Assembly (NCBI GenBank): GCA_016490735.1
Contig: JAEMWC010000624.1
Span: forward strand, 390,001 to 454,000
Length of the DNA: 64,000 nt
DNA from: Pachyseris speciosa
Lineage: Eukaryota; Cnidaria; Anthozoa; Scleractinia; Pachyseridae
Direction of reading: 5' to 3'
Part shown: in pieces, positions 1 through 64,000 of the stretch
Layout: every line of letters begins with the position of its first letter
How positions within the stretch are numbered: the stretch's first letter is position 1
Translations under genes and position numbers: made by a program
The notes under the pieces: generated by a model
Database searches by the model: none
Told to the model about the DNA's origin: nothing
What the model saw: the letters and a program-made list of their open reading frames with translations, nothing else

Positions 1-1195
1 AAGAGCAGATTTAAAAGAAACAACGTTCGGTTTGCTCTTTAAGTACATGGGTAAGTTATTCCATAGAATAGACCCACGATGCGAGAAGGACTGAGATCGA
101 AGAAAGTCACTTTTAGGGCGTTGCACGTACAGTTTCAGACTGTCTCTGAGATTTCTCAACGAAGAGTGTTTGGGAAATAGAGAGTTTATACCAGCCGGAG
201 CTCTATTGTAAAATGCTTGATAAGTTATACTTGCAATCCTCTTTTTGTAAATGTGCGATAATGACTTCCATTTTGCCACTGCCAGGACTTCAGTGCTTAG
301 AGTGGATTCCTTTATGTTAAAAATAAATCTCGCTGCTCCGATGTGAATGTCCTCGAGGGTCTGAAGTGACTTTGATGATCCCCATAGTGCAATTGAATAC
401 GTAATACTTGGAATGATACCTTTGAAATAAATTGATTCTAAGATGCGATTGTCGAGACCTTTTAAGTGCTTAAGTTTCTTTACTCTTGCTGAAAAACGTT
501 TGCTCAACGATTTTACATCAGGGGCACCCAACGACAAGTTTCGGTAGATATCTGTTCGATGGAGGGTAATCCGCCTTGCGCTTTCGGCGTCGATTAAAGA
601 GTGCACTCGGATTTTCGTAACTAAAACGTGGCCTAAAAGATTCGCAATGGGAAAATCATAGCCCCTGAGGTTTTCGGAAGGGTCGTAATTGCTGTTTTTG
701 GCAGTCAAAAACGTCATCTAGCATTTTCGGAAAGAAAATAGTTCCCCAGAACAGCTTGCATTTTCTCAAAGGAAGATTTTGTTCCCTAATATTTTCGGGT
801 AATTAAAATTTCAGCTAGGGAATCCGAACAGATGAACTTCTTCTAGCTCATAAAAACATCGCTTTAAACAGACTTCAAACACCATAAGGTACTTAAAAAT
901 GCCTTACTACAGCTTTTGGTTGATTTGGCTCGTTGGGTGCCCCTGTTTACATGTGGTGACCAGGAAAGTTTATTGTCGATGTAAATCCCTAAACATTTAG
1001 CTTTAGAAACAAAGGACAGCTCATTAAGCCCTAAACTAATTTTTTGCAAGGGGCCGATTAATGTTGATTTGGATAACAACATTAGTTCAGTTTTTTCGGG
1101 ATGAATAGTCCTGAAATTATCCTTGGCCCATTTGTTTAAGTCGGTGATCGCCTTCTGTATATTAAGTAAGACTTCATCATCAACATCAACTTACT
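1..1195 (-). mobile_element. CR1-like non-LTR retrotransposon, 3' part of ORF2
   Basis: Reading the minus strand from about 1195 down, the translation has features of the late reverse transcriptase and C-terminal region of CR1/Jockey-type LINEs: a KTELMLLSKS-type stretch, then LGIYIDNKLSW, and near 60-100 the FSHRGSILWNNLP motif typical of the C-terminus. The 5' part (endonuclease, catalytic RT core) is missing, as expected for a 5'-truncated copy. The frame is interrupted only by a MITE at 519-945; leaving it out, the frame runs on from SWSPHV into KSLSKRFSARV without a shift. The element runs off the left window edge. Family assignment is from motif memory. Confidence 0.75.
519..945. mobile_element. 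MITE with 15-bp perfect TIRs inside the LINE
   Basis: The 427-bp segment is bounded by perfect 15-bp inverted termini, CAGGGGCACCCAACG at 519-533 and its reverse complement at 931-945. The 7-bp sequence TTTACAT flanks it on both sides (512-518 and 946-952) as a target-site duplication. No coding capacity is seen, so it is non-autonomous. CAGGG termini with a 7-8-bp duplication suggest hAT or P superfamilies; I cannot decide between them. Confidence 0.85.
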
Positions 1196-1470
1196 TCTTT
1201 TATTCTCATAAATTGAATTTTTGATCAAGTAGTGACTTTGTGGGGGAAGTAAGATGCCAGGTCGATCACTTTGGGGCTCAGAGATCAGAGAAAACTAAAA
1301 TTGAGTGACTTGTCTTTCTGCAGTCTTCAACCACATCATTCTGTTGTCACCTCAGTCACGCACCAAGTCACGCAAGTAGCTGTTCTTTACCAGTCTCCCG
1401 GCCAACAACCTTATATGGCAGGGTTCACTTCTGGCCGCCATTTCTGAATATTTCTAGATACTCAAGTGCA
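1196..1470 (+). other. 5' flank of the kynureninase gene
   Basis: Stretch between the truncated LINE and the kynureninase start codon. The promoter and 5' UTR should lie here, but I see no convincing TATA box or other core element. Confidence 0.3.
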
Positions 1471-2258
1471 ATGGCAGCTATTGAAGCACTGAAAAGAAAT
1501 TGTAGCGAACAGCTAAACTACGAGCCCGCTCAAAAGCTTCTACGATTGTTAAAAGAGAATAATCTTGATGTAACGGATGAAGCCTTCGCCAAACTGTTGG
1601 ACGAGCAAGATGAATTGAGTAGCTTTCGCGATGAGTTTCACTACCCAACGATGAAGGATCTGCCGTTGGGTAAGGTTAAAAAATTGTAATATGTATTCTG
1701 GTTTTTACTGCAGCTTCTGTTTTTGAAAAATCGATCGAAGACTTTAGTCGTTGTAATATAAGCTTACACGCCCGTATTTCTGATCTCAAAAAATACCGAT
1801 AAGCGTAAGCTTATTTATTAAGTTCATTACAGGTATATACCTCTTACTAACCAAGTTCGAGGTCCGTACTGTAAGTTACGGACCGAGATTTTTTTCCCGT
1901 TGATTTATGGCCCAAGCGCGAAGCACGCTGGCCATGAATTAATGGGAAAAAAACAAGGGTCCGTAACTTACAGTACGGACCGAGAAAACGAGGCTAGTAA
2001 GATATTTATTATATCTCTGAGGGTTAATCCGGCCCGCAGGAAAAAAAAAATTGAAGTCAAGCGGGCCGTACTGTAGAATACGGCCCGCAAAATTGGCCAG
2101 TCACAGCGCGCGTACTAAGTATTAACTTATGCTTATAAAATAATTAAGTTACCGTATTAGCTGGGGGCAATTATTGTTTTGTTTTTGTTTTTGTTTTTTG
2201 TTTTTTCACACCAAAAGGGGGCGATTATTCGAGGGAAGGCGATTATTTCAAATATTGA

Positions 2259-2314
<56 letters not shown>

Positions 2315-3951
2315 GGAAATACCGTAATTATGACTTGTCTGAAAACTTAGAGCGGAATTTTTTTTAATTCTCAAGCGTAATTTGAGGCAGATTCAGTATG
2401 GCAAATGCTAGAAATCAATGAGGTTGCAAAACGTATCTTCGCCTATCGAGGCAGATTCATTTCATGCTGATCAAGAACTCCTGCCGTCCCTGAAGAAACT
2501 TTATGCAGAGAGAAAGACATTAATTTTCTCTTGCAAGTGTGCTAGGCCTTGTGGCGCAGTACAGTGTATGTGCCTGGCATCTCAACAGGGAACATGTTTA
2601 TCAGTGTCAGTGACTAACAACTATGTGGCAAGATTTCCACACATCCCTGCACATTAATTATGTACATATTTTGTGACTCAAACTCTTTTCATGCTCGCTG
2701 TTTTTGGAACAGGGTAACACTGATAACCGACTGAAATTGGCAGTTAATGCACACAGTTTACGACAGCAACAATTCACTTTCCATTCTTATTTGTTTTCTT
2801 TGCAACAGCGACATTTGTCCCTAATGAAACAAGCAACATAGAGTCGTAAACAAGCACTTGACAAAACGACACCAGACCACCCCTTGGAAGGCCTCCTTAG
2901 TCCTGATAATCAAAGTTCGACTGCAAGTGTGTCATTTTTGTTTTTCCCTTTTTAGTGGATCTTTCATTGGTTGATAAGGAAAAGGACTGCTTGTACTTTT
3001 GCGGCAACTCTCTTGGTCTTCAACCTAAAGAGGCTGGTTCTTTAGTACAACAGGAGATGGACAAGTGGCAGCAAATGTAGGTATTTTCCAAGCAGCCTGC
3101 TGATGATTCGGATAGTACAACTTTAAATTAATAATAATAATAATAATTGTTATTATGCTTTTGTCCGTGTACGCAATTTTTTAATAACAATCTTAACTAG
3201 TAAATTTACAATTTATATAATTATGATTAATCTAAATTTAATAAAAACAATGGACAATCTAGGAAGCTAATTGAACCAGTCGGTTTTCTTGTTAGCTCCC
3301 TGAACAATAAAGAAAAATAAAATAAAAAGAAATGCAAAGAAGGAAGAACTTATGTACATGAAGTAGCATTTGGCTAATTGCTAATACATGTAACTGTGCC
3401 ATTGCCATGGGAACAAAATAATTTTATTAAAATGCAGTCCTAGTCAATTTGGGATGACAGTAGTTGTACTTCTTTTGACCAACCAGTATTGAGTTAAATA
3501 AATTTTGGTAAACATATAGTCATGTACATGTACTGTACAATTTGTGTACCATAAGGAGATAAATAAAGGGTTTGTTGCAAAAAAGACATTAATTATCTTA
3601 AGATTCAAACTTGGTTACTGAAATAATTTGATTCCATTTCCCCTCAATAATATTTAGTCTATCTGTACACCTTCAAATGATTTTCTGTTGTAAGTAGGGC
3701 TGTTGGCATAAATTTTTTAACTATAATAGTTAACGGTTCTTATGTGTGTATTATATAATTATGTTGTAGGTCTAAATGAAATTCAGGTCAAAATCATTTC
3801 AGCCTTCAGTAGCTAGATCAAAAGAAAATTCCTTTGTTGTGAAGTTCTTACCCTAATTATTCATGATTTCATTTTGAGTTACAACATATTTAATTTATAG
3901 ATTAATTTTTATGACTGTACAGTATTTTTTATTTTATTTATTTATTTACGT

Positions 3952-4000
<49 letters not shown>

Positions 4001-4359
4001 TTGTGTAAAGATTTCCAGACTTCAGAAGTGATTCATAATCGCTTTATTGCAACAGCTCTGTTTCGTATAGCCAAATACTGACTACACTCATCAGGCAATA
4101 GCGACTAGTCAGTATTTGGCTATACGAAACAGAGCTGTTGCAATAAAGCGATTATGAATCACTTCTGAAGTCTGGAAATCTTTACACAAGAATATTTACA
4201 GCTCCTGAAAAGTTGAGCGCTCCACGAAAACCATTCTTCAAACATTGATTGACCTATTATATATATAATTTATATATATATATATTTTTTTATTTTTTTT
4301 ATTTTTTGGGTTATATATGTATTCCAACTTTTTGGTTATATATATAGATATATATATAT

Positions 4360-4440
<81 letters not shown>

Positions 4441-4698
4441 AGTTTAATTATGGGAGCATTCCTTGTATGGTGCTTGAGCACTTTTGGATGCGTCCATCTC
4501 TACAATTAATTTTTATGTGTTGTAAATGTAGGTTTGTGGAGAAAATTGTAAACAAATAAATTCTGTGAGTGAATGATTGATTGAGTGTGTAATTAATGCT
4601 AGTGGTTTCTTTCAGGGGTGTGTATGGACACTTTTATGGTAGCTTGCCGTGGTGGATTATTGAAGACTTTGCTGTAACAGAAAGTGCTAAAATAGTGG
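1471..4698 (+). CDS. KYNU: Kynureninase, exons 1-3 only (5' part of the gene)
   Basis: Kynureninase is a PLP-dependent hydrolase of tryptophan catabolism that converts kynurenine to anthranilate and 3-hydroxykynurenine to 3-hydroxyanthranilate. Three exons are recognised: 1471-1669 (ATG, ends ...YPTMKDLPL, phase 1), 2956-3076 ([20 protein letters not shown], ends at QQ-AT, phase 2) and 4616-4698 ([13 protein letters not shown], ends KIV-G, phase 1). All joins use AG/GT signals and keep frame. GNSLGLQPK is a strong kynureninase signature and DKW...YGH follows as in the animal enzyme. About 134 of roughly 460 residues are present. The PLP-lysine region and everything after exon 3 were not found in the window; downstream sequence is retroelements. 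The gene is either truncated, has very long introns with exons I missed, or is affected by a misassembly. Confidence 0.85.
1837..2013. mobile_element. Palindromic MITE in kynureninase intron 1
   Basis: The left half (CTTACTAACC...GGTCCGTACTGTAAG...) and right half (...CTTACAGTACGGACC...GGCTAGTAAG) are near-perfect reverse complements folding on a GC-rich centre around 1910-1930. A related motif, GGGCCGTACTGTAGAATACG, recurs at about 2060. Non-coding foldback MITE; superfamily unknown. Confidence 0.6.
2256..2312. repeat. (AAT)n microsatellite
   Basis: Uninterrupted AAT/TAA run in kynureninase intron 1. It creates a spurious poly-isoleucine frame. Confidence 0.95.
3957..4000. repeat. (AT)n tract abutting a 90-bp palindrome
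   Basis: Pure AT dinucleotide run in kynureninase intron 2 that runs directly into the left arm of the perfect inverted repeat at 3995. Confidence 0.9.
3995..4195. repeat. Perfect 90-bp inverted repeat with 21-nt loop
   Basis: Arms 3995-4084 and 4106-4195 are exact reverse complements over all 90 bp by eye, separated by 21 nt (4085-4105). It sits in kynureninase intron 2 next to long AT runs. As DNA it could extrude a cruciform; as RNA it would form a long perfect hairpin. It may be a recent insertion, a fold-back replication product, or an assembly artefact at the AT tract. Confidence 0.9.
4263..4438. repeat. Long AT-rich / (AT)n tract
   Basis: Compound AT microsatellite; 4365-4435 is an almost pure AT run. 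It lies in kynureninase intron 2 upstream of exon 3. Confidence 0.9.
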
Positions 4699-4990
4699 GT
4701 AAGATCTTCCTCTCTCCAGAAACTATGGGGGAACTGGCATTTAATGATTGAAGGTACAGTATTGTTGGGTCATTTCAAAGACACAGAACCTTATTAATGA
4801 CAGTGGTTATTTTGTTTCAAAGAATCAAAGTTTTGGATATTTTCCTCCTGTTTATTTCTGCACTAACTTGAAGAATTATAACAAAAAGACACCACAAATC
4901 GTGGAGAATATTGGATCATGGTCTGAGAGAAACGCCATAAACCCGCTTTATGAGCAACAATACAGCATAACAGCAACTTAAAATAATATA
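4699..4990. other. Start of kynureninase intron 3
   Basis: Begins with the donor GTAAGA of exon 3. No further kynureninase exon is recognisable before the DIRS-like element starts. Confidence 0.4.
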
Positions 4991-5189
4991 CAGTGAGTAA
5001 GTGAGCCAGGGTGGCCAGAAAAAACCTGCCCTCAAAAAACCCCGCAGGGAAAAAAATGACAGGAAATCTGGGACGGGCCAGGCACCACTTACGTCCCCCG
5101 CCTGGACCATTATACAAAATAGATAACAAAGAATTAAAAAATAGAAAAACTATGAAATTTACAGCAAAAGAGACTTAGAGACGCTTAAA

Positions 5190-6037
5190 CGATCCTTAAC
5201 TGTATGCTTAATATACCTATTCTTGGAGGAAGGGCATCTCCACCCAGCATGAAGGTCAAGCAAATCTCCCGGTATGCGCCTGCAAGCAGGATTAGAAGCA
5301 GCGCCAGACTTAATACTATGCGTGCCGTATTTTCAAACGTCATCAACAAAAGGTTCAATGTGCTTCTTGAATTCCGCCCTAAGAGTGGAAATAGACACAC
5401 CCCTACTGGCGTGAAAATACTCCTTAGATTTAGACTTAATAATACGACGCACAAGCGGATAAGAAGACTTAGACTGCGGCAAAACCTTCAACAACCTTTC
5501 AGTCGTGGAGACTGGGCAAGTAGACTTCCCAGATATAGCAAGAAAAGAAGTGTGACCCTCACGATACTGGTCGTTCTTTCGTTTGGCTACATAAATGGAC
5601 ATGTGGTCGCTATAAATAGAGATGTCTCGAAGGCAAAAACTATTGATCTCGTCTATGCGAAAAAACCCAAAGAAACCAACTAGCAAACTAAACAAAAAAC
5701 GAAGGCCAGCAAGAGAGACACTCGAAACATAACAATCAGCAATGGCTTGCACCGTATCAATGGACAAAGGCTCTTTCGGCCGAACAGGACGTGCTAATTT
5801 CCTCTTGGCGCCCTCTAGAGACGATTGAACAAGGGGATGGCTAATAGGGCAGACTTCAAACCCAGCCATCGCGTGGGCCCATTTAATCCCATAAGCAACA
5901 GATTCGATGGCAGATACACCCGTGTTGTTCTCAAGGGAAAAACCAGTAAGTTCGGTAATAAAAAGCGCAACATGCAACGGCTTAGCCGGAATGACAGGAA
6001 CGCCGCTCTTGGACGACGCCCACTCACGCCACCCCAA
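5190..6037 (-). pseudogene. DIRS tyrosine recombinase (YR), interrupted by a stop
   Basis: From 6037 down to 5333 the frame reads a phage-integrase-like recombinase: LVGFFGFFRIDEI with the first catalytic Arg region, then DISIYSDHMSIYVAKRKNDQ. An in-frame TGA at 5330-5332 interrupts it. Beyond the stop the same frame continues with KYGTHSIKSGAAS (the H-x-x-R/K box) and HAGWRCPSSKNRYI, holding the H/W and the Tyr nucleophile. The protein would be a DNA strand-transferase that integrates the element's circular cDNA. Because one stop splits the catalytic residues, this copy is probably inactive. Confidence 0.75.
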
Positions 6038-6513
6038 CCATCCCGACTTTTACTTCGCAACGGTGGAAGGGGCCTTGGATCCCAACAGCAACTGGAGAAG
6101 ACCTGGAGCCAAACTGCGAAGTGATGGGTCCTCCAAAGCCGCAGCGTCACTCCATATCCCGGAAAACAACACATCTGAAAAAGAAAAAGGAGATGAACAA
6201 ACGAAAACAGAGAGGTAAAAGACATAAGTTGCTACAGAAGTAAACTACGAAAACAACAAGCACGCGGGCTAACTAGGAAATGCGCAGACTAAAAAATAAG
6301 CAAATAGCCAAATAGGACAAGAAAGCAGCCACAAAGGAATATAGCAATCCAGACACCAGACCCGATAAGCTAAAGAGCTCGGGCCGCAACCAAAAGGCGG
6401 TGCGTGAGGCCAAAACTCACGCCAAAAAAGGAGGCCCAAGAGGTCAAATTACGCCTCCCAAAAAACATGCCAAATCAGGCAAAAAACGTGCCGAAACAGA
6501 CCAAAAACATGCA

Positions 6514-8455
6514 TCACAGGGCTGAGGTAACGAACTCATCTAAATCTAAGCGCAAAGCTAGCATCCTGATCTTCGGGCAACCGCGGAAAACGGACGGGCG
6601 GGTCATATAAATCCGCTTCTGCCCAGGTCCTTCCAGCAGAAGATCATGAATGGCAAGGAGAACAAACACCTCTACAACAAAGGACTTGAAATTAGAAGAT
6701 CCTGCCCGTAAAAAAGGCCAAAAATAAGACGACGGCCATTCGGGGATAATCAAGGTCCCATGGCCTGAGAAAGACATGAGAAGACGGACCGAATCAACAA
6801 TGAGGCACACTGGGGGACACAGCCAATTGTTCTCGCCGCTCCAATCCTGTACCAAGGCATCAACCCCGCTGCAACCGTGGGAGGCAAACTTACAGTTAAA
6901 CCGCGGGAGCTGGGCGTTGTAATAGGCTGCAAAACGGTCGATTGTGTGAGGACCCCATTTAGCATCAATGAGGCGAAAAACGGATGGTTGACGCTCCAGT
7001 CGTCCTAATCAATAAATCTACTAGGGAGATCAGCTTTCTCGTTCAGAGACCTGGGAATCCACTGAGCTTCAAGGGTTATACCTTGCGAAAGACAAAAATC
7101 AAAAATGCTTAAAGCAACTGACTGGAGGTGAGCTTTAGAACTACCAACGGAAACGATTCTAGCTGCGCAGTGACTGTCGGTAAAAACCTTCACCCTCTTG
7201 CGCCTCAGCTGCTCCACAAAGGACAATAACACGTAATAAATGGCTTTTAATTCGCGAAACGTAGAACTCTGACCTAGGTCCGCCGACGAGAACATGCCGC
7301 TAGCCGTAACCCCATCTAAAGAGGCTGAAAAACCGCCAAAAACCGAAGTCGCTAGCATCAGAAAAATAACCGTAGACGAAACAGGGGGAGGACGAAGAGA
7401 GTAGCCGCTGAATAAGCCAATGTTACTATACCAAAAATTCAACTCCTCCAAAAGAGCCGCAGAGAAACAAAGGGTGTGATCCCACGCCGAACGTGATTCG
7501 ATTTCCAGATACATTTGCCTGGTCAAAAGACACGAAATAGGACCCACTGCCAAGGCTACAGAAATTATAGAACCCGCAATCCTGGCTAAATCGCGATAAG
7601 AACAAGACTTATCTCGAAGGGCAGAGCCTAAGAGACTCTTAAGTTTGGATACCTTCTTTTCTGGAATCTGGAAAGTCATGGCGATAGAATTGATAACGAA
7701 ACCAAGCCATTCGCCTATCTGCATGGGACACCGGTGGCATTTCTCCTCGTTAACAAGGAGGCCCGAGGAGTCGAACTCTTTCCTTTGGATAACAGCAACA
7801 GCCGCGGCGGAACACTTATCCGGCAGGCTCCCAAATCCGTCAGCAAGATAAACAAAACTGATATGACCCATCGACCTCCAGTGTTTAACCAACGGGCGCA
7901 ACAATTTGGTAAAACAAAAACAGGCGCTGCTAAGGTCAAAAGGCAAAACTGTAAAAGTAAAATACTTGGGCAAACCGCTGAATTCCCAACAAAAACCGAG
8001 ATACGCCTGGTGCTCTAAGCAAATATCCACGTGGTGGTAGCCAGATTTAAGGTCCCAAGTAAAGAACCAGTGCCCCTCTTCGAGAACTTGAGAGAGAGAG
8101 AGCGAAGATCTTCGTATTTAAATTTAAACTTTACGAGGAAGTTGTTGACGTGCCTAAGGTCGATGACCAGGCGCAACTTCTTTCCTTCAGCCACCGTCAA
8201 GGGGTTAACACAGAAAGGGGGATCGCTGTGTTCAACGACATAACCGTTAGCTAAAAGCTCAGAGATGGCCTGCGTCACAAATTCCGAATGCCGATAAGCA
8301 GATCTATTATTAGGCAAGAAACATGGGGGCGGGTATTCGGCGATAGGAAGCCTGTACCCACGCCTGATCGTATCGAGAACGAACTCAGGGGCATTTAAGG
8401 AGGTCTCCCAAAAATGGACAGAAGAAATTAAACGGCCCTTGACACCGCAGCTGGT
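6514..8455 (-). pseudogene. DIRS reverse transcriptase-RNase H with disrupted active site
   Basis: RT begins near 8455 (GVKGRL...FVLDTIRRGYRLP), continues through LRLVIDLRHVNNF and, after a frameshift in the GA microsatellite at about 8090-8101, into DLKSGYHHVDI. The catalytic Y-x-D-D motif reads YLADG, so an essential Asp is Ala. RNase H follows (VKVFTDSHCAARIV...LNEKADLPSRFID, ending near 7005). After another shift, the frame at 6855-6514 (QDWSGENNWLCPP) is the conserved linker leading to the YR module. Confidence 0.7.
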
Positions 8456-8480
8456 GTTTTTACAACTAAATTCGTCGCGA

Positions 8481-8801
8481 CTACTAAATAAGCAAGAAAA
8501 GTCAAACTCAACTTGAGAGTGAAGATTGTCCAGTTATCGGTTATCCAACAGCATTGTTTTTGTCAATCCTTTGGTCAACGTCACGCAATTACATGTAACA
8601 AATTTCCCTTTACAGGCAAAGTACAGCAACGTTTCTGTAACCGAAGATGGTAGCCAAGTAGGAATTCAAGATATCATAACATCATAACTTTACTAAGGTA
8701 ATAGTTCGAGGAAAGAAACAGTTCAGAACGAGCGTACGTAATTTAAGTCATTTGGAAATTGCCGTGTTAATCAGCGCCGAGTTACATAATTTCATCACCT
8801 A
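8481..8801. other. Unassigned spacer between DIRS and Gypsy elements
   Basis: No coding or structured feature recognised in most of it. Its last ~35 bp (from about 8770) match the junction between the two tandem repeat units near 15730-15761, so the tandem repeat probably extended here before the Gypsy insertion. Confidence 0.4.
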
Positions 8802-8806
8802 CTCTG

Positions 8807-8954
8807 TGTAACATAACTGGTTTCTTTTTGTTCCTTACGGTTCTCCAGAACATTGACATGAACTTCTCATTCAAGATGGCGGGAACACACACAAAAGTCC
8901 CATCATGTCTTTGATTTAAAATAGGACTTCGTGTACTAGTCATGTAATGTGACA
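8807..8954 (-). repeat. 3' LTR of the Gypsy element
   Basis: 148 bp, matching the copy at 14828-14976 with a few differences: C/T in the TTC(C/T)TTACGG stretch, and GATTTAAAA against GGGGTTAAAA. It is preceded by CTCTG (target duplication). Confidence 0.9.
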
Positions 8955-8966
8955 TCTCCCTCTCTT
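8955..8966 (-). other. Polypurine tract of the Gypsy element
   Basis: On the minus strand AAGAGAGGGAGA lies directly upstream of the 3' LTR start (TGTCACATT), the position required to prime plus-strand DNA synthesis. Confidence 0.6.
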
Positions 8967-9278
8967 GCAAACAACAACAGAAAAAGGAACAAGAGAAAGG
9001 AAGAAAAGGAGAAGCAAGGGGATTATTGCATGAGTATTGCAAAATAATGTTAATGTTTCTAAGTGAGCTCGTTCTCACAAGTTCAGTTTTTGTGGGGGTA
9101 TCACGATCCTCCCTGATTTAGTGACATAATTTTCGCCACTGTTTGGCGCTGCAATCACGCTATAAGAACCCAACCTGGTGGCCGCGTTGCCTTCCTGTGG
9201 GATCAGTTTGGGCTCCTGGGCTTCCCCACTTGTAACTGCTTGTTGCGATGAATCTGGCCCCTGGCTGTGTACTGTGGT

Positions 9279-12200
9279 TTATGCATGTTGAGGGTATGAG
9301 CTGTTTTCAGAAGCTGGAGCAGGTCTGAGATGGAAACGTGTCCGTCGATAAGTGGCACCAGTGTTGTTCGATCTGACGATGTAAGACCTTGGCTCTTGAG
9401 CTGGTTTTACGACTGTGCCGGGTTGCCAGGTTTGTGAATGGCAGTCATACACACGGACAGGCTGGTTAGTTTGTAATGGCCTTTTGGGTGGCCCAGAGTT
9501 CTGGTTGTAGTACATCGCGCAGAATGGCGCGACATATCCGGGACTTTTCCGCGCTTTCTGGCGCTCAATTTGAAAGCTAATTAGAAGGACGTACGCAAAC
9601 AATAGAGAAAATCGGCCAAAAAGTGGCGAGGACCGCTTGGAAAATCGTTCTTCAAGGGATAATTATTCAGTTTACAATTTAGGTTTCATATGGCTTTTGT
9701 AGTTGAGACGTTAGAAAAAAAAATGCGACTATTTTTATGTTGGTGGCTCATTGAGAAGCAATATTTTTTCTGGCTACAAAAGTAGCTTTATGGGCACTTT
9801 GGTTGTATGGCCTCGACACTTTCAGGTGGAAAATCTTGATAAAAAAGGGGAGAGCAATTTAGGTTTCATATGGCTTTTTTTGTTTAACGCTTAAAGATTC
9901 ACTTCCCGAAGTTTGGCATAATTCTGACTGGTGGAAGTATTATTTTTTGTAGGTTTTTTGAAACCAACTTCTAGAGCCATGAACTTACATGCAAATTCGT
10001 TCTTTCGAATCTCCCATGGGTATTTAGTTGGCCAGTTTTAAACTTCCCGCGAGAGTATAAGTTTTGTTCAATCACTAATCAGCCGTGAAATTTAAGTTGA
10101 ACAAGATTTGTCTTTACCGTCCACTTAAAATCCTCGGTTAACTTTAAATCGTGGTTTAATCGGCTTTCAAACAACTTAAAGTCAACTTCGCCGGCGTAGC
10201 TGGCGGTTTTGCTGGGAAACGCGACCGAGCGAGCGGCGAAACTCCATTCTCCTCGCGGATTCGCCGTTCGCTCGCCGCGGCGCTCTCCCCAACAAAACCA
10301 CCAGCTACACAGCCACAAACAACTCGGCCTTGGCATGCGTTTTTCAAAACTCCGAAAACATTTCACAAGCCCGAAAAGCTGTATTGACAGGATACTCTGC
10401 AGTTACTCATCAGGCTTTTACACTAGAATTGGCAACCTTATTCTGTGTAAACTTCGGATAACGTTTTGACCATTGGTAGTCCTTTGGGACAAATTAAAAG
10501 ATGTCGCTGCGTGCGAACTTGTGCGGTGGATTTCCACTGTGGCGTAATTTTCACTTGCGCAAGGACGTAAATTTGAATTGGCTTTACCTGCGTAAATAAA
10601 ATAGCAGCGATGTGTGAAAAGCCGCGCGTAAACGTAAAAGTTGAATCTCGCTCAACTTTTTAGTTCGATTCGCGCCCCGCCTTTAACTAGAGCGCCTTTG
10701 TTATCTACATCGCGTCTTGGGATCTCAGTTCACGCATCCAAGCGTTTGATTCACAGCAGCAGAAATCTTGAAGCAACTCGAGTATTCCCAAAGCGGAATC
10801 TATCTACCAATCACAGCCGACTATTTCTGGATATGCAAATCATTATGCCGCGCGCTGAAAAACTGGGCGCTGTAAGTACATGTCGCGAAAGACAATAGCA
10901 TTCTGGGCGATGAGTGGGCTTGTTTGTCCTGCCTCTTCATTAACTCTGTTCTAGTAGTTTCACAACCTGGTTTACCAAGAAGGGCCCTCTGAGACATAGG
11001 TAGTCTTGTCCTGAATTTTCTTCCGGTCAACAGTTTTGCCGGGGACATCAATTCGTGGTCTAGGGGTGTGGTCCTATAGGATACGAGGGCAATGTATGGG
11101 TCCTCCTTGTTTTCCTCGCATTTCTTAAGAATGTTTTCGACAGTTTGTACCATCCTTTCTGCAAAACCGTTTGATTGGGCGTACAATGGAGAGCTGGTAG
11201 TGTGTTCTATCTGATATTCGCTGACAAAATGCTTGAATTCCGCCGAGCTGTACTGAGGTCCATTATCGGTTGCTAGCTGTGAGGGGATCCCGTATTCAGC
11301 AAAGATGCTCTTCATGTGGTTAATGATTACTGCAGAAGTGGTACTTGTTAGTTTTCTGATTACAGGAAATCTGCTGTATTGGTCTGCTAACAGCAAATAT
11401 TGCTGGCCCTTGTATTCAAAAAGATCTGAGCTGAGCCTTTCCCACGGCCGGTGTGGGACCTCTGGCTGTAGTATCGGTTCTTTCTGGGCCTTCCTCTGGT
11501 ATTTCTGACAGGGCACACACTGGTCAACTTGATTGATGATGTCTCTTGTTATTCCTGGCCAGAAGACAGAGGTCCGGGCACGTAGAAGACATTTTTCTTG
11601 CCCTAGATGACCTTGGTGTATGATCTCTAACATTTCGGCTCTGAGCGGGGGTGGTATTAGGATGCGTTCTCCTTTCAATAGTAACCCATCTTCGATGGTC
11701 AATTCTTCTCTGAAATTCCAGTATTCATGGATCACTTTGGGGCATTGCTCTCTTTCTTGGGGCCATCCTTCAAAAATGACCTCTCTCAGCAAGGACAATG
11801 TAGGGTCTCTTGTTGTCTCATCTCGGATCTGTTGAAGTCTTGTTGGAGATGCAGGGAGGTTTTGTGTGACATGGTGCACACATATTTCTGGAATTTGGTC
11901 GCTCTCAGGAAGCTGTTGCGGGCTGACTCTGGAGAGGGCATCAGCTATGGGCACATCACTACCTTTAACATACTTCACAGATATGTCGTACTTGAGGGCT
12001 CTTTCTCTGGAGCCTAGGTTGGCAGCTGTACAGTTGCTTCTTGAAAATGGATTCCAATGGTTTGTGGTCAGTATGTATTGTGCAATGCTTGCCATAAATG
12101 AAGTAGTTAAACCTCTCCAGGCCCCATACAACAGCAAGCATTTCTCTTTCAATGTTACTGTAATTCTTTTCTGTATCCGAAAGTGCCTTTGATGCATAGC

Positions 12201-14682
12201 AAACGGGGTGCCCTTGTTGGAGTAAGACAGCTCCAAGTCCTTTTTGGGAAGCATCAGTTTGGATGACGGTTTCAGAGTGTGGGTCAAAATAATGCAGTGT
12301 CCCCATGGATGTAATCTCTTCTTTGACTTGGAGGAATGCTTGATCGTGTTCAGGTCCCCATGTGTATGCTATGTCTTTCTTGGTCAGCTCACGCAGTGGT
12401 GTGGTGATGCTTGCCAAACGACTGGAATATCTTGTAAGATAATTGACAAGTCCCAAGAAGCTTTGGAGGTCACTGCGGTTTGTAGGAGGGGTCATGTCTT
12501 GAATTGCAGATATTTTCTTGTCATCTGGTTTGATCCCATCTGGGGTCCACTTGTGTCCAAAGAAGCTGATTTCTTGACACTTTAGCTGCACTTTGTCCTT
12601 GTTGAACTTGACTCCTTTCTCCAAAGCTCTGTTCATCAGGTTAGACAAGTTGTTGTCATGCTCTTCTTCTGTAGACCCATACACTAGAATGTCGTCAGCA
12701 ATGCCTGTGACCCCTTTTAGACCATCAAGAGCAGAATCCAAGTGTCTTTGGAACACATCTTGTGAGAGTACGAGGCCAAAAGGGAGTCGATTGAAGCGAA
12801 ACCTTCCAAAGGGGGTGTTGAAGGTAGTTAAGTAAGAGCTGGGTTTGTCTAAGGGTACATGCCAGTATCCCTTTTTCGCATCCACTACACTCAGAAATTT
12901 GGCATTGTGGAGCTGTGTGACTACTTCGTCAATCGTTTTGGTGTAGTAGTGTTCGCGCTTGATTGCCTTATTCAGGTCACGCGGATCAAGGCAAATTCTG
13001 ATCTTTGTAACTTCTCCCTTGTCATTGGTTGTTTCAGAGAGGACAATACTGTTGACCCAATCGGTTGGTTCAGTTACTGGTGTGAGTACACCAAGTTCTA
13101 CTAGACTGTCAAGTTCCTTTTTGTACATGTCTTGTAGGTGGACTGGCACAGTACGAGGTGCGTGGATGACAGGTTCGGCGTCAGGGTCCAGTGTGATGTG
13201 GTAGGGCTTCATGTTAAAGCTGCCTAGGCCTTCAAAGCAGTCGCTGAAATCTCTGAGGAGGCTTTCCTTGTCTAGTGGGGTCCCTGCTGGAGGTTCTTGG
13301 GGATTATTCCTCTTGGAATCGTCTTCTTGTTGAAATCGGGAAGGTGTTTGCATTTGGTGGCAGGATGCCTTGTCTTGTTTGAGGGTTTCCAAGCTGCAGT
13401 TGAACTTAACCAGGCCAAGTTCCTCACACGCTCTACAGCCGAGCATTGCCGGTCCTTGCACTTCAGTGACGTTGGAAACTACTTCTTTAATGCCTCCATG
13501 TTGATGGACATACAATGGGCAGGTGCCAAGGTTCTTTATATTATGACCTCCATATGCAGTTATCTTGAATTTTGCAGGGCTGAGGTGTATCTTGTAGGGA
13601 CTGGGGACTAATCTGTGAAGGTCTTTTTTGGAGATGACATTAACCTCAGCGCCAGTGTCAATTTTGCAGGTGAGTGGCATGGTCTGTGTATGGGAAGGGC
13701 TCACTGAGACTCGGATTTCAGTCATCACCTTGGTTCGGTTATCTTCTCCTTCGATTGTGGCGATGTGGGAGGTGTTGGGTATGTATATTGTGGGTGGGCC
13801 CTGTTGGGCTTCCAGTGTTCCTAGGAAGATGGTATCACCCTCGCCACTTTCAGACTGATATTTTTGTATTTCCATGACATTCGACCTATCTCTTGATTTG
13901 CATACTTTACTGAAGTGGCCTCGTTTGTGGCAGTTGTGGCATTCCACTCCACTTGCTGGGCACTTTTGTCCTCTGGGGTGGGGGGTATCTCCGCATCTGA
14001 AACACTGTCTTAGATTGCTGTCAAATTTTTTGTAGGCTTTGCCACCATAGCTTCCAGGTCTGGCAGAACTTCCTGTTTTGTTCTGCTGCCTTATTGCATC
14101 AACTTGGTTCTCTGCTTGGCTGGGGTTTGGAGGATTATTCATTGCTTTCAGTTGCATGCGAGTGGCTTCGTCCGTGCGGGCAATTTCCTGTGCTTTTGTG
14201 AGGGTTAGTTCGTTGCCTTTTGCGATGCACTTTCTTCTTACTTCCTCTGAGTCGATTCCAAAGACCAGTGTATCACGCATTAGCTCGTCGTGCAGGTTTT
14301 CAGGGTAACCAGAACTCTGTATGAGTAGCTTTGCCTCTGTTAAGAAGGCATCAAGGGAACGATTATTCTGTTTCAGACTTCGCAGATAGTATCTGTTTAA
14401 GATGTGGTTTGCTTGAGGTCTGACATGATTCTCAAATCTGGTCCAGTACTCATTCAGGTCTTTCCGCTGGTCATCTGTTAGCGCCCACGTGTTGAACAGG
14501 TCTAGGCCGTAATCACCCGACCATAGTAACACATACTTGCATTTTTGGTCTTCATCTCGTCGTTTGAGTGGACCCTCAAACAGCAGCTCGCATTTCTGGC
14601 GAAAACGCTTGAATCTTCTGAGCAGATCTGGGCCGGGGGTCCAATCCATTTTAGGGACTTCGAATCCAATTAGGTCACTCAT
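9279..14682 (-). pseudogene. Gypsy gag-pol polyprotein, frameshifted and interrupted
   Basis: Begins with the ATG at 14682. Gag is followed by two CCHC-like knuckles (CFRCGDTPHPRGQKC; CHNCHKRGHFSKVC). Aspartic protease shows CKIDTGAEVNVIS. RT has DPRDLNKAI, VVDAKKGYWHVPL and IADDILVYG, so its catalytic Asp pair is kept. RNase H shows IQTDASQKGLGAVL and TDHKPLESIF. A small deletion at about 12010-12040 shifts frame between RNase H and its GSDVPIADALSR tail. Integrase follows with an HHCC region (HQGHLGQEKCLL), DLFEYKG, TDNGPQYSS and FAERMVQTVENI (DDE). Pol stops at 10913, is split by an insertion, and resumes at 9512-9290 with YYNQNSGPPKRP. Gag and pol share one frame as far as the deletion. 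Confidence 0.9.
9513..10912. mobile_element. 1.4-kb non-autonomous insertion in Gypsy pol
   Basis: Gypsy pol reads ...KRQDKQ at 10917 and resumes YYNQNSG at 9512; the segment between is foreign. Its ends are imperfect inverted repeats, CATCGCGCAGAATG (9513-9526) and the complement of CATCGCCCAGAATG (10899-10912). Flanks AGTA (9509-9512) and AGTG (10913-10916) may be a degraded 4-bp duplication. Inside, a ~25-bp direct repeat (CAATTTAGGTTTCATATGGC) occurs at about 9679 and 9857. No long convincing ORF. Confidence 0.65.
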
Positions 14683-14809
14683 CCCGCCACGATGTTTACA
14701 GTAAACGGGTGAGTTGAATTTGATCGCTCGGCGAAGCAGCGAAACGTTTAGGGCAACACTGTTAATCGTGTATACCAGTCTTCCGGTCTTCTAAATTTGC
14801 TGGAGAAGA

Positions 14810-14827
14810 TCCCAGTTCTGACATCCA
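14810..14827 (-). other. Candidate primer-binding site
   Basis: Immediately downstream of the 5' LTR on the minus strand the sequence reads TGGATGTCAGAACTGGGA. It starts TGG (complement of CCA) and resembles, from memory, the complement of a tRNA-Leu 3' end. Confidence 0.45.
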
Positions 14828-14976
14828 TGTAACATAACTGGTTTCTTTTTGTTCTTTACGGTTCTCCAGAACATTGACATGAACTTCTCATTCAAGATGG
14901 CGGGAACACACACAAAAGTCCCATCATGTCTTTGGGGTTAAAATAGGACTTCGTGTACTAGTCATGTAATGTGACA
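14828..14976 (-). repeat. 5' LTR of the Gypsy element
   Basis: 149 bp, TGTCACATT...GTTATGTTACA on the minus strand. It would contain the promoter for the genomic RNA. It is followed on the + strand by CTCTG (14977-14981), the second copy of the target duplication. Confidence 0.9.
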
Positions 14977-14981
14977 CTCTG

Positions 14982-15761
14982 ACCTTGTTCAAATTTATGT
15001 TGAAGGATTATCACTCTAAGACAGATTGAAAACAGTAAACTTAGAATTGTACTGTAATCCTTAGGCGCTCAGAATAGCAAGTTAAGATTTCCATCGGCAG
15101 ACTTTTAGTTCTTGACGAAGCTCTGGCTCGAAAAAGGCAAGGTTCATGTTGATTTCAAGAATGGCGGCGATGCAAAACTTGACTTCATGTTTCTGTCTGT
15201 CGAAGGAGCACTTTTGTCGGGCCGCGGAAGACATTTTGACACAACAAAGCACAAAATATGCACTTTTAGAAAATACTAATTTCAACGTTAAATTATATGT
15301 ACCAGTGGGCATTTTGTGGTGTGGAAGTTAGCTAAAATTAGCTCATTCGCTGAAGCGTTTGAACTGGGGTATTTTTAACGGTCAAAAACGGTTATATACC
15401 AGTAGCTTTTCCAAAATAATTTTGTGCTTTGGTAAGACCAAGAGTTGCCTTATGATCTGGCCGAGTCGCACTGATAGATGACACCGCGTTTATCTACACG
15501 AGCGATAATAAAATGCATCATTTTACACTATTTTCGGCAGCGTCATGGCTGTAAAATGGCGCTTTTCAAACTTTCCTCGATTTCAGAAAAAAGCAAGCGC
15601 TTCACGATCTTTGAATTCCATTTTCGAAAATAACTCACCATATGTGTTATTTAGGCAAGATATGAAGAATTTCGAAATTTCACGAGTGACGCCGGATTCT
15701 CGATATATACAGAAATTGGCTCTTAATAAGCGTCGAATTACATAATTTCATCACCTACTCT
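14982..15761. repeat. Tandem repeat unit 1 (~780 bp)
   Basis: Starts ACCTTGTTCAAATTTATG and ends ...TTTCATCACCTACTCT. Unit 2 (15762-16493) repeats it in the same orientation with scattered differences. No coding signal that is preserved between the two units. Confidence 0.85.
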
Positions 15762-16493
15762 GACCTTGTCAAAATTTATGTTGAAGGTTATCACTCTCAG
15801 ACAAGCTTAGAATTGTAATGTAATCCTTAGGCGTTCAGAATAGCGAGCTCAGGTTTCCATCGGCAGACTTTTAGTTCTTGACGAAGCTCTGGTTCGAAGA
15901 AGGCAAGGTTCATGTTTATTTCAAGAATGGCGGCGATACAAAACTTGACTTCACGTTTCTGTCTCTCGACGGAGCAGTTTTGTCGGGCCGCGGAAGAAAT
16001 TTAACACAACAGAGCACAAAATATGCACGTTAAGAAAATACTAATTTCAATGTTAAATTGTATGTACTAGTGGGCATTTTGTGGTGTGGAAGTTAGCTAA
16101 AATTAGCTCATTCGCTGAAGCGTTTTAACTGGGGTATTTTTAACGGTCAAAAACAGTTATATACCTGTAGCTTTTCCAAAATAATTTTATGCGTTGGAAA
16201 GACCAAGAGGTGCCTTATGATCTGGCCAAGTCGCATTGATAGATGACACCGCGTTTATCTACACGAGCGATAACAAAATGCATCATTTTACACTATTTTC
16301 GGCAGCGTCATGGAGGTAAAATGGCGTTTTTCAAACTTTCCTCGATTTCAGAAAAAAGCAAGCGCTTCACGATCTTTGAATTCTGTTTTCGAAAATAACT
16401 CACCATAGGTGTTATTCAGGCAAGATATGAAGAATTTCGAAATTTCACGAGTGCCGCCGGATTCTCGATATTTACAGAAATTGGCTCTTAAGA
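15762..16493. repeat. Tandem repeat unit 2 (~730 bp)
   Basis: Direct repeat of 14982-15761, ending at ...GAAATTGGCTCTTAA. It retains the uninterrupted Gypsy target site at its left junction. Short indels relative to unit 1 are visible near 15800 and 15990. Confidence 0.85.
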
Positions 16494-16550
16494 CAACTTT
16501 GTTATTGGTTATTGCTTGGATATCACATCTACCTCTCGATTAGAAACTAA

Positions 16551-17491
16551 ATGTATAAACTGTTATCACTTAACGTAAGAGGGCTAAACAGTTTGAGAAA
16601 GCGGAAACAAGTTTTTCGTTGGTTGCATCAGCAACAATCGGATATCATCTACTTGCAAGAAACTTATTCCTTACCGGAATCTATCAAAAGATGGGAAATG
16701 GAATGGGGAGGCAAAATCGTGTTCAGCCACGGCTCTTCTCATAGTAGAGGAGTTATGATTTTATTCAAACCACGTCTTGACGTTAACTTCAAAACAATTA
16801 CTGCAGATAATTATGGCAGGTGTATTTTAGCCGAGATTATTATTGATGGTACCAAAATAGTTTTGGTTAACGTTTATGCACCAAACGATGCAACCCAACA
16901 AGTTGTATTCCTGGGAGACCTTTCAGAAGAATTCCTAAGTCTGTACGCCAACGACAGTCTCGTGCTAGGAGGTGATTTGAACTGCACAATTAGCACTTTA
17001 GACAAAAAAGGTGGTAGACCAATTGACGGAAAAAAGCTTCTCTCAATGAGCTTCAATCGTTAATCAAAACACACAATTTACTCGATTCCTGGCGCTTCAA
17101 GAATCCAGTTCAACTGGGCTTCACATGGGCTAACCCATCAATGAAAATACAGTGTACACATGACTACTTCCTTATTTCAAAGCAGCTAAAAGACCACATG
17201 AAAGAGTGCAAAATACTCCCAAACATTTATTCAGATCACTCCACCGTTGCTCTCTCCTTGTTCCTTAACGAACGTGAGCTCCCTCGGGGACCTGGGTTCT
17301 GGAAGTTTAACAACTCCTTGCTCTCAGATACTAATTACGTGGAACTGTTAACATTTAAAATTCCAGAGTTTGCAAAAAAGCATGAGCAGGTCAGCGACAA
17401 AGGATTGTATTGGGAAATGATTAAAATGGAAATTAGAGCTTTTAATAATAATAATATTATTAATGATAATAATAATAATAATCATTTATAG
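16551..17491 (+). pseudogene. LINE APE-type endonuclease, fragmented
   Basis: Opens with YKLLSLNVRGLNSLRKRKQ, typical of the L1-clade endonuclease, then DIIYLQETYS (catalytic Glu) and NDSLVLGGDLNC (GDxN motif). A frame break near 17060 separates the C-terminal part, which resumes at 17141 with THDYFLISKQL and NIYSDHSTV (the SDH motif). The enzyme nicks target DNA for target-primed reverse transcription. Confidence 0.75.
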
Positions 17492-18562
17492 AGCGCTGTG
17501 TCCACTAATTGCTCAAAGCGCTGTACAATGGTAAAACTATAAAATACAAACCTAATAACTATTATGATGAAATTAACTAAACTACTAATAACTATACATC
17601 ATAAGCAAATTTAAATAAATATGTCTTCAACTGCGTCTTAAACTGGTCAACAGTGATAACATTCCTGAGTTCAAGAGGCAATTGATTCCATAGCCTAGGA
17701 GCAACTACAGAAAAAGCTGTATAACCATACGTCTTTAGCCTGGATTTAGGCACAGCTAAAAGATTCTGAGAACTAGAACGAAGTAAAACGTGGGCTATTA
17801 TGTAAAAGTTCAGACAGGTAAGTTGGTGCCAAGCCATTAAGGCACTTGTACACTAAAAGCAATATTTTAAAATTTATACGATAGTTTAACGGTAGCCAGT
17901 GAAGTTTAAACATGATAGGAGTAATATGGTCAAAGCGCTTAGTTAACGTAACAATGCGTGCAGCAGTATTTTGTATTAATCTTAGCTTATTTAACAGGTG
18001 TTTGGGAAGTCCATATAACAAGGCGTTACAATTATCCAGTTTAGAGCTAATGAACGCGTGTACTAAAATTTCAGAGGTATCTTCTCTTAAGTACTTCCTA
18101 ATCTTGGCAATGTTCCTTAAGTGGTAGTGGCAAGAGACAGATTTTTTTATTATGTTCCGTTAAGTTAAGACAATCATCGATAGTAACCCCTAAATTCCGG
18201 GCAGAAGATTTGGGTTGAATCCACTCATCGCCCACTTGGATGAATTCCAGGGCGGGCCTGGAACGAAATTGTGAGGTTATGAGGACAAGTTCAGTTTTCT
18301 CCTGATTAAGTTTAAGTCCATTATTCACCATCCAACAGTCAAGATCAGTGACACAGCATTCAACACGACGCTTGGCCAGTGAGAGATCAAAGCTACAGTC
18401 AGTTTTAAAAGATAGATACAGTTGGGTATCACCAGCGTAGAGATGATACCGTAACTTGTGGAGCTTAATGATGTCGGCAATGGGTGATGTGTATAGGAGA
18501 TAGAGAAGAGGGCCCAGAACAGATCCCTGAGATATACCGCGTTCCAAAGAGCGCTGTGTTGA
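17445..18562 (-). mobile_element. CR1/L2-like LINE fragment nested in the L1-like LINE
   Basis: Minus-strand RT fragment starting at [20 protein letters not shown] and ending with a C-terminal FSVVAPRLWNQLPLELR stretch, then an ATT-repeat tail (17445-17490), the usual 3' end of this clade. The hexamer CTTTTA flanks it (17439-17444 and 18563-18568). Removing the insert joins the host frame EIRAF to TIAFSKKKAK. The active site reads YAGD rather than YADD, so this copy is dead. 5' truncated. Confidence 0.85.
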
Positions 18563-18564
18563 CT

Positions 18565-21388
18565 TTTACGATAGCATTTTCAAAGAAGAAAGCTAAACGT
18601 AAACGTGACGAAGAATCAACTCTTTTGTCGGAAATGATGAGATTACAGACCAAACTCCAGACATTATACAGCGATTCTCTTAAATCCGAAGTGGAGAGAA
18701 TAAAAACTAAGCTTTCAAAAATTACAGAGGACCAATTGTGCGCAGTAGAGCGCGCTGGTACGAGAATGGCGAGAGGAATAGCAAATATTTTTATAACTTA
18801 GAAAAATGTGACCAAAAAAAGAAACATATAACGTCCTTAGTAATCAACGATGGCCACAAAATTACAAACCCCAAGGACATCCTCGAGGAGGAAGAGCGCT
18901 TTTTCAAAGAAATTTATACGTCAAGAAATAACGATCCCAACTGCCCAATTTTCAACTATTTCTTCGAAACAGAAAATTCATTATCAGAAGAGATCGCGAA
19001 AACGTGCGAAGGTGATATGTCTATTGATGAGTGTGAGCGCGCGTTAAAGACTACGGAAAACAATAAGACTCCTGGCACGGATGGGCTCACCTGAATTTTA
19101 CCGCTACTTTTGGAACTTACTAGGCTCGTTTATGGTAAGCAGCTTTAATTACGCCTTTCAAAATTGAACTCTTTCTATCTTTCAACGCCAAGGGATTATT
19201 TCTTTAATATCGACAAAGAAAAAGAATACCGAATATGTAAAGAATTGGCGACCTGTATCATTACTGAATGTAGACTATAAAATAGCTATACGAAACTATT
19301 GCTCTGCGCTTGGAAAAGATCTTGCCACATTTAATTCATCCCTGCCAATCCGGGTATGTTAAGGGAAGGTTCATTGGGGAAAGCATTAGGCTAATATCAG
19401 ACACAATGCATTTCACTAAACAGAAGAATATCTCAGGGGTAGCTGTGTTTTTGGATTTCGAAAAGGCTTTCGACTCGATTGAGTGGGATTTCATTCACAA
19501 ATGCCTCGAAACGTTTAACTTCGGTCTGGACCTTTGTCAATGGATAAAAGTGTTCTATAAAGATATCTCTAGTTGTGTTTTGGATAACGGATACGCCTCA
19601 AAACACTTTTATTTAGAACGTGGAGTGCGTCAAGGTTGCCCACTTTCCGGCACCCTATTCGTTATTGCTATTGAGTTACTTGCGCACAGTATTAGACGTT
19701 CAAAAAAAAAATAAAAGGTATTACCATAGGTGAAAATAAAGAGGTCAAACTCTCGCAGTATGCATTTGACACAACTGTACTTCTTTCTGATGTCCAATCA
19801 GTGTCAAACTTATTCGATTTATTCTCACTTTTCGAAAGGTGCTCTGGCCTGAAAATAAATGGAACAAAATCTGAAATGCTATGGCTTGGCTCCATGTGCC
19901 ACAGGAAAGATGCACTCCTTGATCTCCAAATGAGCGGTGAGCCAGTTTATGCGCTTGGAGTGCATTTTCCATACGATCTAGAAGCGTCTGAAAAGAAAAT
20001 TTTTTTTGAAAAATTGGGATCGTTAAAGAAAACATTACATATATGGTCCCAAAGAGACCTTAATATATTTGGTAGGATAAATATAATTAAAACTTTAGCA
20101 CTTTCAAAACTCGTCTTTATCTGCAGCGTCATGGACACTCCTAAGGACTTCAGCAAAGAAGTAAATAAGATCACTTTCGATTTTACTTGGAATCACAAAC
20201 CTGCCAAAATAAAAAAGACTACCCTGTTCAAGCAAAAAACAGCTGGTGGCCTGGACATGAAGGACTTTTCTCTCTTTGATAAGGTGCTTAAGTTAAACTG
20301 GGTTAAACGGTGATGTTCTAATTCGGATGCTCCATGGCAGTACATACCAAAATTGCTCCTTGCCAGTGCTGGCGGAACTGAATTGTTTAAATGCAATTAT
20401 GATTATAATCTCCTTGGCCTAGACAACCATCTTCCGGCCTTCTACAAACAAATTGTTTTTTACTGGCAAAACATCGCAACAACCACGCCCAAAAATAAAA
20501 ATGAGGTTCTCTCACAGACAATCTGGAACAACCGATTTATAACTGTGAAAAGGAAAATGGTATACTTTCCTCATTGGTATCGTGCAGGAGTAAAACAAAA
20601 ATCAGACCTTTTTGACTCCTCTGAAGGCCGTTTCCGTTTAACTCTTTTTGCAATAAATTCAACCTAAAATGTAACTTTTTACAACATTATCGCATTCTTT
20701 CTTCTATTCCCCAAACTTGGAAGAAACTATTGCAAGAAGGTTCTGAAAACCCAGTTACGCCTTCCACCTCAACTGCTTCACTGACATGCAAGACAATATA
20801 TGGAATGCTGTTGAACCTTGAAGGTCTGCCTCCGCCCACTGCTGAGAAAAAAAACTTTTAGCGTGCGGCATCGAGATGAATGACTTAAATAACATTTACT
20901 TCTTACCTTTCAAAGCCAGAAAAGAAATTAAATTAACGATGTTCCAATATAAAATTATTCACCGAAGTTTACCAACGAAGAGCTTGTTGTACAAAATGAA
21001 GAAAGTTGCCTCGCCCTACAGCCCCTTTTGTCCTTCTGAGTGTCAGACCATGTGGCATTTGTTTATATATTGTACGCAGTCAACTTCATTTTGGAATAGG
21101 TTCCAGGAATGGTATTCAATCTCTAGTAACACGAAACTGCTTCTGTCAGAATTAGAAGTTATGTTCGGAATTACTCGCTGTCACACTAATTGTTTAGCCC
21201 TCAACCATCTCATTATTTTGGGTAAATATTTCTTATATGTCAACGCTTTAAATGCCATAACGCACCAATTTGGGGATTTCGTCTCACTTGTGCATGAAGA
21301 AATAAATTTAGAGAAATACCTGGCAGTCAGTCAGTCTAATAAGGAGAAAGAATTCAAGAACAAATGGAAATTTTTTTTGTCTTTATAA
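18565..21388 (+). pseudogene. LINE reverse transcriptase and C-terminal region
   Basis: Continues the host LINE after the nested insert. HPCQSGYVKGRFIGESIRL, VAVFLDFEKAFDSIEW (catalytic Asp motif) and GVRQGCPLSGTLF are clear RT blocks at 19310-19714. The second Asp block reads QYAFDTTVLL (YAFD for YADD) after a frameshift at about 19710. Further stops near 20312 and 20667 break the C-terminus. Confidence 0.8.
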
Positions 21389-21524
21389 TATTGTATTTTT
21401 TCCTTTCTATTCTTGGCGTTTGTAAGTAGTGCAAGTATAAATGGTAGTGTAGTGTAAGTATGTACGTAAATATCATATAACACATACAATATTATATAAT
21501 ACACTTAGCATTACAAGTTTAAAA

Positions 21525-21590
21525 TAATGATAATAATAATAATAATAACAATAATAAATAAGAATAAGAATAAGAATAAGAATAAGAATA
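21525..21590. repeat. (AAT)n and (AATAAG)n simple repeats
   Basis: Simple repeats just after the L1-like coding remnants, likely the 3' tail of that LINE. Confidence 0.85.
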
Positions 21591-21600
21591 ATCAATTTAT

Positions 21601-21984
21601 CAGTTAATCATGACTGGCGACCGACAGGCTTTCATTTTATTTAGTTTTTTTTTTTTTATTTTTTTCTCTTTTCTCCTTCTTCTTTTATTGTGTAAACTTA
21701 GTCTTATGGGTGTAAAATATGATTTGTGACTTTCTTTTGAATGTTGTAAATTAAAAAAAACTGTCACTTCGAGTAAAAAAAAATCCGACATTTTTAAGGG
21801 CAGCACGAAATGAAAATTTCGCCGGTTTAGGCTAGAAGATCAAGATTAGAGAAAGAGTCCATAATAATATGAAAATTACAAATATTTTATCTAGCTAATG
21901 TGGCTGTAGTCATGAAATACTCCCACTTGTATTACCTCAAGTCAGAGACAATTAAAAAAAAGCTATACCTTCTTTGCGCTATTA
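21601..21984. other. AT-rich spacer with no feature recognised
   Basis: Between the LINE tail and the left boundary of duplication copy A. T- and A-rich runs (21640-21780) only. Confidence 0.3.
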
Positions 21985-22157
21985 GTTTGAAATGCTATAA
22001 TTTTAAGCGATAGGCTCAACCAAAGAAAATTAAAGTAGCATTTATCAATAGATATTCACTCCTTCGACGGGATTAAGACAGTGTCGAAGTACTTAGTGAA
22101 ACCGGTGCAACGATATGAAGAGAAACCTCACGAAATAAAAGCGAGAACAGATTGATA
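21985..22157. repeat. Segmental duplication copy A, part left of the CACTA element
   Basis: AGCGATAGGCTCAACCAAAG... matches 44345-44540 (AGCGATAGGCTCCACCAAAG...) at many positions. The match stops at the CACTA left terminus and resumes at 39236, showing that copy A was split by the transposon. Confidence 0.85.
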
Positions 22158-22445
22158 CACAGGACGAAATGACGTCTTTAAGTTTAATTATAGGTTCAGT
22201 AAAGTTGACTTAAAGAACACTTTTCATTGTCTTTAAGTACGCTGTAAACTTCTTAAACATCTCTTTACTGGGCCTTTAAGAAAATCTATTAAAGCAAGTA
22301 ATGAACAATTTAAGAGATCTTTAAGTTGCTTTCGAAATATCAAGGAAAGAATTCTTTAAGGGTCTTTAAGTTGTGATTAAAGATGCAGTAAATTACCTTT
22401 TAATGTACCTTTAAGTGAAAACTTAAAGACTTGAAAAGAAACTGT
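22158..22445. repeat. CACTA left TIR and subterminal CTTTAAG array
   Basis: The 16-bp TIR is followed by about nine CTTTAAG/CTTAAAG heptamers plus near variants within 280 bp. Subterminal repeats of this sort are the transposase binding sites in known CACTA elements; that role here is inferred. Confidence 0.8.
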
Positions 22446-23067
22446 GTGAACGTTGCTCTTTCATAGCGATTTACCGCGCAAACGCCAAATTTAGCTTGGA
22501 ACTCAATAATTATTGCATTGGAAGATGTTCGCGTCATCTTACTGCTTGTGTTAAGAGGTGCGAACTTGTGTTTGTCTTGGAAACACATACAGCAGGATCG
22601 ATCTTTGCTGTACAAGGGTCATCAGGTTCCTCTTCTTCTTTTTGGTGTTCCTTGTGGATTAATACATAAAATGACACACTAGCAAGCCAGCTCAAAAAAC
22701 ATACTTTATTGCATTATACATTACGATTATTTTCGCACATTTTAAAAAGGGAGCAACACTCTCTGAGATACTTATTTGACACTTAGACCATGAGAGTTGT
22801 CTCGTATGACTGATATAACTCCTTTAAACGCTCAACAATTTGTTAAAAATATGCAAAATGTATATGTTGAAAGTAATATATTAACTATCATCATACTATA
22901 ACTGCTACTGGAGAATTTTTAGCAGAACCCGCGAAATCCTATCTCAAGAATTAAATTCAACTACATCCTACCTGTTGGCTCTAAATGTCGAGGGTGGCGA
23001 ATGGTAAATGCGAGACTTAGCAAGACTAGCGTTTTTCTTTCGGCGAGCCCGCGACATTTTTGACTTC
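22446..23067. other. Non-coding stretch inside the CACTA element
   Basis: No credible exon recognised. A minus-strand AATAAA lies at about 22708-22713. Ends at the TTAAAC target of the foldback element. Confidence 0.3.
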
Positions 23068-23073
23068 TTAAAC

Positions 23074-26000
23074 TATGGAGTTCCATCCCCGCCAAAAATC
23101 AAAGTTGATCACAACATTCAACTTGACAGTTAAACCATTAACTTGGCAAACCTCAACATTATATTTCACTCTTCAACTTTGTACTTTGTATCACAAACAT
23201 TGAAACTTTCGACATCAACTTTCAGGCACTGTTTACACGGACGCGGTTTCATTTGTAACCGCATCGGTTTCGATGCGGTTACGCCTTTCGTTTACACGGT
23301 GCCGGTCGAGTTCGTTATCAGAACCGAGTCGTTTTGAAAACGCTTTCAAAAGTGGAGCGTTTTCAAAACGATACGGTTTCATTGGTCGTGTAAACGGCGA
23401 AACCGCATCGATTTAAAAACGGTTACTTATTTTGGTGCGAAATTGACTGGCTCGCGAAGGGTAATTTTGTGAACCTCGCACGGAGTGCAGCGCTTTTTTG
23501 CACAATCACAATTTAAGTTCGTTTTTTCAGCTTTCATATGTTTTACTCTCTTTAAACCGAGAGGCATATCGTAATAACAGGCAGAGATGTCTTGAAATGT
23601 TGACTTTTCCGTCGATACGCTCCAGAGTAACGAAGAGAAAGCAAAACAACGATTCTGGATTCGGCCTGGGAGAACTCAAGTTTGATGGGACAACTTTTTG
23701 GACGATGTTATGCTTCCAGAAGAATGCCTGAGAACGAGATCGCCATGACGTAAACGGTTGGATAGGTTCCGTGTAAACACTTCGAAACCGTGTCGTTTTT
23801 GTTGCGGTTTCGAGGTCATGAAACCGTGTCGATTGGAAACCGCGTCCGTGTAAACGATGCCTCAAAGTGACGGTTCAACATTCAACTTTATCCATCAACA
23901 TTCATGTTTACATATCAACAATGGTCTTGGCACATGGGCTGTCAACAAAAGATGATGTTTGAATCTCGAAGTCGAATGTTGAGTTACCAAAGGCGCTCCA
24001 ATCCCGCCAAAATTGAACTTCAGAATTCAACTTTCAAGTTGATAATTCAATATCCGTGTTTAACAATGAACATTGCTATTGCTGATGACACAAATATGCT
24101 AGTTCACCATAACGTAATGTTCCATCTCTCAAAGTTGGTTGTTTAGTTATCCGTACGTACCAATTCCGCCAAAAATCCCATTGAAGCGCTGTAGGGGAGG
24201 AGACGGATAATTTTGTAAGGCCTTAGCTATGAAGGTCCGTTCTGGTCAAAATTAAACACTTTTTTTTGTCGGATTATTCAATTATTTTTACTGGCTGTCT
24301 ATTTTATGTCACTGTCTAAATATATTTTTAAATTTTGGCTTGACTTTTTTCGTTACCTTCTGTGAATTTTTTGGGGGCTACCCCCTACAAATTATTTATT
24401 ATTTTACTGTACGAATTATTTTTGGCACCCTTTCCGAATATCTTTTTTCGCACTGTCCATGAACTATTTTTGGTTACCCTCCGCGAATTATTTTTTAGTA
24501 CTGTCGAATTAAGTTTTGGTTCGGTGATGCATTGCGTGGCTGTGACTTGTATGTCTAACGCGTCAATACTGGATCGAGTTCTTCCCGTCGTCATAAGAAC
24601 GTTAAATTGCACAAATAGCTCGAAATGCAATACAAGACATCTACCGAATAGCTCAAATAGTCCGCTTAAATGGGCCATCCTTCAGCTGTGCTAGAGGTGT
24701 CCCCTCCTCAAGTTCTACTGGAAATAAAACGCCCTCAAGTTCCAATCGTGCAGGAGGCAATTCACAGTTTGCGATGCGAGAGACCGCAACGCACTGACTG
24801 AATTGAGAAGGAGGTTCCCTACACTTTCAAGTTCAAATGATGCTGTAGCACTGGGTGTCTCGAAACCTCGGACCCTAAAATTAATATAAATTTACACAGT
24901 GTGATTGCTACAAGCCGTCCTGAGTTCGTCGATAATGTCGTAGCCAGAATCTGCGGAGGGAAACAAAAATAGCTCGTGGTAGTAATTGCCTGTACTGATC
25001 ACAGAAATAATGCTCAACATTCGTATTGATGTTTGGTTGTTTTATTAGTGTAAACCACATTTATCCACACTGTTTAGTTAGCGCAAGGTGCGTTGCGTGA
25101 CGGTTTCCCAATCTCCAGAAACCGGATATGCATTCTTTCAAACTCTCACTAAGAAGGCGTAAGTTATAAGTCAACATCAGCTGTCAATTTAATATGGTAA
25201 AACAAGTATCTGTTCGTAGATGTAATTTCCAAGGCACGAGTTCATTGTCTGTACCATCCCGTTTCTGTAACGTGACGCTATATATTTTTGTACAGATTGC
25301 GAAACCATCACACAACGCACCTCGCTTCAACTAAACTTAGCTCGAATCGCCAGTCTAAAACATTGTGGATAAATTTTGGTTTACACTTATAAAGCAACCA
25401 AAAATCGATACGAATCCTGAATATTATTTTTGTGATCAGTGCAGGTAATTACCTTCACGAGCTGTTTTTGTTTCCCCCTGCAGATTCTGGCTACAGCATT
25501 ATCGACGAACAGTAAACAAGACGGCTTCCAGCAATCACGCTGAGTAAATATTTATTAATTTTAGGGTCCGAGGTTTCGAGACACCCAGTCCTACAGCATC
25601 ATTTCAACTTGAAAGTGTAGGGAACCTCCTTCTCAATTCAGCCAGTCAGTGCGTTGCGGTCTCTCGCATCGCAAACTGTGAACGAGAAAGACTGGTCAGT
25701 GGATCACTACAGAACTGCCTCCTGCACGAGTGGAACTTGAGGGCGTTTCATTACTAGTAGAACTTGAGGAGGGGTCACCTCTAGCACAGCTGAAGGATGG
25801 CCCATTTGAGCGGACTGTTTGAGCTATTCGGTCGATTTCGAGCTATTTTTACAATTCCAATTCAACGTTCTTATGACGATGGGGAGAACTCGATCCAGTG
25901 TTGACGCGTTAGACATACAAGTCACAGCTACACAATGCATCACCGAACCAAAACTTAATTCGACAGTAAGAAAAATAATTCGCGGAGGGTAACCAAAAAT

Positions 26001-26776
26001 AGTTCATGGACAGTGCGAAAAAGGATATTCGGAAAGGGTGCCAAAAATAATTCGTACAGTGCAATAATAAATAATTTGTAGGGGGTAGCCCCCAAAAAAT
26101 TTCACGGAAGGTAACGAAAAAAAGTCACGACAAAATTTAAAAATATATTTAGACAGTGACATAAAATAGACAGCCAGTAAAAATAATTGAATAAGCCGAC
26201 AAGAAAAAATCTTGTTTAATTTTGACAAGAACGGACCTTCATAGCTAAGGTCTTACAAAATTACCCGTCTCCTCCCCTACAGCGCTTCAATGGGATTTTT
26301 GGCGGAATTGGTACGTACGGATAACTAAACAACCAACTTTGAGAGATCGAGCATTACGTTATGGTGAACTAGCATATTTGCGTCATCAGCAATAGCAATG
26401 TTCATTGTTAAACACGGGTATTGATACGTAACATTTGATGATGAATTATCAACTTGAAAGTTGAATTCTGAAGTTCAATTTTGGCGGGATTGGAGCGCCT
26501 TTGGTAACTCAACATTCGACTTCGAGATTCAAACGTCATCTTTTGCTGACAGCCCATGTGCCAAGACCATTGTTGATATATAACTTGAATGTTGATGGAT
26601 AAAGTTGAATGTTGAACCGTCACTTTGAAAGTTGATGTCGAAAGTTTCAATGTTTGTGATACAAAGTACAAAGTTGAAGAGTGGAATATTATGTTGAGGT
26701 TTGCCAAGTTAATGGTTAAACTGTCAAGTTGAATGTTGTGATCAACTTTGATTTTTGGCGGGGATGGAACTCCATA
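23074..26776. mobile_element. Giant foldback element with ~1.4-kb inverted arms
   Basis: The ends read TATGGAGTTCCATCCCCGCC at 23074 and its complement ending at 26776, with the 6-bp duplication TTAAAC on both sides (23068-23073 and 26777-26782). The arms (about 23074-25125 and 25300-26776) are highly similar reverse complements, around a ~175-bp loop. The left arm is longer only because of a nested 637-bp MITE. No transposase-like ORF; frames in the arms mirror each other. A 6-bp duplication with very long TIRs recalls Polintons, but the AG-starting terminus and all Polinton genes are absent, so I leave the class open. Confidence 0.85.
23225..23861. mobile_element. Harbinger-type MITE nested in the foldback left arm
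   Basis: Termini GGCACTGTTTACACGGACGC (23225) and the complement of GGCATCGTTTACACGGACGC (ending 23861) are flanked by TCA on both sides (23222-23224 and 23862-23864). The right foldback arm lacks it (AACTTTCAAAGTGACGG at about 26610-26626), giving an exact empty site. TIRs of 26 bp or more with a 3-bp duplication fit PIF/Harbinger. No transposase encoded. Confidence 0.85.
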
Positions 26777-26782
26777 TTAAAC

Positions 26783-28135
26783 TGCGGGACCATGTTATAT
26801 GCGAGCGCGAGACAATTGAAATTCGAGTATGTCAGCTAGTACAGAAGTATTTCAGTTATAAGCTCTTGTAAGAGACATTAAAACTGTCAACAGTCAATAA
26901 ACGCCATTATTTTCCTGGCCGTGACGTACAATTATAATTTTGGTCGCTTCCCTCTGATCTTTTGATTGACACCCTGCCAATTGCAACTCCAGTTGTCTGG
27001 AGCTCGTCAAAAAAGCGGCCGTGTTGGAACTGAGTGGAAGCGTTCGTGTCGATTTATGAGTAAACCATGGAAGTCGTGGAGGAAACTGGGATGCCCAAAA
27101 ATCCCTCTTCCCGTCGCAAGTGAAAGTATGAATCACGTAAGTACTCTGTGAATTTTTACATATTCATTAATACCCCGGTAATTAATTCGCTATTAAGTGT
27201 ATCAGCAAAACTTTAATCCCTGTCTCAACCTGAATCACGTAAACAGCCACGCCACTTTGAGAAAAAAAATCGAGACTGCCAGACGCACGTAAACATACGA
27301 TACTGCGAGACACGTGAAATTCGGCTAAAATTATGCGAGACCCATCGTATGGGAAGGACCATTCGCCACTCATAATTCACATATTTTGTAAATGAAATAA
27401 TACACAGAATACACAAAGGACGGTTATTGTCATTCCTTCTCACGCAACGATAGTGAAGGTACGACAGTAAACACATGTTAAGTTCTCACTTAATGCTTTG
27501 AAACTGGAGCTTTGAGATTTGCTCTTCATTTTAAAGGATATCACAATTATAAATATTGCCATGGAAGTTTTCAGCATTAAAGTAATTGATAGCAAAGTGC
27601 TCCAGAAGTGAAGTACAGTAGATCTGTCATTTCTTAAATTTGAAGGAACTTAATTATTTTGCTGTTTGTCCCTCCATGTCTTATTTTAGTGCTTGCATTT
27701 GAGTATCAGGTTTTGATTTTGCACATATGTTGTCTAAATGTCACAACAGTATTCAAGAAGAATTGTTGAAAACAAATCATTCCTGCTTCACTTTAGCTGG
27801 TTCACTTTTTTTGGAGAAGGTATACCAAATAGATTTGAATAATTTATGGCTTTCAAAGAGAAAAACCAAGCAATTAATTGCCTGTCATCTAGTAAGCTTT
27901 ATGGCTTATTTTCCACAAAGGTGAACTTTGTAGAAAATAAAGTAAGTAAACTAGTCAATAAAGGGAGAGACAGACTATACATAAAAGCAATTATTCTTAC
28001 ACTTAAGTGAAGGTGAGTAGTAGTCAATGTTTTAAGTACCAATGTGCTATGCAGTTTAGTGAATATCAACCACTATTCACCCTCACTTTGGGATTATTCA
28101 TCTGATATCATTAGTAATTAATAATAGTTACTTAG
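26783..28135. other. CACTA interior without a firm gene
   Basis: A + strand segment around 27056-27138 has ATGs in good context and ends in a donor-like CACGTAAGT, so it could be a first exon. The best-context frame (27068, MEVVEETGMPKNPSSRRK) ends in a stop 18 codons on, and no partner exon was found. The rest is AT-rich without recognised features. Confidence 0.3.
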
Positions 28136-31100
28136 CTAGTCTGAAGTATTTTCACTTGCCCATGCTGGGCAGTCATCAGGCTGTTGACGAGTGGACAACA
28201 ACTCACAACGCAGTCTTTGGATAGAGCGGTCCCTGCTGCGCTTGCTCTGCTGGCCTGCATAAAATTTATCCAGGGCCTTCTTTCGTTTTGTGAGTTTCCT
28301 GCTTTCCCAAGTCAGCTCTCTGACAGAGTAAACAGGTTTGTCAGCTTCATCAACATCTGTATCCTCTGAACTCATGAAGTCCTCAGTTAGAACTTCAGCC
28401 ATCTGTGCCTTTTTCCCCCTGTCCCATCCAATTTTATCCAAAGCAAGTGTCCTTCGTGTTATTTTCTGTACCAACAAATGACAAAAAAAAAAAGATAGTC
28501 AAAAAGTGTTGATTTTTTTAGAGGGAGTGCCCCAGAATTGGAGGAATATTCCTAAGTAGCAGGTAAGTAAACTTGGTGCAATATTGATTTCAAAAGTACA
28601 AACTGAAGCTGTTTATGTTGAGTATGTGTTATGAAGCCAGCACTACTTCAAAGTTAAATGAAAGCTCTTGGCCCAATGCAACTGGGAATATTCCTAATCT
28701 AATGATGTCTGCCTTAAATGAAATGCATGTACATTACCATGATGATAATAACAATAATCTAACAGAAAAATGCTAGATATATTTGTAAAGCAGAGACTTC
28801 AAACTAATTGATTGTATTTTTTTACTGGTACCCACACATCTGGTAGAGATAGATGAGGAGGAGTTAGTTTTTTTTCCCTTAGGAAATACCAGCCAAGGTT
28901 CAAATACTTTGTGGCCTCTTTATAGCAGAATTAAGGCTGATCTGGAGACAGTTTTCATTCCAGTAGTGCTTCATGATGGAATGATATGGGTAATCAAAAC
29001 CTCACCTCTCTTTTTCTACCCTGCCTTCGACATATCCTCTTGTGTTCCTCATAACTACCACTTTTCTTTTTGTGGTCTGTTTCATAGGTGGACAGGAAGT
29101 AGCGTCTAAATGATGCTAATTAGAAAAAAAGAAATAGAACTTATGAACAGGCCATGAAAAAAAGCCTAAAAACTAATATATTAGCTCACTGAATTGTAAT
29201 ACATTTAATTATACTTCATTTAGACAAGCTGCTCCCATCAGGTTAGTATTCCCACATCTGTGGCATGCCACATGTATGCAACCAAGTTCACTCCCCCCAC
29301 CCCCCACCACTCTCTCCCACCATTTAGACTGTGGAATTGGACCAAATTAAAGAAAAATTAAGCACTCATGAATTCTAGTGTTGCACTGTAAAGGTTCATT
29401 CAACAAAATGCAATATGCTGAGTTTTAAATTGCTGTTACCTTCTATCTCAGCATTAGACCACTGGCACTTTTCAGGGCCACCAACATAGTGGAACAGCTC
29501 TTCTCTGACTTTTCCATAAATTTGACAGTTATTAGCTGAATCCACACTAAAATGAGTAAAAACAAAAGTGCCCTTATTGACATCTCATGGCACAAGACAA
29601 TCAATTAATGCACTGATTCCATTATGTAAGCATTAAACATACATAATAATTTCACAAACTTCAAACTGTAGTGCCAGTAAGACAAAAATGTTGTCTCAAC
29701 GCATTATATACTGCTAAAATCCATATTGCCATTACCAGGTAGTCAGAAAGGTGAGGCATCAGACACATTTACATGTATGTAAACTAATGTTTTTTAAAAG
29801 TGTTGTACTATTCTTTACCACGTACCTTTCATCAAGATAAAATCCATGGAATTCATCAGACTGTTTAAGTGTCTTGTACACCTTTCGTAGTGTACGCTAT
29901 GAAAAAATACAATTATAGTTTCACTTGAGAAGATGATATGTGTATACAGTGGTACCAGGCGTTAACAGCACATTACAAGTTAGTAGCAAATAGAATCTTA
30001 AGGAATGGTGTAGGGTGAGTGGAGCCCAAAGAAAGCATAGCTTGTAATAATGTGGACCCCACCTAGTGGTACACAAATAATAAAGGCTTAGCAGATTTTA
30101 AACAAAACAAAACAGTGACAACAAAGCATGTTACTCTTATGCTATCATGATTGGTTTTAATCAGACCCAACAATCCCATTTGATATAATTATGTTATGGG
30201 TTACGCCAGCATTATGGCACTGGTAGCAGTTTATCCACTTGGGTGAAGAACATGAAACAAAGTTTCTCAGTCCATTTGCATTTCCATGTCAATGCTATAC
30301 CTGCTCACTCTCTTGTAAGTGGTATACAAAAAAACAATAGCTAGCAATAAAGGGAAATAGCAAAGACATCTCCATGCATGGTTTTTGTCTGACCAAGGGA
30401 ATAGCATTTGACTGATGTAAAGCAAATGAATATTTTCGGTGTCTTCACAGCTTTCTTGAATGAATTACAAAGAAGTGAGTTCAGTGGCAGGATGGTTGCA
30501 GCTTATCATAGAGAGAGGACTGCAAATTGTAACTGGGATGGTGAGAACAATATCTCATCCCCTGAGTATATATATGCAAGTTATGAAACATTTTTCAACA
30601 TAGCAGTTTACCATAGCAACACTTTAAACCATTACAACAAACCTCAGTTAACTAAGAGCTTTAAACAACAATGACTCCAAAATGATCTCAGTGATCCCCA
30701 TTGTTTATTGTTAGGAATTAGAATTAGCATAATAAATTAAAACGTTTTGAAAATTTAAAAAAATTCTAAGACTGGATTCAGAGCCACCTTAAATTTGCAA
30801 AATGTTTGATCTTGACATGCTAATCACTTTTCAATGATAAAAAATGGGGGTCACCGAGCTTGTTTCACATTTTCACATAAAGCTAAAATTAGGGGTGTTT
30901 CTAACAGGCTATAATGCTTTGTGGAAAAGTGTTCTTAAATAGCCTACCAATGATTATAATAATAATGATTGGCTATTTATTTGATATTATTATAAAGGTA
31001 ACAACTTATGAAGTTTTGTAGTGATCATCCATCAAAATGCAAGAGCTGGGAACTGCTAGAAACCGGTGATAGTCACCTTAATTAGCGTTCGTTTAAGGCC

Positions 31101-31472
31101 AACTATGGAGGTAAGCTTAATCTAATGGTTGAATTTTCTGCAAATGATATTCAATTTTTAGTCAAGCATATTTGGGTCGCAGTATTTGTCAAATTAACAG
31201 AAAAAGAAGCATATACTCACTCGACATGCTGGTGACACCTGAACTTTGTTTTTCTTTCTGCTGGCGGATAATCGACGGGCCTGAGAACTACGGTCATCCC
31301 GTCGTTCTTTTAACTTTTCCAGCTCCTCTAAGACGGTATGCATCACCCTATTATGATCCTCATCCCTGGCCTTGAGTTCCTCCCTCAATTTTTGATTTTC
31401 TAAAATAACCTCTCGGTTAGATTTAACGGCCTCCTCGAGAAGAATTGTGTGCTGGTCACTGAAATCCGCCAT
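28136..31472 (-). CDS. Five-exon cargo gene, 289-aa charged protein of unknown function
   Basis: Exons on the minus strand: 31472-31221 (ATG, MADFSDQHTILLEEAV, coiled coil, ends PACR), 29896-29826 (RTLRKVYKTLKQSDEF), 29546-29440 (SVDSANNCQIYGKVREEL), 29115-29006 (ASFRRYFLSTYETDHKK ... RRQGRKRE) and 28465-28136 (KITRRTLALDKIGWDRGKK ... ENTSD stop). Every junction has AG/GT and phases 0, 2, 1, 0 agree; total 870 nt. The N-terminal ~85 residues are heptad-like and charged; the C-terminus has an acidic block (VLTEDFMSSEDTDVDEAD) then a basic one. The final exon resembles, from memory, hypothetical proteins of other cnidarians. Role unknown; a nucleic-acid or chromatin role is only a guess. An in-frame ATG six codons upstream (31490) is possible. 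It shares a short upstream gap with the kinase gene. Confidence 0.7.
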
Positions 31473-31707
31473 CGTCCTTAAACTGAACACTTTGTGTTTG
31501 GCGCGCGCGCGGAATTAATTTATGATAATCAATACTATCCTATGACATCATTAGAACTGCCGCTGATACGTCGTAACTGAGCACACTGTAGACTACATCA
31601 GCGGTCTCGATAATTTTGGAGGGAAGGAAAATGCGCGAAAAATAAGGTTTATTTTGGTCTTGGTTTCGGTAAGCGAGTTTTTACTCAGGTCATTTGCGTT
31701 TTTTGAC
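31473..31707. promoter_or_regulatory. Divergent promoter region between the two cargo genes
   Basis: 235 bp separate the start codons of the minus-strand 289-aa gene and the plus-strand kinase gene. It includes a GCGCGCGCG run near 31500-31511 and no clear TATA box. The compact head-to-head layout suggests shared control; inferred from spacing only. Confidence 0.5.
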
Positions 31708-33506
31708 ATGCCAAAGAGAAGCAGAGAGAACACTAAGGAAGAGATTAAGCGAATGCGTTCGAAACGGAAGAAGAGAAAACGCAAGCAACGTCTTATGGAC
31801 CGAAGAAAAGAGGTTTACAAAGGGCTTCTTGCCCATGTGGAAGAAGAAAGAGCAGGTATGGAGAAGCAGCGGAAAGTGTACGCGTGCCTCTCTCGGAAGT
31901 ACTATGATCGGTTAAACTCCCTTCATAAAAGAGAACAGAACATGGTCATTAAAGGGTCAATACCGGCGCGTGGTCCTAGCCAGCGTGAGGTAAGTAGTCC
32001 CCGAAACACAATAAGTTGTATCTTCAGATATATCTGGTACATCAAGATAATAACTTAAGTTATTACCTTCCGCATAGCCCCATGAATTAATTATACATAT
32101 GTCGATCTCATACTAACCCTCTTCCGCAGGAACGACCGTGAACCAGATCTAGTACTTTTTCACTATCCACATCTGGGCAGTGCTGGGATATGGTTTTCTA
32201 AAGAGGGGTACGTGTGTATGGTGTGTGTGGGTAGGGGGGGGGGGGGGCTGTCAGGGGGGAGGGTAGGGGAAAGAGGATTATATAAACTGTCATCCTCTGG
32301 AGCCTGGTATCATGTACTGATAGCCTCTTGATTTTACTACACAATTAAATTATTTTGTTTATCATCCATCCTCCTATAATTCCTTTGATTACAGGAGCAA
32401 ATAAATATATATACGAGGCATTTTCAATATTTCCCTGGGGAAGGGATTAGCAATACTGGAATATTGGTAGCTTTCCTATTTGTCCAGGGCTAATGTATGG
32501 AGGGGTGGGGTTGGGTGAGAGTGAAGGAGGGTTGAGGTCTAATTCATGACCCAGATATCTAACTCTAGACACTTTGACTGAAATCTCCACTTAAGCATGT
32601 TGGGCTCTCCCTTACCACAAGGTTATACCTTAGGAACACTGGAAAAACTTTGCCATTTCATTACAGGTGCTCACAAGAGACCTGTGCGAGGTACGCATAA
32701 CAGAAATTGATCCTGCTCTCTTGGAAAGTCCTAAAAATACCCCTGCAGGAGTAAACAACTTTCTTGGAGCAGGTGTGTTTGGCAGCTGTAAAAAAATGTT
32801 TTACAGAGGAATGCCTGTTGCTGTGAAAAGTTTTTACTCTGCATCAACAGAAGATGTGAAAAGGGAAGCCCAGATAATGATGACTCTGCAGCACCAAAAC
32901 ATTCCATGCCTATTGGGAATTTCAACATCATCATCTCCTAAACTATTAGTACTCAATTATTATGCTGTCAATGATAAACCATTTACAATGCACACTGCTC
33001 TTCACAGTAATTCACTTCACCTCTGTCACTCAGAGTGGTGTAGCATTGCTTTGCAGCTGGCCCAAGCCATTTCATATGTGCACAGCAAAGGATTTATTCA
33101 TCAAGACATTAAATCAGATAATGTACTTGTTTCTTATTGGAATAATGAATATCATGCAATCCTAATTGACTTTGGCAAGTGTATCAGGTCAGTGTCTGGT
33201 TCTGTAAAGCACTTAACATTTGAGGAGCAACAAGAGTACCGTGAGAAGCATGGTCATGTAGCTCCAGAAATAATAGCTGGGCAAAGCCCACCAACTGTTG
33301 CAAGTGATATTTTCTCTTTTGGGAGATTAGTTGGTTTTATTGCCAGAAAGCTCAGTAATGGTGCCCTTAAGATTGTGGGTGAAAAATGCACTCACTCTGA
33401 TCCTAAATCAAGACCAACGTTTTGTGTTGCAATTCAGCAACTTATTGTTATTAAGGACATGTTACAGCTACAAATAGCCCATGGGAGTACTGAGTTGCTT
33501 TCCTGA
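31708..33506 (+). CDS. Coiled-coil protein kinase, non-RD type, CACTA cargo
   Basis: Two exons, 31708-31989 (94 codons, ends CAGCGTGAG|GTAAG) and 32667-33506 (after TTACAG), both phase 0; 373 residues. Residues 1-94 are very basic and helical (MPKRSRENTKEEIKRMRSKR). The kinase domain starts near residue 125: glycine loop LGAGVFGS (127-134), VAVK Lys148, Glu161 in helix C, catalytic loop HQDIKSDN (Asp241, Asn246), DFG at 262-264, an APE motif in HVAPEIIAG, SDIFSFGRL and a C-lobe SRPTF. All residues needed for phosphotransfer are present, so it should be active. The HRD Arg is Gln, making it a non-RD kinase less dependent on activation-loop phosphorylation. Substrate unknown; likely Ser/Thr or dual specificity from KSDN. 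The gene lies between the CACTA termini beside the transposase. Confidence 0.85.
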
Positions 33507-33575
33507 TGGCACATCAGTTGTTAGCAAGTGGCGAGATGGCACATCTTGTCAGTCAGTACTTTTGTGGTGCTACTG
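33477..33575. repeat. Duplicated kinase 3' end, copy 1
   Basis: Covers the last codons and stop of the kinase gene plus 3' flank. A near-identical ~100-bp copy (AGTACTGAGTTGCTTTCCTG...) lies at 34195-34297 in the same orientation. Confidence 0.85.
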
Positions 33576-33984
33576 GGTTGTGAATCCTAGAGCAAATGAT
33601 TAGCATTTAGAGAAAAACAGTGCTATCTTTGAGATATTTAGTGGCCTTTTTGAGATACATGTACCAAAGATATCAATGGTGTCTAATGAAATAGTTTATT
33701 AGTTTAAGGAAGCTGATTGGACAGCTAAAAAAATATACAAATAGCTCTATGGAAGTCACTGAATACAGAGGTTTACATGTTGTTTTATTATTTTTTATAG
33801 GCAAAAATGTCTCATTTATGATCTGTCATAGGGTAAGAATAATGGAGATGAGTAGTGTTTTAGAAAAAAATGCAAAAACCTTTAACCCCAAAGCTAATCC
33901 TTGCAACATGATTTTGCAGCTGGCATGAAGCTGCTTGAGAAACACGCATGCTGTTGTGATTAATTTGTTTCTTGATAAAAGTTA

Positions 33985-34148
33985 CTGCGGAACCCCGCTC
34001 TACAGACACCCATCTAATACGGACACCCACTTATAAAGGACAGTTTTTTATCCCAACAACTAAAAAGGGTCGTATATTTTCTCTCAAAGTACCTGGCAGT
34101 TTAATATGGACACCCAGTTAATGTGGACACTTTGGCATGGTTCCACTG
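33985..34148. mobile_element. Pogo/Tigger-like MITE
   Basis: Left end TA-CTGCGGAACCCC and right end GGTTCCACTG-TA are imperfect inverted repeats flanked by TA (33983-33984 and 34149-34150). The internal ACGGACACCC-type repeats are typical of short pogo-like MITEs. Located between the two copies of the kinase 3' duplication. Confidence 0.6.
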
Positions 34149-34194
34149 TACATTCTGCTAAAAATGAAACTACATTTGACCAGATTATAAGAAT

Positions 34195-34297
34195 GGCCCA
34201 TGAGAGTACTGAGTTGCTTTCCTGATGGCACATCAGTTGTTAGCAAGTGGTGAGATGGCACATCTCATCAGTCAGTACTTCTGCATGTAGTGCTACT
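34195..34297. repeat. Duplicated kinase 3' end, copy 2
   Basis: Direct copy of 33477-33575, about 718 bp downstream and past the MITE at 33985. Confidence 0.85.
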
Positions 34298-34688
34298 CAG
34301 TCAAAAAATATTACAATTACAATCCAATGCAATTGGTGAGTAGTGTTCATCTGACTAAAATATAATCTTTTTTATTGTATTAGTTGTCTCCTGTGGTCAT
34401 CAGGCCAAGCAATAATCCAATGATCATTATGACATCCAAATCAATTTTGCTATGTCAGGAAAGCTGATTGGGATTGTATTGTACGAAATTAAAGATGACA
34501 AAGCAAAAAAAAAAAAAAAAAAGAAGACATATGGTGCTTGGGATTTAAGGAGTGCTATGGAACCTTGGCAGTTAAGCTCTTGAAAATGTAGTATGATAGC
34601 TTGATCTGGTTGGTTATAGAAAACATAAAGGGATTATTTTAGTAGGCGGATGCCTGCCACTTGTGTTTGTTCAACACATGCAACTGGT

Positions 34689-34689
<1 letters not shown>

Positions 34690-34729
<40 letters not shown>

Positions 34730-34742
34730 TAATAATAATAAT
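34690..34742. repeat. (AAT)n microsatellite
   Basis: AAT/TAA run just beyond the 3' end of the CACTA transposase gene. Confidence 0.95.
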
Positions 34743-34786
34743 ACAGGTTGGTCATGAACACTGTTCACAAGGAGTAATTAGATGAA

Positions 34787-37700
34787 TTAAATTTGTGAGT
34801 GAATGCTATCCACCGCTACAGTTATCAATTTTTTCTCTCCATCTACTTCCATTTCTGCTGCAGCGTATCTACCATAAATCCTTTGTACGGGCAGAAAACG
34901 TGAAGGCCCATTAGGTACATGGTCATTTAGCTTCCAGGTTTTAGTGGGGTTACCGAAGCGGTCAGGGTTTTCATCAGCCTTGTGCCACAAAACGCGGGCA
35001 AATACATGCTGAACGAACATGCCATTCAACTTGATGGAATGCGAAAAATAGCATAGAACACAACCTGCCCAAAAGGCTAGGCCAGTGAGATTTAAATCCC
35101 CTTCTTTCGCAGTCCAAGATGCATAAATTCGCGAAGAACGAAGAGAGCGGCACTCCATCTTTGAACTAAAACGCTGGGAGCCAATCATCACCGTAGAGTA
35201 GACCTTGATGGTATCTGACATATCCATCTTGGTAATTGGCTGGTCTGGGTACAAACTTTTGTACACAATAAATAACGCGTCAAGGTCAACACTCTCCATA
35301 ACCTGTAGCCTATACACTGATGGCAAAGTGACGTCCGTGAGGACAGACCAGTCGATCCCTGTAACAGGAGTGACAGTAGACAGTTTGCGCGTGCCGTTTG
35401 CGCTTGACGCTGAAGAGTCCACGACAAACTCCTCACTTGCAAACGGATTACGAATTAAATCCTTAAACTTATCCTGATAGTCAACTGGTAGCTGGACACT
35501 ATTAAGATACCGTGACAGGCTCAACTTTCTCATTAGCTGTAATTCAAGCGACCTCTTGTTTGTAAAAACACTTCCCATGATGCCGTTATACCTTTCAAAA
35601 CTGAAGCACCAAAAGCTACGCACTGGCCCATGATCAATGATGACGTCTTTCAAGTGGCAATGCAGGTGCATATTGGGGGTGATGGCCTTTTTACCATATA
35701 ATTTTTCGAATTCCTTGCAAAATTTAAGTAAGAGCAAGTCAGCTCTTTGCACATCCAAACTTGTTAGGGTTGTCTGGCACAAATATTTGCAGGCCAGTAC
35801 AAATGTTTGCCAGCACTGAATGTGTTTATCTGAAATCACACCTTTCAGAGCAAACATAGAATATATTAAAGTCCAATTTTTCCACTGTTCTGCCGTGTAA
35901 GATCCATAGTTGGATGAAATTTTTTTGGGAAGGCGGCCGAGGTCGGACGGGACGTCCATTTGCTCGATTCTCTCCTCGAGTAGTTTCATTCCTTTTTTTC
36001 CAATTACACCTTGCTTATCCCAAAGTTTGAAAACATATTTTGCGGTCCCTAAAAAGAGATTGTGCATAGGGTCTACGGTGCAAAATCTTATAATGTCAAA
36101 ATACTCTAGGTCTAGCAAGACGCTCCAGTAATTTATACCATATTCTTTGCTTAGTTTATTCTTCTGAGTTAAAGTCTTACTCTTTTCAATTTTTTTGGCA
36201 TTTGACTTGTGGTCCTCGTTTGAACGTTCCTGCCAGGTTTCCCTGTCAAAGCCAGAGTAATCCTTTTTCTCGCCAAATCCACCAGGGAAATATTTTAAGC
36301 ACCGCGAGCAGCCGCGATATGCACTGTGACCTTTAAAACCGCACAATTTGCGAGCAGCTGGAATATCAGCTGATACACACAACAGCGCAGCTCGAAAGGT
36401 TAGTGAAATAGAACTTAAGCATGACTTCAAACGGACACCTTTCCACAAGGCTTTCATTTCGTCCACAGCTGGCTTTAAAAATTCATTCAACGATTTTGGT
36501 TCCTTATCCATAGAAGGAACAATTCCTACAACAATAACATTTTCCCACTTGAAACGCAGGTGTCTTGGCAAGTTTAAAAGGACGAGGTAAAGGACCCCCA
36601 CAGAATAGTCTTTACGGTGTTTTATGGGCTGAAAAAAGTCAAAGTTCAACATTAACCCATAATTTCTAGGAGCACTCAAAAATTCCTTTCCGTTATAACT
36701 TTGGAAGTCTTTCCAAATCTGGCCATTGTAAACGTCTGACAATGTCTCCTCATTTTGCTGCTGATTCCGCCACTCCTCACAACTACTCGGGATCCCGTCT
36801 TGTTGGAGAAGCCTTTCCATTTCATCTATGATACCGTTATAACAGTAGTAATGGATAGGGTAGAATTGTTCTTTGCCATCGTTTAACTGGACTCGCCTCA
36901 CTAACTGTGCATTACAAGGTCGCTTTTTCCCTCTTAACGTGACCAAGTTGGAGCATCTCTTTGCCACTGTCCTATTATTTTCTAGTCTCAGGCATGAATC
37001 GTAGTGATACAGCTTTGTGCATTTTGGGCAGACAACATATTTTGTAAATGAATCTCTATCAAGGTTTATAAACTGGCGAAGGAGGTATATAGATGAAGGC
37101 AAAAGTGTAATCACTTCAGCTAGAAATTCGTTTTTTACTGACATTCCCAGGACTTCAAGAAATTTAAACACAAACTGCAGCAACCACACCATACCGTTGT
37201 CACTTATTTTACAGGATGCTTGCCATAACAAAAGAAAATAAACAAACCAAAACAGCATTGCATTCACTTGCTGAAGTTTACTTTTTCTTTGCTCAGGTTG
37301 TGGTAAAGGTGTCGCAACGGGAACATCCTTGGTAAATTCCTGCATATGAACAGTATCCCACTGCTCGGCTTCATCACTGTCACTATCATCGCTAGCATCA
37401 AACTCATTACTTTCGTCATCTGCGTCTGAGTCACTTAACTCACTGACAGACACGTCTGAAGGACCGTCCTCATCGTTAATCTGCGCAAACAAGATTGAAG
37501 ATGATATCTTGCTATGTCGAAAGAGTACAATTTTGTCTACATTAGTTTAATATGGCAAAATATGAAACCCTAGACTGTTTATGATTTCATTACAAATCGT
37601 GACTTTCGTATCGATTGACCTTCATTTCGTGACAAATCGATGTTATTTTGAAACTTTGCTCTGCCTCTGTATCAGTGCTGGAGCTCAATTTAAGACATCC

Positions 37701-38158
37701 AAAAAGAGCGTCACGTCATGCCTTAACCTATTTACTATATTTGTTGAAGGATTTGCGACTTTTGATCGCCAGCAATAACAATTTACCTTGTCATTTTCCA
37801 ACCTTGGGAAATCCTCTTCAGATAAGGATTGCTCAAGTCTGCCCTCAGTTGAGCCGGTGGCCTTATCGAATTCGTCTAAATAAAGAATTTAAATCACCTA
37901 ATTAGTAGAGTTACAGTTCGACTTCGTTCATTCTTGAAAAATCATTTAACAATTTCAAAACTGACCATTTACACTGGACGTTGCTGTTGTAGTGGCTTGT
38001 GTATTCGGAGTCGTATCGGCACTCTCACTCTCTGAACTGCTATCTGAAGTCGGCTCTCGTTTTCTTTTAAGAGACTGGTGTCGGCGAAATGTGGACCTTG
38101 ATACGTTCTCATTGCAATGAGAACAGTAAATGTAATCACTGCGGGTGATGTGCTTCAT
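34787..38158 (-). CDS. EnSpm/CACTA transposase (TNP2-like), full length
   Basis: Three exons on the minus strand: 38158-37966 (ATG, phase 1 end at AATG|GTCAG), 37875-37787 (DEFDKATGSTEG... ends NDK|GTAAA, phase 0) and 37480-34787 (INDEDGPSDVS... stop). Total 2976 nt, 991 residues, no internal stop. The N-terminus has a CSHC...RRH zinc-finger-like motif followed by Ser/acidic tracts, as in animal EnSpm transposases. Around residues 245-290 is a CPKC...C...C cluster. LCGFKGHSAYRGCSRC and, near residue 585, VDPMHNLFLGTAK are signatures I associate with TNP2. It would bind the subterminal CTTTAAG arrays and cut at the CACAGG termini. The open frame suggests a recently active, possibly still competent, element. 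Confidence 0.88.
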
Positions 38159-38964
38159 CGCGATAAATGTTTGCTGTACCGTTATACCTTGATGGTGATA
38201 GCCGAACCTGTTGAACTAACACTATTTTTGATGGGGCTGGTACTTATATGTTACAAGATGCTAACTACGTGGATTCCAAAGTACGCATTGACGTACAAAC
38301 GCATTTTCGTAATCGGGTGCGACATCAGGGGAAAGGAATTGCGTAACTATGGCCTGAATCATGCTTGATTTCGAGAACTTATGATCATCTGACATCATAA
38401 ACTACGTAGTAGAAGGTCTTGCACGTATGCTTGCGGGTAAAAATACCCAGCTGGGTAATATGTCAAAAATCTAACATGCTTGTGATGAAATTCGCAGTGG
38501 TTCGTTTTTTAGTGATCGCGGGTTCGAGATCGCGACTGTATATGCATTTTTGCTCGCGGCTAGTTAAGGAAACAGTAACAGCCCCCGAGTCAATTAGTGC
38601 ACAGTAGACATTAATGGTGTATAAAATCCTTACAAGGCACGTCCTCCCTGTATTTTCTCCATTGCAACGAATCACCGACCTTTTAGTTGATAAATAGTTT
38701 TACACCGCTAACTGTGCAAGGTCCAGTGTACAGGCTAGAGATCCGGAGTTATTAATACCACTGACACAGGCGCCATTGCTGGGTCAGATCTACATAGTCG
38801 GGTCAGATCTAAATAGTCACTTTAGCCGGAAGGATTTAACTCAGTTACCGGTATACGATCTTAGTGTCGTCCTATAAATAATGTTATTCCTCATATGACA
38901 CGTATAATGGTACGTCATTTGGAGGATTTGCGCGGCACTACCTATTTTCGGTAAACGCTGTTAT
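38159..38964. other. Upstream region of the CACTA transposase
   Basis: No exon recognised. It contains a short tandem repeat, two copies of GGGTCAGATCTA(C/A)ATAGTC at about 38782-38818. The transposase promoter should lie at its left edge. Confidence 0.35.
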
Positions 38965-39235
38965 TTCTTTAAGGTACTTTAAGTGATAAATTAAAGTTCG
39001 CTTAAGGTTTCAACGACATTTAAGTCACCTTTCCGGGACAACTTAAAGGTACGTTCCTCTAACGTGATGAAAATCAAATTAAAGAGAACTTAAACGCCTA
39101 TAAATGGCCCTTAAAGAATCACGTTCCCTTTAAGACATTTAATAGCCTTTAAGTGTAAACTTAAATATTCTTGATATCTTTAAGTTACCTATAATTTATC
39201 CTTAAAGATTAGTAAATCTGTCATTTCGTCCTGTG
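38965..39235. repeat. CACTA right subterminal array and TIR
   Basis: About ten CTTTAAG/CTTAAAG heptamers and near variants (for example at 39045, 39108, 39130, 39148, 39180, 39201) precede the 16-bp TIR. The arrangement mirrors the left end. Confidence 0.8.
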
Positions 39236-39271
39236 ATATCTCGACCGGATGACATTAACATTATCACTCAC

Positions 39272-39308
39272 CAACAAAGAAGATGGCAAATAACAGCAAG
39301 AAGTTCAT
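39272..39308 (-). CDS. Signal-peptide first exon, paralog A
   Basis: Minus-strand ATG at 39308 encodes MNFLLLFAIFFV, a hydrophobic signal-peptide-like start, ending in phase 1 at GTTG|GTGAGT. The paralogous exon at 44576-44645 (copy B) ends at the same donor in the same phase, which supports a real exon. The CACTA element begins 34 bp into the following intron, so any transcript must splice across it. Partner exons, expected at lower coordinates, were not recognised. The protein would be secreted or membrane-bound. Confidence 0.5.
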
Positions 39309-40159
39309 CGTCGGCAGAAACTTTCCACGCTTCTAGGTTTGTCGCTAGTTCGTAGTCATACCCAACTCCGCAAAGATGAATCCGGTAGCTTTTTTCGAAT
39401 GTCAAATTACAATGGTGGCTTGATGAAGACTCAAGGAGCCTCTTTGACAATTCTAAATGCAATCGACAGTTAGACCATTGATTTCCCGATCGATATCTCG
39501 CATCCCGCAGTCTCGACTGAAATATTCTTCTTTTTATAAAACCGAGATTGTTTCCTTCTACGAAATGCTAATTAATGCACATCTCGTGACATTTGAAAAG
39601 CGTCTTTAAATTTAATAACACTAGCGACATTTTTCAGTGGCAATTAACTTTCAGGTTGAATTAAGCTATCCAGGTTAACGTCAAACACAAAACCACAACG
39701 CAAAATGAATTTTGTAATCGTTCACCTAATTATAATTTTAGCAGGCTGCTTATTAGGTTGTTGAAAATTTCTTGGTAACAAAAATAATATATAAGAGAAG
39801 GTTTAGGGAAAAAAAACCGCCGCTCTAAAGTTTAGTTCACATTGTTGATTTAAAGTTGGAAGGTTTTGAGTAGGTGATAAATTTTATGTCAGCCATACGT
39901 AGTTACACACAGTTCGATACTGGTATCAAAAATAAACACAAGGTTAAATACTTCCATTGTTTATTGAAAAATTACAAATCATAATATTCTGAAACCAGTT
40001 AATATTTTTTTCGCTAAGAACGTGACAAATGTAAAACGAGAATTCTTTTCACACATCGTCTAGCCACTTTTTACGTTTTATTTTAATTCCAAATATTGAT
40101 AGTAACGACACGCAACATGATTTTCCTTCGTCAGTCAGTATTTGCATTTCTTAATTTAA

Positions 40160-40367
40160 AAAATATATATATATGCAAATACCTTCGAAGCCATGAAAGC
40201 CGTAGAACAATATACTCATGGAACCATGCAAACACAGTTTGCCACTCAGCTTTCGACACACATCTCTGTTGAAAGAAAAACCTTTTGCCCCGAGTCGGAA
40301 TCGAACCGACGTTCCCCAGTTACTAGTCGGGCGTGGTAACCACTACACTACCGGAGCAACCACGCCA
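40160..40367 (-). mobile_element. tRNA-Thr-derived SINE
   Basis: 40357-40287 (minus) folds as a tRNA: acceptor GCTCCGG/TCGGGGC, a perfect T stem GTCGG/CCGAC with TTCGATT loop, and anticodon loop CTAGTAA (anticodon AGT, Thr). The sequence continues into a body (AAAAGGTTTTTCTTTC...GTGTTTGCATGGTTCC) shared with the inverted copy at 40458-40530 and ends near an AT-repeat tail. The shared non-tRNA body marks a SINE rather than a tRNA gene. Confidence 0.7.
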
Positions 40368-40457
40368 GGCCAAGAAACACACAAAAGTCTGGAAAGAAAA
40401 TGTTCCGAGGAATGGCCGACGTGCGATACTACTCACTTTCTAAAGTGGCCACGTTGC

Positions 40458-40530
40458 CAGCGTGGTTGCTCCGGTAGTGTAGTGGTTACCATGCAAACTG
40501 TGTTTGCATGGTTCCATGAGTATATTAATT
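40458..40530 (+). mobile_element. Internally deleted SINE copy, inverted partner
   Basis: Has the same CGTGGTTGCTCCGGTAGTG head as the SINE at 40160-40367, then jumps from TGGTTACCA straight to GCAAACTGTGTTTGCATGG of the body. Head-to-head with that SINE across a ~90-bp spacer. Confidence 0.65.
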
Positions 40531-41579
40531 AAAAAAGGATTCGTTTAATTTGCATAACATTTGGCCGCGAAATAGGGATAATTTTGAAATCGATTGATTT
40601 TAATGTTCAGAATCCTCCTTACAATGTTGAATATAATGTTGTTTTTACTCGTATTTTCATTTATGAGTGTTCCTGCGAACGTGGCTCAAACAAAAACTAG
40701 AAAAGCAGTTATTTTAACAGGTGAAGTGTCCTTCATTTCCATTTAATATATACCACTCAAGTGAATAGTACTTTTCGCGCGCTCCGATTGGTTAACTCGG
40801 AAGTGATTAGCAAATACTATTCACCTCCGAGCAGCCGGCAAGCGAGATTTTACAGTTTCCGACCGCTTTTCGGTATATTGTCACACATAAAGCAATGTTT
40901 TGGTCCTTTAATTATTCAGCTTCTGTGGTATATACTAAAACAATTATTCACCTCAGTGTCGGTGAAAGTTGTGGATAATTGTTAAATATTGCGCTGTTTG
41001 ACTCAGAATTGAATCACAATGAGTTCTTACGGATAACAAAACATCTTGTTTTAATACCCAAAGAACTTGAAAAGGTAAAACAATCCGGAAGTCACGATTG
41101 CAAATAAAATATATTTTTCCGTTTTTCTTGCGCACAGGGAACAAACAGAAATTTTATTTCTACCCCAATAAAGGCATAATGCGTGCTCTATGATCTTTGC
41201 CACTTAAGCTTGGTACACAAAATGAAGTGTTTTGTTTAGTGGGCATGGGTCAACCTAGACTCTTGATTGGGTGTTTCCAACTCTGGCTGAATATCCTTAA
41301 AATACCATGATCTAGTTCTTACAAAAATGGTTTGGGTTATTGTACTTTTCACATCTCAATTTATTCTTGGGCCGGGCACCAACTGCACCTCCTGTGTTCA
41401 TAAGCAACTGTAGTTTTGGCACTTGCTATGTAAATATGTCTTTAAGTGTTTAGAGTAAAAAAGCATTGTTGTTGTTGGTGGTGGTGGTGGTGGTGGTTGT
41501 GGACCCTGGTGCATGCTTTTGATCTTACTTTCGATTCTCAGTTGCAGCGTTTTACTGCGATGCACCGGTTACTTGTGTT

Positions 41580-41990
41580 TAGTTCCCACTAAATGTATTT
41601 TGGAATCTTCAACAGCCATGGCCTGCAGGTGGACGCTGGATACTCCTTGGGTTCGTTCGGTTCCAATGGCTTGTTCCAAAGTCAAATTGGATCCTTCTTG
41701 AATGAGGTTTCTCCCTGTCTTTTAGGATTTATCACGCTATACCCAATCTTCTCATCTGGACCCTTGTGTCTAAAATGTTTCACGAGCAGGTGAAGTTCGT
41801 TTATGAACTGGTCGAGCGATTCGCCCTTTCGCTTTACTTTGCTGTGAAATTTGTATCACGCAAAGACCTGGTTAGATTTCGGCTTAACGTATGCTTCTTC
41901 TTGTCGTCGTCGCTGAGTGTCCAGGTGTTGCAGATATCTCGGGTAGTTATTCCCGGACCAAATTATCTGGCAGTTTGATCACTGCTGTTA
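41580..41990 (-). pseudogene. Degenerate retroelement gag-like remnant in copy A
   Basis: The minus strand reads, with stops, YKFHSKVKRKGESLDQFINE and LLVKHFRHKGPDEKIG, resembling a gag region of Gypsy-type elements. The same remnant is at 53335-53700 in copy B, so it predates the duplication. Assignment is tentative. Confidence 0.4.
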
Positions 41991-43235
41991 TAACGGATCA
42001 CCGAATGTAAATTCACAGTGCTGTTTGAATGACCTTTAACGTTCACGGTAGTTCTTCACTTGCCCAATCCATTTATGGCGTACTTCAAGCTGACATGCCT
42101 TCCGTATCGGTTGGGTATGTTGGTCACGATATTATAATTATCGACCATCTTGCAGCGTTAGTTCTATACGAGAGCTCTCTGTTCAGGAGTGAACTTTGTT
42201 CTTTCTATCTCTGGCACCATGTTCTGTATGGCGTGTGCTTCCACTTGGTGTTGGTCGACTAAACAACAACAGATACCAGCTGACAGCGAGTTCGACAATA
42301 GCAACAGGGAAGGAGATTATAACATAAGTTTGAACTTTGAAAAGAAACCATTATTTCCAGAATCAAGGCGTAAATGCTAGTTCCAATATAAGTCACTTTG
42401 AATAGAAATTGCTATGCTAACGGACAGTGTGTTTGCTTGCTGTTGAGTTTCGATATAACAAAATGTTTGTACCTTACGCCCGACCGCGATCGATTTATGA
42501 CCAGTTCACATGACAAATTAACTGCTCCTCTAAACTTAGCTTTTCAGTTGCTTTAATAGCCAGAGTTAAAGCTTACTGGTGAATCCTGAATTCTCTCATT
42601 TTCGGAATCATACTTTACTTTTTACTTTTCCATTCGTGTCGAAAGAAACATAAAGGCATTGTGATGTACAGAACCGAGATGAATTAACCCTTCTTGCTGT
42701 TGGAAAATAAGTACGTTTCAGTTGATGAAGCATTCTATTTGGCTTGTAAGCTATTCATGTGTTCTGCCAAGGCTAACAGTGAAACAGAAAATTACATTAC
42801 AGCAAACAACATCCTAACCATTATTGTTGTTGTTTGATGATCATGATTACATCAGCTGGACGGTTTTGTTTGGTCTCAGCTTTGCATTCCTGCAGTTATT
42901 CAATGGTGCATAAATTGTTCTCTTCTGGGGTAATTCCTGACAATTGCATGGTGCATCCTTACTGCACCTAATTTATGGCGTCATTTGGCGCGCACTCGTG
43001 CAGGCACACATGTAGTCTCTCTCGCAGCCGTTTTTATAGGCTGTCACGCGAAGTTCCCACCAAGACAGCCCAAAATAGCGGCTGCGAGGAAGACTAGCAA
43101 ACATGGAAAACATGGCTGATTTGCCTCGACATTGAGCTCTTTCAGTTGGAAAATGGATACAGCTCACTGACCACCTTGGGCATCCGATATGTTTTCTAGT
43201 CATTTTAATCAACTAATCATAGCCTTTGCGTGAGA

Positions 43236-43241
43236 AAAGAC

Positions 43242-43280
<39 letters not shown>

Positions 43281-43323
43281 TAATAATAATAATAATAATT
43301 ATTATTATTATTATTATTATTAT
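43236..43323. repeat. (AAT)n-(ATT)n palindromic microsatellite
   Basis: AAT run followed by ATT run, self-complementary. Copy B has no such tract at the equivalent point (about 55150-55200). Confidence 0.9.
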
Positions 43324-43753
43324 AAAAGATACACTGTGATCCCCAGTCTTCTACTTTGAATTGAATTTGGTTTAAATTTGTAATGAATGGTTTAGTTTTC
43401 TATCTAAATTGAAGTTATGTTTATTTGTGTCCGACACAATAGGTTGACTGTAGTATAATGAGAGTTCTCATGAGGCTGAACTCACATATAGTAACTGAAT
43501 AATGCCAGAATAGGGCATTTTAATGCCTTACTGCTCCTAGAAAAGTCTCCCTGTTTTGTTTAAAATTGACGTTCTCATATAATAAGTATTCAGTGGACAA
43601 AGTTTGAACATAAAATATATTGTCATTTTAATTTCCAAGGAATTACCTAAAGTCTACAGGTATCTTACAAGCATTGTTTTATGTGATAATTTATCTTTGA
43701 AAATATGTTTGCTTGTGTACAAAGCAGGACAAATACCATGACATGTTAGGAAC

Positions 43754-44175
43754 TTATTTCGGTGACGGTGACGGTGACGGTAAATAGTGACAGTAGCAGT
43801 GGCAGTGGTAGTGGCAGTGGTAGTGGCAGTGGCAGTAACAGTGGCAGTGGCAGTGGCAGTGGCAGTGGCAGTGGCAGTGGCAGTGGCAGTGGCAGTGGCA
43901 GTGGCAGTGGCAGTGGCAGTGGCAGTGGCAGTGACAGTGACAGTGGCAGTGGCAGTGGCAGTGGTAGTGGCAGTGGCAGTGGCAGTGGCAGTGGCAGTGA
44001 CATTCACATGGGCAGTGGCAATGGCAATGGCAGTGGCAGTGGCATTGACAGTGACAGCGAGTGGCAGTGGCAGTGGCAGTGGCAGTGGCAGTGGCAGTGG
44101 CAGTGGCAGTGGCAGTGGCAGTGGCAGTGGCAGTGGCAGTGACAGTGACAATAGCAATAGCAATAGCAATAGCAA
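43754..44175. repeat. (GGCAGT)n hexanucleotide array, ~400 bp
   Basis: Near-pure GGCAGT repeats with occasional GACAGT and GGTAGT variants and an interruption around 44001-44060. It opens long Ser-Gly, Ala-Val, Gln-Trp and reverse-strand frames, none credible as protein. It lies between copies A and B of the segmental duplication. Confidence 0.95.
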
Positions 44176-44575
44176 CAGAAGTTGAGGTCAATAGTAAATC
44201 TTAGGCGATAAAAAGAAAAGAGAAAGAAAGAAAGAGTTAGAATTCTGTTAGCTAGTTAATCGGACTTTAGTTGTTAAATACTGCCGCTAGTAGTGCCACA
44301 AGTCAGCGGCAATTTCAGAGGATTAATCTTTTATATGCGTGTAGTTAAATACTTTATTTTAAAGCGATAGGCTCCACCAAAGAAAAATAAAATAACAATT
44401 ATCGATAGATATTCGCTCCTTTCTGGCTAAATAAGGTCAATGGGCTTAAGACAGAAACGAGCGAAACCGGTAACACGATTTCACGAGAAACCTCAGGAAA
44501 CAAAAGAGAAAATATATCTCATATCTAATCCGGATGTAAAGTAGAGAAATGATAGGAAATTACATTGTCACTCAC

Positions 44576-44645
44576 CAACAGTGCATATCGCAAATAACAG
44601 CAGGAAGTTGAACCTCGGCAACCGATTCTGGTAGATAAACTTCAT
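44576..44645 (-). CDS. Signal-peptide first exon, paralog B
   Basis: The minus strand encodes MKFIYQNRLPRFNFLLLFAI then CTV, with a basic n-region and hydrophobic core, ending phase 1 at GTTG|GTGAGT. It aligns with the exon at 39272-39308, preserving LLLFAI and the donor although surrounding bases differ. Later exons, expected at lower coordinates, were not found; the duplication may have copied only promoter and first exon. Confidence 0.5.
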
Positions 44646-45489
44646 GCTTATAAGTTGTCACAAGTTCGCTGCCACAAGTTCGCTGCGATGCCTAACTGAA
44701 AGTTGAATGTAGCAGCTGCTTAGAACCCTCAAACCACAAAGGTAGCTTGATGGAGCCTCGAGAAGTCCCTTTGTCAATTTTAAATGCAATCGACAGTTAG
44801 ATCACTGTTTACCGTCTTTTTCAAAGGCTTCGATGTTTTCCTTGTTTGGCACGTGAATTAAAGCACATCTAGTGACATTTGAAAGGCATTATTGAACTGA
44901 ATAATATTGACAGTTTTCTGTTACAATTAACTTATAGGTTGACACAGCTTATCCAGGCTAACGCCAAACGAAAAACAACAAGACAAAGTTTTTTTTTTAA
45001 TTATTCAACGAATTATAATTTATACCAGGCTGGGTATGTTGTGCTAGAACTTTCTTCATAAAGAAAATAATATATAATAGAGTTCTTAGAAAAGAAAGAA
45101 ATACCACATTTGAACTTTGGTTGAACTGGTTGGTTTAAATTTGGAAGCTGTTAAGAAAGTGTTCAAAGCCAGCTATACGTAGTTAAGACAGTTCGAATTC
45201 GATCCTGGTATATTTAAAGGTTGGTTGAAAATTCCAAATTATCATATTGTGGAGCTACTAAACTATTTTCCATAAGAACGTGACATGGAAAAAAATAATT
45301 CTCTTCACACAAATTGCTTCACCGTTTGAGTTTCATTACAGATAGTGACTGGAATTTCATGCGAAATGTTGTCTCACTCTAATTTTCCGAAAGGTTATAT
45401 TTGTATTTCGTTATTTAAAAAAGAAGTATCTGCATAAAATTTGGTCTCGAAGGCGGGTATTCAGTTAATGCAATCTCAGATCAGCTTAA

Positions 45490-45836
45490 CACCAACATAC
45501 ATACATACATACATCACATTATTTACCCTCGGATTTTAGAGTAGCTTGTGCAGCTAATATCTCCGAGCATTTAATCATCAGATGAGAGATAGACCATCAC
45601 ACCGGGAACTACGTCCCCTACTCTTTTTCGAACAGTGTGTGAGTTGTGAGACGGGGCCTACGGTTTATCGTCCTTATCCGAGAAGACTAGAAAGTCTAAC
45701 CATTTGCAGATGTTATTACAAAGGCAGCACTATCTCCTCAACTATTTAAAGACCCTGAGTGTTGGTCCGACCGGAGTTTGAACCACCGACCTCCCGCACG
45801 CTAGTCCGGTGCTCTACCACTGAGCTAACCGGTCGG
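45490..45836 (-). mobile_element. tRNA-derived SINE with ATGT-repeat tail
   Basis: The head at 45836 (minus) reads CCGACCGGTTAGCTCAGTGG, with A- and B-box-like parts, an AGC anticodon-like loop and a complementary 3' acceptor strand CGGTCGG followed by ACCA. It continues into a ~270-bp unrelated body and ends in (ATGT)n at about 45491-45512. tRNA head, body and simple tail are the SINE layout. A diverged body-like match lies at 56487-56530. Confidence 0.65.
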
Positions 45837-45879
45837 CGGTCGGCGAGATGCTTACACAGTGTTTTCACGTTTTCTGTCG

Positions 45880-45921
<42 letters not shown>

Positions 45922-45965
45922 CTAGCACCATCATTACTGCCATCATCATCATCATCATCATCATT
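45880..45965. repeat. (ATC)n microsatellite
   Basis: CAT/ATC trinucleotide run with a short interruption at 45921-45941, just upstream of the SINE head. Source of poly-Ile and poly-Met frames. Confidence 0.95.
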
Positions 45966-46903
45966 ATTACTGAAATTCAAATGAATTTGGAAAGTCAGAC
46001 TTACCAAAGCGTGACTAAAATTCGCAAGTGCTTTTTAAGAAGCTGATGGCTTTCGAGGAATTAAATTTGCGCCCCACTACCTACAAATTTATTCTGATGC
46101 GCTTATGGGTCAATTAATAAAAATAGCTACACGAAAAGGTGAATTGGGTCGTGACAATGTCGTTAGTCATGTTGTCAATACTTTTAATTATGTGACAAAT
46201 TGGTTTTCACTGACGTAAACCATCAGCCTCTTCTTAGTTCTCAAGTCGCTTCATTTAAGCATCCGTTTCTTTCCCTTCTTTTGAAATAACCTTTTTTAAT
46301 GTTTAGAATCCTCATTGCAATTTCAAACATTGCGTTGTTTTAATTTAGATATTATTTTTGCGTGTTTCAGCGAAAGCGGCTAAAACAAAAATATGCGAGC
46401 AGGTATTTGAACAGGTGAAGGCTTAGTTAAGGCCATCATATATATTGCGCTGTTTAACTCACTGTAAGTTTGCGGATAAAAGAGTGGTCATTACCTAAGT
46501 ACAAAGTTGAGCTAGTTGAGCTTTCCAACTTTGGATGAGTGTCCTTAAGATAATAAGCTATGGTGTGGTCCTTTGCCAGGTAATCATGTGAAATTGTAGT
46601 ACTTTCCTAGTTGTAAAAGGCCTAAAAGAAACATGGTAAAAGATTCGGTTTATACAAGATATGCATAAAACGTGGTGCTCAGTACGCCACCAGAGCGGGC
46701 ATCAGTTTCTCAAATTATCCAGATATTTTTTATTTTGAACGTTTTTTTGTTTTTGTTTTTGTTTTTTTTATTGTTTTTTTTTTTTTTTTTTAAGTATCTG
46801 ATGGTCATAGCTGTCATTTACACTGGTTGATATCTCCAGTGCAGTGTTTCAAATGAACCGAAAACGTTCTCACAGACTTCTTGACAAATTTACAAGATGA
46901 GTG

Positions 46904-47590
46904 TACTCAAGCAGTTTAAGGCCTGGGTCAGGGGGCGTTTATTAGAGAAAACGTTTTTTTGTGATATAACAGCCCAGAGGAATGACACTGAAACGAAATT
47001 CGGCACATAAGTAGTTCTCATCATCCTTAACATTTTCACATGCAATAAACGTTATCATAGATCACGTGACGTGTCACGTGACCATTGCTTTGAAATCATC
47101 ACTTATTTGAGGAGTAGGTGACTTTTGAAGGATATAATATCGAATAAAAACGCTTTTCTTATGCGTATTAATTATTTCCACTGTCTCACGTTTGGAGTGA
47201 CCGTCCATCGTTCTCAACAAAAAAGTTGTGAGGGCAAAGGTCATTTTTCGTCCCAGAATTCAACCTTAAGCTGTTGAAAATTTAAAAACTAAAACTCGTG
47301 AACAATCACTCCACGCGTAGAAAGTTAGATATGTTGGATTTATATTAAAAACGCTGATTTATTTATCTGTAAACTTAAAATCCGCCACCGCATCGCCGAT
47401 TTAAGAATTTTTCAAATTTTGAACACGTGACTGATCACGTGATCAAATTTATACGTTAAGGCAAACAAGGACAACAAGATTTATCTTCAGGGAAAGTTTC
47501 ATTCAGTTATAGGAAATCTGGAGGAAGATATTGGCGATCAACCATATTTATGAACATATTTCGAAACCCAGGCCTTAAACTGCTTGAGTA
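46904..47590. mobile_element. TA-flanked MITE with perfect inverted termini
   Basis: 25-bp perfect inverted repeats at 46904-46928 and 47566-47590 begin with TA; read as a TA duplication, the TIR is CTCAAGCAGTTTAAGGCC... This suits the Tc1/mariner superfamily. Inside are CACGTGACGTGTCACGTG-like palindromes (about 47065) and no ORF. Confidence 0.8.
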
Positions 47591-47997
47591 GGAAATTCAA
47601 CGCTTTTCAAAACCTTCGTGTTTGCTCGTTTGCACATAATTACGGCACATCTATTCTTTTTTTGTTTTAATTTACCATTTTAGGGGAAATGTCGAAAACC
47701 TCACTTTTCCGTAAGTTGTTAAAAATTACAGCTTCCGTCTCAGGCTGCCGTTCAACTCATCAGAAACAAGTGGTACAGGGTGCTTACCATTTGTCAGGAA
47801 AATCCGGAAATTTCGGTTTGATGTCAAATGGTAAGGTTATTTTCCGGAAAATCTTTTCGGAAATTGTGGACAACCTCCAGAGGTAGTCCTCTTTTCCGTT
47901 CGGAACGGAATTCCGGAAAATTGCTTACCATTTGCGCGAATCGTTCCGGTTTCCAGGTCCCTTCTCGGGATTTTTCACGCGGTTTGATGACTGCAAT

Positions 47998-48942
47998 ATG
48001 GCGTTATATCAATGCAGTTCTTGCCTGTTCTCCTCGTCTGCTATGGAAGATCTGTTAAGTCATACATGCTACAGCCCTCCAGTCAACGGTAAGGAACCTT
48101 TTCGGTTTCCTGTTTTGTAATTTGGGACCATTTACTTCACTTTAAGTGACCTGAAGCAACATTGCACGAATACGTGAGTGGAGTTTCCCGCCATATTAAA
48201 ATTAAACATATTTATTTTTCTAGAGTATGAAGAAATTCCATTTGTGGGGGGAGATATTTGTGCTATTGTATTACAACAAGCAGGAGCCTCAACAACAACT
48301 GCTGAGAGCCCAAAGCTCCTGGAAAGATGGGAAGATAATCATGTTCGTCTGTTAATTTCGTCGTACTCAAAATTCAAGGACCTCTTCCGAAGAGGTAAAA
48401 CGACGAAAAAGGAAGTGTTCAATAGAATTTGTGCAGAATTCAACTCGATATCAGATCAAAAGGTGACGGTAGAACAATGTATGCGCAAATGGGGGAAACT
48501 TGAGATCAAGCAAAAAGAAGTTGAAGATAACAATAACCAAACGGGAAGAGCTAGAAAGTCGTGGAAGTTCCATGATGATATGATGGACTGTATGGGACCG
48601 AGTCCGAAGATCAAACCAGGATTTACCTTTGATACTTTGTCCTCTTCTTCAACTCTGTCTTCTTCCAGTAATCAGTGTGACAGTGACTCTCCTTCTCATG
48701 ATCACTCAGAAGAATCAGGGGATGAATTAGGAGAAAATAGCCAAGGAAGAAAGAAAAAGCCAAAAATGCCAAAAAGGAAAAGGAAGAGCAAGTCCTCTTC
48801 AGGAGAAATGCTGGAATTCCTCCAATCGTACAGTGAGAAGAGGGAGAAAGCAGATGCAGAGAAACTGGCTTTACTGAAAAGTATGAAAGAAGAAAAAAAG
48901 GAGTTTTATTCACAGTTCCTTGATCTGCTTAAAAATAAATAA
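47998..48942 (+). CDS. Harbinger Myb/SANT-like DNA-binding protein
   Basis: Exons 47998-48088 (MALYQCSSCLFSSS..., ends GTCAACG|GTAAG, phase 1) and 48224-48942 (after TTTTTCTAG); 269 residues. The N-terminus has a C-x2-C...H-x-C zinc-finger-like motif. Residues ~60-150 form a Myb/trihelix domain (LLERWEDNHVRLLISSYSKF ... VEQCMRKWGKLE). A Ser-rich linker, a basic nuclear-localisation-like cluster (KKKPKMPKRKRKSK) and a C-terminal coiled coil follow. In characterised Harbinger elements the Myb-like protein brings the transposase into the nucleus and onto the ends. Starting instead at 48178 would lose the zinc motif and ignore the splice pair. Confidence 0.85.
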
Positions 48943-49752
48943 GAACTGTAGTAATTTCCTCTTGAGTTTACTATCCAGATTTGAAATTTATTTAAGCATA
49001 ATTCATTGCAGTTTGAAAGTATAAACATTGATTAAGTTGTACTGTCCAATGTTTCCCTCTGCTGATCTTGTTGGAATAATAGGTTGTTTATTTTATATCC
49101 AGTTTAGTGTTGCCGTAAAAAAGGTATGTAGCTGTTGAACACTGTGTTTTCTAAAAGTTCTGTTTTGAAACATTTGAACACAATGCATGCAATAGGCTTT
49201 ATTTGTATGTCAGTCCCAAGATTGGAAATATCAGTGGAAGGCCTATAAAAAATAATGAAACGAGAATTAAATTGACATTTGCAATTATAAAACCGTCTGT
49301 AGTATCATCAATTATAATTAGCCAAATAATTTGCAACTTATTTTTGTCAAATTAAAGAGGGTGGGGAGAACTGATGATATTCAGAAGAAGTGTAAAATTG
49401 TTTGTTTTGAAAGAAAAGAAGGCATTATGACAGTGTAATATTTTGGCAGTCTGTACTTCACTCTGGATATAGTTCATTGCTTCTGCCAACATTTATAATT
49501 TTCTCAGGGAGCAAATGCCATCTGCAAAGGGGTGTTGGGGTAGAATGGACTCCTGTTAATTATTGTTGTATTAGTAAGGGGGCAGGGATGGCAGAAAGGG
49601 GTGGGAAGAAATGCAATTAAACCTTGCTAGGTAGTGTGTGCTTGTGCATGATGACCAAAAGAAGATTTGTGAACTAGCAAATAAAGAAATTTGCCTGTTT
49701 ACAAAGCCTATCAATGTTTTACAGGAAAAGTCAAAACATTTTCACTGATACT

Positions 49753-50467
49753 CTAAATGCGGTTTGCATAAACAATAGCCTTTAAATGATTTCTCTTCTG
49801 CTGGGATAGTCTGTCATTTTGTCCAGCAGCATTATTGTTATTACCACAATCATTGTCATTATCCTCATTGTCAAGCATGTAACCCTCATCAAAGTCATCA
49901 TGGACAAGACAGACATTATGTAGAACACATGCACCAATGATGAGGAGGACTATCAGCTTTTGATTGAGGTGGTCAAGATGCTGTAGCTTCCTCCATCTCC
50001 CCTTGAGAAGCCTGATTGATCTCTCCACAGTCTGTCTATTAGAAGACAGGACTGTATTGAAGAAGATTTCTTCTGCAGTTAGATGGCCATTGTCTCTATA
50101 TGGTGTCATAAGCCAGGTCAGAAGTGGATATCCACCATCGCCAAGCAAATGTGTATTAGCTGGAAACTTGTTTGCAGCCGTGTTGTAGACAGTAGAATTG
50201 CGTAAGACCCTAGAATCATGTACAGACCCTGGCCATCCGGCCAAAACATCGGTGAAAACCATGTTTTCATCACAAATAACTTGCACATTTATTGAATGGA
50301 ATTTTTTACGATTAATGTATGCATCTGGCTCCTCCATTGGGGCTCTAATGCTAACATGTGTGCCATCTATAAGGCCAACCACACCAGGAAATCCTCCTTC
50401 TTCAAAAGCAGCCTTGATGACATGCATTCTATGATCTGCAAATTCAAGCAAATATATAATGCAATTC

Positions 50468-50520
<53 letters not shown>

Positions 50521-50619
50521 GTAATGGTAATAGGACTGGGTGGAGTCCAATTCGGTTTGTAATCATACGAGTGATAACAAAATCAGACGACCGTGCAGTG
50601 GGAGTTCGATTTGTTTATC

Positions 50620-50650
<31 letters not shown>

Positions 50651-51796
50651 ACGAAGTCTTATTACCAATTAATCATAAAAATTACAATTTCCGAGAAAAG
50701 AAGAAGAGCCAAGTTGTAAAAGGGAAGGAAATTTTGTATTAAAAGACTGACAAAGGAAGCGTAAATTGTTTAATGTCGCTATGAAATTGACTACGATCAA
50801 AATGTATGGTGATTGTAACCAAGGTTGTGATTGGCTGATATAAACTACAACTTTGAATGTGATTGGTTGATTTAAAATACTACTTTGAATGTGATTGGCT
50901 TATTGAACTGTCTGATAACAAACTGTCCAATAACCAAGTGTCCAATAACAAACTGCCCGATAACAACTTGGCAAGTGAATTTGTGGAAAATAGAAGTTTT
51001 TTAAACCAATCACAATCGAGGAAATTGTAATTTTTATGATTATAATTATTATTATTATAATAATGACAACATTTATTCAAACACCATAATAACTATATCA
51101 CCATAAAAATAAAGCACAGCTCACAGATGACGCAGTCATGTCTAATTAAAAATTAAAAACTGTACATGATCAAAAATTAAATAATTGACATACAAGGGAC
51201 AAACCTTTACCTTCTATTTTTTTTGTTCTTGTTCATCATTTCATGTTTGTTTATTTTCATTTATAACAACAGCAACAAATCTCAAAAGGGTTTCACCCCA
51301 AAGGAAAAATTAATGCTGAAAACAAGACACACGTACCATTTGGCCACTTTATATACTCGGCACTTAGATCGGCTAGTGCTTTGGTTCCTCTGTGCAGCAC
51401 TCTATCTACACTGCTCATAGTGATATTAAACCTGTCAGCGACGAGTCTAGTAGGTTCTTGATTTGCCATTGACCACAGAAATGCTAGGACTTGTTTAGCA
51501 GGTGGAATAGGCTGCCTGCCTCTCGCAATCCCCGCTGGAATCCTTCCAGTGTTCACAATTTGTCTGCACAAGTTTTCAAATGTCACTCTTGTCATTCGAA
51601 AATGACTACGAAATTCACTCGGTTCGTAGGTGGGGATAGTTATTTCAAAATAGCTTTGGATTCTGTTTAAATCTCGTCTCATGAAGGTACTGACGGAACT
51701 AAATACCATCATGTCATCTTCTTCGTCGAATATCTCATATTCTACCTCGAAATCCTCAGTTAGCTGGTCCAGAAAAATAAAACTTTCGTCTGCCAT
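49753..51796 (-). CDS. Harbinger DDE transposase (HARBI1-like)
   Basis: Exon 1 is 51796-51337 (MADESFIFLDQLTEDFEVEY..., ends CCAAATG|GTACG, phase 1). Exon 2 is 50435-49753 (after TTTGCAG). Total 1143 nt, 380 residues, uninterrupted. A helix-turn-helix-like region (RLVADRFNITMSSVDRVLHR) lies around residues 120-140. The catalytic triad is visible as GLIDGTHV (D), LGDGGYPL (D) and NRQTVERSIRLLKGRW (E). The enzyme cuts and rejoins the TIRs. The 901-bp intron contains a microsatellite and a palindromic MITE (50526-50666). Confidence 0.9.
50470..50520. repeat. (AAT)n microsatellite in the transposase intron
   Basis: Pure AAT run just upstream (in transcript sense) of the exon 2 acceptor. It generates a spurious poly-Leu extension of exon 2. 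Confidence 0.95.
50526..50666. mobile_element. Palindromic MITE inside the Harbinger transposase intron
   Basis: GGTAATAGGACT...GTCCAATTCGG...GTATGATTAC folds back on itself as near-perfect ~55-bp arms. AAT flanks both ends (50523-50525 and 50667-50669). A 3-bp duplication suggests a Harbinger-type MITE. Confidence 0.65.
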
Positions 51797-51954
51797 ATTG
51801 AATTTCGCGCCAGAACGAGTGAGTGCGCGGGACAGAACGCCTGGCAGTAAATGGTAAGCGCCAATCTCATTGGTTGGTCGGTAAATTCGGAAAATCGCTT
51901 ACCATTATTCAGCGGTCATTCCATCCGGATTTTTCTGACAAATGGTAAGCACCC

Positions 51955-53330
51955 ACGGTCTCTGGAAGCCCATGCCCTTCAAATTTCAGAGGTCAACGTT
52001 CCTTTCAAAATATTTAGCGTAAATCATGATATTCCCCACTCATACATCTCTACATAAGCATTGTTTTCCATTTCTCATGGGACTTACAATCGTCTCGAGG
52101 GAAATTAAAAACAATGCTTAAAGGGTTTTTTTTTGGAGGGGGGCGGGGGGAGGGTTAAACAAAGTGTATTATGGAAGATGTGGAGGTAGAGGATAGGAAT
52201 GTGGAACTGGCGAATGGGTAGAAAGAAGCACGTTGAAGATGTTGTCAAACAACCTGCTATTAATCGAGTGAAAATACAGAGAAGAACATCGCCTTTTGGA
52301 AAGGCAAGATAATTGCTTTCTTTAATATAAAAATTTGATGAACAGCATACCTTAATACCATTTACCTCGAACATTTTTTTCCGCTTCAATGTTCCCATTA
52401 CTTTATAAGTTCGTGGACAATTACATCTAATTTATCGCAAAGTCATTACAATATGGATTTCAATAATGTTACCAATTTATGGATGTAATGTCGAATACAA
52501 TCACGAGGATACAACTTGCATATTGGGCGATCAAGAATAGCAAGGAGAAACTGAACTGTCCCCCTCCCCCACAAGACTCTCCACTTCATGCTATATCCAG
52601 TTCATTACCGAGAATATTTATTTCCGTATGAAAAGATTCCCCCGCTTAAGCCTCGTGTCCAAGCTAGTTCTACATGGCAAGGAATGAGGGACAAGCGCGC
52701 GCAGTTCGTAGCGGGGCTCGACACTTACAAAAAAATCACGCTAAAAATATGTCGAGCATAAATGAGAGACTTGAGTGAAATTAAATGTTTTGACATACCT
52801 CCCTAAGCTTTTGACTTTTTCTACTGGTATCAATCGGATCCTGTTCCTTGGCATCGAAAGCCGTTCTTTGACCCCAAAATTACTCACTTTCCAGATTTAA
52901 TTAGTTAAGTTTGACTTACCATGGTTTGAGTTACAACGTACGTCTGCAGCATGACTTTTATAACAAGGTAAAACATGCATAATGGCCTGAGATGGCACAT
53001 GAAGAACAAAAAAAAAGTAATAAAAAAATTATAATAAATACGTAAAGGAAATTAAAGCCTAAAAGCGTAAGTGTCTAGCCTCCTTCGCAGACGTTCAGTG
53101 GGGAAGGAACGCGTGACGATCCCAAAGACGTCTGCGAAAAAGGGTAGTAAGTGTCAGGTTGACGTAAAGAACCTGTTAATTTTAAGTGGGATTTTCCCAG
53201 TTAATGTGGATGGCCTCCTTAAGTTTAAATTGAAATTTAATGGATGCAGAATCAAGGATTTCGAAGCAATCTGTAGACCAAGATTTACGACAAAGTTACG
53301 ACCTTTAAAAGCGTTTAAAGATGTGTGAGG
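51955..53330. other. Unassigned stretch in copy B right of the Harbinger element
   Basis: No gene recognised. Contains a G-rich run (GGAGGGGGGCGGGGGGAGGG at about 52135-52154) and AT-rich sequence. Absent from copy A, so probably part of older insertions. Confidence 0.35.
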
Positions 53331-53334
53331 AATT

Positions 53335-53700
53335 AGATTCTTCATCAGCCATCGTCTACAGTTGGACGCTCGACATTTCTTGGGGTTACTACGATATAAA
53401 TGGTTTCTCCCAAAGTCAAGTTGGATCCTTCTTGGTTGAAGTTTCCCCCTGTCTTTCAGAAATTACCACGCTATCCTTAACCTTCTCATCTGGGCCCTTT
53501 TCAGCTAAACTATTTCACGAACAGTTGAAGTTTGGTTATGAACTGCTCGAACGATTCGCCCTGTCGCTGAACTTTGCTGTGGAATTTGTATCACGCAAAG
53601 ACCTCGTTAACCTAAATTTCGGCTTGACGTATGCTTCTTCTTGTCGTCGTCGCTGAGTGTCCAGGTGTTGTAGATATCTCGGGATTTATTCCCTGCCCAA
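53335..53700 (-). pseudogene. Degenerate gag-like remnant in copy B
   Basis: Paralogue of 41580-41990. The minus strand reads YKFHSKVQRQGESFEQFITK with stops. Same interpretation and uncertainty. Confidence 0.4.
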
Positions 53701-54162
53701 ATTGTCTGGTAGTTACAATGCTTTTGTTCTAACGGACCACCGAATACAAATGCACAGTGCTATTTGAATGACCTCCTCTCCATATCCTTTGGGTATGTTA
53801 GTCATGATTTTATCCACCATCTTGCAGCGTTAGGTCTATGCGACGGCTATCTTTTAAGGCGTGACCTTTGTTCTTTCTCTCTGGCACCATGTTCTGTATG
53901 GCATGTGCTTCCACTTGGAGTTGGTCGACTAAACAACAACAGACAGCAGCTGACCGAGAGTTCGATAATGGCAACAAGGAAGGAGATTACATCATAATTT
54001 CGAGCTTTGAAAAGAAACCATTATTTCCAAGTCAGTTTGTTGTTTAATTGTTGTATTTTAACACATGAATTTTTATTCTTAACTTTTTTTATTTTAATTT
54101 TAATGTTACATTGTAAAGCGCTTTAGAATATTTCATAACTTTAGCGCTATATAAATCTAATT

Positions 54163-54370
<208 letters not shown>

Positions 54371-55579
54371 GCAATTGCTATGCTAACGTACAGTGTGTGT
54401 GCTTTCAAGTTTCGATATAACAAAATGTTTGAACCTCACGCCCGATTGCGATCGGTTTATGACCAGCTCACATGAGAAATTAACTGCACCCTTAAATTAA
54501 ACCTAGTGGAGCTTACTGGTGAATCCCGAATTCTCTCATTTCGGAATCATATTTTACTTTATACTTTTCCATTCGTTTCGAACGAAGCAGAAACGCATTT
54601 TGATAACAGAACCGAGATGAATTTTCCTTTCTCGCTGTTGGAAAATAAGTACGTTTCAGTTGTTGAAGGATTTCATTTGGCTTGTCAAAATTTATTTTTA
54701 GATCTTTGTAAGCTATTCATATGGTCATGTTCATGTTTTCTAAGAGTGAAATGGAAGGTGACATTACAGAAAACAACTTTCTTACCATTATTGTGTTGTT
54801 TGATGATCATCATTACATCGACACACATTGATCAGTTTCAAATTATTTGGACGATTTTGCTTGGTTAAATATCATAGCTTTGTATATAATCCAGTTATTC
54901 TATGGTGCATAAATTATTCTTTTCAAAGGTGATTCCTGACAATTGCATGGCGCATCCTTACTGCGCCTTGTTTTTTGCGTCATTTGGTGCGCGCTCGTGC
55001 AGGCGCACATGAAAAACAAGGCTGATTTGCGTTGACCTCGAAGTCTGTCAGTTGGAAAATGGCTATAGCTCACTAACCACCCTGGGCATCCTAAATGTTT
55101 TCCAGTCATTTTAATCAAGTAATCATAGCCTTTGCGTGAAAAAAGACTGATTTGATTTATTTTGTTGACAAATGAATAAATAAGTAAAAAAAAAGTTGAT
55201 ACACTGTTATCCCCAGTTTTCTACTTTGGAAGGAATTTGGTTCAAATGTTTAATGAATGATCTAGTTTTCTATATAAATTAATACAGGGACTGTAGTTTA
55301 ATGCATGTTCTCGTGAGGCTAAACTCACATAGATTTTACAGTAACTTAGAAAGCGATCTTATAATAAGCATTAAGTAAACGCCAAAATGGGAGCGTTTTA
55401 ATGCCTCACTGTTCTTTAATGAAAATGGGTAGTCCCTCTTTTAATGCAAAATTGACGGTCTCGTGTGATAAGTATTCAGTGGACAAAGCTTGAACAAAAA
55501 TCTATTGTCATTTTATCTTCAGAGGAATTACTTTATGTCTGCAGGTATCTGCAAGCATTGTTTTATGTGATAATTTGCC

Positions 55580-56575
55580 AGAAAAATATGGATTTAGACC
55601 AAATTCTCGAACAACAGATAGTTTATTTATCCTACAGCAACTCCTTAATAAGTATACAAAACAGCACAAGAAACATTACGTTGACTTCATTGATTACGAA
55701 AAAGCGTTTGAAAGCGCGTGGCAGTCTGGGTAATCTATAAACTCTACAAGTATGGAGTTAAAGATAAATTCTTTAAAGTCATTAAAACCATGTCCTCGTC
55801 GATTAAAAGTTGCGTCAAAATTGATGAAAAATCTATAACAGAAAAGTTCTCATGCAAGAAAGGAATAAGCCAAGGAGATGGCTTAAGTCCACTTCTATTT
55901 TCATTGTTTATGAATGATTTACCGCAGTACTTTAGGGAAGACCATTGTCCAAGAGTAATGCTTGGAAGCCACTCTCTAAATTGCCTAATGTATGCTGATG
56001 ATTTGTTAGTTTTAAGTTCCTCTCCAGAAGGGCTACAGCAATCGATTAATGTTATTATAAAGCACGCAGAGGAATGGAAATTCAAGGTGAACACCAAAAA
56101 AGTCTAATATCATCATATTTAGTGGAAGCGGTCAAACCAAAAACAAAGAAAATTTCAAATATGGATCAGAAACATTACCTATGTTGACAAACAAACATAT
56201 TTCGGGATAGAAATGACTTCATCGGGTCGCTATACCTACGCAAGAGACATCCTTATCAAAAAAGCTCATATATTTCTCTCGACAGCTAGCAGTGTTTGGT
56301 TTGTAAGACGAATTCCATAAAAGACGAGCAGCATTTCTCGATCTGTTGCCAAGGGTACCACGATGTCCATTAAGAGAGTGGGCCTAAATGATTACGACAA
56401 GTTTAAATATATGCTGAAAGCCGAGAATCAAAATACATACAAAATAATAGATAAATATTATGTCACCCGACCCATGTATCTAGATCACGGCACCGAGAAC
56501 TACGTTCCTTGTTCTTTGCGATCAATTTGTGAGTCCTTTTACGTCCTCCTTTGCGATTAGGGAGGAAGGAGAGAA
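55580..56575 (+). mobile_element. LINE reverse transcriptase fragment
   Basis: Starts inside an RT domain (NLPEKYGFRPNSRTTDSLFI, then HYVDFIDYEKAFES), continues after a frame change at ~55718 with KGISQGDGLSPLLFSLFMND and YADDLLVLSS (intact YADD), and ends with a C-terminal cysteine region. Both ends are truncated and frames are broken at ~55715 and ~56107. It begins exactly where homology between copies A and B stops. RTE- or CR1-like; clade uncertain. Confidence 0.75.
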
Positions 56576-56796
56576 GATCTACCTTACTTGATCTACCTTA
56601 CCTTAATCCAGTCCAGTAGCTTTCTCCTGGTGTATCGATGACTTGTCTCACCATTCTAAGACTGTTTGAGTCAATTACCCTTGTTCCCCGAGCGCTTAAA
56701 TTTTCACACTTTTTTTTTCACGTCATTCCCTTTACATGTGTCCGTGCTTAGATGACAGACCACAGGATAAGATACCTGCAGAACTAAGGGACAGAA

Positions 56797-56853
56797 AGAA
56801 ACCAATCGATCGATCGATCGATGTATCAATCAATCAATCAATCAATCAATCAA
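56797..56853. repeat. Tetranucleotide repeats (ATCG)n and (ATCA)n
   Basis: Two adjacent short tetranucleotide runs, GATC/ATCG then AATC/ATCA. Confidence 0.9.
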
Positions 56854-59690
56854 TGAATCCTTGATTGATGGGTAGGTCAGTCAGTTATTCAATTATTTGC
56901 TTAACCGATCAAACGATCAGATCAGGAATAGAACAAGCAATCTGTCCATCCATCCGACCGTCCGTCCGTCCATAACTCCAATTCGGGAAATAGCATACGT
57001 TTTTTTTTTACGGCGGCCCGTTAGTTTTCCCCAGCTGTTACCAAGACGATCAGTTGACACACGACATAGACAACGATATTGCGTACACGGTCATCACTAG
57101 CTCTTGTGAAAAATGCTTGGTAAAATTCCTCACTTCTACAGAAATCTTTGCTCTTTCGCTAGCAGTTGGCCGGACTAGAACTGATTTATTTGTAGCTCCA
57201 TCAGAAGCTAAATTGTTCATGCTAATGAGGCAAATATTGTAAACAAGGATTCCCCTATCAAATTAAACGAGTCCGTTTTAGCGCGATGCAGTGAATGATG
57301 AAAATAGGGCATTAAGAAACCTTTTGTTATCAACTTATTATTCGCCATTGTTGTACCCTATGAAGGTAACAAAGTTAAAATATTTAATTAAAAGTACTCA
57401 TTTGTAAGCCAAATACAAAACACTTCTTTGGCAAGCATAATGTTAGCTCTTGAACATTTAAAACTTACACTCTGCTATTAAAATAATGGACCGTTTCGCT
57501 TGCTCTACGGTGGACCCTTTTGTTCATTTATGCTTTCTCACGCACACATCCCAAAAAGAAGGGGAAATCGGTGGCGAAAATTTTTCTCTAAATTTTCAAG
57601 TTTTACCAATTCCATTCAATAACGTTTGGCCAAAATATGGAAAATTTATGGTCTTACATTCAAGTGTCAAATTTAAGTGTAGAAACATTTAGTGGGACAT
57701 TGGCTTGCTACCATAATTTCATTGTTGTTATCCGTTATCTAAACGCGTTTATACTAAAGATCCTTAGATCACAGAATAATTCTTTCAAACCGTTCGAAAA
57801 TCATGACTACAAATTTATAATAATACATTGGGATCTAATAAAGCTGGTGGGAACAACAAAAGGGTGAATTATAATTTACAGTTCAGTCAGCTGCTTGTAA
57901 GACCACAAGTGGTGATATTGTCTTCGGTAGCGACAAGGAGTAAATGAAAACAGTCGATATGATAAGAAAAGCCTTATAACGAAAACGAGAACGAATCCAT
58001 ATTTTGCTGGGCATTGAACCTAATAAAGGGAAATATTCCTTGATTACATGCGTCACTCATCAGCCACGAAGATTGTAGCTTGAAGCAGTAAGTTAAAACT
58101 TACTGTGTAGTCGTGGTGAGACAATTTCATTCCTCTTAAATCAGTAGTAATTTTATGGTAGTACAAGATTCAATATTCGTGTTAAGTCGAGCTGGTGTCA
58201 ATGAATATGTATATTTAAAAGATATAAACGAACAAAGTTCGAAACATGCAAGGTCACACTGCTGTGTTTTATAAACTTGTCTGGTGGAAACGGTTTTCTA
58301 ATGTCACACTTTCCACAGTCTCGACTCATTTGAAATGCGCTTTCTTTTAATGTGTGAAGAAGCGGTGTTTACTTCAAGACATGTATATCCTACTTTTAAA
58401 TTGCTTAATTTGGCGTGTTGACAGGTTATTGTTGAACAAGCGACTTTCCAGTTGGTATTAACATACAATTGTTTCGCTACCGTAAGAGCTATAAAGCTAT
58501 CTTAAGCGTTCAGCTGTACACACACCTTAATATTCAATGTCAAACAATGATCGCTAAAACAAGAAGATGTGGAAAACACAGCCATCTCAAAACCTCTCAG
58601 ATCTCTTTCGTGCCTCTGGCTCAATATTTTTAAGCAGTTTTGTAATGCGTAAGGGGGACAAACATTAATCGCCTTAGCAACAGTTTATAAAACAATAGCA
58701 ATTAACGTAATTTAATTCCATACACAATAAATTACAAACAATATATTGGAATCAGGGCCGAATTTTCGAAAGAGAGAGCTAAATTCTAGGGACGGAAGTT
58801 CCAATTTTTGTTTTCAGTTCCGAGGTTAATGAAATCTTTCGAGCGCCCTGGCCTTTGATCGACGGGTATACAGATGTATACAGTGTGTAATGAAAGTTAA
58901 AGCAAGGTTATATAATTATTTCAGTATGTTCAATACCGCTACCAATGAAGACAAATTGAACCTAACGAAGTGCATGGATGAATTTTGAATAGCCTTTTAT
59001 TAGGAAACTTTCAATCACATCAAGTGATTTTTAGAAGGATCCTACTAAGATAAAAAAAAACTTTCAATTTGACCTTTTTTTTCCTTTTGAGCGCTGTTTA
59101 AAATACTGTTGGTTTCGCATTCGTCCTTGCTGATGTTCTATGTTATCGTCATGTAACTAATGTGGACATTTAAATTCGCTTCAATGTTGACTGCGATCCC
59201 GATCAAATGAAAAGTTTGTTTACTCCGGCTACCGAACAAAATGGATTCTGAGCTTTAAGCAAGTAGACTCACTTCCAAGACGGCTAGTCTTTAAATTCAC
59301 CCAGAACGTTTCTTTTTCTTCGCGTTTGTTATTGTTTTTGGCCATGTCTTTAGCAAAGTTGGGGCAATTCGTGTTTTATCTTCTCAAAAATTTCTTAAAT
59401 GCGAATTAGCTACACGGTACAGTAATATATTTTCATTGCTTGTCGTAAGATTCATACTGTTGGAGTTAAATTTTTATTTTCCACAGTAAGCAGATCACGT
59501 GTTAGTGGGTGTTATTCTGGCAGTGCCTAATGGTGATCCTCTTGTTTGTGTCTTTTTTAATTTGCCTCATTGTGTGCATTTAGTTAATTAAAAGAACGTT
59601 ATTGCATGAAATTGGTTCGTGAGATATCACTCCTTACAGTTGCGAAGTTCACAGGGGAGCTTGAAAATGCTACCAATGACTGTATACAAT

Positions 59691-59848
59691 ACACCATTTT
59701 GCTAATAATCAGTTCCTGGTGAATTGTGGGTAGATCCAGTCCTTTGTGGGGTAAACGGTCAAAATATGTCCTAAAATCGCCGTTTGCCCCCACAAAGGAA
59801 TAAATCTACCCACAATTCACCAGGAACTGATCATTACCAAAATGGTGT
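59691..59848. mobile_element. Hairpin MITE, 158 bp
   Basis: The left end ACACCATTTTGCTAATAATC... and right end ...GATCATTACCAAAATGGTGT are near-perfect reverse complements over ~60 bp, around a ~35-nt loop containing GGGGTAAACGG/CCGTTTGCCCC. Non-coding. Confidence 0.75.
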
Positions 59849-61276
59849 TTTCTGGCCTGTTCGAGATGGTTTTCATTAACTTAACTGATAAGATTGTATT
59901 TAGGTTGTAATTAGTTTGAAATTCGTTTGAATGCATGGATAAAATTCGCGAGCAGGGGAACTGAACGGTAGGTACAGAAAAATAAGTGAATATGTTCACA
60001 AAATTCCAGCGAAAAGTTGACCTGTTTACAACTTTGTCTATTATTAATTATTAAAAACTGAACTACGGGTATCAGATTTCCAGCATTTTCATTGGCTAGC
60101 CGGACACAGGCTCTCAGCTCATATACCTACACTACTTTATATGGTCAATAAACGCTTCAGCAAACAGAGAAAGCTCAATAAAATTTTCCCTCGGCACAGC
60201 AGCCATTAAAACATTAGTCGACTCGCAGCGGAATTAACGAGTAGAAATTTCGAAACTGGAACCGAAATTCAAATGGAATTCAAATGAGTGAGTGTTTTAG
60301 AACGACAAGAAATAGTGCTGGGATCGTGTTAAAAAAATTCTTGTAGTGCTAAGAAAATTTTCCGGGCTGTTGAATCTTAAGCTAATAGCAAAATTAAACG
60401 TACTTTTATTTACGGGGATACCGAAAGAGTTTTTGAACTCAACTAAACTAAATTGAAAATATGTATTCAACAACAAGTGTGGACGTCACCAATCTGTAAG
60501 CTTAACTATGATCACGGACCAGTCTATTCAAATCAAACTGAACAAACAAGAACTTCAGCTAAAATCTACAGCAATAATCTACTACTGAAAATCTTTCCAG
60601 CGATCAGTGACACTTTTTCAAAACTTAACACACATTAAAAATGTTCTGACCTGCACTCGATGCAACGTAGTAATCACCAGCTTCAAACTTTCCGGTTACA
60701 GATATGATGTTTTGTAAAAAAAATGAGAAAAATCGCCAAGCATCGAGACAAATTCCATTAGCCATTTCTTGAAACATAACCTGGACATTTGTCTTGCTCA
60801 TCCCTGATACATCTTCTTTTCGACAAGGTCTGGTGAGACAATGTTCCAGTCCATCAAAATAAATCGAAATTGTGCATCAAAATAAATCGAAATTCGCCTA
60901 TGGTGCTGTTCTTTTTGATGGATTACAAATTCGCTTCCTTCGGCTCGTACGTCTACGTGAACACTGTTCCACCTTCTTTGAGCAATAATTGAATACTCAG
61001 GACCAAACTACTGACCATTTACAACCATTCAGAGCAAATAAACTCTGTACTTTTTCCAAAAAGGATCCTAAAGTGAAGCTTCAACGTTATTCTCGGACAC
61101 TTTCATTGAATTCATTCAACTTTGCTCGGAAACGTAGCAAGACGCCGAAAGGTTTTCGCGCCCTTTTTGCTTAGTCACGTGATGGACAAATGTTTCCTTT
61201 TTCGGTTTTCTCTTTCTCCGAGTTCCTTTCTTCCATTGTTTTTTTGTTCAGATTCTCAATGATGCGTTCTAGAGTT

Positions 61277-61403
61277 TTTAATAAAACAATTATTCTACTC
61301 GGGCTTGCTGGCTATGAAATGATTATAACCAACTCGGAGCTAAACGCCTCGTTGGTTATTTATCACTTCATATCCAGCGCGCTCTCGTAGAATAATTGTT
61401 AAA
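61277..61403. mobile_element. Short palindromic MITE
   Basis: TTAATAAAACAATTATTCTAC at the left and GTAGAATAATTGTTAAATAG at the right are inverted; the interior also pairs (TAACCAACTCGG/CGTTGGTTA). Confidence 0.55.
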
Positions 61404-61409
61404 TAGCCC

Positions 61410-61665
61410 AGTTTCGAGTTCGCCATGACCCCTGAATAAAAGCACTGAGAACGCATTTGTACAGGGTTAGCCTCGACCTAAAGTAAAATATTCACAAATA
61501 CTGGCGGGAAGGTGCCATCAAATTTGAAAATTAAACAATAGAGAGAGCTGTAAACAGGTCATCTTCTCGCTGGAATTTGTGACTATTTTACTTTAGGTCG
61601 AGGCTAACCCTATACAAATGCGTTCTCGTCAATTTTATTCAGCGGTCATGGCGAACTCGGAACTG
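61410..61665. mobile_element. Palindromic repeat, ~255 bp
   Basis: The left arm (GAGTTCGCCATGACC...GAACGCATTTGTACAGGGTTAGCC...TAAAGTAAAATA) and right arm (TATTTTACTTTA...GGCTAACCCTATACAAATGCG...GGTCATGGCGAACTC) pair over ~90 bp with small indels. A third, partial copy lies at about 61700-61745. Confidence 0.65.
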
Positions 61666-62153
61666 GACTGTTTTCAAAATTCAGGCACCTTCCCGCCGGT
61701 ATTGTGAAGATTTTACGTTAGGTCGTGGCTAACCTTGTATCAATGTGTCAGCCGTAATTTTGCGGTAGCCTCGCAGCTCCTATAAGCTCTAAATTTCAGT
61801 GGCCGGGATAGTGTCGCAGCCCTATTGTTTTAGGGCTCGGTACCATTGTTGGTATTGTTTGTTCTTTTGTTTCACCTGAAGGGTGGTCTCGAATCATGTG
61901 AGACCTTGTAAGAGCTGCGAGGTGATCCTAATTTTAATTACGAAAAGGGAAAGTTCGATGAAATTTCAAGATGTTTTCCTTGTGCTAAATGTACTTAATA
62001 CAGAAAAATAACAGATAAGTTAACAGGCAACCAAAATATTAAACAAACAAAGGACAAATTAAAATGAAAAACCTCTTTGAAACCCTTTGTAATTAATATC
62101 AACAGAAACCTATCATTGAAATATAGTTCATCTGTCATTTAAACATGTGATAA

Positions 62154-63805
62154 TCAAGCGTCCACGGGAGGCAAGTTTTTCTGCTGGTGAAAAACAATCT
62201 TATTCTGGAATCCACTTGAAACTCTGGAAGTGTGTGCGTTATCTCTCCTTTCCAACTCATGGGTGAGATTTTTCGAATTCGCCACTTTGTTTCTCCTCTT
62301 GCTGGGTGACCGCTTTTTAGTGGTGCGGGAGGCTGTGATGTTTTTCATTTCTTTCCATTGTTCTTTTCTACGTTGAAATTCTGCGCACAAATCACCATTT
62401 CTCACAACATGTAGAATGAAGATGAAAAACCCCTGGGAAAAGTTTAAACAGGAAATAAACAATTCGACATTCTCAGTTAAGCCCTTGCTTATAACAAATT
62501 TGCTCAAAATTATAACAGCGTTTTTTTCCTGATCTGATTAGTTTTAAGTCACCCGCGCGACGTGTTAGTGTTCATAATGTAGAGACAATGGGGCAATAAG
62601 GTTCATCAAGTGAAAATTACCCGTCAGGATGGCAGTCATCCGCAAAAACCAAAATAATAAATAAATAAATAAATAAATGAATAAGAAAATAATGATGATG
62701 ACGACGACGACGACGGTGACGACGATGATGATGATGACGACAACGATGATGATGATGATGATGATAATGATGATGATGATGATGACGATGATGACGACGA
62801 CGACGACGATAATGATGATGATGATGAGGATGACGATGATGATGACGACGACGATAATGATGATGATGATGATGATGATGACGATGACGATGATGATGAT
62901 GGTGATAAAACGTTGCATTTTTTATCATTTCAGTCCACTTTCCATTTCAAACCTTCGCTTTAACTATCTAACAGACAATATTCGTATTCTCGGTATTAAA
63001 CTGAATCTAGCACGAAGTGGAGGCTACTGCGGGGGAGTACATCTACATATGAAAAGATTCCTGCAAACTAGTTATGTAGGACACGAATAAGTTCTATTGG
63101 TGACCTGTAAATTCTTAAATTTTAGTTCGATTAGAGGCTGTTGTTCCGACGAAATTTCAGCGGTGAAGAATAAAAAAAAACTCATTAATACTTCATGAAG
63201 GAAGTACAAAAGTGAATGTCTATATATCTGATAAAGGCACGGATAAATTTTACATCCCATTTTCTAGGACAAAATAACCCAAAATCTAAATTTTAGTGTA
63301 AGAATGGATAGATATACAGGAAAGCTTTTTAAGCCGTTCAATAAATTCGCAATTCGTGTTTTTTCAAGTCCTAAAACACGCGGCTGCGCCTAGTGTTTTA
63401 AACTTGATAAAACACTCCTGCTCATTTATTTAACATTACCTAAAATGCATCTGAATCGGCACTGTCTTCGCAGAAAGTTATCCGTCGATAGTCCCTTGTC
63501 GGAAATACTATATTATTTAATTGGTATTGGTTGCTTCGATTCATGTTAATTTAGTCCTTATGATTAAGTACAATGCATTGCAAAAAGTACAGTACCTGTA
63601 GAGAGTTTAGGATGGTAAAAGTGTACTGAAACGTAAGACCAGCCTCTGCAACGCTAAGAACACCAAACACCCACGTCATTCCAAGAAGAGGGAGTGGAAC
63701 GATGCATGCCTTGGCACCACTTTTCATTCTTTCCAGCTCGGAAGTTTCAGGGCTTTTTAATTTCAGGATTTCGTGCACCACGAGACCGATGAGCACCGCA
63801 TTTAT
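62154..63805 (-). CDS. Adhesion-type GPCR, last two exons (partial gene)
   Basis: Exon 63805-63596 (after ATCATCAG, ends CTACAG|GTACT, phase 0) encodes [20 protein letters not shown], then [20 protein letters not shown] (TM6 with the secretin/adhesion WVFG motif) and FTILNSLQ. The terminal exon, 62432-62154 (after TTTTCCCAG), starts [20 protein letters not shown], completing TM7 and a basic cytoplasmic tail to the stop. LNSLQ-GFFIF across the splice matches the family's TM7 exactly. Earlier exons (extracellular region, GAIN domain, TM1-5) must lie beyond 64000. Ligand unknown. Reading past the first exon's donor gives a short alternative end ([14 protein letters not shown]), less likely given the good match of the second exon. 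Confidence 0.85.
62688..62910. repeat. (ATG/ACG)n microsatellite in the GPCR intron
   Basis: Compound GAT/GAC trinucleotide run in the intron between the last two GPCR exons. It opens poly-Met, poly-Ile and poly-His frames that are not genes. Confidence 0.95.
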
Positions 63806-64000
63806 CTGATGATAGCGAATGTAAATAATACATTAATACTGTTTTGACGAAACTGCAAGCGTTTAATTTGCTGCGATCAAGGTAACCCATTGATTTAAAT
63901 GGTTAAATTCTTCAAGCGGTACAACCTCTAAGTAATAGTTAAAACATGGGTGGGAGACCTTTATTGGCTTTAAAACGGCGAGCCGTGTGTTTGCCATGTT
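63806..64000 (-). other. GPCR intron running off the window
   Basis: Sequence upstream (in transcript sense) of the TM6-TM7 exon. No further exon is visible before the edge. Confidence 0.5.

Follow-up and report, generated by a model that had tools for sequence, protein, structure and literature searches.

A CACTA-type transposon family of Pachyseris speciosa with a protein kinase gene and one further gene

A 17-kb segment of a 64,000-nucleotide stretch of Pachyseris speciosa DNA (the window) raises the question of whether a protein kinase gene and a gene for a 289-aa protein, both lying between transposon ends, belong to the transposon or are host genes trapped by it. The segment, 22158-39235, is a complete CACTA-type element. 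The initial annotation had described exact 16-bp terminal inverted repeats (TIRs), an ATA duplication, two subterminal arrays and three open multi-exon genes, all of which are confirmed. Its limits are the following.

22158-22173, forward strand: left TIR, CACAGGACGAAATGAC, exact over 16 bp; target site duplication (TSD) ATA outside it, 22155-22157
22177-22427, unstranded: left subterminal array, 11 TTTAAG/CTTAAA hexamers
38968-39206, unstranded: right subterminal array, 11 TTTAAG/CTTAAA hexamers
39220-39235, reverse strand: right TIR, CACAGGACGAAATGAC, exact; TSD ATA outside it, 39236-39238

TIRs starting with CAC and dense short subterminal repeats at both ends are features of CACTA / En-Spm elements. 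The first and last 300 bp hold 11 hexamers each, as compared with a mean of about 1 per end and maxima of 7 and 6 in 2000 first-order Markov shuffles of each end. All 17 occurrences of the longer CTTTAAG/CTTAAAG in the element fall within 300 bp of an end. The size of 17 kb given earlier stands for the outer bounds, but some 3.7 kb within them (23074-26776) is a nested, unrelated transposon, leaving a core of about 13.4 kb. The genes were modeled with splice sites picked by eye from the sequence, and all three are open in the window copy.

28136-31472, reverse strand: ACC, 289 aa, exons 31472-31221, 29896-29826, 29546-29440, 29115-29006 and 28465-28136
31473-31707, unstranded: spacer of 235 bp that separates the start codons of ACC and KIN, two divergent genes
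31708-33506, forward strand: kinase gene KIN, 373 aa, exons 31708-31989 and 32667-33506
34192-34297, forward strand: imperfect repeat, 106 bp at 90%, of the 3' end of KIN (approximately 33473-33574)
34787-38158, reverse strand: transposase gene TP, 991 aa, exons 38158-37966, 37875-37787 and 37480-34787, Transposase_21/tnp2 domain

As expected of a CACTA / En-Spm element, TP matches Transposase_21 (tnp2; PF02992) at 60 bits, above a cut-off of 28.6. Candidate motifs NFDFF, SADIP, CSRC, HLHCH and SFER, picked out by eye without alignment, follow one another in an order that may correspond to the CACTA catalytic pattern. That pattern is described as D, D and E, the second D being separated from E by C(2)C and H(3-4)H (PMC12730594). 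The N-terminal part of the transposase is zinc-finger-like, and its 919-aa frame matched no PDB chain at E 10. The first exon of KIN is basic and, by eye, coiled-coil-like, and this basic N-terminus suggests a nuclear protein. The second exon is the kinase domain, in which the motifs GxGxxG, VAVK, HQD-K-N, DFG and APE align with those of the solved kinase CTR1; HRD reads HQD, with Gln in place of arginine. Judged by its residues (catalytic Lys, HxD, DFG and APE), the product is predicted to be an active kinase. For the 289-aa protein, no Pfam family scored above its cut-off and no PDB chain matched residues 84-289 at E 10. Its C-terminal part may resemble vertebrate C14orf93, a likeness noted by eye, and a BEN-like fold is only an idea. 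The arrangement of ACC and KIN makes their 235-bp spacer a probable shared promoter.

Other segments with the same termini, to which the initial annotation had pointed as a check, are present elsewhere in this draft assembly of 2368 contigs. The exact 16-mer TIR occurs 29 times in the whole genome versus 0 for a reversed-pattern control, while one mismatch adds 22 matches versus 16 in the control. Seventeen loci have at least one exact end, and 14 of them have both. The kinase is present in 16 of the 17 and in all 14 two-ended loci, the transposase in 16 and the 289-aa gene, at no less than 80% identity, in 15. All three genes occur in each of the ten copies read end to end, with the qualifications that the first transposase exon of C356 is unreadable (487 N) and that the 289-aa gene of C112 is missing its end. 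Identity to the window copy is 97.6-99.4% for nine copies. The 3-bp target duplication typical of CACTA / En-Spm matches in 11 of 12 pairs examined, a set that does not include C29 and C43; the sole exception is C112, with flanks tac/ata. Further insertions are found within the element.

23074-26776, unstranded: nested unrelated TIR transposon with TATGGAGTTCCATC at its ends and a duplication of TTAAAC; three of the ten copies read (C112, C561 and C2192) do not have it
23225-23861, unstranded: insertion of 637 bp at a second level of nesting, with ends of the GGCACTGTTTACACGG type and a duplication of TCA; C1019 does not have it
26535-26581, reverse strand: unoccupied counterpart of the C800 insertion site, at which the flanks overlap by 3 bp, the length of the duplication

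C800 is thus a copy inserted inside another copy, at a site that is unoccupied in the window. The copies, the 3-bp duplications and this empty site show repeated insertion of a unit bounded by CAC...GTG ends, and the element was active recently. An assembly artefact, or TIRs that flank host genes by coincidence, could draw on the draft state of the assembly and the run of N in C356, but is scarcely credible in view of 17 loci, 14 of them two-ended, with matching duplications and an empty site.

Whether the additional genes were acquired recently can be judged from more distant relatives. With 139 of 417 kinase candidates scored, all seven loci with kinase relatives at 53-55% identity, a band chosen after the list had been viewed, lie 3-6 kb from divergent transposases, linkage here being based on distance. 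Those transposases are 38-39% identical to that of the window. The seven loci probably go back to between one and three families and do not count as seven events. Among the 50 of 498 transposase candidates scored, none lies near the kinase matches on C25, C2289 (51%), C7 (41%) and C267 (75%). On the same scoring, relatives of ACC lie 7-12 kb from divergent transposases at seven loci. In three of the four intervals read, the two genes face apart and their start codons are separated by 252-335 bp; the remaining interval, C19, has a transposase exon only. On C669 and C543, 71 and 34 kb separate an ACC-like match from the transposase, and these matches were left out of the linked set; a kinase fragment on C177 (E 0.075; 0.014 in a second search) was set aside as probably due to chance. 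No kinase was detected at E 0.1 on C669 (4.5 kb) or C415 (2.5 kb). The stretch separating ACC from the transposase has no kinase in C95, C73 or C309. Of these, C95 is delimited by ends and a duplication; this related family has no kinase, which must therefore be dispensable for some relatives. Three layouts thus coexist in one genome: transposase with ACC, transposase with kinase, and all three together.

The kinase-free intervals, along with the youth of the window-family copies as judged by their divergence, could be read to mean that a single element picked up host genes by chance and was later amplified, in the manner of a Pack-CACTA passenger. This reading is very improbable, being weakened by the adjacency of kinase and transposase at 53-55% and 38-39% identity, by full-length, spliced genes in place of fragments, and by the signs of kinase constraint described below. 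Neither a close host parent of the kinase nor the near-identical copy at a TIR-free host locus that marks Pack-type capture was seen in this assembly among the 139 of 417 candidates scored. Setting aside window-family copies, the decayed C210 and C267, loci next to CACTA transposases, and C25, C2289 and C7, the remaining scored matches, presumed host kinases, are at most 39% identical to KIN. Given this and the occurrence of the kinase in nearly all loci, the initial view of the kinase and 289-aa genes as accessory genes that move with the element is supported.

Substitutions were counted with gaps, N, unaligned bases and the nested 3.7 kb excluded and CpG pooled with other sites; CpG was kept separate in the count used for copy age, in which C112 and C561 were classed as older after the divergences were seen. 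In the eight younger copies, 0 of 8946 site-copies are substituted in the kinase exons versus 10 of 5402 in the kinase intron (P = 6e-5), 6 of the 10 intron differences coming from a single copy, C2192. Synonymous sites of the kinase are likewise unchanged in young copies, which leaves no contrast for a dN/dS within the family. The transposase shows 50 of 23569 substituted versus 141 of 65973 for non-coding sites (P = 1). Over ten copies, the kinase has seven nonsynonymous and two synonymous changes. Compared with the older copy C210, the window kinase differs at 44 of 811 nonsynonymous and 24 of 224 synonymous sites (P = 0.009; dN/dS of about 0.5), and its intron at 62 of 655. C561 has 0 substitutions in transposase and kinase and only 3 from 32635 to 38289; since this near-empty stretch spans non-coding parts too, C561 seems to have arisen by recombination or conversion, and assembly correction confined to exons was rejected as the cause of the frozen kinase on the same grounds. 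Gene conversion could contribute to the unchanged kinase, with C561 as a mosaic.

A constant kinase beside a transposase that changes as fast as non-coding sites is what would be expected if the kinase of each copy mattered and its transposase did not. The kinase, alone or together with the 289-aa gene, might then be host-directed cargo that benefits its carriers or makes them dependent on it (an addiction), for instance as a killer/antidote pair, with the element owing part of its spread to this; the common 235-bp spacer is consistent with such a pair. We nevertheless consider such cargo distinctly unlikely. Stops or frameshifts break the kinase in 4 of 16 loci, and kinase relatives occur with no listed 289-aa relative nearby, as does the reverse, so the two are no fixed pair.

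On balance, we favor a CACTA (En/Spm) element that is autonomous, or was so until recently, and that has three genes of its own, among them a kinase that would regulate its movement. The presence of the kinase and third gene in nearly every copy suggests that the element carries its own phosphorylation machinery. The genes for the kinase and the 289-aa protein, a divergently transcribed pair, belong to the element. Host kinases usually tune transposase activity. Here, a nuclear Ser/Thr kinase is probably a stable accessory gene of the CACTA lineage that regulates transposition, by a mechanism that we infer as follows. The element's own transposase, going by its family, would drive insertion. 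The putatively nuclear kinase would phosphorylate either a protein of the element (transposase or 289-aa protein) or a host factor of chromatin or repair, and this may set the timing or frequency of movement, while the 289-aa protein could be an end-binding partner in the role of plant TNPA. More tentatively, the lineage may have a modular nuclear kinase, shuffled among families on a backbone of transposase and 289-aa gene, and so exert its own phosphorylation control.

The kinase might instead act against host silencing, phosphorylating chromatin or small-RNA factors, for example, and not the transposase. TET/JBP dioxygenases of other DNA transposons, fungal EnSpm included, are thought to help these transposons evade methylation-based silencing, according to the available part of one account (PMC12730594), and the basic N-terminal stretch of the kinase is suggestive of the nucleus. 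This alternative is rather unlikely, as neither kinase exon contains a chromatin domain that scores up to its Pfam cut-off.

Regulation by a resident kinase would place cut-and-paste transposition, or the cellular licence for it, under phosphorylation control by the element itself. An element-encoded kinase with fewer changes than the transposase, and with relatives beside 38-39% identical transposases, offers a testable case of selfish phosphorylation control, and the three layouts make the gene roles separable by comparison. By analogy, the closest parallel in gene set, although not in descent, is the Oxytricha TBE, which differs in its ciliate host and Tc1/mariner-type transposase; membership of the TBE type was rejected because the transposase here is Transposase_21. 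CAC ends, 3-bp duplication, arrays and tnp2 are common to the window element, maize En/Spm and soybean Tgmt*, the last of which, in the available text, spans 20.5 kb with an ATA duplication, subterminal repeat arrays and a tnp2 transposase (PMC2613891). The same text leads one to expect a second protein that binds the arrays; unlike in En/Spm and Tgmt*, that function would lie in a separate divergent gene with no Pfam match, and the window element has a complete protein kinase gene besides. SmTRC1 of Schistosoma is likewise a Transposase_21 element of the CACTA superfamily, but the accessible portion reports 2-bp duplications in 7 of 14 copies, compared with 3 bp in the window family; its main text has 0 mentions of 'kinase' (PMC1636069). 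Enlarged En/Spm elements of Chondrus crispus (16-20 kb, 4-5 ORFs) are similarly large with extra genes, whose products are left unstated in the passage concerned (PMC6431247). Fungal EnSpm elements, as partially available, share CAC..GTG ends, a 3-bp TSD and an added enzyme gene with the window element, although the enzyme is a dioxygenase for DNA demethylation instead of a kinase for phosphorylation; the dioxygenase gene is found in several transposon lineages (PMC12730594). The word 'kinase' appears twice in that text.

The 16-bp ends of the element in the window are inverted and identical, and ATA borders it on either side. Across the genome, 984 Mb in 2368 contigs, the exact 16-mer occurs 29 times, and its reversed control not at all. 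At up to one mismatch there are 53 matches versus 16 for the control, a search that supplied the partner ends for C29 and C43 (C plus a number denotes a contig of the same assembly, or the copy or locus on it). The terminal 300 bp at each end hold 11 hexamers, against about one in shuffles. The terminal inverted repeats, ATA duplication and subterminal arrays described in the initial annotation are thus borne out.

At least one exact end is present at 17 loci: 14 with both ends, including two on C800, one inside the other, and three with a single end (C125, C202, and C572). Other copies with these termini had been proposed as the place to look for the kinase and the 289-aa gene; the kinase was found at 16 of the 17 loci and the 289-aa gene, at 80% identity or more, at 15, with the transposase at 16. 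No kinase was seen in the stretches of C125 that were read, and the matched kinase-domain exon is stop-free at 12 of the 16 kinase-bearing loci. In the ten copies read end to end (the one in the window and nine others, which match it at 97.6-99.4% identity over the parts in common), all three genes were matched every time. The 3-bp duplications match in nine, the exception being C112, where the end of the 289-aa gene is missing as well; C356 contains 487 N, and its first transposase exon is unreadable. The frame is undisturbed in seven of the ten copies for the kinase (including C112, with a 6-base in-frame gap), in six for the 289-aa gene, and in the window alone for the transposase. C202, outside the ten, has an open transposase frame of 919 aa and a kinase with a stop. 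Indels per base are similar across the three genes, 0.0007-0.0008, with 0.0018 in non-coding sequence, so the longer transposase is more often broken by length alone.

From left to right, the element consists of the left end, a nested, unrelated transposon, the 289-aa gene reading leftward, a 235-bp spacer, the kinase reading rightward, and the transposase reading leftward from near the right end.

23074-26776, nested transposon with terminal inverted repeats, TTAAAC duplicated at its ends, holding a 637-bp insertion

Empty sites for the nested transposon are seen in C2192 and C561. The transposase matches PF02992, and its first exon has, by eye, a CxxC...H..H zinc-finger-like motif. The kinase domain scores 100 bits with PF07714 and 99 bits with PF00069; its closest solved relatives by sequence are tyrosine-protein kinase 7t6f, CTR1, IRAK4, B-raf, and RIPK1. 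GxGxxG, VAVK, HQDIKSDN, DFG, and APE are all present, and the K following HxD is of the Ser/Thr type. The first kinase exon is strongly basic by eye. A 106-bp repeat (90%) of the kinase 3' end lies downstream of the gene at 34192-34297, possibly left over from the joining of the kinase module.

The outer C800 copy has CTG at both sides, the inner one ACA. The target of the inner copy is a part also present, unoccupied, in the window at 26535-26581, where its two flanks overlap by exactly 3 bp. This empty site of an inserted copy is new here.

Transposases 38-55% identical to that of the window give at least 51 matches at many loci, the scoring covering the best 50 of 498 candidates. At C95, C218, C73, C309, C179, C19, and C683, such a transposase has a relative of the 289-aa gene 7-12 kb away. 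Four of these loci were read: the two genes diverge from their first exons at C95, C73, and C309, with start codons, picked by eye, 267, 252, and 335 bp apart, respectively, and the kinase has no match between them; the C19 interval yielded a transposase exon alone. The C95 element was traced to both ends: it is 13302 bp long, with CACAGCATGAAATT ends, an ATA duplication, and its own subterminal word, CGTAAAG. The kinase has no match in it across all but about 2.5 kb, which lie within the transposase frame.

Kinases 53-55% identical to that of the window occur at C78, C920, C1191, C1323, C822, C4, and C698, every listed locus in this band. All seven lie 3.0-6.1 kb downstream of a 38-39% transposase on the same strand, and none has a 289-aa relative among the matches listed. 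Several of these loci are nearly identical and therefore count as one family. At C1240, a 38-39% kinase lies 9 kb from a 44% transposase, so that at least two independent families besides that of the window, the C78 type and C1240, have a kinase nearby. The scored list has no transposase for the kinase loci C25, C2289 (51%), C7 (41%), and C267 (75%). The remaining kinase matches (26-39%), none of which by inspection has a listed transposase closer than 15 kb, are presumably host genes.

Three layouts exist: transposase with the 289-aa gene, transposase with the kinase, and all three together. The transposase and 289-aa gene look like a two-gene backbone that parallels the tnpA/tnpD functions in plant CACTA elements, with the kinase seemingly a long-standing second module. 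In the window family (copies sharing the window's 16-bp ends), the kinase is the divergent neighbour of the 289-aa gene, a position taken by the transposase in C95, C73, and C309; relative to that layout, the transposase here is reversed. Either loss in some families or exchange between families may have produced the layouts. The accessory-gene reading, in which kinase and 289-aa gene travel with the element, proved right. The genome-wide linkage and the older families sharing the modules are both new here. The mechanism of the kinase in the element we can only infer.

Non-CpG differences from the majority base across the ten copies number 8/10785 in the kinase exons (P 4e-9 versus non-coding), 17/8122 in the 289-aa gene (P 0.012), 61/27561 in the transposase (P 5e-5), and 300/78904 in the non-coding core. 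In the eight copies other than C112 and C561, the kinase exons have 0/8946 versus 10/5402 in the kinase intron (P 6e-5), C2192 supplying six; the 289-aa gene (7/6951) is barely different from non-coding (P 0.048), and the transposase (50/23569) does not differ from non-coding (141/65973, P 1). Counting singletons only, stops included, changes within the window family are 11 non-synonymous and 7 synonymous in the 289-aa gene, 45 and 15 in the transposase, and 7 and 2 in the kinase, a ratio that does not single out protein-level selection on the kinase within the family. C561 is a mosaic, with older variants left of the equivalent of window 32635-38289 and three substitutions within it; this shows recombination or gene conversion between copies, and counts against reading kinase invariance as selection. 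The older comparison, window versus C210, does separate protein-level selection on the kinase (non-synonymous 44/811, synonymous 24/224, P 0.009; intron 62/655, spacer 18/219). C210 is itself decayed, so the working kinase lineage was probably under more constraint. Synonymous and non-synonymous kinase differences are 4/243 and 8/876 for C43 (intron 30/673), 4/173 and 5/613 for C572, 0/151 and 4/536 for C29, and 2/242 and 7/868 for C112, none significant alone. These signs of constraint on the kinase, as read from the substitution counts, are also new.

In the titles and opening lines of abstracts searched, no protein kinase gene is reported for any CACTA element, a silence that is weak evidence of absence, most subscription literature and Repbase lying outside. 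The closest known systems are Oxytricha TBE elements, which have an ORF with a kinase domain (PMC4724952), fungal EnSpm, which carries TET/JBP (PMC12730594), Chondrus En/Spm, with multiple ORFs (PMC6431247), Tgmt* (PMC2613891), and SmTRC1 (PMC1636069).

The window holds further repeats, the LINE-like pieces lying near the left end of the element.

5333-8533, minus strand, by eye a DIRS-like retroelement, with a tyrosine-recombinase-like ORF as well as reverse transcriptase
10821-14790, minus strand, by eye gag-pol and integrase ORFs of a Gypsy-like LTR retroelement
16551-21388, mostly plus strand, by eye fragments of LINE-like endonuclease and reverse transcriptase
43786-44147, hexamer tandem repeat AGTGGC, about 60 copies
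48178-51898, Myb/SANT-like ORF adjoining PIF/Harbinger-like transposase ORFs (by eye), perhaps another two-gene DNA transposon
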